A DNA stretch of 64,000 nt from Planctomycetota bacterium (GTDB taxonomy: Bacteria; Planctomycetota; Phycisphaerae; Phycisphaerales; Phycisphaeraceae): NCBI GenBank assembly GCA_024279865.1, contig JAJRRC010000008.1:1-64000 (forward strand), read 5' to 3'. The notes under the pieces are model-generated. The model saw only the letters and a list, made by a program, of their open reading frames with translations, was not told the origin of the DNA and did not search any database. Both the position numbers and the translations under genes were made by a program. Of this stretch, positions 1 through 64,000 are shown one piece after another (position 1 is the stretch's first letter; every line of letters begins with the position of its first letter).

Positions 1-3000
1 AATGGCACCAACAACCTGACCGTCACCGGTGCGAATGCCGCATCATTCGGCACACTGGATATCACCAGTGGCACCGGTGCTGACACGATTGCCTTTGGTG
101 GCACGCTCGGCAGTGGTGCAGCAGTGATCAACCTTGGCAACGGTGCCAATACGTTTGACGCAACCGGTGTTGCGACCTTCACCGATACCGTAACCTACAT
201 CGGCGGCACAGATGGCGATAGCGTTGATTTCGCCAATGCCGTCAATGCCACGGGTGCAGCAAGCTTTGATCTCGGAGCAGGTACCAACAACCTGGGTGTG
301 GTGGGTGCAGCAGTCTTCACCTCCACACTGGACGTAACTGGTGGTGCGGACGATGACACATTGGCATTTGCAGCTTTGACCAGTGGTGCAACAACCTTCA
401 CCCTTGGCAACGGCATCAACACGGTGACCGCAACAGGCCTAACCACACTCAACTCAACCTTGAACTACACCGGCGGCTCTGGCACCGATGACATTAACCT
501 TGCAGCAGTAACTGCAACGGGCGATGTGGACTTGAACCTCGGAGCAGGTACCAACACGGTCGACGTGACCGGTGCGACGATCTTCGGTGCAAACTTGGAT
601 TACACCGGCGGTATCAATGGTGACAGCGTTGACTTTGCCAACACGCTGGCCGTCACGGGCATTACCACGATCAACCTTGGTGATGGCACCAACAACTTCA
701 ACGTCACCGGCGGTGCTTCAAACGCTCAGTTCGCTTCCTTGACCATCAACAGTGGAACGGGTGCTGACACCATCGGCTTTGGCGGAACACTCAATGCCAG
801 CACGACACTCATTAGTCTTGGCAACGGTGCCAATACGTTTGACGCAACCGGTGCAGCGATCTTCACCGATTCACTGACCTACATCGGCGGCACAGATGGC
901 GACAGCGTTGACTTTGCAAGCACCGTCAATGTGACTAGCCCTGCGACCTTCACACTTGGTGCAGGCACCAACAACATTGGTGCAGTGGGTGCTGCAACCT
1001 TTAGCTCCACACTGGATATCACCAGTGGTGCGGGCAATGACACCTTGGCCTTTACAACCCTGACTGCAGGTGCCACAGAAATCAACCTCGGCGACGGCAA
1101 CAATATCGTGACCGTGACCGCCTTGACCACCATGAACTCCACCTTGAACTTGGTGACTGGTTCAGGCACTGACGACCTCAACTTCGCAGCCATCACAGCT
1201 CTGGGCAATGTGGATATCAATATGGGTGCAGGCTCCGATACCTTTGATGCAACCGGAGCTGTCAACGTGGCCGGCGACCTGAACATCCAAGGTGCAGCTG
1301 GTGCAGATACTGTGACCTTCGATAATACTTTGACCACCTCTGGTAACACCGATGTCGTCGTCGACAACGACGGCGTGATCACCCTCAACGGTGTGAGCAA
1401 CATCACCGGCGACATGACTTTGGCCGTGGGTACTTCTAGCACCCCTGGCACCAACGGCGTGGTGGACATCAACGCCAACGTCATCGCCGCTAGCTTGACC
1501 GTCAACGGCGGAACCAATGCTCAACTGCAACTCGGTGCCGCAGCAGGCGGAACCGCTATCGCAACCACCAATGACCAGACCTACACCATTAACGTGTTGC
1601 TCGAAGACACCGGTGGTGTCGTGGCACTCTCCACTGCGGGCGATATTCGCTTCAATCAAGTGATCGACGCACGCGACAACGGCGGTGCTGCTTCCACTCG
1701 CGGCCTGACCGTGAACTCCACCCTTGGCGATAACTTCTTCGAAGCTGAAGTCGGTAGCCTTGGTGGTGTCAATCAAGCGGGTGCAGATGCCGACGGCATC
1801 GAATTCCTCCGCACCGACAACCTCGCACTTAATGCCAACGGACACGATGACGTGACCAGTGGCAGCAGTTACATTCATGCAAACGTGCTCACCAGTGGTG
1901 GCACTCAGATTTATAACGATGCAGTCGTCATCGCTGATAACGATGCAAACCTGGCCACGCCAAACAGCGTGACACTCCAAGACTCCGGCACCACCGGTAT
2001 CTTCTTCAACAACACCCTTGACTCCGATGCCAGTGCCAACAACCTGACTGTCACCGTGACCAACGGAGCGGCAAGTATTCAGTTCGGCGGCGACGGATCG
2101 GGTACGCTCGGTACACCAGACGCTGACACCACCGCAGACCGCGTCGGCGGCCTCGGCGAGTTCGGCACACTGACCGTCAACAGTCCAAACGTTGGCCCTC
2201 AGGCCATCGTGATCAATACCGATCAGGTCTTCTCCTCTGGCACACAAATCTGGAACGGTAACCTCGAACTCGGTAACGATGTCACCCTCTCCACCGCTCA
2301 GGCAGGAACAGGTGCCACCGGTGGAGCAGGCGACCTTTCCTTCACCGGCATCATCGACAGCGATGCCACCGCGGCCCGTGACTTGACCCTCGTCTCCGGC
2401 ACCGGCAACATCACCTTCGGCGACAACGTCGGAACCGACAACGTCGGTGGAACCGATGCTCTGGACTACCTGATCATCAACGTGGCAGATAACAATGACC
2501 GAACCACGCTGCTCACTCAGAACGCCAACGCAACCATCACCGCGACGAGCTTCTTCGTTGAAGATGCTGCCACGGCAAACTTCAATGCCCAGATCACCAC
2601 CTCCGGCACACTCAATGGTGCAGGCGGTGCTCTCACCGGCAATACCAACGGCGTGGATGTCAACGGCACCACCATTAACTTCAACGCAGGTGCCAACGTC
2701 ACCACCACCCCCGGCGGCAACGGCGGCGTACACCTCGGCAACGCTGGCGTGCTCACCATCGCCAACGGCCTGGCCTTCTCCATCGACGGTAACTTCCTCC
2801 AAGATGGCGGCGGCACCGTCATCACCGGCGGCGACATCACCACCGAAATCGGTGCTCAAGGCACCGCGGATATCTTCTTCACCGATGCAGTCACACTGAC
2901 CGAAACCGCTGGCACGGGTGTGGCTCTGACCACCACCGTCGCAGCAGGCAACCACGGCAACGTGACCTTCGCAAGCACCGTCGACGGCAACGCCCGTCGG

Positions 3001-6000
3001 GCCAACCCACTAACCATCGTCTCTGGTGATGGGGTTGGGGGCCAGGTCGATGGCAATGTCCTGTTTGACGGCAATGTCGGAACCACCGGTGGCATCGGTG
3101 CAGCAGCACTCGGCACCCTGACCATCGACGGCTCAGGCAACGTCACTTCCACCGGCGACATCGAAGCAGCTTCAGTCCTCATCGGTACCAACACGATCAT
3201 CTCCGGTTCAACGGCACTGGGCAATGACCTCGGCGATACCGTCGATACCTTTGCCCGCAACGCTGAAACCGATGGCGGTGCAGTAACGATTAATGCAGAC
3301 GGCCAAATCCAAGTGACCAACATCAACACCGGTGGCTCAGCAGTCGCTGGTGCCAACGGTGCAGCCGTCACGCTGATAAGCACCAACGCTGGTATCAACA
3401 TCGGCACCGCCGGCAACGCTGGCAACGGCTCAATTGATTCCTCCGGTGCAAACAATGGTGCCGGTGCTGGCGGCAACGGTGGCAATATCACACTGACCAC
3501 CACCAACGCTCTGGCAGCCTCGCCATTTAATGATATTACCGCGACCAACCTTGATTCTTCCGGCGGTGATTCAACTGGCGGAGCAGGTGGAGCAAGCGGT
3601 TTTGTTCAGATTCATTCCAACAACGCCAACAACGCAGCAGGCACCAATGCTTCAGTTGATATCCTTGGCAACATCACTGCCAACGGCGGTAGCAGCACCA
3701 TCGCAGCAGGCGGTGCAGTGGGTGCCAATGGTACCAATACCGTGGAAATCACCACCAACGGCGTCGATAGTGCCGTCTTTGTCAATGGCAACATTTCCGC
3801 CAACGGCGGAAGTGGCCAGACCAATGGTGCAGCCGGCGGGAATGTGCTTGTTTCGACCACAGGTAACAACGCGATGATCGAACTGGCTGGCGATCTCAAC
3901 ACCAATGGTGGCGCAGGCACCACGGGCAGCGGTGCGGCAGCGGGTAACGTGACCCTTTCGACAGTGGGATCAGATGCAGGAATCACGCTCGACGGAACCT
4001 CCACCGCCAACGGCGGCAACGGTGCCACCACCGGTGGCGCAGCAGGCAACTTTAATCTCGATACCCTTGACTCCAACGCAGACATCACCCTGAGCCTCGC
4101 AGCTTCCCTGACCGCTAATGGCGGAACCGGTGTGGCCGGTGCAGGTGGCGCAGGTGGCGTGATCACCCTTGACACCGATGACATCAATGCAGAAATCAAT
4201 GCCTTGGGCAATCTGTCAGCCAACGGTGCACAAGGTCTCACCGGCGGTGCGGCAGGCTCCATCACACTCGATACCGAAAACACAGGAGCTGGCACCAATG
4301 ACGGTTCAGAAATCATCGTCAGCGGTCAAGTCTCCGCAGTCGGTGGTGCGGGTACTGGCGGTGCAGCTGGTGTGGGCGGTGCAGTGACCTTTAATACCAA
4401 CGGCAATGGTTCAACCATTCTCGTCAATCCACTGGCTGATGTAACTGTCGCCGGCGGAGCAGGCTTCACCACAGGCGGCAACGGCGGAACGGTGACCATC
4501 AATACCGATGACACCAACTCCGGCATCACCATCTTGTCTGACCTCACCGGCATTCCCACCATCCTCGCCAACGGCGGAGTCGGCGGTACAGGTGCTGGCG
4601 GAACCGGTGGCACCATCGCCTTTAGCACCACAACAGTCGGTGTGGGCAGTGCCATCGCCATCGACGAAGGCATTACCGTGACTTCCAACGGCGGAGCCAG
4701 TGGCACAGGTGCTGGTGGCAACGGCGGCAACGTAACCTTGGCCACGGCTGGTATCGACGCCACCGTGCGACTTGATGCAGATACAACATTCAGTGCAACC
4801 GGCGGTGATGTCACCGGGGTTGGTGCGTTAAACGCCGGAACGGGCGGACTCGTGCAGGTCACCACTACAGGAACTGGTGCAGGCATCACTATCAGTGGTG
4901 GCTTGAATGTCAATGGCGGTGATTCCAACTTAGGTATCGCTGGCAACGGCGGCAACGGTGGCGACGGTGGTGTGGATACCGGCGGCATCGTCCTGAGTAC
5001 CATGGGTAATACGGCTGATATCACCATCAGCCTCACCGGCTCAGGTACCGCCATCGGTGGCAATAGACTCGGTAGCAACGGTGGCGACGGTGGTTTGTTT
5101 GATCTTGATACCACTGGGACCAACTCCAATATCTTCGTGACCGGTGACCTCACCGCCAGTGGCGGCGAGGCTCTGGGGGCTGGCCGCGGCGGCAGTGGTG
5201 GAACCGGCATTCATATCAATACCACAGGTGATGATTCTTCTATCAGTGTCTTCTCAATCCTGACCACCAACGGCGGTGATTCCAACGCCGGTATCGCTGG
5301 TAATGGTGGCACCATCGTGTTGGGAACCACAGGCAACTCCACGGATCGTAATACTTTCCCAGATGGTGCGGACATCGAAGTTGGCAATGACCTCTTCGCC
5401 ATCGGTGGTGATTCAGACTACGCGGGAAGAGGTGGCATTATTACCGTGACCACAGGCGGTGGGATAGAAACCACTGGCGATACGGATATCACCCTGAACA
5501 ACGGCACGACTGTCAGTGCCGCTGGCGGTAACGTGACTGGAGCAGCATTGGTTGGCACCGGCGGCGGAACCGGTGGCCTCGTCCAATTCAGCACCGCTTA
5601 TGACAACTCTCAAATCGACCTGTTCGGCGATCTTTCTGTCAACGGCGGTAGTGCCATTGTCGCGGGTAGCACCGTGGCCGGCGGTAACGCAGGCGGTGTT
5701 TCGGGCCGCGGCATCATCCTTCGCACCGCAGGTGATCAGTCTGCGATTAACATTCACGACACCTCTGCGTTGACCGCGGTCGGCGGTGATTCAATCGGTG
5801 CCGCAGGCGGCCAGGGTGGCCTCATTGATATCGATACCACAGGTCTCCTCAACTCCGATATCACCAGCATCGGCACCATGTCAATCAATGGTGGTGCCGC
5901 CATCGGTGGCACAGGTGCCGGCGGAGCAGCAGGGGCAACCGCCAATAGCGGTGGCCTCTTCATCAACGCCACAGCAGATAGTTCAAGCATCAGCCTCTTC

Positions 6001-9000
6001 AATATCCTCACTGCCGACGGCGGCGATTCAGTTGGCGGTAATGCTGGCGACGGTGGTCTGATCCTCATCGGTACTGCGGGTAACACCGTGGGAGTTGACG
6101 ATGCAGACATCGAAATCACCCAGGCAGTCAGTGCCGGCGGCGGCAACGCAACCGGGGCAGCAGGCAATGGCGGCAACGGCGGCACAATTACCGTGGCGAC
6201 CAACGCAGTGACCGGTGGCACGATTACCGTGACAGATACCGGTAAACTCACTGCGGTGGGCGGCGATTCAACTTCGGCTCAAGGCGGCGTCGGTGGCGAT
6301 ATCGATATCACCACCACCGGCTCGGATGCAACCGTGCAGATCGACTCTGGCAGCCTCGTGTCAACCCTCGGCGGCAATGGTGCAACCAACGGCGGCAACG
6401 GCGGTGGTAATACCATCCTCATCAGCACCACGGGTACCAGTGCCTCGATTTCAGTTGATAGCACACTTGAAACCAACGGCGGCAATGCTGGCAACGGCAA
6501 TGCGGGTACCGCAGGTAACATCACCTTGCAGACCACCGGCAACACCGCTGACGTCAATGTTCGCAATGACGCAGTGATTAACGCCAACGGTGGCAACTCA
6601 ACTACAGGTGGTGCTGGCGGCGGTGGCGGAACCATCACCTTCCAAACTGCGGCTGGTAGCTCAGACATCAATGTGACTGCTGATCAGGCCATCACCGCAA
6701 CTGGCGGTACGGGTGCTGGAACCAGCAATGGTGGCACAGGTGGTGTCGTTACCATCGACACCGCATCCGGTATAGGTGCCAACGACGGCGGCATCATCAC
6801 CATCGACGACAACGTCACAATCAATACCGGCTCGGGTGCTGCAACCGGAACCGGCAATGCTGGCAACGGCCAAGCTGCCAGTGTCACGCTGACAACTCAA
6901 GGAGCTGGCAGTGACATCAACATCGGCGACTTTGTAAACATCACCACCACCGGCGGCACAGCAGCAGCTGCCCACGGCGGAACAGGCGGCGGCGTCTTGG
7001 TGACGACCTTAGGGAACACCTCTGATATCACCACACAGACTTCGCTAAACATCAACGCCAACGGCGGTGCAGCGACCACCGTGGGTAACGGTGGTGCAGC
7101 AGGTACCATCAATATCAACACAACTGGAACAACTTCCACCATCGGCCTGGGTATCAATAACACCCTTGCTGCAAATGGTGGAACAACTGATACAGGTACT
7201 GCTGGTGCCGGTGGCAACATCGACGTCATCACACTCGGAACCGGTGCAACCATCACCACTGCCAACGGACTGGCCATCAGTTCCACCGGCGGTGCTGATA
7301 CCTCCACCGGAACCGCTGGCGTCGGCGGCAACGCAGGCATCATCGATATCACAACCGCTGAGGACAACGCCAATATCACCCTCGGAACCGGATCTGTCAC
7401 AGCCTCCGGCTCAGTCGGTGGAACCACTGGCGGTGCAGCAGGCACTATCAATGTCCGAACGGGTACAGGTGCAGCAGGTGCGGGTACCGATGCTGATATC
7501 AGTATCGAGTCCACACTTACCGCAATGGGTGCTCAGGGCGTCACAGGTGCAGGCGGCAACGGCGGAGCAGTCAACATCACAACTGATGAAACGCTCTCTA
7601 CCGTCACCTTGGCTTCAACCGCAAACGTAACCACCACCGGTGGTGCCAGCGGATCACTCACAGCAGGTAACGGCGGTGCCGTCACCATCAACACTGACTT
7701 TGATAACTCTGGCAATGCTGACGGAAACACAGTTACCCTTAACAGCAACCTCGCTGCCAACGGCGGAAACGCCACAGGCACCACAGGTGCTGCTGGAACA
7801 GGCGGAACCGTGCTTGTCTCAACCGATGGCGATGCTTCAAGCATCACACTGGCTGCCACAGGCACCATCGCTGCCACAGGCGGTAACGCAACCAACGCAG
7901 GCGGCTCAGCAACCGGCGGCCTCGGCGGCACCATCACCATCGAAACGCAGAACACCGCTGGCAGCAACAATGCTGACATCACACTCAACAATACCGTTAA
8001 TGCCTCCGGCGGAACTTCCGCTGGCTCAGGCAACGCAGGTGCCGCCAACGGTGCGGTGACCATCACGACTGCTGATCTCAATAGCGACATCACCGCAACC
8101 GCAGCTATCACCAATAACGGTGGTGCTGCAACCGGCAACGGCGGCAACGGTGCAACCGTTACCGTCGCAACTTCCGGAGCAAGTGCAGCGAACATCACGC
8201 TCACCAACGTCTCAACAGCCGGCGGTGCAGCAACCGCTGGCAACGGCGGCAACGGTGGCCTAATCGACATCGATACCACAGGCACCACTTCAACCGTGGC
8301 TGTCTCCGGTGACCTCAACTCTGTCGGCGGAGCTGGCACAACCCTCGGCGGTGCAGGCGGCATCGTCAATGCCAACACCATTGGCGTTGACTCAACGATC
8401 TCCTTGGTCACCGTCACGACTGATGGCGGCTTAGCGACAACCGGAACCGGCGGAGCAGGCGGTAACGCGGTCATCGCAACGACCGGTACTTCCGGTGCTT
8501 CGATCACTGCAACGGGTGCCATCTCAACAGTCGGCGGTGCAACCACCTCTGACGATGGCGGTCTAGGCGGCAACGTCGATATCCAAACCGATGGCACAAC
8601 CAGTGCGATCACACTCTCCACCATCACCACCGACGGCGGCGACGTTGCTACTGGCGACAACGCTGCTGATAACGGTGGCAACCCCGGCACGGTGACCATC
8701 CTGACTAACTCCACAAATGACACCGCTGATTCAGATGTCACCGTCGGTGACATCTCCGCTCAAGGCGGCAGCGTCATTGGCATCGGTAACGGTGGCGGTA
8801 ACGGTGCACAGGTGAGAATCTGGACCAACGGTGGCCAAAGCAGTATCACCGGAACCAACATCACCACCAACGGTGGCACAGCTCAAACCGGTAACGGTGG
8901 TCTTGCAGGTCCTATTAACGTTCGGACACTTGAAACCGTAACGACAGCGAATTCCGATATTACCTTCTCCGGCACGCTTTCAGCTGATGGCGGTGCTTCA

Positions 9001-11700
9001 ACCGTCACCGGTAACGGTGGCAACAGCAACACAGTCTTCCTCTCCACAAGAGGTGGCCTAAGTGACATCAACCTTACGAACACGGGTACGAACATCACCA
9101 ACAGTGGTGGCAATGCTGCAACCGGCAACGGCGGCAGTGCTGGTGCGAGTATCACACTGTCAACAACCAATACGGATGCAGCAGCCAATGCCGACATCAC
9201 TGTGGCTGGCAGTATTTTGTCACTAGGTGGCAATGCAGTCACCGGCAACGGTGCAAATGGTGGCAACGTGACCGTGTCAACCAACGGCGGCGATAGTGAT
9301 ATCTTGCTCAGCAACACAACAACCAATGTCACCACCAACGGCGGCAACGGTTCAACCGGTGCTGGCAATGCTGGAACCGTGACCATCGATACCGATGGCA
9401 ACACGGCAGACATCGTGACCAACGGCACCATCAACGCCATCGGCGGTAACAACACCGCAAACGGTAATGCTGGAACCGGTAACACCGTCACCTATAACAC
9501 CAACGGAACAACTGCAACGATCCAAATCAACGGCAATATTACCACCAACGGCGGCAACGCTGTGACAGGTAATGCTGGCCAAGCTGGTGCAGTCTCCATC
9601 ACCACCACAGGCACACTCGGTGCAACGGTTGATATCAATGCAAACACCTCAGCACAGGGTGGTAACTCAACTACCTCTGGCCTCGGTGGTGCAGGTAACA
9701 CCGTGATGGTCTTGACCGACGGAACAACATCACAGATCGCCATCGACGGTACAACCAATACCTCCGGCGGTACCAGTGTTGATAGCACCGGTGGAATGGG
9801 TGGTGCTATCACCTTTGAAACAGGATTTGCCAATAACACCACGGGCAACACCAGCCCAATCCTCATCGGTGATGTCACCGATTCGGACGTTACCTTCAAC
9901 GGCGGCAACGGTGCCATTGGTGGTGCCGCGGGTAGCTTGACGATTACCAGCGATGGTAACCGTGCAGATATCCAAATCGGAACCACAACCCAGATCGCCG
10001 GTAACGGTGGTACGGGTACCACTGGCAACGGTGGCATGGGTGGTACGGTCAACGTTGATGCAGATAATGACTTCGTGGCAGGAACCACGCCTTACGATAG
10101 TGCAGACGTCATCATCGGGTCGACCATTACGGTCAACGGTGGTAACTCAACAGGTGCAACCGGTGGCAACGCTGGTACGGTCGATCTGCAAGCTGCTCGT
10201 GGCCTGACCGATGAGCCTACCAATGACCTGATTGCTCTGCCGAACGGCATCCTGGTCATCCGTGGCGATATCTCTGCCAACGGTGGCAGTGGCAGCACCG
10301 CAGCAACACGTGGCCTCGCTGGTACGATTAACCTCAATGTTCTCGGTCGTGCAACGGCCAATGACTCGGGCCGTACCATGCCTGGCATCGCTTCAGTCAT
10401 CGGTGCGAAGAATGGTTCGTTGAACCTCAATACCATCGGTCTTGAGAACTCAGGCATGATCGCTTTTGGTGCCAATGACAAGTTCACCAACCTCGGCAAC
10501 GTGACAACCTTCACCACCCGTGGCGTGGCTACCAACAACGGTATCCCAACGAACAACCCAGCGAACGGTGACGGCAACTTCTTCATCAATACCAACGGCG
10601 GTTCGGTCACCCTCAGTGACCTCACCATCGACGGTAACTTTATCATCACCGGCGATGCCCTCCTTGATGGCGGACTCGCTGAAGTTGGCTTTATTGACTT
10701 GGCTGCTCGTACACGCCAGACCGTGTTGGATCACACCGACAACAACAGCAACGGCTACAGCACCGACGACGTGATCCTTGACCAAGGACTCGACGTCATC
10801 GTCAACGGCGATATCGTCTGGCTGGATGTGACTCCTGTCACAGGGCCTGTGCTTACGGGCAACCTTGATGTCGATCCTCAGTTTGCTCTGCCTGTCGGCA
10901 ACTTCTTCACCACGACACTGCATTCTGATGCCGGCTATATCTTCCGTTCACTCACCGCGGGCTTCCCGAACCTCATCGGTCCAAACCAAGAAGTTCTCGA
11001 TGCTCACGCCATGGGTAACACGGTTGCAACGCCTGCAATTCCATTGCCTCAGGATCTCACCAATGATCTGCTTGGACCACTCGTCGGCGACGACATCTTC
11101 CGTGCGATGGACGAAGGTCCGACCCTCAGCCCAGCACAAGCTTCGGAGCTTGCTGACATCGGCGTGAATGTCAAGGACCCAACCATCAGCGAGTTGCTCG
11201 GTGTCTGGGGCATTAGCACCACACTGAACGACACGCCAGCGACCCTTGATACGCCAGCTTCTGAGTCTGAAGTATCTGCCGGCCGTTTGCCACTGGAACA
11301 GGTCACCAGCGTGCTTTCAACCTACAGCCAGTTGTTCTGGACACAGGGCGAAGTGGATGCCGAGACCGGTGAAGTTACCCAGATCAGCCAGCGTGACGGA
11401 ATTCGTCAGATTCTTGCTGATGCCGCCCGTGGGTACACCGGCAGCGATCCTGTCGAACTGCGAACACGCATCGAGACTTCCAGCGAAGAAGGTGCTCGGG
11501 TCATCGGCCAGTTGACCGAGTTGTTCACCGGGTTGGAACTCATGGGCCTCACCCCACGCGAACTGTCTGCGGTTCTGGAAAACATTGCATCGGGTATCAC
11601 CCCTGCAGGTTTGACCGCCAGCCAACTCGTCGACGCCATCGTCGCTCAGTCGCCCGCACCCATCGTGGACGACAGCACCACCGAAGGCGATGCTGAATAA
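1..11700 (+). CDS. Giant repetitive surface/adhesin-like protein (5' end outside window)
   Basis: The frame is open from base 1, so the true start lies upstream; the visible part is 3899 residues. Residues 1 to about 440 are repeats of roughly 45 residues built on LGxGxN, TGxxxF and GGxxxD. Residues 440-1140 are more irregular. Residues about 1140-3430 are dozens of repeats of about 33 residues carrying NGG, GxGGxGG and a T-T-x-G/D strand. The last 470 residues are non-repetitive and acidic, ending in EGDAE. I see no cysteine. The Gly/Asn/Thr/Ser-rich periodicity suggests a parallel beta-helix, as in filamentous-haemagglutinin-type adhesins; the role as a secreted or surface fibre is inference. 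No anchor, PEP-CTERM or autotransporter barrel is recognisable at the C-terminus. A Rho-independent terminator follows directly. Confidence 0.85.
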   Translation, partial: NGTNNLTVTGANAASFGTLDITSGTGADTIAFGGTLGSGAAVINLGNGANTFDATGVATFTDTVTYIGGTDGDSVDFANAVNATGAASFDLGAGTNNLGVVGAAVFTSTLDVTGGADDDTLAFAALTSGATTFTLGNGINTVTATGLTTLNSTLNYTGGSGTDDINLAAVTATGDVDLNLGAGTNTVDVTGATIFGANLDYTGGINGDSVDFANTLAVTGITTINLGDGTNNFNVTGGASNAQFASLTINSGTGADTIGFGGTLNASTTLISLGNGANTFDATGAAIFTDSLTYIGGTDGDSVDFASTVNVTSPATFTLGAGTNNIGAVGAATFSSTLDITSGAGNDTLAFTTLTAGATEINLGDGNNIVTVTALTTMNSTLNLVTGSGTDDLNFAAITALGNVDINMGAGSDTFDATGAVNVAGDLNIQGAAGADTVTFDNTLTTSGNTDVVVDNDGVITLNGVSNITGDMTLAVGTSSTPGTNGVVDINANVIAASLTVNGGTNAQLQLGAAAGGTAIATTNDQTYTINVLLEDTGGVVALSTAGDIRFNQVIDARDNGGAASTRGLTVNSTLGDNFFEAEVGSLGGVNQAGADADGIEFLRTDNLALNANGHDDVTSGSSYIHANVLTSGGTQIYNDAVVIADNDANLATPNSVTLQDSGTTGIFFNNTLDSDASANNLTVTVTNGAASIQFGGDGSGTLGTPDADTTADRVGGLGEFGTLTVNSPNVGPQAIVINTDQVFSSGTQIWNGNLELGNDVTLSTAQAGTGATGGAGDLSFTGIIDSDATAARDLTLVSGTGNITFGDNVGTDNVGGTDALDYLIINVADNNDRTTLLTQNANATITATSFFVEDAATANFNAQITTSGTLNGAGGALTGNTNGVDVNGTTINFNAGANVTTTPGGNGGVHLGNAGVLTIANGLAFSIDGNFLQDGGGTVITGGDITTEIGAQGTADIFFTDAVTLTETAGTGVALTTTVAAGNHGNVTFASTVDGNARRANPLTIVSGDGVGGQVDGNVLFDGNVGTTGGIGAAALGTLTIDGSGNVTSTGDIEAASVLIGTNTIISGSTALGNDLGDTVDTFARNAETDGGAVTINADGQIQVTNINTGGSAVAGANGAAVTLISTNAGINIGTAGNAGNGSIDSSGANNGAGAGGNGGNITLTTTNALAASPFNDITATNLDSSGGDSTGGAGGASGFVQIHSNNANNAAGTNASVDILGNITANGGSSTIAAGGAVGANGTNTVEITTNGVDSAVFVNGNISANGGSGQTNGAAGGNVLVSTTGNNAMIELAGDLNTNGGAGTTGSGAAAGNVTLSTVGSDAGITLDGTSTANGGNGATTGGAAGNFNLDTLDSNADITLSLAASLTANGGTGVAGAGGAGGVITLDTDDINAEINALGNLSANGAQGLTGGAAGSITLDTENTGAGTNDGSEIIVSGQVSAVGGAGTGGAAGVGGAVTFNTNGNGSTILVNPLADVTVAGGAGFTTGGNGGTVTINTDDTNSGITILSDLTGIPTILANGGVGGTGAGGTGGTIAFSTTTVGVGSAIAIDEGITVTSNGGASGTGAGGNGGNVTLATAGIDATVRLDADTTFSATGGDVTGVGALNAGTGGLVQVTTTGTGAGITISGGLNVNGGDSNLGIAGNGGNGGDGGVDTGGIVLSTMGNTADITISLTGSGTAIGGNRLGSNGGDGGLFDLDTTGTNSNIFVTGDLTASGGEALGAGRGGSGGTGIHINTTGDDSSISVFSILTTNGGDSNAGIAGNGGTIVLGTTGNSTDRNTFPDGADIEVGNDLFAIGGDSDYAGRGGIITVTTGGGIETTGDTDITLNNGTTVSAAGGNVTGAALVGTGGGTGGLVQFSTAYDNSQIDLFGDLSVNGGSAIVAGSTVAGGNAGGVSGRGIILRTAGDQSAINIHDTSALTAVGGDSIGAAGGQGGLIDIDTTGLLNSDITSIGTMSINGGAAIGGTGAGGAAGATANSGGLFINATADSSSISLFNILTADGGDSVGGNAGDGGLILIGTAGNTVGVDDADIEITQAVSAGGGNATGAAGNGGNGGTITVATNAVTGGTITVTDTGKLTAVGGDSTSAQGGVGGDIDITTTGSDATVQIDSGSLVSTLGGNGATNGGNGGGNTILISTTGTSASISVDSTLETNGGNAGNGNAGTAGNITLQTTGNTADVNVRNDAVINANGGNSTTGGAGGGGGTITFQTAAGSSDINVTADQAITATGGTGAGTSNGGTGGVVTIDTASGIGANDGGIITIDDNVTINTGSGAATGTGNAGNGQAASVTLTTQGAGSDINIGDFVNITTTGGTAAAAHGGTGGGVLVTTLGNTSDITTQTSLNINANGGAATTVGNGGAAGTININTTGTTSTIGLGINNTLAANGGTTDTGTAGAGGNIDVITLGTGATITTANGLAISSTGGADTSTGTAGVGGNAGIIDITTAEDNANITLGTGSVTASGSVGGTTGGAAGTINVRTGTGAAGAGTDADISIESTLTAMGAQGVTGAGGNGGAVNITTDETLSTVTLASTANVTTTGGASGSLTAGNGGAVTINTDFDNSGNADGNTVTLNSNLAANGGNATGTTGAAGTGGTVLVSTDGDASSITLAATGTIAATGGNATNAGGSATGGLGGTITIETQNTAGSNNADITLNNTVNASGGTSAGSGNAGAANGAVTITTADLNSDITATAAITNNGGAATGNGGNGATVTVATSGASAANITLTNVSTAGGAATAGNGGNGGLIDIDTTGTTSTVAVSGDLNSVGGAGTTLGGAGGIVNANTIGVDSTISLVTVTTDGGLATTGTGGAGGNAVIATTGTSGASITATGAISTVGGATTSDDGGLGGNVDIQTDGTTSAITLSTITTDGGDVATGDNAADNGGNPGTVTILTNSTNDTADSDVTVGDISAQGGSVIGIGNGGGNGAQVRIWTNGGQSSITGTNITTNGGTAQTGNGGLAGPINVRTLETVTTANSDITFSGTLSADGGASTVTGNGGNSNTVFLSTRGGLSDINLTNTGTNITNSGGNAATGNGGSAGASITLSTTNTDAAANADITVAGSILSLGGNAVTGNGANGGNVTVSTNGGDSDILLSNTTTNVTTNGGNGSTGAGNAGTVTIDTDGNTADIVTNGTINAIGGNNTANGNAGTGNTVTYNTNGTTATIQINGNITTNGGNAVTGNAGQAGAVSITTTGTLGATVDINANTSAQGGNSTTSGLGGAGNTVMVLTDGTTSQIAIDGTTNTSGGTSVDSTGGMGGAITFETGFANNTTGNTSPILIGDVTDSDVTFNGGNGAIGGAAGSLTITSDGNRADIQIGTTTQIAGNGGTGTTGNGGMGGTVNVDADNDFVAGTTPYDSADVIIGSTITVNGGNSTGATGGNAGTVDLQAARGLTDEPTNDLIALPNGILVIRGDISANGGSGSTAATRGLAGTINLNVLGRATANDSGRTMPGIASVIGAKNGSLNLNTIGLENSGMIAFGANDKFTNLGNVTTFTTRGVATNNGIPTNNPANGDGNFFINTNGGSVTLSDLTIDGNFIITGDALLDGGLAEVGFIDLAARTRQTVLDHTDNNSNGYSTDDVILDQGLDVIVNGDIVWLDVTPVTGPVLTGNLDVDPQFALPVGNFFTTTLHSDAGYIFRSLTAGFPNLIGPNQEVLDAHAMGNTVATPAIPLPQDLTNDLLGPLVGDDIFRAMDEGPTLSPAQASELADIGVNVKDPTISELLGVWGISTTLNDTPATLDTPASESEVSAGRLPLEQVTSVLSTYSQLFWTQGEVDAETGEVTQISQRDGIRQILADAARGYTGSDPVELRTRIETSSEEGARVIGQLTELFTGLELMGLTPRELSAVLENIASGITPAGLTASQLVDAIVAQSPAPIVDDSTTEGDAE

Positions 11701-11732
11701 AAAGTCAGCTTGGCTTAGAACAATTAAATAAC

Positions 11733-11777
11733 AAAAAAACAGCGTCTGCCCTCACCAAGGTGGACGCTTGTTTTTTT
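11733..11777 (+). terminator. Rho-independent terminator of the giant repeat gene
   Basis: A stem GCGTC...GACGC (11742-11746 with 11763-11767), extended by CC/GG pairs, is preceded by an A-run and followed by TTGTTTTTTT. It lies about 35 bases after the stop codon of the giant gene, as a classical intrinsic terminator would. Confidence 0.85.
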
Positions 11778-11828
11778 GAGCATGACGCATTTATCAGGAA
11801 AACCGTTTTTTTAAATTTGCGTATGATT

Positions 11829-11934
11829 CATATCAGTCCCATTTAAAATTCATGCGTTTTGTGAGTTGCGGAGACTGAATTGACCAAACTTTATAAAAAT
11901 TTCGCCGTGCAACTGAAATACACAATGCGTATTA
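11829..11934 (+). repeat. R2, degenerate copy
   Basis: It starts ATATCAGTCCCATTTAAAA and ends CACAATGCGTATT. It aligns end to end, with many substitutions, to the two well-conserved 104-bp copies at 29264-29367 and 35081-35184: shared GTCCCATTTAAAA, a shared core around GGAGACTGAATTGA, and a shared ATGCGTAT end. Confidence 0.6.
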
Positions 11935-11990
11935 GAACGTGATTGTTGTTTTTCAAGCCGAAGCGTCGGATTTTCTGTGCGTTGGTAAAC

Positions 11991-12015
11991 ACGCAAGCAA
12001 GTATGCTTGTGGGCT
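11991..12015 (-). repeat. R6 hairpin repeat, inverted copy
   Basis: The stem is GCAAGCA (11993-11999) with TGCTTGT (12004-12010) and a 4-base loop, flanked by AC and GGGCTAGATC. Read on the minus strand it gives TAGCCCACAAGCA...TGCTTGCGTGT, matching the other R6 copies. No T-run follows, so it is not a standard terminator. Confidence 0.6.
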
Positions 12016-12070
12016 AGATCATTTTGCATAAATAGTTACCGTTTTTGACTAAGTGGGGCGTTTGAAAAGC

Positions 12071-12097
12071 AGCCGCACGCTAACAGCGTGCGCGTCC
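12071..12097 (+). repeat. R6 hairpin repeat
   Basis: AGCC is followed by a perfect 7-bp stem GCACGCT/AGCGTGC (12075-12081 with 12085-12091), a 3-base loop and then GCGTCCGG. Flanks are the same as at 20945 and 48297 but the stem sequence differs, with both arms changed together. Confidence 0.65.
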
Positions 12098-12142
12098 GGC
12101 GCGTCCGGGGTCCGGGGGGGTCCGGGGGGGGCCGGGGGCAGG
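12097..12142 (+). repeat. R1 G-run repeat with G-quadruplex motif
   Basis: Four G-tracts (GGGG, G7, G8, G5; 12107-12138) are separated by TCC, TCC and CC, a perfect G-quadruplex motif with very short loops. The CCGGGG units match the dispersed R1 core. Confidence 0.7.
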
Positions 12143-12310
12143 AAATAATGCAAAATGCGATAGATTTACACAGTTATTTTTAATGCGACCCACCCACCCT
12201 CAAAGGTCAACAGTGGGATGGTGGCCTTTCCTGTTTGAAAAACCACAGGCTTCGGCTATCGTAAATGGGGGGTAGTCATTTTGTTTGTCTTTGAAATAGG
12301 GTGGTAGATC

Positions 12311-13528
12311 ATGCTCTGGTTGGGATTCACTGATTCAACCCCCCCGCCCCCGGAACCCCCGCCCCCTCCCCCGGAAGTTCCCTCGGAAAGTTTCCCCGAA
12401 GCGTTTTTTGAAAGTTCTCCGAAAGCTCCGGGTAAAAATCCACCCAAAGCCTCCTTGGACAGTTCTTCTGAAGTTGATTTGGAATCCAACCCTGCGTTTT
12501 CTTCTGAAATTTCCGATGGCTTGGATATCTCTGAGACGTTGTCGCGTTCAACGCCTGCCGAGGCGACGCGGTTTTCGTTGGGATCGGATCGTCCGGGCCG
12601 TTCATCTTGGCAGTCTTGGTTGCCTTGGGGGATTTCGATTTGTGTGCATGTGTTTTTGGTGGCAGGGGCCTTGTGGCTAATCTGGTCTGCTCAGCAGGTT
12701 CGGGAGAATCAGATTGTGGTCCCGTTGGTTCGTCTAAGTACGACCCCGGGTGTGCCGTTGGAAGTGCGTCAGAAAAAAATAGAATTGCGTTCACAGAGCA
12801 ATTTGTCCCATCGCTCGGTAGAGTCTGTCGATGCGGTCGTGAATCCCGACGTTCCCAGTGCGTTGGGAAGCAAAGTTGCCGTTCCCAAGCAGATACGTTT
12901 TTCAGCCTTTGGACGTGCCGAGGCCAATCCATTTGGAACAGGTGTCGGTGATGCGACCCAGCTCAAAGCTCAGTTTTTTGGGACCGGGGCGCAGGCTCGC
13001 AAAGTGGTTTATCTCGTCGATGCTTCGGGTTCTTTGGTCGATACGTTGCCTTTTGTGATTGCGGAATTGCAGAGGTCGATTGGTTCACTGGTGGAACAAC
13101 AGCAATTTGCCGTTCTATTTTTTCAAGGCAACCGGGCGATTGAAGTTCCACCCGCGGGTTTGAAGTCTGCCACTGCTGCGAACAAGAAGGCGGTTTGTGA
13201 TTGGATGGACCCTCAAGGGGGGCGTATCACTGCTCAAGGATTGTCCAGCCCGCTTGTCGCGCTGGGGGTTGGGTTGGGGTATGAGCCTAATTTGTTGTTT
13301 CTTTTATCGGATAACATAACAGGCCGGGGCAGGTACAAAGTGGAGCAGCAAAAACTCTTGGCCCAGATTCGTCAGGCCAACAAAGCCAAGACCCGAATCA
13401 ATGCGATTCAGTTTTTGTACCCCGACCCACAAGCTGTCTCTGGCAGCAAGTCGACGTTGCAATTGATTGCTCAGGAGAGTCAAGGAACCTACAAATTTCT
13501 TGATGGGAAAGAATTGAAAGTTCGTTAG
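12311..13528 (+). CDS. TonB-like membrane-anchored VWA protein (operon A)
   Basis: 405 residues. Residues 1-100 are an acidic, Pro/Ser-rich cytoplasmic segment whose start (PPPPEPPPPPPE) is coded by R1-type C-runs. One membrane helix spans about residues 104-126 and carries SICVH (S109-H113), the SxxxH spacing of E. coli TonB S16-H20, in a very similar setting (SICVHVFLVAGAL against TonB SVCIHGAVVAGLL). The periplasmic part holds a VWA domain from about residue 230, with MIDAS motif DASGS (237-241) and LLSDN further on. It is the first gene of a run with ExbB, ExbD, ExbD and a secreted repeat protein. I infer a proton-motive-force transducer whose TonB C-domain is replaced by VWA. The start at 12311 is uncertain because the low-complexity N-terminus offers no conserved landmark. 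Confidence 0.8.
   Translation: MLWLGFTDSTPPPPEPPPPPPEVPSESFPEAFFESSPKAPGKNPPKASLDSSSEVDLESNPAFSSEISDGLDISETLSRSTPAEATRFSLGSDRPGRSSWQSWLPWGISICVHVFLVAGALWLIWSAQQVRENQIVVPLVRLSTTPGVPLEVRQKKIELRSQSNLSHRSVESVDAVVNPDVPSALGSKVAVPKQIRFSAFGRAEANPFGTGVGDATQLKAQFFGTGAQARKVVYLVDASGSLVDTLPFVIAELQRSIGSLVEQQQFAVLFFQGNRAIEVPPAGLKSATAANKKAVCDWMDPQGGRITAQGLSSPLVALGVGLGYEPNLLFLLSDNITGRGRYKVEQQKLLAQIRQANKAKTRINAIQFLYPDPQAVSGSKSTLQLIAQESQGTYKFLDGKELKVR
12338..12437 (-). repeat. R1 repeats inside the N-terminus of the VWA gene
   Basis: C-runs and GGAAGTTCCCTCGGAAAG units are R1 on the minus strand (core AACTTCCGGGGG). Several decayed units follow (AAGTTCTCCGAAAGCTCC). They encode the PPPPE and PSESFPEAFFESSPKAP stretch of the VWA protein. 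Confidence 0.6.
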
Positions 13529-13531
13529 AAA

Positions 13532-13570
13532 GTTGTCAGTGACTAGCTATCAGTTATCAGCTTTCAGTAA
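13532..13570 (+). repeat. R7 repeat (TATCAGTTATCAG type)
   Basis: GTCAGTGACTAGCTATCAG followed by TTATCAGCTTTCAGTAAG lies between the VWA gene and exbB of operon A. Related pieces lie at 26456, 34096 and 35060. Confidence 0.55.
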
Positions 13571-13614
13571 GAGAAGATCATTTAGAGGTTGGTGGCTTAA
13601 AGGAGAAAGTGTTG

Positions 13615-14463
13615 ATGCCTCATTTATTGCAAACATGGGTTCAGAATCGTGAGCCAGCTCTGTTTTTGCGCAGGTGTTTGGGTGCGAAGCCTTTTTCGTT
13701 TTCATTGGTCCTGGGCATGTGGGCGATTGTCGGATCGACGGGTAGCCTTGTTCAGGCGAAGGAAGTTTCGCCCACGGATCAGGCCACCCGTTTTGCTCAG
13801 CTATTTTTAGTCAATGATGATTTGATTGGCTCTGCGATTATTTGGTTGTTGTTATTGATGAGTGCGTTGAGTTTGGGTTATGCCTTGAGTTTGATGCTTC
13901 GGTATCGTCGCAATGTGGTCTTGCCTCAAAAAACGCGTGAAGAGATTGAAGTTTTGCTCGCAGAGAAGTGTTACCGTGAAGCGATTGATTACGCGCATGG
14001 CGATCCCTCTTTTTTGGGTCAGCTCGTCAGTGCTGCGTTGGGTGAAGCGGGGCTCGGATTTGAGGCGATGCAACGGGCGGTGGCTGAAGAGGGGGATGTT
14101 CAAACCAGTCGGATGCTTCGTCCGGTGGAGTATCTCAATGTCGTGGGCAACCTCGCGCCCATGATGGGCCTGTTCGGCACGGTGTATGGCATGATCATGG
14201 CGTTTGGCCAATTGGTCGCAGCAGGCGGCAAGCCCAATCCCGTGGAATTAGCGGGGGGGATTTCGACTTCATTGGTAACGACGTTTTGGGGGTGGGTGGT
14301 GGCGATTCCTGCGTTGGCAGCGTATGCGATTGTGCGTAACAAGATCGATGCGTTGACCAGTGAGGGAATTGTTCAGGCAGAGCAGCTCATTCGGCCGTTT
14401 AAGCCTGGCATCAAAAAAGCTGAGCCGATTTCTCCAAGCCCACGTCCGAGATCCATTTCCTAG
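13615..14463 (+). CDS. exbB: MotA/TolQ/ExbB proton channel protein (operon A)
   Basis: 282 residues from the ATG at 13615, chosen because AAAGGAGA lies about 9 bases upstream; the GTG at 13609 sits too close to it. A signal-like first hydrophobic segment (residues 25-48, ending SLVQA) is followed by three membrane helices: LIGSAIIWLLLLM, then GNLAPMMGLFGTVYGM and TSLVTTFWGWVVAIPALAAYA, which are typical of the MotA_ExbB domain. ExbB pentamers with ExbD form the proton channel that energises TonB-type transducers in the inner membrane. The partners here are the preceding VWA protein and the two following ExbD proteins. Confidence 0.9.
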   Translation: MPHLLQTWVQNREPALFLRRCLGAKPFSFSLVLGMWAIVGSTGSLVQAKEVSPTDQATRFAQLFLVNDDLIGSAIIWLLLLMSALSLGYALSLMLRYRRNVVLPQKTREEIEVLLAEKCYREAIDYAHGDPSFLGQLVSAALGEAGLGFEAMQRAVAEEGDVQTSRMLRPVEYLNVVGNLAPMMGLFGTVYGMIMAFGQLVAAGGKPNPVELAGGISTSLVTTFWGWVVAIPALAAYAIVRNKIDALTSEGIVQAEQLIRPFKPGIKKAEPISPSPRPRSIS

Positions 14464-14509
14464 GCAAGGTGTTTTGTGCGTGGCCTGATTTTGATTTTTG
14501 ATTTTTCAC

Positions 14510-14550
14510 GAAAGCTGAATTGATAAGCCGCTATGAAATTTTCAACACGT
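14510..14550 (+). repeat. R2, partial internal copy at the start of exbD
   Basis: GCTGAATTGATAAGCCGCTATGAAATTTTCAACACG matches the middle of R2 (GCTGAATTGATAAGGCTTTATGAAAATCTCAACGCG at the lpxK copy). The start codon and first residues (MKFSTR) of the first ExbD therefore come from repeat-derived sequence. Confidence 0.55.
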
Positions 14551-15057
14551 CAAAAAAACATGCCATGCGTGTCAGCCAAACGTCGCCAAGTCAGCATCAT
14601 GCCTCAGATGAACATGACGCCGTTGATTGATGTGACGTTTCAGTTGATTTTGTTTTTCATGTTGGTGAATAACATTGTGGCGGAGGAATCGGTTTGGATG
14701 ATTCTTGCGAAGTTGGACAATCCACAGGTTCAACAATTGGGTGATGTGGATCGGGTGGTGGTGAACGTGGTGCCTCGTTCAGACGAGGACGCACGCAGGG
14801 TTGATCCTCTGGATTGTTTGGGCGAGGTTCAGTTTATTCGCATTGGTTTAGAGCAGTATGGTCCTGATGAGCTAGACCAGGTGACAGAATCTTTGAAGCA
14901 CGCTCGTCTGGGCAATCCTGAGATTGAGGTGATGTTGCGCAGTGACGCTGCGATTTATTACGAAGCGATTTCACCTGTGATGAAAGCCATTGAGCAGGCG
15001 GGTATTCACACGGTTCATTTGGTTTCTCAGTTGGGCATGGAGGATCAATCGCAATGA
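14533..15057 (+). CDS. exbD: ExbD/TolR-type biopolymer transport protein (operon A, first)
   Basis: 174 residues. After a basic N-terminus there is one membrane helix, TPLIDVTFQLILFFMLVNN, whose Asp in PLIDV corresponds to the protonatable Asp25 of E. coli ExbD. The rest is the periplasmic ExbD domain. Its stop overlaps the start of the second exbD (ATGA), so the two are translationally coupled. The long acidic middle (RSDEDARRVDPLD) is less typical. The start codon lies inside a partial R2 repeat. Confidence 0.88.
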   Translation: MKFSTRQKNMPCVSAKRRQVSIMPQMNMTPLIDVTFQLILFFMLVNNIVAEESVWMILAKLDNPQVQQLGDVDRVVVNVVPRSDEDARRVDPLDCLGEVQFIRIGLEQYGPDELDQVTESLKHARLGNPEIEVMLRSDAAIYYEAISPVMKAIEQAGIHTVHLVSQLGMEDQSQ

Positions 15058-15602
15058 CTCCCACAGCCCACCGAAGTACCTCTCCGCCGATGCGGATGAA
15101 TCTCACGTCGATGATTGACGTGATTTTTCTGATTTTGATTTACTTTGTGGTCACCGCCAGTTTTGCGGTGGGTGAAGGGGTGATTACCGCCAAGATGCCT
15201 CAGGCGATTGAAGGCCAAGCAGCGGGCTTACCGCCTCAGATTCCGTTGCGTATCAAGGTTATTGCGGTGGGGCGGACAGGTTATCGCATTGAATTGCCGG
15301 GCTTTGGGGGAGTTGGGGAGATATTTCCGGGGTCACTTCCGGGGGCTCAAGGCGAAACCAAGGGTAAGCTTCCGGGGGGGCTTCCGGGGGGGGATTTTTC
15401 TGAGTTGGCTTTGTTTTTAAAGCGGATGCAATACAGTTCGGTTAATCCGGAGGGTTTGTATCGCGCCGATGCACCGGTGGTGATTGAGCCAGAGGGTCGT
15501 GTTCGTTGGCAGCATGTGGTGAATGCTTTTCACGCGGCGGTGACTGCTCAGTACAAGAACGTTCGTTTTGGCCAAGCTGGAGAACCTCGCAGTGATCCGT
15601 AA
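15054..15602 (+). CDS. exbD: ExbD/TolR-type biopolymer transport protein (operon A, second)
   Basis: 182 residues. The membrane helix LTSMIDVIFLILIYFVVTASF carries the conserved Asp. The periplasmic domain is interrupted after about residue 82 by FPGSLPGAQGETKGKLPGG plus LPGG, coded by three or four R1 repeats in frame; the ExbD fold resumes at FSELALFLKRMQ. Many ExbBD systems have two ExbD copies forming the dimer, so a heterodimer with the preceding ExbD is plausible (inference). Confidence 0.85.
   Translation: MTPTAHRSTSPPMRMNLTSMIDVIFLILIYFVVTASFAVGEGVITAKMPQAIEGQAAGLPPQIPLRIKVIAVGRTGYRIELPGFGGVGEIFPGSLPGAQGETKGKLPGGLPGGDFSELALFLKRMQYSSVNPEGLYRADAPVVIEPEGRVRWQHVVNAFHAAVTAQYKNVRFGQAGEPRSDP
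15305..15394 (+). repeat. R1 repeats inside exbD
   Basis: ATTTCCGGGG, CACTTCCGGGGG, AAGCTTCCGGGGGGG and CTTCCGGGGGGGG follow each other in the coding sequence. The reading frame stays open through them. Confidence 0.75.
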
Positions 15603-17691
15603 AGAGTTTTGGTTGCGTGGGGTGTGGTGCGTTGCGTTGGCATGTGCGTGGATGGTTGTTCTGCCATCTGAGGCAGCTTCCTCGTTTGAGCGGGATTTAG
15701 CAAAAGCCAAAGCAAAAGGACCTGCCCAGCAGGCACAATTGCTGTTGTTTAATTATCTGGATTTACATCAGAACAATGCGAGTTTGTTCTACGAATTTGG
15801 CATTTGTACATTAGAGCAGAAGCGGGCGGTTGAACAGACGGTTCCTCGCGCGTTGTCCTTGCTTGGGGGTCTGACAGACAAGGCAGGCCCTGCTCAATTC
15901 ATGTGGGCGTATGGCTTATATTTACAGCAATTGTATGAACCGGAAAAACGCCATGCGTTATTAGAACAAGCCTCCAAAATTTTAGAGGGTCTTTTGGCAG
16001 ATCCTGCTGACCCGTGGCAAATTCGCGCACGAGGCCAGTGTTTGCTTGGCCGGATTCGGTTGGCGCAAGGCCAGTCCAAAGAGGCATTGGTTTTGTTGGA
16101 CAAGGTGCTTGAAGTGAATGCCTTGGATTTAAATCATTTGGCAGCAAGTCTGTGCCGGGTTGCGACGTTGGACTCTCTTGAACAAACAGAAGACGCGGAT
16201 GTTGCCCAGATGAAATTGGCGGGGCATCCGTTAGTCCAGCGGAACTTGTTGTTACGGTTGTTACTTGTGGATGCGTTGCATCGACGGGGTGGTTCTTACG
16301 ATCCTTATTTTGCACTGTTGTCTGACAAGAAGATTCGTCGTCAGGCAGAGGCTTTGGCGCATTACATTCACGGGCGTTGGGTGGAGAGTATCACGCCTGG
16401 GCAGGATTTGTCTGCCTTGCCTGCGGCGGTGGTGGGGGCGATGGGGGAGCAGTTGCGTATCGCAGGGCAGAACATGGCCTTGGATCATGATTTGGGTGCG
16501 GGGGCTCAGTTGCAGTGGGCGTATCGTGTGAATGAAGCATTGTTGAATCGTTTGCCTGGGGCTACTTCTGGGGTGCGAACCAGGGCACAGTTTAATCGGG
16601 CCATGAGTTTGTATTACCAAGATGCCGATGACGCAAAAAAAGCGATGGCTGCAGCATTGTGGCTCACGCAGATGGCCAAGGAGAATCCGTCCCATTCATT
16701 GGCTGTGACGGGGATCAGTTATGCCATGGAATTGTTACGCGCCCAGCGGCAGTCTGTCGCGTATCGTCAATGTGCGGAGGTGTTGTTTGATCAATTTGCG
16801 ACCAGTGAAGCTGCGGACAATGAACGCTTGGCGTATGCGGCAACGGTTTTAATTCCTCAAAAGCAGTTTGCTCGTGCGATTGCTTTGCTGGAGATGGTTC
16901 CAATTAGTCATGGGACTTATTTTGAAGCTCAGCGTGAGCGGTTGTACTGCATGACCCATGATAAGTCTTTGTCGCAGATGCTTGAGCGTGAAGCGATGCG
17001 TTTGTGTGATGAAGCAACGCGCATGAAGACGCGGCAGAGCATGGATGCGATGGGTCATGCCAAAATCATTTTGGCAGACTTGGCCATGGCGAACAAGAAG
17101 TGGGAACGGGCGTTGGGTTGGCTCGATGGATTTGAAAAGGTGTATGAGGCAGAGGACCCTTTGCTATTGATGAAATTGCAGCGAGAGGGTTCGATTTTGA
17201 TGCAGTTAGACCTGTTGCCGTCGGAGGCCACGCTTGCGGTTTCATTGGCTCAGAGTCTGCTCAATGGGGCTGCGCTGCGGAACATGAGCGAGGAAGACCT
17301 GCTTGAGATTAAATTGGTCCAGGCCGGTGCGTTGCGTACATTGGGCAAGTTGGCAGAGGCCCGGGTGATCCTTGAGTCGTTGATTCAGCAATTTGATCGT
17401 GACGCGAGGGTGATTCATGAATTGGCTCAAACTTTTTTTGAGTTGGGTTCAGAGGCAGATATGGCAGAGGCTGGCCGTTACTATCAAAAATTAATTGAAG
17501 GCTTGTCCGCAGCAGACCCCCATTACTGGAACGCTTGGATGCGATATCTGCAAATTTGTGATCGAACCGGTCGCCACACCCATATCATTGCCGATCGCAT
17601 TCGGACCTTACGAGCGAGCGATCCAAAGCTCGGCGGCGAGCCTTATCAAACTGAACTGGTCCGGCTGAGTGAAAAATATAGTTCGCCTTGA
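15592..17691 (+). CDS. Secreted TPR/helical-repeat protein (operon A)
   Basis: 699 residues from GTG 15592, chosen because GGAG lies 9 bases upstream and the resulting N-terminus (RKEFWLRGVWCVALACAWMVVL, cut near EAAS) is a good signal peptide. The longer open frame from 15568 would put 8 residues before it. The gene overlaps the exbD stop by 11 bases. The body is alpha-helical with TPR-like units (for example LLNYLDLHQNNASLFYEFG-like, ALVLLDKVLEVNALDLNHLA and ARVILESLIQQFDRDARVIHELA). It is expected in the periplasm or at the outer membrane, perhaps as the scaffold acted on by the VWA transducer (inference from the operon and from the same pairing in operon B). Confidence 0.82.
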   Translation: MIRKEFWLRGVWCVALACAWMVVLPSEAASSFERDLAKAKAKGPAQQAQLLLFNYLDLHQNNASLFYEFGICTLEQKRAVEQTVPRALSLLGGLTDKAGPAQFMWAYGLYLQQLYEPEKRHALLEQASKILEGLLADPADPWQIRARGQCLLGRIRLAQGQSKEALVLLDKVLEVNALDLNHLAASLCRVATLDSLEQTEDADVAQMKLAGHPLVQRNLLLRLLLVDALHRRGGSYDPYFALLSDKKIRRQAEALAHYIHGRWVESITPGQDLSALPAAVVGAMGEQLRIAGQNMALDHDLGAGAQLQWAYRVNEALLNRLPGATSGVRTRAQFNRAMSLYYQDADDAKKAMAAALWLTQMAKENPSHSLAVTGISYAMELLRAQRQSVAYRQCAEVLFDQFATSEAADNERLAYAATVLIPQKQFARAIALLEMVPISHGTYFEAQRERLYCMTHDKSLSQMLEREAMRLCDEATRMKTRQSMDAMGHAKIILADLAMANKKWERALGWLDGFEKVYEAEDPLLLMKLQREGSILMQLDLLPSEATLAVSLAQSLLNGAALRNMSEEDLLEIKLVQAGALRTLGKLAEARVILESLIQQFDRDARVIHELAQTFFELGSEADMAEAGRYYQKLIEGLSAADPHYWNAWMRYLQICDRTGRHTHIIADRIRTLRASDPKLGGEPYQTELVRLSEKYSSP

Positions 17692-17715
17692 GGGACTGTT
17701 TGGGTGCTCGGTCAT

Positions 17716-17743
17716 TTGAAAATAGCGACCGTTCCGCTACGAT
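17716..17743 (+). promoter_or_regulatory. Candidate sigma-70 promoter of the lacI-family gene
   Basis: TTGAAA (17716-17721) and TACGAT (17738-17743) are 16 bases apart, about 20 bases before the start codon. This is a sequence match only. Confidence 0.4.
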
Positions 17744-17764
17744 AGCAGCATATTTGGAAACGTT

Positions 17765-18805
17765 ATGATCACGATTAGCGACATTGCAAAAGCGACAGGC
17801 ATGGCCCGGACCACCGTGGCGGAAATTCTTCGTCATAAGCCAGGCTACAACGAGAAAACACGTCAGCGTGTGCTGAAAGTGGCCCAGGAACTTAATTATC
17901 GTCCCAACTACTTGAGCAAAGCCCTTGCTGGCGGTAAAAGCATGACCATCGGCCTGGTGATGGCCTCCATCGATACGCCCATTACCTCCTTCAAAGTCAT
18001 TGCCATTGAAGCCAAGGCCCGTCAGCATGGCTACCTGACCTACCTTGCAGGCTGGGGAGAAGCAGACCGCCAACCGGGCCAATATCTCAAAGATATTCTC
18101 GCTCGACGGGTTGATGGCCTCATTGTGTATCGCATTGACCCATTGCCTCAAGAATCCCAAATTCAATTAGACCAAACCAAAGTACCCGTGGTCTATCTGG
18201 ACTGGGCGCCTCCCAAAACTGCCTGCGTGCAGATCGACCGTCAAAAGGGAATTGATGCGTTGGTGGCACATTTGGCTTCGTTGGGACATCAACGCATCGC
18301 GTTTCTCTGTCAGGATTACAACCGGCAATTCCCCGCACACAAAGCAGAAAAATACGCCCAAGCGTGCCAAAAAAATAATGTCCAATTCATCTTTGACGAT
18401 GATTGGAGTCTGGGCGAACACCCTTACGATCCGGAGGTGATGACCCAAACGCTTAAGCGCGGCCTGGCTCAAAAAAATCCGCCGACGGCAATCGTGGCGG
18501 ACAATGATCAAATGGCAGGTCTGGCCATTGGCTGCCTGCAAGATTGTGGTCTGAATGTGCCTGGGGATATTTCCGTGGCAGGATTCGACGATTTGCCTTT
18601 GGCCAAGATTCCCAGACCGCAACTGACCACCATCCGCCAGCCACGACACCTTCCCGGCGACGCGGTTTTTGACATGCTGCTCAAACGCATGGAACAGCCC
18701 CAGACTCCCATCATCTCACAAACCTTCGATTGCGAACTCATCATCCGCAATTCAACCGCTCCCCCCCGGAAGTTTCCCTTGGCGAGGCCTAGCCCCCGGA
18801 AGTAG
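17765..18805 (+). CDS. LacI/GalR-family transcriptional regulator
   Basis: 346 residues. N-terminal helix-turn-helix (ITISDIAKATGMARTTVAEIL, residues 2-23) and hinge (NYRPNYLSKALAGG) are followed by a periplasmic-binding-protein-like effector domain (residues 60-330, with VPVVYLDW and GDISVAGFDD). Such proteins repress sugar-use genes in response to a small ligand; the ligand cannot be read from sequence. No sugar operon adjoins it. The last 10 residues or so after NSTAPP are coded by R1 repeats, and the stop TAG itself lies in one. LacI proteins normally end near STAPP, so the repeat has extended the protein slightly. Confidence 0.88.
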   Translation: MITISDIAKATGMARTTVAEILRHKPGYNEKTRQRVLKVAQELNYRPNYLSKALAGGKSMTIGLVMASIDTPITSFKVIAIEAKARQHGYLTYLAGWGEADRQPGQYLKDILARRVDGLIVYRIDPLPQESQIQLDQTKVPVVYLDWAPPKTACVQIDRQKGIDALVAHLASLGHQRIAFLCQDYNRQFPAHKAEKYAQACQKNNVQFIFDDDWSLGEHPYDPEVMTQTLKRGLAQKNPPTAIVADNDQMAGLAIGCLQDCGLNVPGDISVAGFDDLPLAKIPRPQLTTIRQPRHLPGDAVFDMLLKRMEQPQTPIISQTFDCELIIRNSTAPPRKFPLARPSPRK

Positions 18806-18850
18806 CCCTTGGATGTAATTCTTGGAAGTTGCCCCTGGAAGTTTTTTTGA
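18761..18850 (-). repeat. R1 repeats at the end of the lacI-family gene
   Basis: Read on the minus strand there are four units: ACTTCCAGGGGCAACTTCC, then CCAAGGGCTACTTCCGGGGG and CCAAGGGAAACTTCCGGGGG. The block straddles the stop codon of the regulator. Confidence 0.7.
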
Positions 18851-18914
18851 GGTGTTTTAGATCTGCATGCTGTCAGTGTGCAGCCGTTTTTCCAAACGAT
18901 TATGATACGGCCCT

Positions 18915-19736
18915 ATGCTGATGGAATTATTCATTTTGCCAATTGCGCTGGTCGCACTTTTTATCATCGCCAACCGGGGATGGCTCCAACGCAATGCTCT
19001 CAAGGCAAGCTTGCTGAAATATGCCCCTCTTTCTGGGATGGATCTGTTGATGGCCTTTGGTTTGATGGTTCTGGGTGCAGCGGTGGCGGGGAAATGGGTC
19101 GGCCCGGTGGACGTTGCTCAAATATCCCCCTTGGCTAGAGCAAAAATGTCATTGCAGTTTCAACTATGCACCCATGGGATGGTGGCCTTGTATTTGGCGA
19201 TTGTTTTGCGTTACCGCAACATTTCATTGAGCCAATTTGGCTTGTCATTTCCTCAAGGGAAACAATGGCTCCAAGGTGTTTTGGCGTTGGTGCTGGGCGT
19301 GCCGCTGTTGTTTGGTCTGAGTGCGATGGTGGTGGGGGTTTCGAGTTTACTGGGAATTCCGTCGCCGAAGATTGGCCACGATTTACTCCTTGCGATTCGA
19401 GATGCCCAAACATGGCTGCCGTTGATTTTATTGCTTCTTTCAACGGTTGTTTTTGCACCGCTGTTTGAAGAAATTATTTTCCGAGGCCTCATGCACAACG
19501 CACTGGCATCATTGCTGGGAACGGACCATCGCTGGAGGGTGACGTTGATCGGCGGTGGGCTGTTTGCTTTGATTCATGTGGGCGTGGCGTGGCAAACGTT
19601 GCCTGCCTTGTTTGTGCTAGGCATCATGCTTGGTTGGCTTTATGAACGCAATGGCAGCCTATGGCCAAGTATTCTCATGCACGCAGGATTTAACGCGGTC
19701 AATATTACGGTGGTTTTAACGCTGCTTAAAAATTAA
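18915..19736 (+). CDS. CPBP-family intramembrane metalloprotease
   Basis: 273 residues with about seven or eight membrane helices. The three CPBP (Abi, Rce1-like) motifs are present: EEIIFRG (about residues 188-194), FALIHV (about 216-221) and HAGFNAVN (about 255-262). These supply the catalytic Glu and the His/Asn metal ligands. Members cleave or bind membrane-embedded substrates; the substrate here is unknown. A second ATG lies two codons downstream. Confidence 0.88.
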   Translation: MLMELFILPIALVALFIIANRGWLQRNALKASLLKYAPLSGMDLLMAFGLMVLGAAVAGKWVGPVDVAQISPLARAKMSLQFQLCTHGMVALYLAIVLRYRNISLSQFGLSFPQGKQWLQGVLALVLGVPLLFGLSAMVVGVSSLLGIPSPKIGHDLLLAIRDAQTWLPLILLLLSTVVFAPLFEEIIFRGLMHNALASLLGTDHRWRVTLIGGGLFALIHVGVAWQTLPALFVLGIMLGWLYERNGSLWPSILMHAGFNAVNITVVLTLLKN

Positions 19737-19739
19737 GTT

Positions 19740-19861
19740 GTATACCAATCGCAATTGAGTTTTCCCGCCCCCGGTTTTCCTTTGTACGCGGAACCTTGTT
19801 TTTTTCAAGCATCGCGTTCAAATCGGTTTCGTCGCGGATATTCTCATACCCGATGGGTATA
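19740..19861 (+). repeat. R3 element upstream of mtnA
   Basis: It runs from TATACCAATCGCAATTGAG to CTCATACCCGATGGGTATA, so the ends form an imperfect inverted repeat of about 19 bases. It contains TTTCCCGCCCCCGG, a T-run and GCATCGCG. The second copy (34040-34248) shares both ends in the same orientation. The right end stops 27 bases before the mtnA start. Confidence 0.65.
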
Positions 19862-19888
19862 GCCATTGAATTTGAAAGAAAGTTCGCA

Positions 19889-20926
19889 ATGACAAATATC
19901 AATACCCTCGACCACATTCAATGGGTCGGCAACGCACAGACAGGCCATCTGCGTTTGCTCGATCAAACCCGTTTGCCCGGCGAACAAATCTTTCTAGATT
20001 GCCAGGACGTGCAAAGTGTCTGGGATGCGATCAAACGCTTGAGTATTCGCGGTGCGCCAGCCATTGGAATTGCCGCGGCTTATGGTTGTGTCATTGGCGC
20101 TCAACAAAATCAATTCAATGAAGCTTGTGAACATCTAGCGACGAGCCGACCGACGGCCGTCAATTTGTTCTGGGCCATTGAACAAATGCAGCAAGTCACT
20201 GGTGGTATTGAAAATCTTTTGGCTCGCGCCAAAGAGATTCATGAAGAAGATATTGCCATGTGCCGGAGCATTGGCGAACATGCGGCACATCTGATTGAAG
20301 AACTGCCCGAGGATCGACGGGGCGTGTTGACCCATTGCAATGCGGGCCTGCTTGCCACCGGCGGCATCGGGACCGCCACCGCCCCCATGTACGTGGCGCA
20401 CGAACGCGGAGCCAAGTTTAAAGTGTATGCAGATGAAACACGCCCGCTGCTTCAGGGGGCTCGCCTCACCAGTTTTGAACTACAACAGGCGGGTATTGAT
20501 GTCACGTTGATCTGCGACAACATGGCCGCCCAGGTCATGCGCGAAGGACGCATCGGCATGGTCATTACCGGGTCAGACCGCATTGCCGCCAACGGCGACG
20601 TGGCCAACAAAATTGGAACCTATGGCGTGGCCATTCTCGCCAAGTATCACAACATCCCGTTCTACGTGGCAGCGCCCGGCAGCACCTATGATTTTTCATT
20701 GGCCAATGGCGATCAGATTCCCATCGAATTGCGTGACGCAGAAGAAATCACCGAGGGCTTTGGCAATCGAACCGCCCCCCGGAACATACAGACCTATAGC
20801 CCGGCTTTTGATGTGACGCCAGCCTCTTTGGTGACGGCGTTGATTACCGAACGAGGGATTATTTCAGAGGTGAATACCCAGGCGATCCGCGAGCATTTTG
20901 CATCAATAAACAACGATCATGCTTAA
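19889..20926 (+). CDS. mtnA: S-methyl-5-thioribose-1-phosphate isomerase
   Basis: 345 residues. MtnA converts methylthioribose 1-phosphate to methylthioribulose 1-phosphate in methionine salvage. Family signatures visible are SIRGAPAIG (residues about 51-59), LTHCNAGLLATGGIGTA with its active-site Cys, GADRIAANGDVANKIGTY-like (here GSDRIAANGDV) and the closing FDVTPASLVTALITERG. The start at ATG 19889 gives the usual length; the open frame continues 31 codons upstream into R3, which is unlikely to be coding. No other salvage gene is in the window. Confidence 0.93.
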   Translation: MTNINTLDHIQWVGNAQTGHLRLLDQTRLPGEQIFLDCQDVQSVWDAIKRLSIRGAPAIGIAAAYGCVIGAQQNQFNEACEHLATSRPTAVNLFWAIEQMQQVTGGIENLLARAKEIHEEDIAMCRSIGEHAAHLIEELPEDRRGVLTHCNAGLLATGGIGTATAPMYVAHERGAKFKVYADETRPLLQGARLTSFELQQAGIDVTLICDNMAAQVMREGRIGMVITGSDRIAANGDVANKIGTYGVAILAKYHNIPFYVAAPGSTYDFSLANGDQIPIELRDAEEITEGFGNRTAPRNIQTYSPAFDVTPASLVTALITERGIISEVNTQAIREHFASINNDHA

Positions 20927-20944
20927 GCTGATCGTTTGAAAAAT

Positions 20945-20972
20945 AGCCGCAAGCATACGTGCTTGCGCGTCT
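20945..20972 (+). repeat. R6 hairpin repeat between convergent genes
   Basis: TAGCC is followed by GCAAGCA (20949-20955), a TACG loop, TGCTTGC (20960-20966) and GCGTCTGG. It lies in the short gap between the ends of mtnA and ribBA, which face each other. No T-run follows. Confidence 0.65.
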
Positions 20973-20999
20973 GGGGCACCTCGGATTGATTTTTAAATC

Positions 21000-22100
21000 T
21001 TAAATTTCCGGTTTCACAAATGCGTCAATGGTCAAGCCAAAGCCGTCTAGCGCGGTGGGTTGGAAAGGATGGCGGGTGATGAGTTGCAGGCGTTGAATGC
21101 CCAGGTCACGTAGGATCTGACAGCCAATGCCATGAGCGCCTTGACGCAACGGCGGGGTAGCCTGAGGGAGATCCAAACAGTGTAGGTATTGTTGAAGGCT
21201 GTTGTCGCCCAGTGCGTGACGCAGATAAACAATGACGCCACGCCCTTCTTTTTGAATCATTTGCATTGACGTATGCAAGGCATCGCCTGAGAGGTTTTTG
21301 ATATCACCAAACACATCGCCCAGTAAATTCTGGCGGTGCATGCGAACCAAAACCGGTTCGTCTGCTTCATCCACGTTGCCACAAACCAAGGCCACATGAG
21401 GCAAGGAATCGAAAATGCTGTGATACGCAATGAGTGTGAATTCGCCCCACTGTGTTTCAAATGGTTCAGTCATCGTGCGGCGGACCATTTGTTCACGCTC
21501 AAGACGGTGTTGAATCACGTCTGCCACGGAACACATTTTAATGTCGTGCTTCTGGCAAATTTTTTGAAGTTCAGGTCGTCTGGCCATCGTGCCATCATCG
21601 TTCATGACTTCGATGATGACCGCAGCTTCATTCAACCCTGCCAAGCGGCAAAGGTCGACGGAGCCTTCGGTTTGGCCGGCCCGGACGAGTACGCCGCCGT
21701 CCCGCGCCCGCAGGGGTTGGACGTGGCCTGGCCTGGCGAAATCATTGGGGACTGCTGTCGGATCAGCCAAGCGGCTGATGGTGGTCGCGCGGTCGGCTGC
21801 ACTGACGCCTGTGGTAATGCCAAAGCGGTCATGGGCATCGACGGTAATGGTATAAGCAGTGGTATGCTGGGAGGTGTTGATGGCACTTTGAGGGGGAAGC
21901 TCAAGGCGATCACAATATTCGCCTGACAACGGAACGCAGAGCATCCCGCGTCCTTCACGCAGCATAAAGTTGATAATGTCAGGTGTCACGCAGTCCGCAG
22001 CGCACACCAGATCGCCTTCATTTTCCCGGCCTTCATCATCCACAAGCACAATCATGCGGCCCTGACGAAGATCTTCGAGAACTGTATCAATGGAATCCAT
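21000..22100 (-). CDS. ribBA: RibBA-like protein: DHBP synthase with degenerate GTP cyclohydrolase II domain
   Basis: 366 residues. Residues 1-200 are 3,4-dihydroxy-2-butanone-4-phosphate synthase with the [12 protein letters not shown] acidic loop, [15 protein letters not shown] and RPGHVQPL, all intact; it makes the four-carbon unit of riboflavin. Residues 205-366 resemble GTP cyclohydrolase II ([25 protein letters not shown]), but the zinc cysteines are gone: ECLTGD is QNLLGD and RCDCG is KNLSG. The EGRGIGL loop is also lost (ALGDNSL). The C-terminal half is therefore probably not a GTP cyclohydrolase. The gene starts inside the stop of the M16 peptidase gene (TAATG), so it is the last gene of a trx-M16-ribBA operon. 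Confidence 0.9.
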
Positions 22101-23389
22101 TATTGAGGTCCCAGTCGCATAAGATGGCTGTTTGAAAAAGGATGGCCCGCCAAAAGCTCTTGAATCTCATCAAGATCAACAGCCATCAGACGCTCCACCT
22201 CTTGAGCCAAGGGAATGTATTGATTCAACGCCAACCATTGGCCGCCCAAGGCACGCATGCGGCCAGATGGACTTTCGCCGTGCAGGGTGGCACTGGTGGC
22301 GAGCTTGTTTTTGGTTCGCTGAACTTGTGAAGCCGTGATGGTGCTGGCTGCTTGGCTTAGCACGTTGAATAGAACGGTTTTGACTTGCTCGGCCCGCTTG
22401 GGATCGCACGAGGCATAGGCCATGAAACAACCCACGCCGTCTTGTCCGATGTGTGATATGTCTGCTTCGTCGGCAAGGCCTGGATCAATCAATGCCCAGT
22501 AAAGAGCCGATCCATCGGTATCGCCCAAGACATCAGCCAACACCGTTGCTGCGTAACGAGTTTCGTCTGAAGCACTGGGTCCCGGGCAGATGAAGGTGAG
22601 ATAGTGACGGTTGAGCGTGGCATCGGTTAACGCTGTTTCCCCTGAACAAATGGCCGGGGGGGTCAGGTCACGCGTCGCCCCGGTGGGTTTCCAGTGGCCT
22701 GCGACTTTTTCAATGTCTGCGACAAGCTGATCGAAGTCAATCTGTCCGGCCGCAGTGACGACAATGTTGTCCGGGCAGTAGCGATGCTCAAAATAGCTTT
22801 GCATCTGCGTTGCGGTCAGGGCGTTGATCGAATCGACAGTTCCCAGCACGCGATAGCCCAGGGGGTGATCCCCGAAGTATTTTTCGAGCAGCGTGTCTTG
22901 CAAACGCCATTGGGGGCGGTCGTCGTACATGCTGATTTCTTCGAGGATGACCTTCTTTTCCATGGTGAAATCTTTTTCACGCAGGGCAGGTCTGAGCATA
23001 TCGCCCAGCAGGTCAATGGCTCGCGGCAGATATTCAGGCAGCACATGCGCGTAATAGACTGTTTTTTCGTGGCTGGTAAAAGCGTTGTAGTTTGCACCGA
23101 TGTCATCAAATTCTTGATTGACTTCGTCGGCGGTACGCTTGGCGGTTCCCTTGAACATCATGTGTTCGAGGAAATGGCTCACGCCCATTTCAGGCAGTGT
23201 TTCATCGCGTGTACCAGCTTTGACGAAAAAGCCGATGGCTGATGTATGAACATCAGGGTCACATTCAGCCAAAATCGTCAGGCCGTTGGATAGCGTGGTG
23301 GAGTGAAATTCGATAGCCACAGATTGTCCCAGTAAATTGCCTCGTGTGCCTAGGTTGACCTCAATCCGCTTTTGCAGATGAAGGACCAT
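22100..23389 (-). CDS. M16-family zinc peptidase (processing-peptidase type)
   Basis: 429 residues. The inverted zinc motif HFLEH (in VSHFLEHMMFKGT) and the downstream Glu (in KKVILEEISMY) identify a catalytic M16 subunit. The C-terminal half is the second, non-catalytic M16 domain (ICPGPSASDETRY, GESPSGRMRALG). Related proteins open with AIEFHxTTLxNGL, so the GTG at 23320 may be the true start; the ATG at 23389 adds 23 residues with no signal peptide. It sits 18 bases after trx and overlaps ribBA. Its role as a cytoplasmic or periplasmic oligopeptidase is not decided by the sequence. Confidence 0.9.
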   Translation of the reverse strand: MVLHLQKRIEVNLGTRGNLLGQSVAIEFHSTTLSNGLTILAECDPDVHTSAIGFFVKAGTRDETLPEMGVSHFLEHMMFKGTAKRTADEVNQEFDDIGANYNAFTSHEKTVYYAHVLPEYLPRAIDLLGDMLRPALREKDFTMEKKVILEEISMYDDRPQWRLQDTLLEKYFGDHPLGYRVLGTVDSINALTATQMQSYFEHRYCPDNIVVTAAGQIDFDQLVADIEKVAGHWKPTGATRDLTPPAICSGETALTDATLNRHYLTFICPGPSASDETRYAATVLADVLGDTDGSALYWALIDPGLADEADISHIGQDGVGCFMAYASCDPKRAEQVKTVLFNVLSQAASTITASQVQRTKNKLATSATLHGESPSGRMRALGGQWLALNQYIPLAQEVERLMAVDLDEIQELLAGHPFSNSHLMRLGPQ

Positions 23390-23407
23390 TTCAAGCGGGC
23401 AACTTGA

Positions 23408-23740
23408 TTAAGAAGTCGCGTCTTGCAGTGCTTGGGCAAATTCCTGCTTGGGGGTTACACCCACAAACTTCTGAATGATTTCACCCTTGTGGAACAGAAG
23501 CACGGTGGGGATGGCGCTGATCTCAAAGTTCACAGAAACTTCGCGATTGGCATCCGTATCAAGCTTGCCCACTTTGGCTTTGCCTGCAAATTCTTCTGCC
23601 AACTCATCAATCACCGGAGCGAGCATGCGGCAAGGCATACACCACTCAGCCCAAAAGTCCACCAACACTGGAACATCACTCTTGACAACTTCTGCATCGA
23701 AATTGGCATCCGTTAATTCTAAAACCGCATCACTAGCCAT
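23408..23740 (-). CDS. trx: Thioredoxin
   Basis: 110 residues, the usual length. The fold is complete (VLVDFWAEWC, KLDTDANREVSVNFEISAIPT, GVTPKQEF). The redox motif is WCMPC rather than the classical WCGPC. AAGGAG lies 8 bases before the ATG. It is first in a three-gene operon with the M16 peptidase and ribBA. It reduces protein disulfides in the cytoplasm. Confidence 0.93.
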   Translation of the reverse strand: MASDAVLELTDANFDAEVVKSDVPVLVDFWAEWCMPCRMLAPVIDELAEEFAGKAKVGKLDTDANREVSVNFEISAIPTVLLFHKGEIIQKFVGVTPKQEFAQALQDATS

Positions 23741-23934
23741 GCGTATTACTCCTTCTGAGGTGTGTTTGTACTATCGGTCAGCCAAAGAAAGCTGATATCG
23801 ACTAAAATATGATTCTATGTCGAGCAGTTCCGATCAGCAACCGTCTGTCAAGCTCAATTGAAAATTATAGACTACTTTTATGGGCGTGGCATGGGGCGGT
23901 TGGCATTCAAATACCCTCCCCCATCGCGGCAGAT

Positions 23935-23955
23935 ATCACACCCGATGGGTATAAT
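23935..23955 (+). repeat. R3, right end only
   Basis: TCACACCCGATGGGTATAAT matches the right end of R3 (TCATACCCGATGGGTATAG at 19844-19862). It lies in the 295-base gap between the divergent trx and dehydrogenase genes, where nothing else was recognised. Confidence 0.4.
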
Positions 23956-24035
23956 CGCAAAAGCTGATAAGCTAAATACCCGATAAAAGACAGATACGAC
24001 CTCACACAAGGTCCGCCCAAAGGAGGCGATGGAAT

Positions 24036-25346
24036 TTGACGCTTAAAAATAAAATTCAGGATCATACCGCGACCGTCGGCGTGATAGGGCTTGGTTACGT
24101 GGGATTGCCCTTGATGAACGCGTTCTCAAACGCAGGCTATCCCGTGATTGGCTTTGATGTCGATCCTCAGAAAATCAAGATGATCCATCAAGGTGAAAAC
24201 TACCTCAAACACCTCGGCGAAGACTTTATTCGCCAAATGAGTGGATCAGGCAAGTTTGACGCCACCGCCGATTTTTCCCGCCTCAGTGAAGCAGACGCAC
24301 TGTTGGTCTGTGTTCCCACCCCGCTGGGCAAACACCTTGAACCAGACCTCTCCTATGTCGAACAGACCACCGAAGCCATTGCCAAAACACTAAGGCCAGG
24401 CCAATTGGTCGTGCTCGAATCCACCACCTATCCAGGTACAACCCGGGAAATTATGCTGCCTGTGCTGGAAAAAACAGGCCTCAAGTGTGGCAAAGATTTT
24501 TACCTAGCCTATTCACCAGAACGAGAAGATCCCGGCCGCAAGAATTTCAACACCCAGACCATCCCCAAACTCGTCGGGGGCATCTGTCAGACCTGTGGCC
24601 AACTGGCGGCAGACCTTTATACCGCCGCGGTCAGTGAAGTCATCCCTGTCTCCACTGCCGAGGTGGCTGAATCCGCCAAGCTGTTGGAAAATATTTATCG
24701 AGCCGTCAACATTGCCTTGGTCAATGAAATGAAAATAGTCCTTGGCGCGATGGACATTGATGTATGGGAAGTCATTGACGCTGCTGCGACCAAGCCGTTT
24801 GGGTTCTCTGCGTTTTACCCAGGCCCAGGCCTCGGCGGCCACTGTATTCCCATTGATCCGTACTACCTCACTTGGAAAGCACGGGAAGTGGGCCTTTCCA
24901 CCCGGTTTATCCACTTGGCGGGTGAAATCAATCGGTCGATGCCAGATTATGTGATCGAGCAGACCACGCTCGCGCTCAACGGCCAGCGAAAAAGTGTCGC
25001 TGACTCCAAAGTGCTTATTTTGGGATTGGCTTACAAACCCAACGTGGATGATATCCGTGAGAGTCCGAGTTTTGAGTTGATTCAAAAGCTCAATGCCTTG
25101 GGTGCCGTGGTCAGTTACAACGACCCGCACGTTCCCTCCACGCACAAAATGCGTCATTACGATTTAAAGATGAGTAGCGTCGAACTCACGCCAGCGTCTT
25201 TGGAAACGTATGACTGTGTGGTCATTGCAACCAACCACGATGCGTATGATTGGCAGATGGTGGCCGACCACGCCAAGCTGGTCGTCGATACCCGAGGCGC
25301 CATGCGTGAAGTGACTGGCAAGACCGATCATATTGTCGGTGCATAA
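24036..25346 (+). CDS. Nucleotide-sugar dehydrogenase (WbpA/TviB type)
   Basis: 436 residues. The start is TTG 24036, supported by AAAGGAGG 10 bases upstream; the ATG at 24029 is out of frame. NAD-binding motif is GVIGLGYVGLPLM (residues about 15-27). ESTTYPGTT, YSPEREDPG and the catalytic-cysteine loop GPGLGGHCIPIDPYYLTW place it with UDP-N-acetyl-hexosamine 6-dehydrogenases rather than plain UDP-glucose dehydrogenases. It makes a UDP-HexNAc uronic acid for surface polysaccharide. The epimerase at 47240 may use the same pool (inference). Confidence 0.9.
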   Translation: MTLKNKIQDHTATVGVIGLGYVGLPLMNAFSNAGYPVIGFDVDPQKIKMIHQGENYLKHLGEDFIRQMSGSGKFDATADFSRLSEADALLVCVPTPLGKHLEPDLSYVEQTTEAIAKTLRPGQLVVLESTTYPGTTREIMLPVLEKTGLKCGKDFYLAYSPEREDPGRKNFNTQTIPKLVGGICQTCGQLAADLYTAAVSEVIPVSTAEVAESAKLLENIYRAVNIALVNEMKIVLGAMDIDVWEVIDAAATKPFGFSAFYPGPGLGGHCIPIDPYYLTWKAREVGLSTRFIHLAGEINRSMPDYVIEQTTLALNGQRKSVADSKVLILGLAYKPNVDDIRESPSFELIQKLNALGAVVSYNDPHVPSTHKMRHYDLKMSSVELTPASLETYDCVVIATNHDAYDWQMVADHAKLVVDTRGAMREVTGKTDHIVGA

Positions 25347-25358
25347 ATGGCAAAATTT

Positions 25359-25448
25359 GGGGGGGGCCGGGGGGCTTTCCGGGGGGCTTTCCGGGGGGCT
25401 TTTCGAGGGCTTGATGTTTTCCCAATGGCCAGCTTCCGGGGGGGGGCG
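25359..25448 (+). repeat. R1 tandem G-runs between dehydrogenase and trpS, G-quadruplex motif
   Basis: G8, G6, G6 and G6 (25359-25398) are separated by CC, CTTTCC and CTTTCC, a perfect G-quadruplex motif. A further AGCTTCCGGGGGGGGG stands at 25431-25447. It fills most of the 125-base gap before trpS and so would be in the trpS leader or in read-through mRNA. Confidence 0.75.
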
Positions 25449-25471
25449 TTATCCCATAGAATGCTTGGACT

Positions 25472-26452
25472 ATGAAACGCATTTTTTCACGCATCCTTTC
25501 AGGCATCCAACCGTCGGGCCAACTACATCTAGGTAACTATGCGGGCGCGATTCGACAATTTATCGAATTGCAGCACGAATATGAGATGTATATTTTCGTG
25601 GCTTCGTACCATGCACTGACTTCGAGTCGTGACCCTGAAGCCTTGAGGCAATCGAGCCGCCAGGTCGTTATTGATTACTTGGCTTTTGGGCTTGATCCTA
25701 AAAAAGTGAACATCTACCTCCAACAAGATGTCCCTGGGGTGACCGAATTGGCTTGGCTGCTTTCATGTGTCTGTCCCAAGCACCTCATGGACAAGGCCAC
25801 CAGCTACAAAGACAAAGTCGCCAAGGGACTCAACGCCACCGTCGGTCTGTACACCTATCCCATTCTTCAAGCTGCGGACATTCTCAGTGTCAATGCGGAT
25901 ATGGTTCCCATCGGTGAAGATCAGGTGCAACACATGGAAATTACCCGGGACCTAGCTCAAAAATTCAACCACATCTATGGCGAAGTTTTTAAGCTGCCCA
26001 GTTACCGTCTTCAAGAAGGCGCGGGCGTGGTGCCTGGCATTGATGGCCGCAAAATGTCCAAAAGCTATGGCAACACAATCGACCCCTTTCTACCGGAAAA
26101 GAAACTCCGCAAAACGATCATGAAAATCGTGACCGACTCCACCTCCGTCGAAGATTCCAAAGACCCTGCTGCCTGTACGGTGTATCAGATCTTTAGTGCC
26201 ATTGCTGGCTCGCAAGATCCTCGGACCACCGCCCTCGCCGAGCGTTATCGAGCCGGGGGCATGGGATACGGACAAGCCAAACAGGATCTTTTTGAATTGA
26301 TCTTGGAACATTTTGCAGACGCACGCGAGCGTCGTGAAGGACTCATGGCCGACCCCGGCTACGTGGATCAAGTTTTGCGTGACGGCGCTGCTGCGGCAGG
26401 CAAACAAGTGGCTCAAATGGTCCAACGCGCCCGTGAAGCGGTGGGGTTGTGA
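25472..26452 (+). CDS. trpS: Tryptophanyl-tRNA synthetase
   Basis: 326 residues, typical for the short bacterial form. Class I signatures are SGIQPSGQLHLGNYAGA (HIGH-type HLGN) and GRKMSKSYGN (KMSKS). It charges tRNA-Trp in the cytoplasm. No trp leader or T-box was seen upstream, only R1 G-runs. Confidence 0.96.
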   Translation: MKRIFSRILSGIQPSGQLHLGNYAGAIRQFIELQHEYEMYIFVASYHALTSSRDPEALRQSSRQVVIDYLAFGLDPKKVNIYLQQDVPGVTELAWLLSCVCPKHLMDKATSYKDKVAKGLNATVGLYTYPILQAADILSVNADMVPIGEDQVQHMEITRDLAQKFNHIYGEVFKLPSYRLQEGAGVVPGIDGRKMSKSYGNTIDPFLPEKKLRKTIMKIVTDSTSVEDSKDPAACTVYQIFSAIAGSQDPRTTALAERYRAGGMGYGQAKQDLFELILEHFADARERREGLMADPGYVDQVLRDGAAAAGKQVAQMVQRAREAVGL

Positions 26453-26455
26453 TGG

Positions 26456-26691
26456 AGCCATTAGCTTTCAGTAAGAAATCAAAAATACTTTAGGACATGG
26501 GTAAAGCACAAGGTTCACTTAATCCGATGCGTCACGGCGTTGGGCAAGTGGCATGGTGATAATCGCAAACAAACCGGGGTTCATCACAACGCCGAGTCCT
26601 AAGGCCCTCCGGGGCCGCAGGGCCGGATTCTCCTCCTATATAGAACCCTGTTTTCGAGTGCATGACGCATCACAAAAATACGCAATGCGTA
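26456..26691. other. Repeat-bearing gap between trpS and mch ends
   Basis: No gene. It contains an R7 fragment (TTAGCTTTCAGTAAG, 26461-26475), the R4 copy at 26582-26637, and AATACGCAATGCGTATT (about 26674-26690), a perfect palindrome that resembles the terminal part of R2. Confidence 0.5.
26582..26637 (+). repeat. R4 repeat
   Basis: ATCACAACGCCGAGTCCTAAG then GGCCCTCCGGGGCCGCAGGGCC and GGATTCTCCTCC. It aligns over its length with copies at 36332 and 53231. GGCCCT/AGGGCC can pair as a stem in this copy. Confidence 0.6.
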
Positions 26692-27606
26692 TTACAACAG
26701 CGACTGCATTAACATCGCGTGGTCGATTTGCCCGTGATGATGGGTTTGCCCCGTATCCAGATTGCAGAGCATCAATTGGGCGGGAGAACTGCAAGAGCCG
26801 GGGGTGCTTCCGGGGGTGCTTCCGGGGGTGGGGGAGAGTTGTTCTGCCATGAGCTGGGTTAGTGATTCGTCATCGCCGCGTACCATGAGGGTCACTTGTC
26901 CGCCGTAGCGAATCGCATCGTTCGCGCGACCGATGGCAGCCTCATCATCCTTGGCCACCGGCGGCAACGGTGCAGAACCAAATCCGCCTACTACCCGTTT
27001 GAGATTAAATTGCAGTTTGTGCAATTGCGTCATTACCGTTTGGACCGACCGGGCGGCCGCTTGGACCGATCCGACCAAACTGGCCGGCCGAGCGCAAATT
27101 AACGTGAGATGATGTTGTTGAATGCCACAGGCAATGGCCAGTTCATTAATGATTTCACGCGATGGCAAGGAATCTGTTTGGAGGACGCCGATCGCGCAGC
27201 CGGAGTTTTCAGTAAAGCCGATTTCCTTGAACAAAGGTTCTTTGCCTGCTGCTGCGCGAAAGGGGCCTGACCCCAGGGCAAAAAAGTTTTCACTTTTAAG
27301 TTCCCAGCCAGCATATTGGCTTGCCATGCAAGCTGCGACCGGGTGATTTACATTGACCGTGATCTGAGGCAAGGGAACAGAGCCCATCTGTCCAGGGATC
27401 ATTTGCACCGTCCCCAGATCCGCCAAGCAAGCTCGCGCGACCCACAGCCCTGCATTAAGGCTGCCCAGCGTGTTCACCCCCGCGTCAATGATCCGAGCGC
27501 CCGCCCGGTTCTCCACGCGCACGCCAAGCTCGGCGGCTCGACGTTCAAGTTCATTGGCAATCACCAATGTTCGATCATTCAGTCCCGGCAGATTACCCGT
27601 TGCCAT
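26692..27606 (-). CDS. mch: Methenyl-tetrahydromethanopterin cyclohydrolase
   Basis: 304 residues. Mch interconverts methenyl-H4MPT and N5-formyl-H4MPT in the H4MPT-linked C1 pathway. Recognisable family segments are LNAGLWVARACLADLG, ALGSGPFRAAAGKEPLF, CAIGVLQTDSLPS and the late NDAIRYGGQVTLMV. Near the C-terminus GSTPGSTPGS, coded by three tandem R1 units, is inserted where relatives run straight into the SPA strand (here SPAQLMLCNLDTG). The start overlaps fhcC by 28 bases, so it is the last gene of fhcD-fhcC-mch. Confidence 0.92.
   Translation of the reverse strand: MATGNLPGLNDRTLVIANELERRAAELGVRVENRAGARIIDAGVNTLGSLNAGLWVARACLADLGTVQMIPGQMGSVPLPQITVNVNHPVAACMASQYAGWELKSENFFALGSGPFRAAAGKEPLFKEIGFTENSGCAIGVLQTDSLPSREIINELAIACGIQQHHLTLICARPASLVGSVQAAARSVQTVMTQLHKLQFNLKRVVGGFGSAPLPPVAKDDEAAIGRANDAIRYGGQVTLMVRGDDESLTQLMAEQLSPTPGSTPGSTPGSCSSPAQLMLCNLDTGQTHHHGQIDHAMLMQSLL
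26798..26834 (+). repeat. R1 tandem repeats inside mch
   Basis: GCCGGGGGTGCTTCCGGGGGT followed by GCTTCCGGGGGTGGGGG, with a 12-base period. On the mch strand it encodes TPGS repeats. Three G5 tracts and a final GGGGG satisfy a G-quadruplex pattern on the plus strand. Confidence 0.7.
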
Positions 27607-28337
27607 ATTTCAGCCTTGTTTAGTTCAGTCTGATTGCCGGTGAATAGCTTGAATTTTGCGTTGAGCCAATGGGCGTTCAGAGGAAAGTTCAGTTCTTGTA
27701 AGCGTTTTAAGATCAAACGGACCACGGGCAATGCAAATTCGCCCTCGGCCGCAAAACGACCTTTGATTTCTAAATCTGTTTCTGTATCGAGATAAAGCAA
27801 TGTGCCTCGCTGCATTTCAAGGCCGGGGGTGTGCGGGCAAGTTTGCTTGCCTAGAACCAGCGTCCCAGCGAACATGCGATAGCCTGGTAATTTTCCGCAG
27901 GTTCCTGCGATGGCAATGAGTCCTCGACGCATCAGTAGGCCCGCGTGGTCGCCTGCGTTGCCTAGGACCACAATTTCTCCGCCGCCGATGCCCACGGGTT
28001 GGTCGTTGGCGGGTCCGCCGACGCGGTCGCCGCAGTTACCTGTGACGTGGATGATGCCGTAGGCCATGGAACTGCCTAGGTCATCGCCCGCATCGCCTTG
28101 GATGATGAGTTGGCCGCCCGCCATTTGAGAGCCGAGGTGGTCGAGTTTTGGTGGGTTGATGAGTGTGAGGGTGTTGCCTGGTTTGCCTGTGATTTCGAAC
28201 AGGTCGGTGAGTTTGATTTGTTCACGTCCGATGGGCATGGTCGCGGTCATCGGGTCACAGGCAGGGGTGAGGATCGAGCCATCGGTGGGCATGGGCAGCC
28301 GCATGGATTTCCAGGTGAGGGTGTAGCCTTGGCTCAT
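27579..28337 (-). CDS. fhcC: Formyltransferase/hydrolase complex subunit C
   Basis: 252 residues, homologous to FwdC/FmdC of formylmethanofuran dehydrogenase. The beta-helix glycine pattern is clear: MAGGQLIIQGDAGDDLGSSMAYG, GNCGDRVGG and GNAGDHAGLLMRRGLIAIAGTCG. In bacteria the Fhc complex (A, B, C, D) hydrolyses formyl-methanofuran to formate. The start overlaps the fhcD stop as ATGA. fhcA and fhcB are not in the window. Confidence 0.92.
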   Translation of the reverse strand: MSQGYTLTWKSMRLPMPTDGSILTPACDPMTATMPIGREQIKLTDLFEITGKPGNTLTLINPPKLDHLGSQMAGGQLIIQGDAGDDLGSSMAYGIIHVTGNCGDRVGGPANDQPVGIGGGEIVVLGNAGDHAGLLMRRGLIAIAGTCGKLPGYRMFAGTLVLGKQTCPHTPGLEMQRGTLLYLDTETDLEIKGRFAAEGEFALPVVRLILKRLQELNFPLNAHWLNAKFKLFTGNQTELNKAEIWQRVICRD

Positions 28338-29245
28338 GGGGTTTCTCCCATGACATCGTGCAAGTGGAATTGATATTTACCGAGCTTGCCTTGGTAGTTG
28401 CCTGCGGTGATGGCGGCGATGTTCCATTGACAGGCTGTTTCGATGCCGACTTGCATGGCCGTGGTGATACTTTTTTCGGTAAGCCCGTTGATAATAATCT
28501 CGTAGATGGCGGTGATGTCAGGTTGTACTTTTGAATGCGTGCGATTTTTGAGAGTCGGACAGTATTGATCGTGGGTCGAGGCGATTTGATTTTTGTAGCG
28601 TGAGCCGACTTTGGACCCACTGCGTGCGATGCCGCCGGGGAACGGGGTGATGACGTTGGGCAAGGGTGCGATGGCTTAGACGGCCGCGGTTGCTGCGTGA
28701 AGGGTGGTGAGTTGATCTTTGCCGCAGATGAGTAAGTTACCGCCGGCAATGGCTTTTTGTGAGCCGACGGTTTCTTCGATTAAGCATTCGCCGTCCATGA
28801 CGGGGATGCGCCAAAATCGTTTGCCGCCAAGGTGTTTACTTTTTTGGAAGCCGTCACCAAAGTAGCGAATATTTTGACCCAAGGGGAAACGGGTCGATTG
28901 ATCTGTTTCAGTTGCCCGAGGCATGCCGTCGTAAATCGCAGTGGTCGGGCAGGTGAGCAAACTTTGTTCAGTCCGGTTTTGAACAGCCTTGGCGAGCGCG
29001 TTTGCGTTGAATGCGAAGAACAAAATCGCCACGCCCGGCCGACCGTCAGGCGTTTGATCGCCGGTGAGCCATTGCTCGACCCCCACTTCAGCGTCACAGC
29101 CGATGATGCTGGCTCCATAACCGGTCGCTTCGGTGGCTGCTACGCGAGCCCAATGTTCGTTGATCGCTGTCACGATCAATCGACAGGCCCACATGTCAAA
29201 GGCCTCGGCAAACTCGTTTTCAATGATGGTGTTTTGATATTTCAT
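28334..29245 (-). pseudogene. fhcD: Formylmethanofuran:H4MPT formyltransferase, interrupted by an in-frame TAA
   Basis: A 303-codon frame covers the whole Ftr/FhcD family: MKYQNTIIENEFAEAFDMW at the start, LTCPTTAIYDGMP, LGQNIRYFGDGFQ and RFWRIPVMDGECLIEETVG in the middle, then PNVITPFPGGIARSGSKVGS and AGNYQGKLGKYQFHLH at the end. A TAA at 28678-28676, after codon 189 (context AATAAV-stop-AIAPLPNV), cuts it without any frameshift. Relatives have Ala or Glu there, so one base change (GAA to TAA) would explain it. It may be a real nonsense mutation, a sequencing error or a readthrough site; a TTG at 28663 could restart the C-terminal part. The downstream fhcC and mch frames are intact. Function: formyl transfer between H4MPT and methanofuran. 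Confidence 0.85.
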
Positions 29246-29263
29246 GTTTGGCAGACCGTTATA

Positions 29264-29367
29264 ATACCAATCCCATTTAAAACTCGTGCGAATGGTGATT
29301 CGCAGAGAGTTGGATTGAGAAGGTTTTATGAAAATCTCAACGCGTACATCATAGATGCGATGCGTAT
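29264..29367 (+). repeat. R2 element filling the fhcD / MfnF-like intergenic gap
   Basis: 104 bp from ATACCAATCCCATTTAAAAC to GCGATGCGTAT, about 90 per cent identical by eye to the inverted copy at 35081-35184. The outermost bases are ATAC and GTAT. It occupies most of the 135 bases between two divergent genes, so both promoters must lie in or beside it; TATAAT occurs at 29365-29370. Confidence 0.75.
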
Positions 29368-29380
29368 AATACCAAGCGAT

Positions 29381-30334
29381 ATGAAAAAATTTCCATTGGG
29401 TTTGGACATCGGCGGGGCCAATATCAAAGCGTTCAGCCACGGCCGGGCGGTCAATCATCCGTTTGCGCTGTGGCGTGAGCCTGCGGAGTTGGCCAATCAA
29501 TTGGCTCAAATACGAAATCAGTTTGAGGCAGTGGGTTCGTTGCGGATTACGATGACGGGCGAGTTGTGTGATTGTTATTTGTCCAAAGATCAAGGGGTGA
29601 ACGCGATTCTTGATGCCGTTGAAACGGTTGCTGAGGATTGGCCCATTGAAGTTTGGAGCACTGAAGGCTGTTTTGTGAGCTTGTGCGAGGCACGTCAAAA
29701 AACCTTGGCGGTGGCAGCGGGGAATTGGCATGTTTTGGCGACGTATGTGGCCCAGCTTGACCCGCAAAGTTCAACGCTGTTGGTGGACATGGGTTCGACG
29801 ACGACGGATTTGATTCCGCTGCGTGATGGGCAGGTCTGCGCCAAGGGTTTAACAGACACGGGACGTTTGGAGCATGGCGAGTTAATTTATTTGGGTGCGA
29901 CACGTACGCCGTTGATGGCGTTGGGGCCGACGGTCGGGCAGATGCCGATCATGGCGGAGCATTTTGCGACGATGCTGGATGTGGCGGTGTTGTTGGGGAA
30001 GATTGCTGAAGATGCCGCTGATGGCCAGACAGCCGACAAGCAGCCTCGCACAAAAGAAGCTTCGGCGAGACGTTTGTTACGCATGGTCGGTGGAGATTTA
30101 GACAGCATGTCGATCACGCAGGCCGAACAGCTGGCGTGGCAGTTTTTTAAACAGGCGGTATCGCGTTTGGCTGATGGGATTCAAAAGCACACTTTTGACC
30201 AGATCGTTCTCAGCGGTAGTGGCGCGTTTCTTGCAAGAGAGGCGATGGGCGAGATGCCGGTCGTGGACCTCGCTTCACAGATCGGAACTGAAGCCTCTGC
30301 CAGCGCGTGCGCTTTTGCGTTGTGTCAGGTTTGA
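29381..30334 (+). CDS. H4MPT-linked C1 pathway kinase-like protein (MfnF/hydantoinase-oxoprolinase family)
   Basis: 317 residues from ATG 29381; the frame is open upstream through the R2 repeat and antisense to fhcD, which I do not take as coding. ASKHA-type motifs are LGLDIGGANIKAF (residues 6-18), LLVDMGSTTTDLIPL and IVLSGSGAFLA. The family is found beside methanofuran/H4MPT genes in archaea, methylotrophs and planctomycetes, and MfnF of Methanocaldococcus joins the two halves of methanofuran. I infer methanofuran-type cofactor synthesis. It is divergent from fhcD-fhcC-mch. Confidence 0.85.
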   Translation: MKKFPLGLDIGGANIKAFSHGRAVNHPFALWREPAELANQLAQIRNQFEAVGSLRITMTGELCDCYLSKDQGVNAILDAVETVAEDWPIEVWSTEGCFVSLCEARQKTLAVAAGNWHVLATYVAQLDPQSSTLLVDMGSTTTDLIPLRDGQVCAKGLTDTGRLEHGELIYLGATRTPLMALGPTVGQMPIMAEHFATMLDVAVLLGKIAEDAADGQTADKQPRTKEASARRLLRMVGGDLDSMSITQAEQLAWQFFKQAVSRLADGIQKHTFDQIVLSGSGAFLAREAMGEMPVVDLASQIGTEASASACAFALCQV

Positions 30335-30335
30335 T

Positions 30336-32552
30336 TCAGTTCAATTCCGTGGCGTACCAGGTCGCCTGGGTTCCCACGTGAATTTCGGTGAGCAAGTGCA
30401 ATTGAACGCCCACGTCCAAATTAGAGATCAGGGCTGTGGCTGCTTTGGCGTTGTCCGAGAACAGATGGACAAGGGGTTGTTGCTGCGCATCAAAACGAGC
30501 TTGTCGTTGTGTCATTTGCAAGAGGTCTAAGTGTTGATTGACCCATCCGCGTGCATCGAGCAGTCCTAGTAGGGTTTCGCCAATAGAGCCTTGGGCTTGT
30601 TGGTGTTGGGCGAGCAGATGAAGTTTGCCTTGCTCGTCTAAGACGAGTTGTGTTTGTGGATGGTGTGGGCAACGTGCGGTCAGGGCCAATCCGCCGACGA
30701 TGAAAGAGCTGAGCAAGGGAGGTTGCTCAGAGGCTTGGGCAGTAGTGGGCTCGGCAGCAAAGGGTTTTAGTTGTGGTTGTGGTTTTGCTTGTGGCGTTTG
30801 TACTTGAGGCGTAGGTTGTGCCACGGGCCGAGCTGTTTGCGTGACAATCTGTGGCGGCACAATCTGAGCGGTTGCCAAGACAGGCTCGGGCGCTTGCCCA
30901 GCAGCGGCAACTGTTTCGGGAGCGACTTCAGATGGCATCTCTGAAACTTCCGGGGGGGCAGCTTGTTTCTTTTTTGCTTCTTCGTGTTTGAGGCGTTCGA
31001 CGAAGGCTGCCACCGTGCTTGGCACGACATGTGGCTGGGCATCGTTGGCTATTGGAGCCACGGGTGTGTCTTCTAAAATTTCCTCGACCACCGGGGCTGT
31101 TGTTGCTGAAGGAATTTCTTGGACGGTTTCCACCGCAGCTTGTGGCATTGTTTCGGGGGCGGTTTCGGAGAGAATTTCGGAGGCAACTTCCGGGGTCACT
31201 TCCGGGGGCGGGGATTCTTGAGGTGGTGCGATGGGGAGGTATGGCTGATCGGTGAGCAAGGTGAACAGCGAAGGCCATTGATCCATATCCAGCTCAAAGC
31301 TTCCCATGGCTTGGAGGTGGACGGGCATCATTTGCTTTTGCACACCGACGAGATTTACCGTCAAGTCGTAGGCTGTATCTGCTCGGGTATCAAGTTGCCG
31401 AACCATGGCCACCGCCGGGTCGACGTCACTGCCCATGGCCATCATTTGCACGCATTCAGGGTGCTCAATTTGTGTTTCATCAAGGATCTGTCCCAGCCAT
31501 CGCAAGGCCGCTTCACCAGCCGCTTCATCAATGCCTGAAATCAACGTCCAAGTCCCCGCGTCGCGGGCAATCTGAGCCAGTGAATCTGACAGCGGCGTGT
31601 CCATGTGGATGAGCCATGCTTTGATCAGATAAGGCGATTGGGCTAGCTGGGCCATTGCAATTTGAGGAGAGGTTTGGGGAGGAGCTTGTATCGCTCGCAA
31701 TTGAGCGATGATCCCGTCTGCCGTAGAGCTGTTGAGTTTTTCCCGCATGGCCATCAGGTCTGAGCGGCGATCGGATCGGCTGACGATGTCCAGATCAATT
31801 TGTTCGTCATCAATATGCAAAATACCCACGAGCCCACATTCATTGGCCAGGTGGTTGGCGTATTGGGTCATCCAAGGCGACGCAAACCCAGGCAGGTTCC
31901 CCAAGAAGACCGCTTCCACGCGTGTGGGTGTGGTCGAGGGCTGCGGTGGCGGCGTTTGAAGCGATTGCCGTATTTCCGACGCGATCTGTTGGGGCGTGGG
32001 GTGTGTGGGAATGTCAGTTTTTAAGGCTGCTCGCGGAGCAACTTCGTCAGGCGGCACAGGGACGGCTAAGGGCGATACGTTTTCGCGGGCGAGCTGTAAT
32101 GCAGGAGCAATCGTTTGGGAATAAGTGGTGGCATCCGCAGCGTGGGGCTGGGGAATGGTGGGCAGCTTGGGAGCCAATCGCACCGGTGGCGGTCCTTCCC
32201 ACAAAGCGTCAGTTCTTCCCTCTGGAAGTGCGCCCGGCATCGTGCCGGGCAGTTCCCCTGAATAGGTTTCTTCTGTCACCTCAACGGTGACAACCCCCCC
32301 AGTTCCCCCGGCCCCCCCGGTCCCCCCGGTTCCCCCTGAGAATGTGACAGAGCCACCGACGTTTCCGGGGGATACCCGTTGGCGCGAGGTGGTTTGGCGC
32401 TCGCGGGCAATACCTTTGCCATCAGGCAAGGTACTGTCCGTCGTAGCTTCGGTTTCGGGCAGGAACAAATCACCGAACGCGTCTAACTCGTATTCGGTAC
32501 GTTGCTGGTCCACCGACAACGCCCTCTGGTTAACTAAATAATAAAATTGCAT
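30336..32552 (-). CDS. Large Pro/Gln-rich protein encoded with the ParA-CBM48 gene, function unknown
   Basis: 738 residues from ATG 32552 (GTG 32558 is the alternative). Residues 70-105 are Gly-rich (GGTGGTGGAGGTGG) and come from R1 G-runs. Residues about 215-430 (EAVFLGNLPGFASPWMTQYANHLA, LVGILHIDDEQIDLDIVSR, YLIKAWLIHMD) look like a P-loop ATPase of the MinD/ParA type whose Walker A Lys is lost. Residues 450-620 are Pro/Glu/Gln-rich linker. The final 120 residues form a second compact domain (LALTARCPHHPQTQLVLDEQGKLHLL). It lies 62 bases after the ParA gene on the same strand and ends one base from the MfnF-like gene end. A partner of the ParA protein is likely, but this is only context. 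Confidence 0.7.
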   Translation of the reverse strand: MQFYYLVNQRALSVDQQRTEYELDAFGDLFLPETEATTDSTLPDGKGIARERQTTSRQRVSPGNVGGSVTFSGGTGGTGGAGGTGGVVTVEVTEETYSGELPGTMPGALPEGRTDALWEGPPPVRLAPKLPTIPQPHAADATTYSQTIAPALQLARENVSPLAVPVPPDEVAPRAALKTDIPTHPTPQQIASEIRQSLQTPPPQPSTTPTRVEAVFLGNLPGFASPWMTQYANHLANECGLVGILHIDDEQIDLDIVSRSDRRSDLMAMREKLNSSTADGIIAQLRAIQAPPQTSPQIAMAQLAQSPYLIKAWLIHMDTPLSDSLAQIARDAGTWTLISGIDEAAGEAALRWLGQILDETQIEHPECVQMMAMGSDVDPAVAMVRQLDTRADTAYDLTVNLVGVQKQMMPVHLQAMGSFELDMDQWPSLFTLLTDQPYLPIAPPQESPPPEVTPEVASEILSETAPETMPQAAVETVQEIPSATTAPVVEEILEDTPVAPIANDAQPHVVPSTVAAFVERLKHEEAKKKQAAPPEVSEMPSEVAPETVAAAGQAPEPVLATAQIVPPQIVTQTARPVAQPTPQVQTPQAKPQPQLKPFAAEPTTAQASEQPPLLSSFIVGGLALTARCPHHPQTQLVLDEQGKLHLLAQHQQAQGSIGETLLGLLDARGWVNQHLDLLQMTQRQARFDAQQQPLVHLFSDNAKAATALISNLDVGVQLHLLTEIHVGTQATWYATELN
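30944..30964 (+). repeat. R1 copy inside the Pro/Gln-rich gene
   Basis: GAAACTTCCGGGGGGGCAGC, a single complete R1 core. On the coding strand it reads APPEVSE. Confidence 0.65.
31145..31218 (+). repeat. R1 cluster inside the Pro/Gln-rich gene
   Basis: GTTTCGGGGG, GTTTCGGAG, AATTTCGGAGG, AACTTCCGGGG and CACTTCCGGGGGCGGGG follow one another, encoding the SEVTPEVASEILSETAPETM repeats. These look like progressively decayed R1 copies. Confidence 0.6.
32294..32370 (-). repeat. R1 C-runs near the 5' end of the Pro/Gln-rich gene, G-quadruplex motif on the coding strand
   Basis: On the plus strand C7, C5, C7, C6 and C5 are separated by AGTT, GG, GGT and GGTT (32294-32336). The gene is on the minus strand, so its mRNA carries the G-tracts and could fold as an RNA quadruplex. 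A further GTTTCCGGGGG follows at 32358-32369. Confidence 0.7.
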
Positions 32553-32614
32553 CGCCACACGCTGTGGCCATCAAATCCATGTTTCATTGTACCGTTACCG
32601 GACGTTCGTGCGAG

Positions 32615-33943
32615 CTAACTCACTTCTAAAATGCTGTTTAATTCACCAAACGAGTTGGTTTCCACGTCGGTGTTGTATTGATCATGCTCCCACTGGCCAT
32701 TGATGACCAAGCGATAGCGATAGCGTCCTGGAGGAATTTCCAGGCAGGTTTGGGAAACACCCATCTTCGGATCATCGCGAAGCGGCGTGGCAGTGGGGGA
32801 CCAATTGTTAAAGTCACCTGCCACGCTGATTTCGTAACCAGGCTTGGTCGGTTGAACGAACAACATGCCTTGAGAGGTCGGCTTGACGCCAAAGATGCGT
32901 TTGAGTTTTTGTGCGTTTTCCTGAGCTTTGGCCTGATTCTTTTCTGAATCAAGATCTTCGTCAGGGTCTGGCACCAAGCCCGTGCGAGCGACGGCCGGGT
33001 CCGCTGCAATTTTGTTGGTCAAGTTCGCAGCTCGCGCAGACAACGCTCGGGCTCGTTCGACCAACTCCGCAGCACGACTCAAAGCAGGGTTCGGTGACGG
33101 AGCCGCATTTTGTTCTTGTGTTTCACTGATCGTGGGCATCGGCGGATTGGCCAAAAGCCACGTGGCAAATTTCTCAAAGTCCTGCATCCCACGACTGGCA
33201 GGATCGTACTCGGTAATAGGCTGTCCAAAACTGGCAGCCTCCTTGAGCTTGCTATTAAAATTAATCACCATCGGCAACAAGTTGTCACCAAAATGACGCT
33301 TCAACTCCGAAAGAATTTCACGAGCCAACTTCGTTCGCACATCGTACATCGTGGCCAAAACCTTGTGGCGTACCTGATGACCCGTGCGACGAACCAGCAT
33401 TTGAACCGTTGCTTCTTGTTTGAAAGATCCCTGTAATGCGAAATAGCCCGTTTCAACCGGGACGATCACTTCATCACAAGCCCGCAACGCATTGAACGTT
33501 AACAGGCCAATTGAAGGGGGACAGTCAATCACGCAAAAATCGTAGTTGTGTTGAACCGTGCTTAAAACCTGGACCAAGCGTCGGTCTTTGTCCGGGGCAG
33601 TGGCAAGTTGTTGTTCAACGCCCGCCAAAGCAGTGGTGCTGGGGGCCAAGTCAAAACATCGGGAAATCTGCCAGACCACATCCGCCATGGCCATCGAGCC
33701 ATCAAGCCCCGCCAAGAGCACATCCGCCATGGAACGGCTCATTTGTGCTTCAGGCACAGCTAAACCCAAGGCACAGTGGCCTTGAGGGTCCATATCCACA
33801 AGCAGTGTTCGCTGGTTTTCACCGGCAAGGACTGCAGCAAGATTGATCGCCACGGTTGTTTTCCCGCAGCCACCTTTTTGGTTAATGATTGCGATGGTTC
33901 GCAATTCGCTATCCTTAGCTTGTGGAACTGTAATATCGAGCAT
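32615..33943 (-). CDS. ParA/MinD-family ATPase fused to a glycogen-binding CBM48 domain
   Basis: 442 residues. Residues 15-265 are a ParA ATPase with deviant Walker A KGGCGKTT, LLVDMDPQGHCALGLA, Walker B FCVIDCPPS, and a DNA-binding-type C-helix region. A charged linker (270-345) leads to a CBM48/AMPK-beta-like domain at 355-440, with VAGDFNNWSP and PPGRYRYRLVINGQWEHD. ParA proteins move cargo on the nucleoid; CBM48 binds alpha-glucans. Together they suggest an ATPase that positions glycogen granules or glucan-metabolising enzymes (inference). No parB or parS was seen beside it. The next gene on this strand encodes a large protein with a degenerate P-loop. Confidence 0.88.
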   Translation of the reverse strand: MLDITVPQAKDSELRTIAIINQKGGCGKTTVAINLAAVLAGENQRTLLVDMDPQGHCALGLAVPEAQMSRSMADVLLAGLDGSMAMADVVWQISRCFDLAPSTTALAGVEQQLATAPDKDRRLVQVLSTVQHNYDFCVIDCPPSIGLLTFNALRACDEVIVPVETGYFALQGSFKQEATVQMLVRRTGHQVRHKVLATMYDVRTKLAREILSELKRHFGDNLLPMVINFNSKLKEAASFGQPITEYDPASRGMQDFEKFATWLLANPPMPTISETQEQNAAPSPNPALSRAAELVERARALSARAANLTNKIAADPAVARTGLVPDPDEDLDSEKNQAKAQENAQKLKRIFGVKPTSQGMLFVQPTKPGYEISVAGDFNNWSPTATPLRDDPKMGVSQTCLEIPPGRYRYRLVINGQWEHDQYNTDVETNSFGELNSILEVS

Positions 33944-34039
33944 CCGTGCTTGATATTCGAATCTTACTTTAACACTTATCGGGGCTTGAGTCCTTAAATC
34001 TTGAATATCAGTATTAAAAACCGTGTTGGTGATGGGTTG

Positions 34040-34248
34040 TATACCAATTACGATTGCGTTTTCCCCTTTTTTTGTGTGTACGTGGCATTTTTTTTAGTTA
34101 TCAGCCATTCGCCATTCGCCATCAGTAAGCATAGAAGTAGAAAAAAGAGGGAGCATTTGGGAAAAATGTGTCCGATTATCTTCTCTTTACAGATAACTGA
34201 GAGCTTTAAAAACTTGCATCGCGGGCATTCTCATACTTGATGGGTATA
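34040..34248 (+). repeat. R3 element upstream of maf, with R7 sequence nested inside
   Basis: Left end TATACCAATTACGATTGCG, right end GCATTCTCATACTTGATGGGTATA, same orientation as the mtnA copy. It is about 90 bp longer because R7-type sequence (AGTTATCAGCCATTCGCC..., and GATAACTGAGAGC inverted) is inserted. It ends 10 bases before the maf start. The gap 33944-34258 contains nothing else recognised. Confidence 0.6.
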
Positions 34249-34258
34249 CAATGGCCAT

Positions 34259-35005
34259 ATGGATAAAAAGCCTTGGGTTTTAGCCAGCCGTTCTCCCCGC
34301 CGCGCCTTGCTTTTAAAGGAGGCAGGGCTGGTATTTGAGCAAATGCAGCCGCCTTACGAAGACCCGCCGATGCCGCAAGCCAACGGGTTTTCGCCCGAGG
34401 AACAGGCCATGCAGATTGCCTACGCCAAAGCGAAAAGTTTGATGACCTTGATGCCCAATCGGCATCTTTTGGCGGCTGATACGTTAATTGTGTTGCCTGA
34501 TGGATCGTTGGCTGGCACGCCGACTTCGGTTGATGAAGCCAGGGAATTAATTTTAAAAATGGTGAATGCTGTTCATCATGTGGTCACGGGTGTGGCGATT
34601 GTGCAGCCACTGCGGGATTTGCAGGAATCGGGGGAGTTGTCAGGGGCAGAGGAATCCCTCGGGAAACGTCCGGGCGGGGCGGGGGAATTATTGGGGGCAG
34701 GGGAATCCCTAAGGAAGCTTCCGGGGGGACTGGGGGCAGGGGAATCCCTCGGGAAACTTCCGGGGGGGGGCGTGTTGTGTTTGGCGGATACGGCAGGGGT
34801 TCGGATCGGGCTGGTGACGGGGTCTGACATTGATCGCTATTTGCAAACCAATGCCTGGCAAGGCAAGGCAGGCGGGTATAACCTCTTTGAACGTCAACAG
34901 GCCGGTTGGCCGATTGAAGTGATAGATGGCAATGATCCGACCACGGTGGTGGGGCTTCCCATGGAGCTGATCAAGCCCTACTTGGGTTTGTCTAGATTTG
35001 TCTAG
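34259..35005 (+). CDS. maf: Maf-family nucleotide pyrophosphatase with repeat-coded insertion
   Basis: 248 residues against about 190-200 for the family. Maf motifs are intact: LASRSPRRALLL at the start, LAADTLIVL with the catalytic Asp, GTPTSVDEAR, YLQTNAWQGKAGGYNLFE and VVGLPMELI. Between VAIVQP and VLCLADTAGVRIGL there is an insertion of about 50 residues containing GAGESLRKLPGG and GAGESLGKLPGG, coded by tandem R1 repeats. It falls in the loop before a core strand and leaves both halves complete. Maf proteins hydrolyse non-canonical or excess NTPs (dTTP, UTP) and thereby limit mutagenesis or septation. Confidence 0.9.
   Translation: MDKKPWVLASRSPRRALLLKEAGLVFEQMQPPYEDPPMPQANGFSPEEQAMQIAYAKAKSLMTLMPNRHLLAADTLIVLPDGSLAGTPTSVDEARELILKMVNAVHHVVTGVAIVQPLRDLQESGELSGAEESLGKRPGGAGELLGAGESLRKLPGGLGAGESLGKLPGGGVLCLADTAGVRIGLVTGSDIDRYLQTNAWQGKAGGYNLFERQQAGWPIEVIDGNDPTTVVGLPMELIKPYLGLSRFV
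34627..34770 (+). repeat. R1 tandem repeats inside maf
   Basis: Three units of about 35-45 bp, each GGGGCAGGGGAATCCCT followed by CGGGAAACTTCCGGGGGG or a variant. This is the clearest long form of the repeat. All unit lengths together keep the reading frame. Confidence 0.85.
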
Positions 35006-35059
35006 AACAGATGAAATAAAGTAGATACCCATCAACGCCTAGATGGATCAAGTGTTTTT

Positions 35060-35080
35060 CCGACTGAAGACTGATAACTG
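35060..35080 (-). repeat. R7 fragment
   Basis: CGACTGAAGACTGATAACTG; on the minus strand CAGTTATCAGTCTTCAG, matching the R7 copies at 13532 and 34096. It abuts the R2 element. Confidence 0.45.
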
Positions 35081-35184
35081 ATATGCATCGCATAATATGA
35101 TGTACGCGTTGAGATTTTCATAAAGCCTTATCAATTCAGCCTCCGCGAATCACCATTCACACGAGTTTTAAATGGGATTGGTAT
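35081..35184 (-). repeat. R2 element ending at the lpxK start codon
   Basis: 104 bp, inverted relative to 29264-29367: ATATGCATCGCATAATATG to AATGGGATTGGTAT. The lpxK ATG at 35183 straddles the outer end of the element, so the leader of lpxK is the repeat. Confidence 0.75.
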
Positions 35185-36295
35185 GATAACTTTAAAAATG
35201 AATCAGGATTGTTTCATCAAAATCATGGCAGGTCGTCGTCGCGGAGCCGGTGCAGCAGTGGTCCGTGGCCTGATGAATGTGGGAACCCCCGGTTATCGAG
35301 CTGTGGTTTCAGTTCGCAATGGCATGTTTAATCAGGGTTTGCGAAAATCAACCCCCCTGGGCAAACCCACCCTCAGCGTGGGTAACATCACCACCGGCGG
35401 CACGGGGAAAACGCCCATGGTCTGTTACCTTGCCAATCAATTGATCGAAAAAGGCCTACGCCCAGCCGTGTTGATGCGAGGTTACAAGGCCACCAGTGAA
35501 CACGGTTCAGATGAAATGAATCTTGTTCAGTCCCAGTTGGGTGAGCGGGGGGTGGTGCATGCTGATCCCAGCCGGATTCAGGGCGCTCAAGCGGTGCTTG
35601 CAGAACATCGGCCTCTAGTGGATGTGTTTTTGTTGGATGATGGTTTTCAGCATCGTCAGGCAAAGCGGGATTTGGATTTGGTTTTGATTGATGCGGTGCA
35701 GCCGTTTGGCTTTGGACGCTTGTTGCCACGCGGTTTGCTACGGGAACCATTGGCCAACCTCCAGCGGGCTGATGCAATTATTCTCACCCGAGTCGATCAG
35801 GTGACCACGACCCAAAAACAACAGCTTGACGAGACCATTCAAAAAATCACAGGTCAACGGCCCATCGCCTATGTGTCTTATCCATGGGTGGGGCTTTTAG
35901 ATGCCAAAGGCCAAGAGCATTCACTTTCGATCTTGCGCGAACGTCCGGTGTTGGGAGCTTGTGGGATTGGGAATCCCCAGGCTTTTGAAGCGTCGCTTTG
36001 CGAGCATGCGTCCAAAGTCGTCGGCTGTGTCGTCAAGCCTGACCATCATGTGTGGACTCGCTCAGACATTGATGATTTACTTGATCAAGCCAAGGCCGCT
36101 GGCAATGCCCACGTGGTCATCACCGAAAAAGATTTCACCAAATTCCCCCCCCCGGAAATTTCCCCCGGAAGCTTGTCCTTGGGTGAATTTCAAGCCTCGG
36201 TTGGCTCGGTTTCGATCTTTCGGGCGCAGCAGGGGATTCATTTTGAGCGTGGCGAGGGGGCATTGGCTCAACTGATTGAAGATCGGATCATGTGA
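35183..36295 (+). CDS. lpxK: Tetraacyldisaccharide 4'-kinase
   Basis: 370 residues. LpxK phosphorylates the lipid A precursor at the inner membrane. Signatures are SVGNITTGGTGKTPMV (Walker A, residues about 67-82), RGYK, FLLDDGFQHRQAKRDLDLVLID and LLPRGLLREP, with VITEKDFTKFP near the end. After KFP the segment PPEISPGSLSLGEFQ is coded by R1 repeats, in a part of the protein that varies in the family. The start is uncertain: ATG 35183 has no ribosome-binding site, and ATGs at 35198 and 35225 are alternatives. Its presence indicates a lipopolysaccharide-bearing outer membrane. Confidence 0.9.
   Translation: MITLKMNQDCFIKIMAGRRRGAGAAVVRGLMNVGTPGYRAVVSVRNGMFNQGLRKSTPLGKPTLSVGNITTGGTGKTPMVCYLANQLIEKGLRPAVLMRGYKATSEHGSDEMNLVQSQLGERGVVHADPSRIQGAQAVLAEHRPLVDVFLLDDGFQHRQAKRDLDLVLIDAVQPFGFGRLLPRGLLREPLANLQRADAIILTRVDQVTTTQKQQLDETIQKITGQRPIAYVSYPWVGLLDAKGQEHSLSILRERPVLGACGIGNPQAFEASLCEHASKVVGCVVKPDHHVWTRSDIDDLLDQAKAAGNAHVVITEKDFTKFPPPEISPGSLSLGEFQASVGSVSIFRAQQGIHFERGEGALAQLIEDRIM
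36144..36183 (-). repeat. R1 repeats near the end of lpxK
   Basis: CCCCCCCCCGGAAATTTCC followed by CCCGGAAGCTTGTCCTTGGG; on the minus strand this is CCAAGGACAAGCTTCCGGGGG then AAATTTCCGGGGG. Confidence 0.7.
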
Positions 36296-36308
36296 AGGAT
36301 GATTCAGA

Positions 36309-36331
36309 TACGCAAGCTGTCAGCTTGTGGC
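36309..36331 (-). repeat. R6 hairpin repeat between convergent genes
   Basis: GCAAGCT (36312-36318), loop GTC, AGCTTGT (36322-36328), with GGCGATC after it. On the minus strand it reads GCCACAAGCTGACAGCTTGCG, as in the other R6 copies. It lies between the facing ends of lpxK and moaD and is fused directly to an R4 copy. Confidence 0.6.
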
Positions 36332-36388
36332 GATCACAACGCCAAGCCCTGAAGTCTTTCCGGGGACTGAAGAGCCGGATTCTTTTCA
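36332..36388 (+). repeat. R4 repeat
   Basis: GATCACAACGCCAAGCCCTGA then AGTCTTTCCGGGGACTGAAGAG and CCGGATTCTTTTC; it aligns with copies at 26582 and 53231. Confidence 0.6.
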
Positions 36389-36434
36389 GATGTGGTATGT
36401 GGATTGAGGGCGAGATTGTAAAAATGAACCGCGT

Positions 36435-36680
36435 TCATCCGCCTGAAACGGGCGGGATCAGGGCAACCTCATCTTCTTCGGTCAGAACGGTATCACGGCT
36501 CACATAAGCCATGTTGACCGCCACGGCTGCGGTGGGACGCATGGCCTCAAAGTCCGCATGCTGATTTTCCAATTCATCTAACAGTTGATTCACGGTGGAT
36601 CCTTCTGGAACCGTGAGGACCAAAGTCCGGGTGCCGAGACGCTGTGCCATGGCTGCAAAAAGATGAATGGTTAGTTGCAT
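36435..36680 (-). CDS. moaD: MoaD/ThiS-family sulfur carrier (molybdopterin synthase small subunit)
   Basis: 81 residues, normal length. A ubiquitin-like beta-grasp protein opening LTIHLFAAMAQRLG and ending DEVALIPPVSGG, whose C-terminal Gly-Gly is the thiocarboxylation site. PPVSGG is typical of MoaD. It donates sulfur to precursor Z in molybdopterin synthesis. No other moa gene is in the window. Confidence 0.9.
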   Translation of the reverse strand: MQLTIHLFAAMAQRLGTRTLVLTVPEGSTVNQLLDELENQHADFEAMRPTAAVAVNMAYVSRDTVLTEEDEVALIPPVSGG

Positions 36681-36871
36681 GTGGTTTTAAATCTCCTAAA
36701 TGAGAATTTAACAGCAGAAGGCCTTGTTTTCCACTTTGAACCAGCCGATACTCAACGATGGCAAAAGGGGTCCGGGAAAATTTGATCTATGTTTGTGGTC
36801 ATCCATTTCCCTTTTGATGATATTTTAATGAAGGCAATGAGGTTGCCTATATCAATAGGGTGGGTCCTGAT

Positions 36872-37276
36872 ATGAAGTTAAGCAAAACGTCTGCGCAAGC
36901 CGCTTTGGCGATGGGTATTCTTGCCAAGCAAGACAATGGGCAATTTCTTCAAGCACGTCAAATTGCAGAATACTTGGAAATCCAAACGGTCAGTGCGCTG
37001 AAAATTCTTCAGACGCTTGCCCGTCATCGTTTGATTGAAAGCCAGTTGGGTCGTCGTGGAGGCTATCGAATGCGAATTGCTCCGGACGATGTGACATTGC
37101 TTCAAGTGGTTGAAGCGATGGAAGGCCCGATTTGTGGCCATTTGCGGATGAAGTCAACACCCACGCTGATTGCGGGGGCTGTTGAGCGGCTTGGGAAGGT
37201 CTGCCAAGCTGCTGCGATGGCCATTCGGGAGCAATTAGCGACCACGACCATTGCAGATTTGCAGCACGCCAGCTGA
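36872..37276 (+). CDS. Rrf2-family transcriptional regulator, Fe-S cysteines incomplete
   Basis: 134 residues from ATG 36872; a GTG at 36860 is the longer alternative. Winged helix: SAQAALAMGILAKQ, ARQIAEYLEIQTVSALKILQTLARHRLIES and GRRGGYRMRIAPDDVTLLQVVEAMEGP are characteristic of Rrf2. Cluster-binding members have three Cys in the loop after this; here only two are visible (GPICGHL and KVCQAA), so a standard IscR/NsrR cluster is doubtful. Its target may be itself or the divergent moaD; no operator was identified. Confidence 0.85.
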   Translation: MKLSKTSAQAALAMGILAKQDNGQFLQARQIAEYLEIQTVSALKILQTLARHRLIESQLGRRGGYRMRIAPDDVTLLQVVEAMEGPICGHLRMKSTPTLIAGAVERLGKVCQAAAMAIREQLATTTIADLQHAS

Positions 37277-37452
37277 CGAAATCTCATCATTGTCTAAATA
37301 ATGTGTTAAAGCGTTGCTTGTGGTGATCCGATGATTGCTACTGAGAGATGCTTAATGATATTGCATGTCTAAAATTTGGAATTGGGTAGTGCCTTCGGAT
37401 GACAACGACCCCTTTTTTTTGCAAGAGGGTGTTCACAACCAGGAGACAGACA

Positions 37453-37956
37453 TTGGATCATTCTTACATTTTGCCGTTCATTAAATCCGTTAGCAATGTT
37501 TTTGAGACGATGCTTCAGACAAAGGTGAAGATTAGCAAGCCTGTTCTTAGGCAGCCCAATCAGCCTCGATTTGATGTTTCAGGGATCATCGGCATGTCAG
37601 GCGATGTGGAAGGAACCATTATTCTGAGCTTTCCGTCACCGGTGGCCATTGCTTGTGTCGCTAAATTTACAGGGATGGAGATGGCCACGGATGATGAAGA
37701 TTTTGCCGATGCCATTGGTGAACTGGTCAACATGGTTTCCGGAAGCGCCAAGGCAGAATTCCAAGGCAAGAAAGTTGCCATTACCTGTCCTTCGGTCGTC
37801 ATTGGGCCTAACCATGTGGTGTTCGGCAACCGCGATGTGGTGGGCATTAACATCCCCTGTGAAACAGAATTAGGCCATTTCATCGTCGAAATCGGCCTGA
37901 AGCAAGGTTCCGATGTCGCCAAGGAGACTCTTTCAGAAGTTTCCGGCGCTGCATAA
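37453..37956 (+). CDS. cheX: CheX-like chemotaxis phosphatase-domain protein
   Basis: 167 residues from TTG 37453, which has AGGAG 7 bases upstream; the open frame extends 18 codons further without a better start. The CheC/CheX/FliY fold is recognisable from ISGIIGMSGDVEGTIIL-like (here VSGIIGMSGDVEGTIILSF), the catalytic ExxN helix IGELVNMVSGSAK, and GINIPCETELGHFIVEIGL. CheX removes phosphate from CheY-P. It sits 21 bases before a FapA gene, a pairing that suggests a role in two-component signalling rather than classical chemotaxis, as no other che gene is nearby. Confidence 0.87.
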   Translation: MDHSYILPFIKSVSNVFETMLQTKVKISKPVLRQPNQPRFDVSGIIGMSGDVEGTIILSFPSPVAIACVAKFTGMEMATDDEDFADAIGELVNMVSGSAKAEFQGKKVAITCPSVVIGPNHVVFGNRDVVGINIPCETELGHFIVEIGLKQGSDVAKETLSEVSGAA

Positions 37957-37977
37957 AATCAACTCAAGAGGTGAGCT

Positions 37978-39429
37978 ATGGCCACCGATCTTATCGGTGA
38001 TAACCAGATGAAAGTTGTTTTAGATGCAGATCTTGCCTCTGCTCAACTGATTATCCCGGTCTCATTTATAACGGACCCCATGGCCAAACAGGCTTGTCAT
38101 GCCTGTTTGCGGGAATATGGCGTTGAACTGACTGAATCGGTCGTTGGGGCGGTGGATCAGCTTTTAACTCAGTCCGGTGATGACAAAGGCTTTTGCCGTG
38201 CGGTGGTGGCTCAGGCGCAGTTACCTGTTCATGGCACCGACGGCCGCATTCAATGGCTTATCGGCCAGCCCAAGGCCGAAGATGTCGAAGATGCTAACAC
38301 CCCAGATGGCAGCGACCAGTCTCACAACTATTACGAAGACAGCGTTTATCTCACCGTGACCAAAGATCAGGTCGTCGCTCATATCGATGATCCGGTTCTG
38401 GGTGTGGATGGCCGCGACGTCACAGGTAAAACCATTCCCGCCAAAAGTGGCCGTCCTTGTGAAATGACCTTTGATGACACGCTTTTTAAGGACGCCAAGG
38501 GCAATCTGATTGCTCAAAAAGAGGGCGTATTGGTCCGGTCTGCCGAGTCTGTGTGTATTCGTCAGTTAATCGAAGTGAAAGAATACGTCGATTTTTCCAC
38601 AGGGAATATTGATTTTACCGGGGATGTGTTGGTGCATGAAGGCGTCCGCGACTGCTTTATCATCAAGGCCGACGGCAATGTGGAAGTCAAAGGTTTGATT
38701 GAAGCAGCGACCATTGAAAGTGGCGGCGATCTGCGTGCCCTCGGTGGAATGGCTGGCCGCGAACGTGGGACGGTCCATGTCGGCGGTTCTCTTCATGCTA
38801 AGTATCTTGACAATGTCTATGGCGACATCGAACGCAATCTCTGCGTGCAGCGTGAAGTGATCAACTGCGAATTAATGACCCATGGGGATATTGATTCACC
38901 ATCGGGCTCGCTCATCGGCGGTCAACATACCGTGGCAGGCAAAATCACAGTCGAAACCATCGGCAGCCCTGCTGATGTGCGGACCAAACTGATCATTGGA
39001 TCGGTTCCCAAGTTGGACCCGATTGTTGAACAGCTCGAACCCTTTATTCAAAATCTGGAAGAAAAACGGCTGAAATTTGCAACTGAGCAACATGCAATCA
39101 GCCAAAGCGGCAAGAATATTCCTGCGGACCTCAAAGAACGCCAAACCGAATTGATGTTTGAACTGATGAATATTGATACGCCTTTGCAGAAAGCCAAGGA
39201 TGCTATTTTTCGCGTTCAAACCATGGCCGATCAGGCGCGTACCGTGCATGTCACCGTTTCCAAAATGCTCTTTGCCGGGACCGTCTTGGTTGTGCAAAAC
39301 GTTGGGTTCAAAGTTCGCACGGATTTGCGTGGCCCCGTGACGATTCTCAAAGAAAATGGGGATGTCGTCTATCGGCAAAATGACAAATCTAAAATGCTGG
39401 CGACCCTCAGTGATAACGTCAATGTTTGA
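37978..39429 (+). CDS. FapA/DUF342 domain protein
   Basis: 483 residues; GAGGTGA lies 4 bases before the ATG. The DUF342 core spans about residues 115-340: VLGVDGRDVTGKTIPAKSG, then a right-handed beta-helix-like stretch (IDFTGDVLVHEGVRDCFIIKADGNVEVKGLIEAATIESGGDL, GSLHAKYLDNVYGDIERNL, GSLIGGQHTVAGKITV). A coiled coil (residues 350-420, EQLEPFIQNLEEKRLKFATEQH) follows. FapA-type proteins are linked to cell-surface and signalling functions; the exact role here is unknown. It is coupled to cheX. Confidence 0.85.
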   Translation: MATDLIGDNQMKVVLDADLASAQLIIPVSFITDPMAKQACHACLREYGVELTESVVGAVDQLLTQSGDDKGFCRAVVAQAQLPVHGTDGRIQWLIGQPKAEDVEDANTPDGSDQSHNYYEDSVYLTVTKDQVVAHIDDPVLGVDGRDVTGKTIPAKSGRPCEMTFDDTLFKDAKGNLIAQKEGVLVRSAESVCIRQLIEVKEYVDFSTGNIDFTGDVLVHEGVRDCFIIKADGNVEVKGLIEAATIESGGDLRALGGMAGRERGTVHVGGSLHAKYLDNVYGDIERNLCVQREVINCELMTHGDIDSPSGSLIGGQHTVAGKITVETIGSPADVRTKLIIGSVPKLDPIVEQLEPFIQNLEEKRLKFATEQHAISQSGKNIPADLKERQTELMFELMNIDTPLQKAKDAIFRVQTMADQARTVHVTVSKMLFAGTVLVVQNVGFKVRTDLRGPVTILKENGDVVYRQNDKSKMLATLSDNVNV

Positions 39430-39544
39430 TATGGGTAAAGATCCTGTATGCGTCTGGACTTCCCGTCTCACACAGCCCTTTTAAATTCGGAGTGTTTAAA
39501 GCAATGCTTGAACCGTAAGCGGTCCGGGCGTATCATCTTAATTG

Positions 39545-39736
39545 ATGAATCGTTTGGTATCCATTTTGGTTTTACTATGGCTTGGCATCGCGCAGATCCC
39601 AGTGGCTTGGGCGCAGGATGAAATTGATAGCGCCCCGCAACGCAGTTATGGCTTTGGCTTGTTTGTGGCGTTCTTGTTTGTGGCCATGGTCTTTATCGTC
39701 AGTGTTTGGAGTTCCAAGCGATCCCATCAGGACTAG
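39545..39736 (+). CDS. Small membrane protein, unknown
   Basis: 63 residues. A hydrophobic N-terminal segment ending IPVAWAQ looks like a cleavable signal peptide, and a second membrane helix (FGLFVAFLFVAMVFIVSVW) ends in a basic tail (SSKRSHQD). There is no clear ribosome-binding site, so the call is moderate. It lies between fapA and operon B, 250 bases before the next gene. Confidence 0.55.
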   Translation: MNRLVSILVLLWLGIAQIPVAWAQDEIDSAPQRSYGFGLFVAFLFVAMVFIVSVWSSKRSHQD

Positions 39737-39988
39737 AGCACCGAACATTCAGGTATAGCGGCTTGGTGATCCGTGATCGCCTTGGCAACCTCGTTCATGT
39801 CGTTTCCCCAGTTGCAAGGCCGCTAGAAATGACCGTTAAACGCATTAAAAACCGCAACTTGCCCCAGGGCTCATGTGTTTAACCAAGTAGTCTCTCCTTG
39901 TGGAACCTGATTTGCCATTTCCCCGATTTGGATGGTTCCCTTGGCTTTTTAGAAATTTTTTCAGCTCTCAGAAATAGGAGATCGACGC

Positions 39989-40267
39989 ATGACCAAACGC
40001 TCCTTACCCGCATTGATTGCGATGAACGTGGTATTGCTATTGGCCTTGGTACTGATTTCATTGGCCCCAGCCCCAGCCATCGGCCAGGGGTTTGCCTCAG
40101 CACGCTATGTCATGGTCGCAGGACCGACCACCGGCCGAACAAAGCAGGATGTGATTTATATCATTGAAATGAATACCACCCGGGTTGTGGCTGCTTTTTA
40201 CAATGCCTCGGACAACACCTGGCAGGTGATTGACGGCACAAGCATGCTTGGTGCCATTCGCCGCTAG
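39989..40267 (+). CDS. Small membrane-anchored or secreted protein preceding operon B
   Basis: 92 residues with AGGAG at 39977-39981. Residues 8-33 are a signal peptide or anchor (ALIAMNVVLLLALVLISLAPAPAIGQG). The rest is short and beta-rich: DVIYIIEMNTTRVVAAFYNASDNTWQVID in the middle. The next gene has the same arrangement and a similar IxIIExxxxRLLxY...N pattern, so the two may be paralogues. Position just upstream of exbB suggests an accessory of operon B. Function not recognised. Confidence 0.65.
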   Translation: MTKRSLPALIAMNVVLLLALVLISLAPAPAIGQGFASARYVMVAGPTTGRTKQDVIYIIEMNTTRVVAAFYNASDNTWQVIDGTSMLGAIRR

Positions 40268-40301
40268 AACAACCCATACCAATAGACGAAGGGATTTTGC
40301 C

Positions 40302-40631
40302 ATGGATCGTACCCAACTAGCCTGCTACGGATTGCTTGCTTCAGCTTTTGTGCTGGGAGCTCTTTTACTCGTCCAACTCCAACATCGCAGTCTCACACAA
40401 GAGGCCAATGCCGCGATGGCGATGACCTCTGGCTCGGTCACTGCCATGACCGCGAGAACCCGGACCAATGAAGAATCGCTCTTCATTCTTGAAAGTTCCG
40501 CTCAGCGGCTGTTGATTTATCGAACCGATATCAGTCGAAACCAGCTTCGTCTGATGCAGAACATCAATCTGGCGAATATCTTCGGGGATATCTCCCGTGG
40601 TAGTGGCAGTAGCCGACGAACCTCTCGCTAA
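40302..40631 (+). CDS. Small membrane-anchored protein preceding operon B, possible paralogue of its neighbour
   Basis: 109 residues from ATG 40302. One membrane helix (YGLLASAFVLGALLLVQL, residues 9-26), a Thr/Ala/Met-rich spacer, then ESLFILESSAQRLLIYRTDISRNQLRLMQNINLANIFGDI and a basic Ser/Arg tail. The pattern LFILExxxxRLLIY resembles IYIIExxxxRVVAAF of the preceding protein. Function not recognised. Confidence 0.65.
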   Translation: MDRTQLACYGLLASAFVLGALLLVQLQHRSLTQEANAAMAMTSGSVTAMTARTRTNEESLFILESSAQRLLIYRTDISRNQLRLMQNINLANIFGDISRGSGSSRRTSR

Positions 40632-40890
40632 GGCTGATGAAACCAATTCTCGAGAGACTTTTTTGCGGCGCTTTAGAGCGTTGTATCGCTATTGTGGCGC
40701 GTTGAGAGACGCGCACCGTGTCATTTTTTGAAGCTCGGGGGACTCCACTGGGAGATTTTTTCGGGGGGGCTTTGTTGCAAGGTCCGGTTGGGGCCTTAAA
40801 ATGGTTCGCGGCAAGATGGCTGATGGGTTCCTTGTTCTTTGAAACATCCCACTTAGCTGTGAAGCGAATTCCCCAATGAGGTAACACATC
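40632..40890. other. Gap before exbB of operon B with an R1 block
   Basis: No gene seen. CGGGGGACTCCACTGGGAGATT followed by TTTTCGGGGGGGC (about 40737-40770) is a decayed R1 pair. AATGAGGTAAC just before 40891 may act as the ribosome-binding site of exbB. Confidence 0.5.
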
Positions 40891-41658
40891 ATGATGAATC
40901 GTAAATTGAGTCGTTGGCATCCTGTCACATGGGCAGCTGGAATGATGGGCTTGTTTTTATTCTGCGTGGGCCCTGGCGTGCTGATGGCGCAGGCAGCAGA
41001 AGGCAATGTGGCGGTGGACCCCGCGACTGGACAAGGGCCTACGATGATGGCCTTGTTCAACACCAGTCCCACGATCAACGGGATTATTATGTTGTTGTCG
41101 ATTATTGCTTTGTTGTTGTTCTTGTTTTTTCTGGTGACGGTGAACAGCTCGACGATGGCGCCCCATCAGTTGGTGGACAATATCAACAAGTTGGTGTTGG
41201 ATCGTAAATACGACGAGGCTGCGAAGCTTTGCCGTTCGAACGACAAAGTGTTCATCGCCAGTGTGATTCAGCGTTGCGTGGAAAACGCAGGCAAGCAACA
41301 TTCTGTCATCATGGACATGGTGGACACCGAAGGTCGCCGTCGCGCGGAAATTCTTTGGAACCGAATTAGTTATCTCGCAGACATCGCCAACGTCGCCCCC
41401 ATGCTGGGTCTGCTCGGCACGGTGGTGGGCATGATCCATGCCTTCTTCGCAATGAAATTTGAATCCCTCAGTGCCGAGTCAGGCATGTTGACCAGCAGCA
41501 TCGGTGCAGCCATGGCAACCACCATGTTTGGTCTGTCGGTGGGTATTTTGGCGACTGTGTTTTATTCCTTAGTCAAAGCACGCGTGACCAAGAACCTGGC
41601 CGTCGCGGAGCAGGTCGTTCATACCATTGCTGACCACATCAAGCGGGGTGACGCATGA
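40891..41658 (+). CDS. exbB: MotA/TolQ/ExbB proton channel protein (operon B)
   Basis: 255 residues (a second ATG follows at once). N-terminal signal-like segment (MMGLFLFCVGPGVLMAQAAEG, residues about 16-36), then helices TINGIIMLLSIIALLLFLFFLV, NVAPMLGLLGTVVGMIHAFF and IGAAMATTMFGLSVGILATVFYS. The last two carry the MotA_ExbB signature. It overlaps the following exbD by 4 bases. Compared with the ExbB of operon A it is a clear homologue but strongly diverged, so the two operons are not a recent duplication. Confidence 0.92.
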   Translation: MMNRKLSRWHPVTWAAGMMGLFLFCVGPGVLMAQAAEGNVAVDPATGQGPTMMALFNTSPTINGIIMLLSIIALLLFLFFLVTVNSSTMAPHQLVDNINKLVLDRKYDEAAKLCRSNDKVFIASVIQRCVENAGKQHSVIMDMVDTEGRRRAEILWNRISYLADIANVAPMLGLLGTVVGMIHAFFAMKFESLSAESGMLTSSIGAAMATTMFGLSVGILATVFYSLVKARVTKNLAVAEQVVHTIADHIKRGDA

Positions 41659-42077
41659 GTTTCGCCGCTGAAAGTCGTGATCGCGGGCGACCGGTTCTGC
41701 CTTTGGCGGGGATGGTGGATATTTTGTTTCTGTTGTTGGTCTTTTTTATGACCGCCTCGGCCTTTCGCCAGCAGGAACGACAAATCGACGTCTCCGTTCC
41801 CGATACGCAGACGGCCGTCCAGTCACAATCCAAAACCCCCATTGTTCTAACCTTGACCGCCAACGGCGAGATCTTTATCGGTGACCGTCAGTACACCTTT
41901 GACGCACTAGGCCAAATGCTGACCAAACTCGCCAAGCAGTTCCCTGATGAAGTGGTGCTGGTACGCGGGGACAAAGCCAGTAGCTTTGGCTTGGCGGTGC
42001 GGGTCATGGACATGGCACGGGCTGCAGGGCTGTACAACATCAGCATTGCAACGACCAAACTCCAAAGCGAGCTTTAA
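41655..42077 (+). CDS. exbD: ExbD/TolR-type biopolymer transport protein (operon B)
   Basis: 140 residues. Membrane helix LPLAGMVDILFLLLVFFMTASAF contains the conserved Asp; the periplasmic part (KTPIVLTLTANGEIFIGDRQYTFDALGQML, VVLVRGDKAS, MDMARAAGLYNISIAT) is a complete ExbD domain. Start overlaps the exbB stop (ATGA). Operon B has only this one ExbD, unlike operon A. Confidence 0.92.
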   Translation: MSFAAESRDRGRPVLPLAGMVDILFLLLVFFMTASAFRQQERQIDVSVPDTQTAVQSQSKTPIVLTLTANGEIFIGDRQYTFDALGQMLTKLAKQFPDEVVLVRGDKASSFGLAVRVMDMARAAGLYNISIATTKLQSEL

Positions 42078-42081
42078 TTTG

Positions 42082-44637
42082 GTGAACTTCCCCTTTACGA
42101 CTGTGAAAAGCTCAGGCTTGCGTTTGAAAAACGTGGGTCTGTTCTTGTTGATGATGGTTTCGGTGCTGGCGTTTTCTCCAGATACGGCAGTTGCTCAAAA
42201 CTCCGTTGCTCATCAGCAATTTGTTTTTGCGTACCGCCTGCTTCAACGCCAGGAACACAAGCTTGCCGCAGAGGCTTTTGATGAATACCTTTCTCGTTTT
42301 CCCAAAGATGAAAAGTATTCCGATGCCCTGTACTACCGGGCGTTGCTTGCTCGGACCGTGGGTCACAACCGAGAGGCATTGGGTTATCTGGGCAAAGCGC
42401 TTGCTCCCAAGCATGTGCCTGACCATGCGGTGTTGTTTCTCAAGGGACAGATTTACAGTGATCTGTCAATGCATGACCGAGCGGTGCAGACGCTGGAAAT
42501 GATTGACTTGCAGACGCTGGATTCAGATACGCGAGCTTCGATTTATTATCTGCGGGGCAAATCGTATCGTGGGTTGAAGAACTTGCCTGCCGCGGTGACC
42601 CAGCTCAAGGAAGTCATCAAAATTGATTCGAGTTTGCGTCCGCGGGCGATGCTGGACATGGCCCGGATTCAAGTGCTGCTCAAACTTCCAGCCGATGCGT
42701 TGGAAACGCTCAAGGATTGTTTGAAACTCAACAACCCTGTGGTTTCTGCCGAGGCTGCGAGGCTTGCGGGCGATTTGGCGTTTCAGATGAAAATGTATCC
42801 TGCTGCGTTGGGGTATTACCAGACCATTTTAACGCAGTACACCGCCTCGCCCCATTTAAGCTCTGCGATTGTTGGCTCGCTCTGGTCCCAGTTTGAACAA
42901 AAGCAGTACAGCCAGGTCCTGGCGACTTTTGAGCAATACAAAAAAAATCTGGATGCAGCCAGCCGCGTGACCGGTTGGTATTTAGCGGGTGCCAGTCAAC
43001 AGGAAATGGGTCGTCACGATCAAGCGGTGGCACTGTTTGGCGCTATTTTGGCAGCGGCCTCTGGCTCGGACATTGAAGACAAGGTGTTGTATCGTTTTGC
43101 AGCGAGTCAGTTTGAAACCGCTCAATTCAGTGGCATGAACCGAACGATTGCCAAGTTGCGTCGGGCCTTTCCCGATTCACCCCGTTTGGCTGATGCAGGT
43201 TTTCTCATGGCCTCGGCTGCTTTGAAGCAGGGCGACACCGCCACCGCCGCTGCTCGGTTTACAGCGATGGTCGATACCGGTCAGCGTCATCCGTATTACA
43301 CCCAGTCCTTGCTCCAGCGTGGCCGTCTGTATGAAACCACCGGCAAGTTCGAGCCTGCCGTCGCAGACTATCAAGCCTATGTCGCAGCCTATCCCACTGC
43401 TGAAAATCAGGTCAAACTCGCCGCCAGTACCGTTTGGCAGGCAATTTTGCGATTGGTGGATTTGAATTATCAGTTACGCCATTTCGAGGCTGCCGACCAA
43501 GTAGCCGCCAAGTTGTTGGCTGTGGACAAGCTCGATCCATTGCTCGAAGCAGAGGGCTTGTACCGTCGTGCGTTGGCTCAAATTCGTCTCAAGCAATTTG
43601 AAGTCGCCTCCGCGTCCTTGACCACCTTGCTGACCAAGCACCCAGAGAACCATTATCGTGCCGATGCGACGTATTATCGTGGTCTGCTGGGTTTGTCTCT
43701 GAAGAAGTCTGCCGAGGCGTTGGCTGATTTTCAGGCTGCCGCCAGCTCAGATAAGTTGGCTGAGCCTTTGAAAATCAACGCCCTGCGTTTGGCTGCGATG
43801 TTGTTACGCAAAAACGAGCAGACGGAATTGGCTTTTGAAACCTTGGCCCGTCTGGAAAAATTAGTGGCCCGCACCGGTCTTGGCGCTGAAGAGTTAATTT
43901 GGGTGGGGGGATATTATATTGACAAAGCCAAGCCTGATGACGCATTGGGTTATTTAATGCCTGTGCTTGAAGCGAAGGTGGATTCGAGTCGTTATCAGTT
44001 ATCCGAAGCGATGATGCTTGCCGCGGGTGCTTTGCGGACCAAAGGCCAGCTTGACCGGGCGATTGACGCGTTTAGCGAAGTGGTTTCGATGAGTCAGGGG
44101 CATGGTTATCAAGCTCGGTTAGAGCTTGCGAAAACTTTGGCGGTGGCAAAGCGTTTTGATGAAGCGGTTGATGAATACGAAGGCCTCATTGCTGCTGAGC
44201 AGACCAAGGTCGCTGCGAGAGCTTTGTTTGAGCTGGGTCAGTTGCATCGTTTGCTGGTTCAGAATTCTTTGCGAGAAAGTGATGCGATTGCTGCCCAGCA
44301 GCAGCGTGACGCTGCGGTGAAATCGTTTAAGCGTTTGGTGTTGTTGTTTTCTTTCCCCGAAATTTCGCCGTTGCCTCAGTTAAGTCAAATTGAGATTGCG
44401 GAGTTGGCCTCTGAAAGTGACACGCCTGAGGATGCCCGGGGGGTTTTTGCGGAATTGATTGAGCAGTATCCGGACACGCCTTATGCGACTTATGCGACGG
44501 CTGTGGTGGCGATGATGGACAGTCGCAAGATCGTGGCGACGGGCTTGCTTAAAAAAGTTCGTGATGCCAAAGAGATCGATCCCCAGTTGGCTCAGCGGGT
44601 CGCCAATCACCTTAAGGTGCTGGGAGGTGGCCGATGA
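42082..44637 (+). CDS. Secreted TPR protein (operon B)
   Basis: 851 residues from GTG 42082, 4 bases after the exbD stop; GTG 42103 would also give a good signal peptide, while the open frame reaching back to 41947 lies over exbD. The signal peptide is about LRLKNVGLFLLMMVSVLAFS, cut near AVAQ. The rest is an almost continuous array of TPR units (YALRLLQRQEHKLAAEAFDEYLSRFP-like, ALYYRALLARTVGHNREALGYLGKAL, AVTQLKEVIKIDSSLRPRAMLDMARI and so on to residue 830). It is the counterpart of the protein ending at 17691. The last 4 bases overlap the VWA gene. Confidence 0.88.
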   Translation: MNFPFTTVKSSGLRLKNVGLFLLMMVSVLAFSPDTAVAQNSVAHQQFVFAYRLLQRQEHKLAAEAFDEYLSRFPKDEKYSDALYYRALLARTVGHNREALGYLGKALAPKHVPDHAVLFLKGQIYSDLSMHDRAVQTLEMIDLQTLDSDTRASIYYLRGKSYRGLKNLPAAVTQLKEVIKIDSSLRPRAMLDMARIQVLLKLPADALETLKDCLKLNNPVVSAEAARLAGDLAFQMKMYPAALGYYQTILTQYTASPHLSSAIVGSLWSQFEQKQYSQVLATFEQYKKNLDAASRVTGWYLAGASQQEMGRHDQAVALFGAILAAASGSDIEDKVLYRFAASQFETAQFSGMNRTIAKLRRAFPDSPRLADAGFLMASAALKQGDTATAAARFTAMVDTGQRHPYYTQSLLQRGRLYETTGKFEPAVADYQAYVAAYPTAENQVKLAASTVWQAILRLVDLNYQLRHFEAADQVAAKLLAVDKLDPLLEAEGLYRRALAQIRLKQFEVASASLTTLLTKHPENHYRADATYYRGLLGLSLKKSAEALADFQAAASSDKLAEPLKINALRLAAMLLRKNEQTELAFETLARLEKLVARTGLGAEELIWVGGYYIDKAKPDDALGYLMPVLEAKVDSSRYQLSEAMMLAAGALRTKGQLDRAIDAFSEVVSMSQGHGYQARLELAKTLAVAKRFDEAVDEYEGLIAAEQTKVAARALFELGQLHRLLVQNSLRESDAIAAQQQRDAAVKSFKRLVLLFSFPEISPLPQLSQIEIAELASESDTPEDARGVFAELIEQYPDTPYATYATAVVAMMDSRKIVATGLLKKVRDAKEIDPQLAQRVANHLKVLGGGR

Positions 44638-46427
44638 GTCAGGCACGAGCATTTTCCATGGCAAACCACGCCCGTTTGCTTTTTACTGTCGCGGCAGCGT
44701 TGAGTTTGATGGTTCATTTGGGTTTGGCTTGGCAGTATGCAGACGAATCATTTATTTGGATGGACCCCAACAAGCTTGGCCAGGAGCAGGAATTGTTTTT
44801 GGTCAACCGTGCGCCTCAACAGGACATGGTGGTGGATGAGCCTTTGGATGCGACGGATATTTCTTCAGAGGATGCCGGGGCTGACAAGCCCACAGACATG
44901 GCTCTGTTGAGTCTCGCGTTGTTGGATGACACGCCGCCGAAGGCTCCAACCCAGCAAACCCCAGGCGAACCAGAACTTCGCCAGATGGTCGATAGCCGCG
45001 CGGTTGAAGATTTGAGTTTGATGCCAGCAGGCTTGCCTGAGGTGAATTTGCCTCAATCTGTTCAGCGTGCCATGGCAGTGCAATTGCCGTTGGAAGTGAA
45101 GTTTAATACGTTGCCTGTGGGCGGCGGTACGGGTGACGGTGATGGCCGAAACAGTCTTGCAGTGGCATCAGGCAACGCACGGGGGATTCTGCTTGGCAGT
45201 GGCCTCGTCAGCGGTTGGGCTCCCAAGCCCCGCGCGTTAAAGCCCCCCGAATTTGCTGAACGCAGATTGGTGACGGTGGACAAGGTAACCCTTGATGTGC
45301 CTTTGGAAATGCCCGCGGTTGATTTTACCGAATTGGCCATGAGCGGAGCGACCAAGGTTAACATCCCTGAGAAACTCGATCACGATTTTGATTACCACAT
45401 CACACGTTATTTGCCCACGGCCAATCAGAACGCCGGTTGGTTTACGCGTGGCACTGCGGGAGTCGATGACCGGGGTTATTTTCAGGTGGACATTGTGCCT
45501 CGCAAGTCGCTCAAGCGTTTGCCGACGATGCCCAAGGATGTTGTGATTCTGATCGATACTTCAGGCAGTGTGCCTCAAACATGGGTCGACCAAGTGGTCC
45601 GAGGGGTGCGCGACAGTCTGAGTACCCTGGGCAAGGATGACCGATTTAACATCGTCTTTTTCAATGAAAACCCAGTCTTCTTTAGTTCCAGCCAGATTCA
45701 ACCTGCCACCGAAGAAAACCTTGCCAAAGCAAGGTTGTTCTTGAAAGATCGAAAGTCCAAAGGCTACACCGATGTGAACCATGCGCTGACCCGTTTGTTG
45801 GTGAGAGACCTGGAAGTCGCCCGTGTGTACAACATGATCATGATCTCCGACGGCCGCCCGACGCGTGGCGTGATGGATACCCGTGAATTGATCAACCTCA
45901 TCACCCGCGACAATGACCTTGTCGCCAGTATCTACTGTGTGGGTGTGTCAGGCAGACAGAATCGATCCTTGCTCGAATTCCTGGCTTACCGCAACAAAGG
46001 CTTTTGCGTCTTTGCAGAAAATGAAGTCGGCGTCGCACAAGTCATCCGCGACCTGATGAGTCGATTGCGATACCCCATCATGAAAGATGTGCGGATGAGT
46101 CTGCTTGGGATTGATCCTGAAGATGTGTACCCCCGTGAGCTTGCGAATCTGTACCAGGGTGAACGCTTTGTGGTCTATGGCCGCTTTGATCGCAATCACA
46201 AATTCACCATGCGCCTCGTAGGCCACAACGGCCGTCGCGTGTTGGACCTGACGTTTAGCAAGAAGATCTCCGATGCTACCCCCGCAGATAAAAAGATGGC
46301 CTACGATTGGGCTTTTTGGAAACTGCACCACTTGTACAGTGAAATGTTCCGACGCGGCCACACCGATCAGGTCAAAGCGCAAATCGAAGCTCTGAGAAAG
46401 CAATACAAACTCAAAACCCTGTATTGA
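44634..46427 (+). CDS. TonB-like membrane-anchored VWA protein (operon B)
   Basis: 597 residues. A short cytoplasmic N-terminus is followed by one membrane helix (about residues 14-34, LLFTVAAALSLMVHLGLAW) with SLMVH (S24-H28), again the TonB SxxxH motif. A long periplasmic linker with Pro- and Gly-rich stretches (VGGGTGDGDG) leads to a VWA domain from about residue 300, MIDAS DTSGS (308-312), later GYTDVNHAL and MISDGRP. About 130 further residues follow (PRELANLYQGERFVVYGRF). Same design as the VWA protein of operon A, placed last here instead of first. I infer an energy transducer driven by ExbBD; the envelope target is unknown. Confidence 0.88.
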   Translation: MSQARAFSMANHARLLFTVAAALSLMVHLGLAWQYADESFIWMDPNKLGQEQELFLVNRAPQQDMVVDEPLDATDISSEDAGADKPTDMALLSLALLDDTPPKAPTQQTPGEPELRQMVDSRAVEDLSLMPAGLPEVNLPQSVQRAMAVQLPLEVKFNTLPVGGGTGDGDGRNSLAVASGNARGILLGSGLVSGWAPKPRALKPPEFAERRLVTVDKVTLDVPLEMPAVDFTELAMSGATKVNIPEKLDHDFDYHITRYLPTANQNAGWFTRGTAGVDDRGYFQVDIVPRKSLKRLPTMPKDVVILIDTSGSVPQTWVDQVVRGVRDSLSTLGKDDRFNIVFFNENPVFFSSSQIQPATEENLAKARLFLKDRKSKGYTDVNHALTRLLVRDLEVARVYNMIMISDGRPTRGVMDTRELINLITRDNDLVASIYCVGVSGRQNRSLLEFLAYRNKGFCVFAENEVGVAQVIRDLMSRLRYPIMKDVRMSLLGIDPEDVYPRELANLYQGERFVVYGRFDRNHKFTMRLVGHNGRRVLDLTFSKKISDATPADKKMAYDWAFWKLHHLYSEMFRRGHTDQVKAQIEALRKQYKLKTLY

Positions 46428-46505
46428 TTTTCCGCTCTTAATGGACCGTTTCTCGCTCAATGCAGAGAGCTTGTTAAAATGCCTGCTTCACAAAAGGATC
46501 TCGTT

Positions 46506-46793
46506 ATGTCTCATGTCAATTCTCCCGAAGTCGGCCAGCACGTGGTGGTGACCCAGCAAATTCCCCAGTTGAAAAACACATGGACCACCACCGTGACCGG
46601 CGAGGTGATTGGCTTAGAGCAACAAAAAACAGGTTCCTGGTTTGTCGATTCTAAAGCTGGCAAGCTTTGGCTTGACCGTCTGACTTTGAAAAAAGACGAT
46701 GGCGAAATTGTGACGTTGAATCTGGATCAGTTTTCTCACATTGAAATTTTGCCTGTGGAAGCTTCAGACCAAGAAGCTGATTCAGAAGTCTAG
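46506..46793 (+). CDS. Small conserved-looking protein, unknown
   Basis: 95 residues from ATG 46506, which has AAAGGA 9 bases upstream; the ATG at 46479 adds 9 residues without a site. The product is soluble and beta-rich (VGQHVVVTQQIPQLKNTWTT, TGEVIGLEQQKTGSWFVDSK, LWLDRLTLKKDDGEIVTLNLDQFSHIEIL) and ends acidic. The shape suggests a small SH3-like or KOW-like barrel, but I do not recognise a family. The rhodanese gene follows within 30 bases. Confidence 0.7.
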   Translation: MSHVNSPEVGQHVVVTQQIPQLKNTWTTTVTGEVIGLEQQKTGSWFVDSKAGKLWLDRLTLKKDDGEIVTLNLDQFSHIEILPVEASDQEADSEV

Positions 46794-46822
46794 ATCGTAC
46801 GGGCCTTGCAAGGGTTTTGTTT

Positions 46823-47209
46823 ATGACATCGTCTCCCGCGCTTGATGAATACGGATTGCCGCCGGGTTGCCGTTTGCATGAAGATTGGGAAGTGAGTCCC
46901 AGACAAGTGCAGGTTATGCGTCAGGCCAAAGAAGATTTTGTGCTCATTGATTGCCGCTTGCCTTGGGAATATGAACGGGTTCATATTGAGGGGGCTGCCT
47001 TACACGTGCTGCAACAGATTCAAGATGAACTCGACGAAATCGTTGAAGATTACACAGGCCAAAAAGTGGTGGTCTACTGCCATCATGGCCAGCGAAGTTT
47101 TCAAATGACCGCTTTTTTAAGACAAGCCGGCCTGACCGATACCTGGTCCATGGCAGGGGGCATTGACTTGTGGGCATTGGACATTGAGCCGACAATGCAA
47201 CGTTATTAA
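46823..47209 (+). CDS. Rhodanese-like sulfurtransferase domain protein
   Basis: 128 residues from ATG 46823, a single rhodanese domain. DFVLIDCRLPWEYERVHIEGA is the N-terminal signature and VVVYCHHGQRSFQMTAFLRQAG holds the active-site loop CHHGQR with its Cys. It ends SMAGGIDLWA as usual. Single-domain rhodaneses carry persulfide sulfur; the acceptor is unknown. A link with MoaD is possible but the genes are 10 kb apart. Confidence 0.9.
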   Translation: MTSSPALDEYGLPPGCRLHEDWEVSPRQVQVMRQAKEDFVLIDCRLPWEYERVHIEGAALHVLQQIQDELDEIVEDYTGQKVVVYCHHGQRSFQMTAFLRQAGLTDTWSMAGGIDLWALDIEPTMQRY

Positions 47210-47239
47210 CCAACCTTCGATCAACGGATAGAAACAACC

Positions 47240-48253
47240 ATGATTCAATGGCAAGAGCTTTACGCAGACTTTTTTCAGAACCAACGTTGTCTCATCACCG
47301 GGGGGGCCGGCTTTATCGGGTCGCACCTCGCTGAAGCGCTCCTGACGCTCGGCGCGCAGGTTGTGGTTCTAGACGATTTGTCGGGCGGCGAAAAAGGTAA
47401 TCTCCAATTCTATTTTAATGACCCAGGTCGTTACCCAGGTACCCTGGAGTTTGTTGAAAGCTCCATCTTGGAGATCCCCACACTGGAGGGGGCTGTGAAG
47501 GATTGCCGTTTTGTGTTCCATCAAGCAGCCATCCCCTCAGTCCCCCGAAGCATCGAACATCCCCGACTTTTCCACGACGTGAACGTCACAGGCACACTCA
47601 ATGTCCTCGAAGCAGCCCGTCAAAATGGCGTGCAACGGATTACCTTTGCCGCCAGCTCCAGCGCCTATGGCGATTCGCCGACACTGCCCAAAGTCGAGTC
47701 GATGCCCCCGCGTTGTAAAAGCCCTTACGCTGCCAACAAACTCGCAGGCGAACAAATGCTCCGCGCCTATGCAGACAGCTATGACATTGATGCAGCTTCA
47801 CTGCGTTACTTCAATATCTTCGGCCCACGCCAAAACGCCAACAGCGTTTACTCCGGCGTGATCGCTATCTTATGTACCCGACTTATCGGTGGACTGCCTG
47901 TGACCGTGCATGGCGAAGAATTTAGCCGCGACTTTACCTATGTCGCCAATGCCGTGCATGCTAACCTGCTCGCTGCCCGCAATGAAACCCCCCTCAACGG
48001 CGAAGTGATTAACGTGGCCTGTGGCATTCGGGTCACCATCTTGGAATTGGCCCAGACCATTGCGTCACTCTTGGGACGCGAGGACCTTGAGCCCGCCGTG
48101 GGGCCCGCAAGAGCAGGCGATGTGAAAGATTCATTGGCAGATTTGAACTTGGCCAAAGAACTGCTTGGCTATGAACCCATTGTGGGTTTTGAGCAAGGCC
48201 TTAAGGCCACCCTCGACTGGTATCAAACAGTCCTCAAAACCCAAAACGCTTAA
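47240..48253 (+). CDS. NAD-dependent epimerase, UDP-GlcNAc/GalNAc 4-epimerase type
   Basis: 337 residues, extended SDR. CLITGGAGFIGSHLAEAL binds NAD; the catalytic set is S in AASSSAYGD and YxxxK in SPYAANK. LRYFNIFGPRQN, EEFSRDFTYVANAVHANLLAA and the tail match WbpP-type epimerases more than plain GalE. Together with the UDP-HexNAc dehydrogenase at 24036 it could supply GalNAc(A)-type sugars for surface polysaccharide (inference). The start at ATG 47240 lacks a clear ribosome-binding site. Confidence 0.88.
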   Translation: MIQWQELYADFFQNQRCLITGGAGFIGSHLAEALLTLGAQVVVLDDLSGGEKGNLQFYFNDPGRYPGTLEFVESSILEIPTLEGAVKDCRFVFHQAAIPSVPRSIEHPRLFHDVNVTGTLNVLEAARQNGVQRITFAASSSAYGDSPTLPKVESMPPRCKSPYAANKLAGEQMLRAYADSYDIDAASLRYFNIFGPRQNANSVYSGVIAILCTRLIGGLPVTVHGEEFSRDFTYVANAVHANLLAARNETPLNGEVINVACGIRVTILELAQTIASLLGREDLEPAVGPARAGDVKDSLADLNLAKELLGYEPIVGFEQGLKATLDWYQTVLKTQNA

Positions 48254-48296
48254 AGCGTCTAAAAAAAATTCCAACGCTTCGATTTCTGCGATGAAA

Positions 48297-48325
48297 TAGC
48301 CGCAATCTAGACAGATTGCGCGTCT
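48297..48325 (+). repeat. R6 hairpin repeat
   Basis: TAGCC, stem GCAATCT (48302-48308) with AGATTGC (48313-48319), AGAC loop, then GCGTCTG. Flanks are identical to the 20945 copy while both stem arms differ together. Confidence 0.7.
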
Positions 48326-48354
48326 GCATAGAACATTGGGTGTCCTTGTTGGCA

Positions 48355-48401
48355 CCCCGGCCCCCGGCCCCCGGTTCTCCCCGGTTTCCCCCGGTTTCCC
48401 C
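48355..48401 (-). repeat. R1 tandem C-runs, G-quadruplex motif on the minus strand
   Basis: C4, C5, C5, C4, C5 and C4 are separated by GG, GG, GGTTCT, GGTTT and GGTTT. The minus strand thus has six short G-tracts with loops of 2-6 bases. Confidence 0.75.
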
Positions 48402-48644
48402 GGCTTCAATCTCCGTTCCTTCCCCATTTCAAACCAGCGATTTCCTTTTTCTAATGCGGCTCTTGACTCGCAAACAGCCTTACATCACAGCCGGCCTGTT
48501 AAGATGGGCAGTCTGTAGCGGTTGTCTGTTCTGTAATGTTTGTATTTTCTATAACACTCATGCCTTTTGCTACGTCTATCAGGGGTGTTCCGGTTATAAC
48601 ATTCATAGGGAGTGCAATCCCTGTGGATGGACAAGGAGCAAACC

Positions 48645-49190
48645 ATGAAACGTATTCCTATTGCAATCGTAGCCTTTGTGATGGCCCTCTTGGCCTCGCT
48701 GTGCTTTGCGAGTCCCATTGATATGCACCGGGCCAGCAGCGGTGCAGACCGCCCCTTTACGGTGTTGAAAGACAACCTGCCCACGGAATGGCGATTGTTT
48801 CTTTACCACGATCTAACCTTGACTGAATCGACGGTGGATCGAGAGTGGCAATTTCCTGAACGGGCGTTGAACAATATGATTTTCGCCAATGATATGAGTC
48901 ACGTGCTTCAGTTGGGCTCACGCCGTCGATTGGTTCAAGGACAACGCACGGGCATCTACATCATTTATGACATGCTGGCTTGGCAATTGGTTCCCCATTT
49001 GTTGTATCTCGATGAGATTGAGGCAACGGGGATTCCCGTGGAATTTCGTGACCCACGTGATGCGCTGCGGCCGGTGATCGCAGGGTTTCCTGATATTGAG
49101 CCGATCCCAGAACCAGCCACGGGTCTGTTGCTGATTATGGGCTGTCTGTTTATTGCCTCACGCGCAAGGCGGCAGCGTCAACGCTGCTAA
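48645..49190 (+). CDS. PEP-CTERM sorting-domain protein
   Basis: 181 residues from ATG 48645 (AAGGAG at 48633-48638). N-terminal signal peptide (RIPIAIVAFVMALLASLCFAS). C-terminal PEP-CTERM: IPEPATGLLLIMGCLFIASRARRQ, that is, PEP motif, membrane helix and Arg-rich tail, recognised and cut by exosortase and usually linked to exopolysaccharide or biofilm. The middle (residues 25-150) is not a family I recognise. No exosortase gene is in the window. Confidence 0.88.
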   Translation: MKRIPIAIVAFVMALLASLCFASPIDMHRASSGADRPFTVLKDNLPTEWRLFLYHDLTLTESTVDREWQFPERALNNMIFANDMSHVLQLGSRRRLVQGQRTGIYIIYDMLAWQLVPHLLYLDEIEATGIPVEFRDPRDALRPVIAGFPDIEPIPEPATGLLLIMGCLFIASRARRQRQRC

Positions 49191-49555
49191 AAAACATCGA
49201 AGTCTTGAGGCATGACCCCGTTTCATGGCTGTCAACGCACTTTTATGTTTGGCCAGAGACTTATCAGAGATTAAAGAGAAGGCTTGTAAAGGTTTTTCGA
49301 ATGCTTCGATTCGAGGCTTGCAAGAGACCAATCTTCCGGGGGGGTGAGGGTGTCCCAAAAGCCAAGGCATACCCAAGACCAACTTCCGGGGGGGATTCCC
49401 AAAAGCCAAGGTATACCCAAGGACCAACTTCCGGGGGGGATTCCCAAAAGCCAAGGTATACCCAAGACCAACTTCCGGGGGGGGGAGTCGACAATTTACC
49501 TAAATTTCGCTACCATCTGCCCACTTTAACTGTGTAGAACGGCGGCGACCCCAAT
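49191..49555. other. Gap before carB with tandem array
   Basis: No gene supported. Minus-strand frames here only read through the tandem R1 array (49336-49486). About 70 bases separate the array from the carB start; no promoter was chosen. Confidence 0.5.
49336..49486 (+). repeat. R1-based tandem array, unit about 45 bp
   Basis: Four CTTCCGGGGGGG cores at regular spacing, joined by ATTCCCAAAAGCCAAGG plus TATACCCAAGACCAA. Two units are almost identical, the first is divergent (TGAGGGTGTCCC...GGCATACCC) and the last G-run ends the array. The period is 45-46 bp. Confidence 0.85.
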
Positions 49556-52500
49556 ATGCCCAAACGAACGGATATCCATACGATTATGGTCATCGGATCT
49601 GGACCGATTGTCATCGGCCAGGCCTGTGAATTTGATTATTCAGGCACCCAAGCCTGCAAAGCGCTCCGCGAGGAGGGTTATCGCATTGTACTGGTCAATT
49701 CCAACCCTGCGACGATCATGACCGATCCTGAGTTTTCAGATCGGACCTATATCGAGCCGATCACGGTGGCTGCGATCACCCGGATTTTCCAAAAAGAAAA
49801 AGATGCAGGCAATCCCATTGACGCATTGCTACCGACTATTGGTGGTCAGACCGCGCTTAATATGGCCTGTCAGCTTTACGACGACGGCATTCTCGAACAG
49901 TTCGACGTGGAAATGATCGGGGCGACCCGCGATGTCATCCATCGTGCCGAAGACCGCCAGCAATTCCAAGATATTGTCGAATCCGTGGGCCTGTCTTGCC
50001 CGCACAACGGCGTGGCGAATTCCATGGAAGAATGCTGGGAAGTCCTCGATAAAATAGGCTTGCCTACGATTATTCGACCAGCCTTCACCCTCGGCGGAAC
50101 CGGCGGAGGCATTGCCTACAACCGTGAAGAATTTGAAGATATCTGTCGGCGAGGTCTAGATGCGTCCATGACCAACCAGATTCTCATTGACGAATCACTC
50201 ATCGGCTGGAAAGAATACGAACTCGAAGTGGTCCGCGACCACGACGACAACGTCATTATCATTTGCTCCATTGAAAACTTTGACCCCATGGGCGTGCATA
50301 CCGGTGACTCGATCACCGTGGCACCCGCGCAAACGTTGACCGACAAGGAATACCAACGGTTACGCGATGCATCGATTGCGATTATTCGTGCGGTGGGTGT
50401 GGATACCGGCGGGTCGAATATTCAGTTTGGCATTGATCCGAAAAATGGTGAAATTAAAGTCATTGAGATGAACCCACGCGTGAGCCGTAGCTCGGCGTTG
50501 GCTTCGAAGGCGACAGGGTTCCCGATTGCCAAGATTGCAGCTAAGTTGGCGGTGGGTTATTCCCTTTGGGAGTTGCCCAATGACATTACGGGTAAGACGG
50601 CCGCGAGTTTTGAGCCAACCATTGATTATGTGGTGACTAAGATTCCTCGTTGGACGTTTGAAAAATTCCCTGAAGCGGATGAAACCCTGACCACCCAGAT
50701 GAAAAGTGTTGGCGAAGCGATGAGCATCGGCCGCACCTTCAAAGAAAGCCTCCAGAAAGGCATTCGATCCATGGAGGTCAAACGCTTTGGCCTAGGTCTC
50801 GATGGCAATGATAAGTGTCTCATGGCCAGCCGTGATGAGCGGGCTGTGGATGGCTCGCCGATTCAGTGGCCGATTCCTGAAGACAAGCTTCGTCGCAAGC
50901 TCGCTGTTCCATCACAGGGTCGTATGTACTATCTTCGCTATGCGATCAAGATGGGCTGGACCGATGAACAGATTTTTGAACTGACGAATATTGATCCTTG
51001 GTATTTGGATCAGTTCAGGCAGATCGTGGAGTTTGAAGACGTTCTCCAAAGCTATACCAAACTTGAAGACGTGCCTGCGGAGGTGATGTTCGAAGCCAAA
51101 CAACTAGGTTATTCCGATCCGCAGTTAGCAAACTTGTATCTGGGACAAATCAATACAGATAATATCTTGTCCGTTCGTCAGCGTCGCAAAGAGCTGGGCG
51201 TGGAGCCGGTGTACAAGCTGGTGGACACCTGTGCAGCTGAATTTGAAGCTCAGACCCCATATTACTACAGCACCTACGAAGCGCCTTATACCGTCAATGG
51301 TGAACGCACCGTCGACGATGAAATTCGTCTCACCGACAAGAAAAAAATCATCATCCTCGGCGGCGGTCCCAACCGGATCGGTCAAGGGATTGAATTTGAC
51401 TATTGCTGTGTCCAAGCGGTTTTTGCCGCCAAGGAACTAGGCTACGAAGCAGTGATGATCAACTCCAATCCTGAAACCGTCTCGACGGATTACGATACCT
51501 CGGACTTGCTGTTCTTTGAGCCGTTGACGCTTGAAGATGTGCTGAACATCGTCGAACGACTCGACGCTGGCAAAGGCCTTGTTCATGGCGTGATTGCTCA
51601 GTTCGGCGGCCAAACACCTCTGAACCTGGCCCATGGCCTTGAACAAGCCGGCGTCAAGATCATCGGAACCAGTGTGGATTCGATTGACCTAGCGGAAGAT
51701 CGCAAGCGTTTTGCAGACCTTTGCCGCAGCGTCAACGTCCGTCAGCCCAACAACGGCATCGCCTACGACATCGAACAAGCCATCGTCATTGCCAATCAAA
51801 TTAGCTACCCCGTGTTGGTACGACCGAGCTTTGTGCTCGGCGGACGAGCCATGGAAACCGTGTTCGATGACGAACAACTTCGATACTACATGGGACTGGC
51901 CATCAGCGCCAGCGACCTCGCGGGCCAGCCGATCCTGATCGATAAATTTCTCAATGATGCCATTGAATGTGACGTCGACGTGGTCGCCGATTATGGCAAC
52001 GATCATGACGACGAGCGAGCGGTTGTTTGTGGCGTGATGGAACACATCGAAGAAGCAGGCGTTCACTCTGGTGACAGTGCTTGCACGATTCCACCTTACT
52101 CGCTGCCTGCGAATATCGTAGAAGACGTAAAATCTTTATCGCGTGATTTGGCCAAGGCATTGAATGTGCGTGGCCTGATGAATGTGCAGTGGGCCATCAA
52201 GCGTCCGAACGCGGAGAATCCCAATTATGAAATTTTTGTGCTTGAGGTGAATCCCCGAGCCTCCCGAACGGTGCCGTTTGTTTCTAAAGCCACCAATCGG
52301 TCTTGGGCTCGGATTGCCGCCAAAGTCATGGCCGGCAAACAGCTTTCAGAACTAGGCATCACCGAAGAGATCGTGCCCAAGCATACGTCGGTCAAAGAAG
52401 CGGTCTTCCCCTTCAGTAAATTCCCCGGCGTGGACGTGGTCCTCGGCCCGGAAATGCGATCCACCGGTGAAGTCATGGGTGTAGACGATTCATACCCCAT

Positions 52501-52939
52501 TGCTTTTGCCAAAAGCCAAATGGGCGCGAGTTCCACGTTGCCCACCGAAGGCAAAGTTTTTATCTCATTCAAAGATGTGGACAAAGATTCCCTCGTCGAA
52601 CCCGCTCGCAAGCTCATTGAAATGGGTTTTGAATTGATTGCCACGGTCGGCACGCATCGCTACTTGACAGAGCATGGCGTGGAAGCGGAATTGATCAAGA
52701 AAATTCGCGTGGGCCGTCCCAATGCGGTGGACCTCATCAAGAACGGCGAGATTGCGTTGATCCTCAATACGCCTAGCCGCAAGGGAATCAACACCGACGA
52801 AGGTCGCTTGCGTGCCACGGCCGTGCGATTCAATATCCCGATGATCACGACCGCCACGGGTGCCATCGCTGCAGTACACGCCATTGAAGCGATCCGTGAC
52901 GACACTTGGGAAGTGCGAGCCCTACAGGATTATATGTAA
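49556..52939 (+). CDS. carB: Carbamoyl-phosphate synthase large subunit
   Basis: 1127 residues, slightly longer than the usual 1070 or so. Two ATP-grasp halves: residues 1-400 ([71 protein letters not shown]) and about 575-980 ([55 protein letters not shown]). A C-terminal MGS-like allosteric domain (about 985-1127, [29 protein letters not shown]) follows. It makes carbamoyl phosphate for pyrimidine and arginine synthesis. carA is not adjacent. Confidence 0.97.
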
Positions 52940-53055
52940 ATGTAAGCAGTGGGCTCGGCGTTGTGATGAACTTCGGTCAATTGCACGCACGCGGCGGTGC
53001 CTTGGGCCGTGGGTGGTGTGTCTGAAAATGAACGCATCATCAATTCACCTACCTA

Positions 53056-53160
53056 TAGAGCGTATCACGGTCATGTGTAGCGGGTCTGCAACTGGGAAAA
53101 CGGCATGAACTTGCTTGCCAAGGCGATGGTTGATCATCAAGCCGCGACATTTGAGTGTTA
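53056..53160 (+). repeat. R5, copy 1
   Basis: TAGAGCGTATCACGGTCATG, then CTGCAACTGGGAAAACGGCA and TGAACTTGCTTGCCAAGG, matching 58240-58331 in the same orientation with about 80 per cent identity by eye. This copy has an extra TGTAGCGGGT. Confidence 0.75.
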
Positions 53161-53230
53161 GGTGCGATAGCTGGGTGATGATGCCAAGGATCATTGGTTT
53201 GTTATAAATCGCAACTTATTTTCTAGCAGC

Positions 53231-53279
53231 GATCACAACGCCGAATTCTGAGGTCTTCCGAAGATTCGGATTCTTTTCC
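53231..53279 (+). repeat. R4 repeat
   Basis: GATCACAACGCCGAATTCTGA then GGTCTTCCGAAGATT and CGGATTCTTTTCC. This copy is slightly shorter in the middle than those at 26582 and 36332. Confidence 0.6.
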
Positions 53280-53329
53280 ATTGCGAGATGCGCAACATAT
53301 GCGTTGCTTGGGCTTGATGCGTGGTTATT

Positions 53330-54415
53330 TTACAACTGGCTGAGTCGATGCCTCAGGCAGTGGTCTGCTAGGACGATGGCGAGCATGGCTTCGCCCATGG
53401 GGACGAAGCGTGGGAGTAGACAGGGGTCGTGGCGGCCGCGGGTGGCGATGGTGGTGGTTTCGCCGTCGCGGGTGATGGTTTCCTGAGATTGGGACAGCGA
53501 GCTGGTGGGCTTGATGGCACATCGGAGGATGATGGGCATGCCTGATGTGATGCCTCCGAGGATGCCGCCGTGTCGGTTGGTTTGGGTGGTGATGCGATTT
53601 TCTTCTGATTCGAAGAGGTCGTTGTTTTGCGTGCCTCGGAGGGTGGCACATCCGAACCCGATGCCGTATTCAACGCCTAGGACTGCCGGGAGGCTGAACA
53701 TAGCTTTGCCGAGGTCCGCTTTGATTTTATCGAAGACGGGTTCGCCCCAGCCAGCGGGAACACCGGTGGCGACGAGTTCGCTGGTTCCGCCGATGGAGTC
53801 TTGTTCGTCACGGACTTGTTCGATCAAGGCAATCATTTTCGTGGCGGCATCTGCATCGGGGCATCGGACGATGTTGGCTTCGACTTGTTCGGTGGTGATG
53901 GCGGCGGGGTCTGGGATGTGGGCTTGAATATCGCCGACTTGTTTGACGTAGCCGATGATTTGGATGCCGTGTAGTTGTGCGAGTAATTTTTTCGCCACAG
54001 CACCGGCAGCCACGCGGACGGCAGTTTCACGGGCGCTGGAGCGACCGCCTCCGCGGTAGTCTCGGATGCCGAACTTGGCATCAAAGGTAAAGTCCGCATG
54101 ACCGGGTCTGTATTTATCTGCGATGTCGCTGTAGTCGCGGCTACGCTGGTCCTGATTGCGGATGAGGATCGCCAGGGAAGTGCCGGTGGTTTTGCCTTGG
54201 AAGACGCCTGAGAGGATTTCAGGCTCGTCGGCTTCTTTGCGTTGGGTGACGATTTTTGATTGGCCGGGTCTTCGTCTGGCAAGGTCTACTTTGAGGTCAT
54301 CTTCGGAGAGTTCGAGTCCAGCGGGTAGGCCGTCAATAATGACGACATTGCCTGGGCCGTGGCTTTCGCCGGCCGTGGTGATGGAGAATACTTTGCCGAA
54401 GGTGTTACCTGTCAT
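53330..54415 (-). CDS. aroC: Chorismate synthase
   Basis: 361 residues. FMN-dependent last step of the shikimate pathway, EPSP to chorismate. Signatures: TAGESHGPG (residues 14-22), [48 protein letters not shown] and [17 protein letters not shown]. It starts 22 bases after the S41 protease gene, as last gene of a clpX-S41-aroC run. Confidence 0.96.
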
Positions 54416-54437
54416 GTCAATTAATGTACCGCAGGGG

Positions 54438-56624
54438 TTAGCGTGAGGGCAAATGGGCGTGACGGTTGGCAGCCAATTCTGTTTTGAGAATCAGGAGGGC
54501 AGCTTCAAGTTGCAGGTCCAAGCCTTTGTCGAGAATTTGGGATGCAGTGGGATGATCCAGGCCATCTTGTTCATGGGCCACGTCAATTTCACGACGCAGT
54601 TCAATGGCGTCAGCAACTTCTTGGTCGGTCATTTTAATGGCCAAGTCCGGTTCCACTCCCCAGGCTGTCGCTGCTTCAACGCGATGGATCAGGCGGCCCA
54701 GCGGCAATTGGTAATGCTGCGTGGTCAGCTTGAGCTGGGCGCGGCTACCACTAAGCGAATACAAGTCTTGTACCGATCCTTTACCGAAACTACGTGATCC
54801 GACAATAAAGGCCACCTGGTGATCCTGAAGCGCCCCAGCGACAATCTCCGCGGCACTGGCGGACCCTTGATTCATCAAGACAACCGTGGGAACCAATCGG
54901 TGAACCAAATGGCGTCGTGCGGTGAACTGGCTGGTCGTGATGTCCTGTCCATCCACGGTGGAGACGATGGTTCCCTTGGCAATAAAGCGGTTGGCCAGTT
55001 CGACAGATTTTCGAAGCAATCCGCCTGGGTTGAATCTCAAGTCGAGTATCAAAGCATTGAACGGGCCACGTTTTTCTAGTTGATTGATTGCTGCGTCAAA
55101 ATCGGCTGGCGTTTGAGGGATGAATTGGGACAAGCGGATGTAGCCGATGCCGCTGGCGCGATCAATGTGGTAGTCCCACTGATTGGGCTGCTTGGGGTTG
55201 CGTTGCCAACCGCGAATGGATTGGATTTTAATCTTGGCTCGCGTCAGTCGAAAGGGCAAGAGTTGTTTGTTGCCTGTGCGTTCGATGATCAGGTCCACGT
55301 CTGTGTCGCGAGGGCCTGTGATTTCTTTGACCGCCCAGTCCAGTGTCCAGTCCGCGGTGTCCTGTCCGTTGACTTTGACGATGATGTCCCCGGGCTTGAG
55401 TCCCGCATGCCAGGCAGGCGTGTCAGGTAGCGGGCTTACCACGGTGAGTCGATTGTTGGTCATGGCGATTTGAATCCCCACGCCAAAGAATTGGCCGCTG
55501 GTATGACGGTTAAACTGATCGACTTCATAAGGCCAAATGACCGATGAAAAGGGGTCCAAAATGCCCGTCGCTCCTTCGGTCAATTCATAAATCACCACCG
55601 TTTGAGGCAGCTTGACGGTTTGGCGATTGCGTTTGAATATTTTTTGCAAGGTGATCGCCACGTCTGCATGGGTCATGGCGTTTTGATGGGTGCGAAGTTT
55701 TTTCTCAAGCGTTTGAAGGTACTGGATCAACGCGAGATGCTGGGCTTGATTGTTCAGTGCGGGGAAGGTTTTTTCCAGCCCTGGGGTGTTGAGCATGGTC
55801 ATGAATCCATTGACTGCGCCGAGCATTAATTTTCGGTAGCCTACGCCGTCAAGATGTCGGGTTGCTGCTTGTTTAAGGGTGCTTGTGAGGATCGACAAGG
55901 TGACATCGCGTAATCGGATTTCCCATGTTTCTTGTCCCAGTGCCACGGGCGGGGGATCTTTTTGACCGGTGGCTTTGGCGCGTGCGAGATAAATTTCTCG
56001 AATTTTAGCCGGTGCGTACAAGGCCAACGCTCGGACCCGCCCGGTTAAACGGTCGATGTGGGTTTTGTAGCGAGGCTGGGGTTCAAAGAGAATTTTCATC
56101 GCTCGATACAGACTCAACGCGGTGAGCCAATCGCCTTGCAGATCAGCGTGGCCGGCGGCTTCTTCGGATTGAGCGATTAATTCGAGAAGACGCGGATCAC
56201 GCATCAGGATTTTGGGGTCGGCAGCTTGGCCTTGGGCTTCGATCGCGCTGATGAGAGCTTCTTCAAATTTTCTTTCGCGCATGCTTTGGAGCATGGCTTC
56301 GATGGCTTTGCCATAGGCTTCTCGTCGTTTGACGAGCAGGGTTTGGTGATGGCTTTGATAACGGTCAAGATTTGACCGCAAGCTTGCTAGTAGCGGATCG
56401 TTTTGGGTTTTGGGTTGTTGTGCGAGTTGTTGCCTGAGCTGGTCAAAGTGGCCCTGTCGAGCAAGCGGGATCCACCGATAGGCGGAGGTTGTTTGTGAGG
56501 CAATGGCAGAGGCCAATGGCAGGCGGCTGTCCGGGGGAGATACCGGGGGAATTTCCGGGGGGGATGCCCATGCTGGTACAACCAACAGACACAGCAAGGT
56601 GGCAAGCAATCGAGGGTATCGCAT
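54438..56624 (-). CDS. S41-family C-terminal processing protease with PDZ domain
   Basis: 728 residues from ATG 56624, giving a signal peptide [19 protein letters not shown]; the open frame upstream runs into clpX. A long helical N-terminal part (60-360) precedes a PDZ domain (about 385-480, [39 protein letters not shown]) and the S41 core, with Ser in [10 protein letters not shown] and Lys in [12 protein letters not shown]. It acts in the periplasm on misfolded or tail-tagged proteins. The segment just after the signal peptide ([12 protein letters not shown]) is coded by R1. It lies 20 bases after clpX. Confidence 0.9.
56525..56570 (+). repeat. R1 copies inside the S41 protease gene
   Basis: GTCCGGGGGAGATACCGGGGG then AATTTCCGGGGGGGG, coding [11 protein letters not shown] just after the signal peptide on the minus strand. 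Confidence 0.7.
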
Positions 56625-56644
56625 GAAAGATTTCAGTTGTAGGC

Positions 56645-57964
56645 TTAGGCCGATTCTTTGCGGGCGATGCGTAGTTCGGACAAGGCGCATTTGTTTTTAA
56701 TGGCTTGACTGTCGATCACATATTTGTGGCCGTGGTCGGCCATGTCTGGCAAGTCGTACATCAAATCGAGCATGACTTCTTCCATGACGGATCGCAAAGC
56801 ACGGGCACCGGTGTTGCGTTTGATGGCTCGTTGAGCCAGCGTTTTGAGAGCATCGTCGGTGAATTCGAGCTGAGCATTTTCCATTGAGAAGAAGTGTTGG
56901 TACTGGCGGATCAGTGCATTTTTAGGTTCAATGAGAATCTTAACCAGTGTTTCTTCGGTCAGGGGTTCCAGTGAGGTGATGATCGGCAAGCGGCCGATCA
57001 ATTCAGGAATCATGCCGAATTCAGAAAGGTCTTCGGGGGTGACTTGGGTGAGCAGGTAGCCTTCATCGTCAAGATGTTGTTCGTGGGCCTGTTCAGAGGC
57101 AAAGCCGATCGCGCTTTGGCCTAGACGACGGTCGACTACTTCACCGAGGCCGACGAACGTACCTGCACAGATGAACAAAATGTTGGTCGTGTCGATTTGG
57201 ATGTACTGTTGTTCGGGATGTTTGCGTCCGCCCTGAGGGGGAACGTTTGCGACGGTGCCTTCGAGCAATTTGAGCAGGGCTTGCTGGACACCTTCACCTG
57301 AGACATCACGTGTGATGGAGACGTTTTGGGAGGTTTTGCCGATTTTGTCGATTTCATCGATGTAGATGATGCCTCGCTGGGCGGTTTCGACATCGTAGTC
57401 AGCCGCCTGGAGCAGTTTGAGCATCAGGTTTTCGACGTCTTCACCGACATAGCCTGCTTCGGTGAGGGTGGTGGCATCACCAATGGCAAAGGGTACGTTG
57501 AGCGTGCGAGCCAAACTTTTGGCGAGCAGGGTTTTACCTGAACCAGTGGGTCCCAGCAGCAGAACGTTGGATTTATCCAGTTCGACGGTGGGGTCTTTTT
57601 CTGCGGAGCTAAGACGTTTGTAGTGGTTGTGGACGGCAACTGCCAAGCAGCGTTTGGCACCGGTTTGGCCGACGACATATTGATCTAGAAATTTATTGAC
57701 CTGTCGGGGGCTGGGGATGGTATCGAGGGTCGGCCGGGTGGTATCGACGCGGCGACGTTCTTGCTTGAAAATATTTTGGCAGAGTTCAACGCAATTCGCA
57801 CAGACATAAACATCGTTGGGCCCTTCAACCATGGGTCCGACTTCTCGTGATGTTTTTCCGCAAAATGAGCATGTGGTCACGCGACGGCCCTGAAAACCGG
57901 TTCCGTCTGTACCCGATTTGCTGCTGTTTTTGCCTTTGCCTTTGCCAGATCGTCCGTTTGTCAT
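56645..57964 (-). CDS. clpX: ATP-dependent Clp protease ATP-binding subunit ClpX
   Basis: 439 residues. An N-terminal zinc finger ([11 protein letters not shown] ... CANCVELC) is followed by the AAA+ module with Walker [16 protein letters not shown], Walker [11 protein letters not shown] and sensor motifs ([15 protein letters not shown]). It unfolds tagged substrates for ClpP. A trigger-factor gene lies upstream on the same strand as in many bacteria, but clpP, usually between them, is absent and a small membrane-protein gene takes its place. Confidence 0.97.
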
Positions 57965-58351
57965 GGATTACGTTCCAAAATAGCGTGTTAAAAAAAGCCC
58001 GTTTATGTCTCTTATACCCCGTTGATCGGTTCTTCGATGTATATGCTTAACCATATATAAGCAAAGAACCTATTTTCCCCGTTTGAAAGGGGTGGGGCTG
58101 TAGAAGCAATTACGTCATTATAACACAAATAAAACCTTGTCCATAGGCCTGTGGTATGAAAACAACATGATTTTCTTACTCGGTCGGTTGTGAACTGAGG
58201 TGAGCCCTCTTTGGGAGGGAGGTATCGCCCAAGAAGTTTTAGAGCGTGTCACGGTCCTGCAACTGGGAAAACGGCATGAACTTGGTTGCCAAGGGGATTG
58301 TTGATAATCAAGCAGCAGTGTTTGGGTGTAAGAGACTCCAAAGGCGAGCTT
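57965..58351. other. Upstream region of clpX with R5 copy
   Basis: No gene. R5 (58240-58331) occupies the end nearest the SHOCT-like gene. The 270 bases next to clpX are AT-rich with TATATAAG-like stretches (58055-58062) and probably hold its promoter, but no confident pair of boxes was chosen. Confidence 0.45.
58240..58331 (+). repeat. R5, copy 2
   Basis: TAGAGCGTGTCACGGTCCTG then CAACTGGGAAAACGGCATGAA, CTTGGTTGCCAAGGGGATTG and TTGATAATCAAGCAGC; direct repeat of 53056-53160. TTGATAATCAA is an inverted repeat within it. Confidence 0.75.
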
Positions 58352-58732
58352 TCAATGTAGAGATTCCCCTTTGGCATGACGGAGCATGGACAGCCCATGG
58401 GCGACGATGACTCGCTTGGCGTTTTCGAATTCCTGTTCGCTGATGTCTCCACGTTCGCAAAGCTCTCGCAGGTCTGAGATCGAGAACATGCCGCCGTTGT
58501 CATCGGAGCTTTCTTCATCAGGACTTAGAAGCCAGTGTCGTAGTTTCATCGCCAGCACAATCAGCACGACCAAAGCAATGACGATCAGGATTACTGGGAG
58601 AAAAAGGCCCCCCATCTGCTGGATCACCAAGGGCGCGGAATTACCTAGGCCATAAATCGCCAAGGGCGATACAGCCCAGTTGCTCTCTAAGGAGCCATTG
58701 CATTGATTGGATAGCCATTGCCAAGACATCAT
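58352..58732 (-). CDS. Small membrane protein with SHOCT-like C-terminus
   Basis: 126 residues. One membrane helix (LFLPVILIVIALVVLIVLAMKL, about residues 43-64), an acidic linker (SPDEESSDDNGG), then ISDLRELCERGDISEQEFENAKRVIV, which has the short helical SHOCT pattern (LxxLxxxGxIsxxEFExxKxxI). SHOCT domains are oligomerisation modules at the ends of many bacterial proteins. It lies 60 bases after tig, at the place where clpP is often found. Confidence 0.75.
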   Translation of the reverse strand: MMSWQWLSNQCNGSLESNWAVSPLAIYGLGNSAPLVIQQMGGLFLPVILIVIALVVLIVLAMKLRHWLLSPDEESSDDNGGMFSISDLRELCERGDISEQEFENAKRVIVAHGLSMLRHAKGESLH

Positions 58733-58792
58733 CTGATTTTAAACCCTTTCAAACCAATGGCTGATCGGGCGGATCATGCTGCCCATTGGTGG

Positions 58793-60262
58793 TTATTTTT
58801 TGTCAGCCTTTTTAGAAGTCGACTTTTTGGTGGTCTTCTTCTTCTTATCCGTTTTATCGGCCGATGCAGTGCCTTGCTTAATCGTAGCATCTTCAAGAAT
58901 TTTATCGAGTGTTTTCTGATCTCGAATGGACATATAAAGTCCTTCGAGTTCGCCGGATTGTTGCATCTGCTTGCGGAGGTTTTCCGGTCGTTCTGATCGC
59001 ATCATGGCCATCATGGAAATGCGGCCGTTGAGTTCTTCAGGGGTGACTTCGATTTCAGATTTTTTGGCAATACGGTCCAGAATGAAGAACAATTTGAGCT
59101 GACGGCGAGCTTCTTCTTCGCTCTCATCACGTTTTTCAGCAATCTTCTGCTCAACTTCGTCTTCTTTCATGCCCTGATAGGCCAGTTGCATGGCTTCATT
59201 TTTGAGCTGGCGAGCCACTTGGCGGCCGGCAACCTTCTCAGGCAAGGTCAGTTCGACCTTTTCTAGAAGCTGTTCACGGAGTTGGTCGTGTTTGGCGACC
59301 TGTTGTTCACGTTCGCGGCGACCGGTAAGGTCTTCACGAATTCGCGTGGTGAGTTCTTCTTCAGACTCCACGCCGAGCATCACAGCCAACTTGTCTGCTT
59401 CGACAGGCTTGACGCGTTCGATGTTGTCGATTCGCACGACCAAGGTGATTTCCTGGTCCTTGATTTTGTCGTCTTCGTGGCTCTGAGGGCCCTTTTGGGA
59501 GATACGCAGGGTGTCGCCGACCTTCTTGCCAGCAAGCTGTTTGCCGAGGTCATCGACAACGATGCCGACGATGTGGCCCTTGTAGTCAGCGGATTTGCCG
59601 TTGACCATGATGTAGACGCCTTCAGAGTGGGAAATTTCTTCCGCATCATCTTTGGCATCTTTGCCTGCGAGAATTTTTACATCAGCTTGGATAAAGTCTT
59701 TTTCTTGCACTGCCGAATCGCCAGCAGACTCCATGGAGCCATAACGGTCCGCCAGTGATTCCACTTCAGTGGCCACATCAGCGTCGGTGACTTCAAAAGC
59801 TTCTTCAGTCACTTCCAGTGTGGCGAAGTCGGGGAAGTCGATTTCAGGGGAGATTTCAACTTCGACAATTAAGGTTAATGCTTTGCCTTCTTCGGGCAAT
59901 TCAATGTTTTCGATGTCCTTGACTTCCGGTTCGCCGATGACGTCAAGTTCTTCACTTTCAATGGCTTGTGAATAAGCCTCGGAGATAATCTGTGCTTTGG
60001 CGTCGTCTTTCACCGAAGAGCCAAATCGCCTTTCCATGAGCTTGCGGGGTGCTTTGCCACGACGAAAGCCCGGGATCGCAGCTTCAGTATTGAGCTGGTC
60101 ATAGCTGCTTTCGATTTTTGCAGCAATGGTTTCGGGGAAGATTTCGATGGTCAGTTCCCGGGCTGCTGGACCAATTTCCTTGACGCAGACCGTTTGGGTC
60201 TTGGTGTCTTGTTGTTCGGTCGTCTGAGGCTCAGTTGCCACGGCATTTGATTCATCGGTCAT
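58793..60262 (-). CDS. tig: Trigger factor
   Basis: 489 residues from ATG 60262 (AGGAG 9 bases upstream). Ribosome-binding N-domain with GFRRGKAPRKLMERRFG signature (the family GFRxGKxP), a PPIase-like middle domain that lacks some FKBP features (residues about 190-280), and a long helical C-domain. The C-terminus is an unusually basic Lys/Thr tail (KTDKKKKTTKKSTSKKADKK). It chaperones nascent chains at the ribosome exit. Confidence 0.93.
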   Translation of the reverse strand: MTDESNAVATEPQTTEQQDTKTQTVCVKEIGPAARELTIEIFPETIAAKIESSYDQLNTEAAIPGFRRGKAPRKLMERRFGSSVKDDAKAQIISEAYSQAIESEELDVIGEPEVKDIENIELPEEGKALTLIVEVEISPEIDFPDFATLEVTEEAFEVTDADVATEVESLADRYGSMESAGDSAVQEKDFIQADVKILAGKDAKDDAEEISHSEGVYIMVNGKSADYKGHIVGIVVDDLGKQLAGKKVGDTLRISQKGPQSHEDDKIKDQEITLVVRIDNIERVKPVEADKLAVMLGVESEEELTTRIREDLTGRREREQQVAKHDQLREQLLEKVELTLPEKVAGRQVARQLKNEAMQLAYQGMKEDEVEQKIAEKRDESEEEARRQLKLFFILDRIAKKSEIEVTPEELNGRISMMAMMRSERPENLRKQMQQSGELEGLYMSIRDQKTLDKILEDATIKQGTASADKTDKKKKTTKKSTSKKADKK

Positions 60263-60818
60263 TTGTATAACTCCTACGAGTAAGCGCAATTTAGGCCAAG
60301 TCCCGAATTATTACGCATATAATGTCATTCGTCAAGCACCTTGGTTGCCAAGAATGTTTTCTGGGCGTGTCTTTTTTAGGAAATATTGATGCCTTGCGTG
60401 ATATTTTTCTTGTAAGCGCAAGGTTTTGCAACGTTTTTTTTCTTGGCGGTGATCGTTATATAAGTATTCTGATTTAAAATCGGATGATCAGAGAAAATAG
60501 AAATATTAAGGTATCATGAGCCCGTTGTGATTAAAACTGTTAGGCGGTGTGCTGGGGGTTAGTTGATTCCGTGCTTGATTAGATCCTTTTAAATGTACCA
60601 ATGTGAATCAGGGTAAAAACCCTTTTGCAATGTGTGATTGAGGAAAGTGGCGTTTTAAGCAACCTCAATTTACCAGACTCACGATGTCATGCTTTTTCAC
60701 CCCTGTATTGCGCTTCGGAATTGAATCCACCAGTTTCTGGGTAAAATAATTGTTTGTGATGTGAAATGTTGGCTTTGCAAGCGAAGTTTTAGTTATTAGA
60801 AGTGTAAGGAAGTGATTG
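60263..60818. other. Gap between tig and the glycosyltransferase-methyltransferase gene
   Basis: Over 500 bases with no gene or clear repeat. CACCTTGGTTGCCAAG (60337-60352) resembles a short piece of R5. The region is AT-rich and must contain the divergent promoters of tig and the glycosyltransferase gene; none could be assigned with confidence. Confidence 0.5.
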
Positions 60819-62345
60819 ATGGAAACGAAGGACGTCTCATCAAAGTCAGATGACAATACGTGTGAAAACGGCCGTTCATACGACAACCATGGCAAACGAA
60901 TCGGCATTTTTGTGATCGCTTACAATGCTGAAAGCCACATCGGTGCGACCCTCAAACGGATTCCCACAGAAATTTGGGATGCGATTGAAGTGCTTTATAT
61001 TGTTGATGATTGCAGCATGGATGACACCGTTGAGTATGCCTTGGGTTATGAGAAACACCGCAATAAAATTAAGGTTCTGCGTAATCGGGTGAACCGTCGT
61101 TATGGGGGCAATCAAAAGTATGGCTATCAGTATGCCATTGATCAAAAACTCGATGTGGTCATCATGCTTCATGCCGATGGGCAATATTCGCCGGAGATGT
61201 TGCCTCAGATGCTTGATCCGCTGGTGCAAGATGACGCTGATGTGGTGTTTGGCTCTCGCATGATCGACCGGAGCGAGGCCCTCAAAGGCGGCATGCCCAA
61301 GTACAAATACTTTGGCAATATTATTTTGACCCAAATTGAAAACACGCTCAGCGGCATGAACCTTTCAGAATACCATTCTGGATTCAGGGCTTATAAAGTT
61401 GATTTTCTGCGTTCAATTCCCTTCTGGGAAAATTCCGATGAGTGGCACTTTGATACCCAAATTTTATTGCAGGCCAAGCAATTGGATGCCCGTATTGTCG
61501 AAGTGCCGATCCCGACCTATTACGGCAACGAAATTTGCCACGTCAATGGAATGCTCTATGGGCTGAATTGTATTTTGTCTGCCTCGGCTTATTGGTTGTA
61601 TCGCAAAGGCATTTTTTATAGCCGCATTTTTGATGTGAATATTAAAGGCCGTCGATACTTTGAAAAATTCGATGACCCTGGGTCGAGCCATTCATTGATC
61701 TGGTCTTGGTTGCAAGATCGTTCGCTTAAAGGCATCAAAATATTAGAGCTGGGCGTTGGAGATGCTTCATTGACCAAACGGCTGCATGAAGCGGGCGCCG
61801 AAGTGACTGGCGTTGATATTGATGAAGAAGCCGCCGAAATTGCCAGGCCTTATTGTGAAAAACTGCTTATTTCCAATCTCGATGATTTTGAGTCCGTTCA
61901 GTTAGAAGGGGTCTATGATATGGTTATTGCCGCAGATGTTTTAGAGCACCTGCGAGATCCAGAAGTGGTCCTTTCAAAGCTGAAGCGGTTTGTGAAACGT
62001 GATGGCTGGTTGGTTGTGTCGCTTCCCAATGTGGTGAACTTATATGTTCGTTTGAATGTGTTGCTTGGGCGTTTTCCTTACCATAGCAAAGGGATTTTGG
62101 ACCGAACCCACTTACATTTTTATACACTTAAAAGTGCAGAATCAATGCTGAAGAAAACCGGTTGGCATGTGGGTTTGCGTCGTGTGAGCAATATTCCAAT
62201 TGCAATTATTTTCCCCTTTTTATTGCGACAACCCTTTGTGATTCTTTTCGCATTGTTTCGGATGATGACAAAATGTCTCAAGGGTTTGTTGGGATATCAG
62301 AGCATCTTTTTTTGTCAGAATCCCAATCAATCAAAACTGCTTTGA
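60819..62345 (+). CDS. Glycosyltransferase family 2 fused to a class I methyltransferase
   Basis: 508 residues; AAGGAAG precedes the ATG. Residues 28-260 are a DPM-synthase-like GT2 domain (IGIFVIAYNAESHIGATL, VDDCSMDDT, LHADGQY as the DxD-type metal site, SGFRAYKVDFL). Residues 290-430 are a SAM methyltransferase (GIKILELGVGDASLTKRLHEAGAEVTGVDIDEEA, DMVIAADVLEHLRDPEVVLSKL, GWLVVSLPNV). Near the C-terminus is a hydrophobic stretch (IPIAIIFPFLLRQPFVILFALF), probably a membrane anchor. It may glycosylate and methylate a lipid-linked or surface glycan. The next gene, a polytopic membrane protein, follows 31 bases later. Confidence 0.88.
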   Translation: METKDVSSKSDDNTCENGRSYDNHGKRIGIFVIAYNAESHIGATLKRIPTEIWDAIEVLYIVDDCSMDDTVEYALGYEKHRNKIKVLRNRVNRRYGGNQKYGYQYAIDQKLDVVIMLHADGQYSPEMLPQMLDPLVQDDADVVFGSRMIDRSEALKGGMPKYKYFGNIILTQIENTLSGMNLSEYHSGFRAYKVDFLRSIPFWENSDEWHFDTQILLQAKQLDARIVEVPIPTYYGNEICHVNGMLYGLNCILSASAYWLYRKGIFYSRIFDVNIKGRRYFEKFDDPGSSHSLIWSWLQDRSLKGIKILELGVGDASLTKRLHEAGAEVTGVDIDEEAAEIARPYCEKLLISNLDDFESVQLEGVYDMVIAADVLEHLRDPEVVLSKLKRFVKRDGWLVVSLPNVVNLYVRLNVLLGRFPYHSKGILDRTHLHFYTLKSAESMLKKTGWHVGLRRVSNIPIAIIFPFLLRQPFVILFALFRMMTKCLKGLLGYQSIFFCQNPNQSKLL

Positions 62346-62376
62346 TACGGGTAAATGAGAAAAGGCTGGCTGTTGT

Positions 62377-64000
62377 ATGAAGAATTTTTTTTCGCCAAGA
62401 AAATATTCTATTTTATTGGCGGCGTTGCTTTTGGGGATTTATGGGCCAGCGTTGTTCGCTCATATGTCATATGCCACGTTACCGTTTTTTTACAACGATG
62501 ATGTGCTTCAGCAGATATGGCCGTTTTATTCCGATGAAAATGGCCCCTTGTTCGCGCATGACATGATTGCCCAATACTATCTTGATTGCTATCCCTTGGG
62601 ATACAAAGCCCTGTTTACCATTGGGTCTTCTTGGTTGACTCCTCAGACGTTGAGTAAAGTATTGCCTTACCCATTGCTAGGCGTGATACTTGTGGGCTTG
62701 GTGATGGCGGGCAGGCGTATGGGGGGCAGCTTGGGGGGATGGTTTGCATTGGCGGTGGGGTTGGCGTCAAGTATTTGGTTGGCACGAATGACGGGTGGTT
62801 TGCCACGTGCATTTGCGTATCCCTTAATTGCGATGATGGTTGCGGGCCTGATTTGCAGTCGTCCCCTTTTGCTGGCGGTGACAATTGTCATTGCCGCCTT
62901 GTTTTATCCTGTGGCCGCAGTTTTTGGTGGTATTTTGCTGGTGTTTTATCTGCTTGTTTTGCCAGAAGGTGATCGAGAACTCTCTGCCAAATGGACTTTG
63001 GCTAGGCGAGTTGGGTTGGTCGCGATCACGGGCTTGTTGTGTTTGGCGGCAGTGGTGCCGGTGCTGCAAAAAACAAAACAATACGGCCCCCAAATTGCGG
63101 GGGCGACGCAAAAAGATTTTCCGGAACTTGGACCGGGCGGACGGTATTTGCTCAGTGATCGGCCGCCGTACCCAAGCTATATGGCGATGGTGAAACGATT
63201 CAAGCATAAACTGTACGGGCGAGGGTATCGCCCTTGGCCTTACATAACCGAATGGGTGTTGGCGGCCAAGACAAGTAGGCATACGGTGATTGCCGTTTTT
63301 TTTGGCGGCATGATGACATTGTTGGTGGTCATTGGGATGGTTCGCAAGGGTGGAAAATGGCGGCGGCTGGGCCTGTTGCTGTTCGTGTCCATTCTGTTGC
63401 ATTCGCTTGCGAAATTAGTGACTCCCTCGCTTTATATTCCGGCGCGTTATGCGGAATATGTATTGCCGTTCTTTTTCGCATTGGCAATTCCCGGCGGCGC
63501 GATGATGCTGGGGGAATGGTTCGGGCGACGACTTGGAAAGCCTTCCGCAGGCTCTGTTTTGTCGGTGGGTTTGTGTGTTGCTTGCTTGGTTCTTTTGATG
63601 CCCCGAGGTTCTTCTGATGCCGGATTTACGGTCAAAAGTTTAGAGACGCTTCCGATTTTCGATGCTGTTGCAGAATTGCCTACGTCCTCAGTGATTGCCG
63701 GTTGGCCTCGAGGGGTCGTTAATCATGTGCCTTATCTGACTGGACGATCTGTTTTGATTACCTATGAAGTGCATCAGGTTTTTCACAAGGCTTATGCTTT
63801 GGAAATGCGACGCAGAATGAAAGCGGTGACCGAAGCGATTTTTGCCCATGATTTTCAGCCGATCCAAACACTGCGCGATGACTTTGGCGTGACGCACTTG
63901 ATTCTGGATATGAGGCAATTCGAAAAATGTCCAATTTATTTCAAGCCATTTAACAAAGATGTGAAGCGGGCTTTTGCACAAGCTGAGAGAGGGCGTTTCT
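62377..64000 (+). CDS. Polytopic membrane protein, C-terminus outside window
   Basis: The frame opens at ATG 62377 (MKNFFSPRKYS) and stays open for 541 codons to the window end. At least eight hydrophobic helices are seen, for example LLAALLLGIYGPALF, LAVTIVIAALFYPVAAVFGGILLVFYLLVL, VGLVAITGLLCLAAVVPVL and VLPFFFALAIPGGAMML. After the first helix comes a large polar loop with FYNDDVLQQIWPFY; after the last helices a soluble segment (VAELPTSSVIAGWPRGVVNHVP). The layout recalls GT-C-type glycosyltransferases or YfhO-like proteins, whose donors are polyprenyl-phosphate sugars of the kind a DPM-like GT2 makes; this is inference from topology and neighbour only. Confidence 0.8.
   Translation, partial: MKNFFSPRKYSILLAALLLGIYGPALFAHMSYATLPFFYNDDVLQQIWPFYSDENGPLFAHDMIAQYYLDCYPLGYKALFTIGSSWLTPQTLSKVLPYPLLGVILVGLVMAGRRMGGSLGGWFALAVGLASSIWLARMTGGLPRAFAYPLIAMMVAGLICSRPLLLAVTIVIAALFYPVAAVFGGILLVFYLLVLPEGDRELSAKWTLARRVGLVAITGLLCLAAVVPVLQKTKQYGPQIAGATQKDFPELGPGGRYLLSDRPPYPSYMAMVKRFKHKLYGRGYRPWPYITEWVLAAKTSRHTVIAVFFGGMMTLLVVIGMVRKGGKWRRLGLLLFVSILLHSLAKLVTPSLYIPARYAEYVLPFFFALAIPGGAMMLGEWFGRRLGKPSAGSVLSVGLCVACLVLLMPRGSSDAGFTVKSLETLPIFDAVAELPTSSVIAGWPRGVVNHVPYLTGRSVLITYEVHQVFHKAYALEMRRRMKAVTEAIFAHDFQPIQTLRDDFGVTHLILDMRQFEKCPIYFKPFNKDVKRAFAQAERGRF

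Follow-up and report, generated by a model that had tools for sequence, protein, structure and literature searches.

ParA/MinD positioning ATPases and AMPK-type carbohydrate-binding modules (CBMs) are each well known. Binding of a ParA/MinD ATPase by its partner involves roughly the first 30 residues of the partner, and partners are otherwise very diverse; adaptors usually determine cargo specificity, and for many of these ATPases, termed orphans, no cargo is known (PMC10241942). The carbohydrate-binding domain of AMPK is regulatory, and its residues W100, K126, W133, L146, and T148 contact sugar and lower glycogen binding when mutated (PMC2642990). Here we describe a gene that fuses the two, found in a window of 64,000 nucleotides (the whole stretch of DNA that was analyzed) from a Planctomycetota bacterium; we refer to its product as ParA-CBM and to that of its downstream neighbor as P2 (Table 1). 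A search of open-access papers returned neither a ParA with a glycogen-binding domain nor a pseudo-MinD neighbor of the P2 kind. To our knowledge, the placing and sharing-out of glycogen in bacteria have not been described.

Table 1. Positions of the fusion gene, its domains, its neighbor, and other features of the window
Feature	Position	Strand	Description
ParA-CBM	32615..33943	-	Soj-like deviant Walker A ATPase with C-terminal AMPK-type carbohydrate-binding module, 442 aa
ParA-CBM ATPase domain (residues 13-266)	33146..33907	-	Walker motifs; DNA-contact equivalents R203 and K232
ParA-CBM linker (residues 267-350)	32894..33145	-	Partly helical, low-to-middling confidence in the AlphaFold model
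ParA-CBM AMPK1_CBM/CBM48-like domain (residues 351-442)	32618..32893	-	Pfam; alignment to AMPK-beta
P2	30336..32558	-	740 aa, GTG start, begins 56 nt past the ParA-CBM stop
GC-rich mini-repeat copies, among others	34629-34769, 36141-36171, 26794-26833, 30946-30967, 31160-31213, 49334-49485		Consensus near GGGAAACTTCCGGGGG
Inverted repeat pair	29258-29353 and 35096-35190		Roughly 96 nt; 50 nt at 94% and 43 nt at 93%
In-frame TAA	28676-28678	-	Interrupts formyltransferase-like gene
H4MPT-linked C1 cluster	26692-30334		MCH cyclohydrolase, Fhc-subunit-like gene (no Pfam match), TIGR03123 protein
Long open reading frame	124-11700	+	3858 aa, no Pfam match at 1e-5

The ParA-CBM reading frame has an ATG start and no internal stops, and both of its domains score far over their Pfam cut-offs. 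A PDB sequence search with the single chain matched the ParA structure 8ray over residues 15-257 (1.2e-46) and an AMPK-beta CBM over residues 347-441 (4e-10). The AlphaFold2 model has a mean pLDDT of 87.8, with both domains mostly above 90, and the linker between them varies from 40 to about 180 aa among homologues. Because the same architecture recurs in relatives from 77% down to about 38% identity, the fusion is neither a chance event nor an assembly join. The central claim of the sequence-only reading, that one ParA ATPase is joined to a C-terminal glycogen-binding-type domain, is therefore borne out by an intact 442-aa frame with Pfam and PDB matches to both parts. A plasmid or phage origin was set aside: searching plasmids with the CBM gave 0 matches, and the phage matches listed hit the ParA part only.

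The ATPase half carries Walker A (KGGCGKTT, 23-30), Walker A′ (DMDPQGH, 50-56), and Walker B (IDCPP, 139-143), all three invariant or nearly so among 106 aligned sequences. A deviant Walker A with its signature lysine, together with Walker A′ and Walker B, places ParA-CBM among the ParA/MinD (A/D) ATPases, in agreement with Pfam AAA_31 (residues 14-185, 1.7e-45) and with the Foldseek match 9a6n (2.4e-28, 40% identity). By sequence alignment, R203 of a DxRT motif pairs with Soj R189, whose role in DNA binding is documented in the literature, and K232 pairs with Soj R218, which we take to be a further DNA-contact arginine. The first position is Arg in 81 of the 106 family sequences and the second is Lys in 79 and Arg in 6 (together 85/106), so that judged by alignment ParA-CBM has the residues with which ParA/MinD ATPases bind their matrix, here nucleoid DNA. 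An alternative pairing of Soj R189 with Phe229, which would have meant that DNA binding was lost, is ruled out by these alignments. The intact deviant Walker A ATPase of the sequence-only reading thus stands, with two basic Soj DNA-binding positions kept in addition. A BcsQ identity was rejected at 103.3 bits against the 157.85 equivalog cut-off of TIGR03371 (NCBIfam); Pfam CBP_BcsQ does match ParA-CBM, yet it also matches an ordinary ParA of the same genome. That separate paralogue (KGGVGKTT, L116) sits on another contig, and most relatives have one too.

The C-terminal half matches AMPK1_CBM (PF16561) over residues 366-441 at 4.8e-12 (46.3 bits, where the cut-off is 26.8), and the domain alone matches the AMPK-beta2 structure 2lu3 at 4.9e-11. 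CBM_48 (PF02922) reaches 18.2 bits, under its own cut-off of 22.4, so AMPK1_CBM (CBM48-like) names the domain more precisely than the earlier CBM48/AMPK-beta-like. The genome encodes no other AMPK1_CBM. Residues W381, R411, W418, F432, E434, and N436 align with AMPK-beta W100, K126, W133, L146, T148, and N150. The five sugar contacts of AMPK therefore read W/R/W/F/E, four of them kept or conservatively replaced and T148 changed, with Glu at this position in most homologues. Among 97 homologues with a CBM, W381 is kept in all 97 and W418 in 90, the K126 position is Arg in 90, the L146 position is Phe or Tyr in 89, and the N150 position is Asn in 81. Both tryptophans persist in homologues as low as about 40% identical, as do Arg at the K126 position and Asn at the N150 position. 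A loss of all glucan-contact aromatics in homologues had been named beforehand as an outcome that would refute the glucan-partitioning idea; the counts for the two tryptophans are the opposite of such a loss.

The same fusion was also looked for across the clade, as the sequence-only reading had proposed, and it is near-universal in the class. A ParA match is present in each of 61 related genomes, and the ParA-CBM fusion itself in almost every one. In a wider survey of 394 genomes of the phylum, in which a close homologue was defined by E below about 1e-60, close ParA-CBM homologues are near-universal in Phycisphaerae and stop at the class boundary, and no fusion was found outside Phycisphaerae in this sample. 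Within the class, the exceptions comprise the three genomes of a single family (f8) and, in one genus, two genomes out of three. A scan of genome contigs gave 109 related places. Most titles among the best 80 name Phycisphaerae, Phycisphaerales, or Planctomycetota; a small number of places carry the title Actinomycetes or Alphaproteobacteria and may be mislabelled bins. A FastTree tree of the ATPase domain, rooted on a single paralogue, presented without support values, and read for coarse statements only, has the CBM on both sides of its deepest split and CBM-less sequences nested inside. This pattern makes it probable that the family began with the fusion and that at least two losses followed.

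Clustering of the genes around ParA-CBM brought out one gene family directly downstream on the same strand. With iterated profiles, the P2 family was found to adjoin the fusion in 76 of the 101 loci (of 105) that have sequence enough, leaving about a quarter of loci without P2 next door; this conserved downstream pseudo-MinD gene, which the sequence-only reading overlooked, is a new observation. In many loci the gap between the frames is under 100 nt or the frames overlap. In the present locus, a promoter scan gave no score above shuffles and a terminator scan found none on the minus strand between ParA-CBM and P2. P2 matches no Pfam family, and none of its NCBIfam results is a ParB. It evolves fast, and its best-conserved stretch is the N-terminus, which carries the motif DQQRTEYELDAFGDLFL in this protein and D..R....LDALADLFL across the family (L33 in 72/77 and L31 in 66/77). 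An N-terminal ATPase-binding stretch with a very diverse remainder is the published description of ParA/MinD partners; P2 resembles it and is the likely partner of ParA-CBM. Its model has Pro-rich disordered linkers, a MinD/FlhG-like domain (210-436), and a C-terminal alpha/beta domain (611-738). The former matches 4rz2 (Foldseek 2.3e-5; Z 10.9, rmsd 4.3, 168 aligned, and 12% identity by VIA). Its P-loop site reads GNLPGFASPW, in the family G(N/H)LPGxAxPW, and because this lysine-free sequence replaces the P-loop, conventional ATP binding by P2 is unlikely. The C-terminal domain bears a weak resemblance to 2vld, the endonuclease domain of NucS (Z 8.6, 97 aligned), and a NucS-like function was not assigned as the match is too weak to name one. 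Some family members that lack the CBM still have P2 next door, and other clades keep the CBM with no adjacent P2, so that the CBM and P2 are not strictly tied.

Several other features of the window were recorded. The GC-rich mini-repeat is dispersed on both strands and genome-wide, often within coding genes (Maf, LpxK, MCH, and P2). The sequence TTCCGGGGG has 25 copies in the window, where about 0.6 would be expected, and a genome-wide count of GGAAANTTCCGGGGG allowing at most one mismatch gave 255, compared with 2 for the reversed control. The members of the inverted repeat pair lie 5.7 kb apart, flank the segment with P2, ParA-CBM, and maf, and could mediate inversion. The gene with the in-frame TAA, presumably a formylmethanofuran-tetrahydromethanopterin formyltransferase-like gene, is either a pseudogene or the site of a sequence error; its reading frame continues past the stop.

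Linkage of the fusion to glgA, glgB, or glgP had been proposed from the sequence as something to look for. It was not borne out. Neither this genome nor about 80 named loci, searched with flanks of up to 8 kb, have alpha-glucan genes near the fusion, with the exception of one related genus in which a GH57 branching enzyme lies about 6 kb away in two members. The genome itself encodes a GH57 branching enzyme with a BE_C domain, a GlgA_Coryne-like GT4, and a TIGR02094-type alpha-glucan phosphorylase, all on contigs other than that of ParA-CBM, and has no match to canonical GlgB and none over cut-off to GlgA. In the co-occurrence comparison, matches to canonical GlgA and GlgB profiles are nearly absent, which would have been strong evidence against glycogen were it not overturned by the GH57/GT4/GT35 set of this genome, whose alpha-glucan pathway is non-classical. 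A GT35 phosphorylase is present in 35 of 41 relatives, this genome included, and ParA-CBM may bind linear or imported alpha-glucan.

Co-occurrence with branching enzymes leads to a similar result. Of the 61 relatives, 31 carry a branching enzyme of the GH57 family, 18 others have a GH13-type one (counted above 200 bits), none has both, and 12 have neither; in the wider class, one genome (G376) has both. Seven of the 12 are at least 90% complete and all seven have the CBM fusion (G040, G044, G047, G048, G056, G058, and G060). With nine further near-complete fusion genomes of the wider class (G100, G277, G334, G340, G346, G368, G384, G406, and G424), at least 16 genomes of at least 90% completeness have ParA-CBM but no recognized branching enzyme, whether of the GH13 or the GH57 (BE_C) type. 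Conversely, a GH13-type enzyme occurs in nine short-frame genomes that appear CBM-less from frame length and the absence of a second match (G043, G055, G265, G320, G350, G364, G416, G418, and G422) and in four genomes without the fusion (G223, G235, G390, and G426). Presence of the fusion therefore fails to follow branched-glycogen synthesis, and the reverse holds too. Neither the linkage to glycogen synthesis nor the co-occurrence with it that would mark a glycogen-granule partition system was found. Of the earlier idea that glycogen granules or glucan enzymes are partitioned, the alpha-glucan pathway and the kept contact tryptophans speak for it, while glg linkage and branching-enzyme co-occurrence fell away.

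The joining of a ParA to an AMPK-like glycogen-binding domain across nearly all Phycisphaerae suggests, short of proof, that glucan is placed or sensed. The reading that we put forward, plausible to us though somewhat short of an even chance, is of a Phycisphaerae-specific ParA/MinD-type positioning ATPase with an alpha-1,4-glucan-binding C-terminal module and P2 as its partner, which places or responds to intracellular alpha-glucan. Its foundation is observed (domain make-up, conservation of motifs and contact residues, clade-wide retention, and the two-gene arrangement), and from it we infer every functional step. The ATP-state dimer of ParA-CBM would bind the nucleoid, the CBM, given its kept contact residues, would tie the ATPase to alpha-glucan or a glucan-bearing cargo, and P2, a pseudo-MinD with a conserved N-terminal motif, would stimulate the ATPase or link it to cargo. 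Jointly, the two proteins would place, or respond to, intracellular alpha-glucan. We counted in favor of this glucan-positioning reading the Pfam and PDB matches of both domains, the conservation of Walker, DNA-contact, and glucan-contact residues, the clade-wide fusion with its CBM on either side of the tree root, the adjacent P2 with its conserved N-terminus, and the GT35/GH57/GT4 genes. Against it we counted the absence of a linked alpha-glucan gene, the lack of branching-enzyme tracking either way, the change of T148 to Glu, the quarter or so of loci with no adjacent P2, and the fact that CBM48-like folds may serve protein contacts only. The CBM may serve as a tether to glucan-bearing cargo or as an AMPK-like sensor; the main alternative to both is that it has become a domain for docking proteins.

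As a metabolic sensor in the manner of AMPK, the CBM would let glucan or maltodextrin switch the ParA ATPase, with P2 linking a cargo unrelated to glycogen such as the division site, a chromosome region, or a polar complex. We regard this as possible if on the unlikely side. The AMPK domain is itself regulatory (PMC2642990), the fusion persists in genomes with no recognized branching enzyme, adaptors usually carry cargo specificity (PMC10241942) and P2 is such a candidate, and the ordinary ParA paralogue accompanies ParA-CBM here and in most relatives; however, no cargo gene is consistently linked to fusion loci and the allostery is supposition. Slightly less likely in our estimation is a CBM-like domain that has lost glucan binding and become a protein-protein or dimerization module, for example to dock P2, with a cargo of another kind. 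Such a change would fit the Glu at the T148 position and the missing correlation between fusion and branching enzymes. It sits poorly with both tryptophans, the Arg, and the Asn being kept down to about 40% identity, and with CBM-less members that retain P2 next door, as the CBM is then not needed for keeping the P2 linkage. A second ParABS-like system for DNA segregation is very improbable, as the Soj-like ATPase with its DNA-contact residues would suit it but P2 has no ParB family match and no ParB neighbor of the ParABS kind is present, a separate ordinary ParA exists in the genome, and the conserved glucan module would have no reason.

ParA-CBM is a class-wide orphan ATPase equipped with a ligand-binding module of its own, in which the contact residues resemble those of AMPK, and a pseudo-MinD neighbor would be an unusual type of partner. 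If the CBM senses glucan, an energy store would be linked to cell organization in AMPK fashion. The positioning reading can be taken further, to a dedicated bacterial system in which a glucan-binding ParA and its pseudo-MinD partner spread particles of glycogen or alpha-glucan across the nucleoid and share them between daughter cells; we consider this extension doubtful, and if true it would be the first system that positions a carbohydrate store. With Soj/ParA (PDB 1wcv, 8ray, and 6iub), ParA-CBM shares the whole ATPase fold (TM to target 0.89-0.93), the deviant Walker A, and the two DNA-contact basic positions, and it differs in its linker and C-terminal AMPK-type CBM, in having no ParB neighbor, and in the ordinary ParA elsewhere in the genome. 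McdA/McdB resembles ParA-CBM/P2 in that a ParA-type ATPase stands next to a partner with disordered parts, and the cargo would again be non-DNA; the McdA structure matches the ParA-CBM model at only about 20% identity, and McdB and P2 are unrelated in domain make-up. From AMPK beta (AMPK1_CBM; PDB 1z0n and 2lu3), ParA-CBM keeps W100, W133, and N150, with K126 as Arg and L146 as Phe, but it has Glu for T148 and carries the CBM fused to a ParA ATPase rather than within a kinase-complex subunit. Finally, P2 has in residues 210-436 the fold of FlhG/FleN/MinD (4rz2), and unlike these proteins it reads GNLPGFASPW in place of the P-loop, is 12% identical, and sets the domain within a larger, partly disordered protein.
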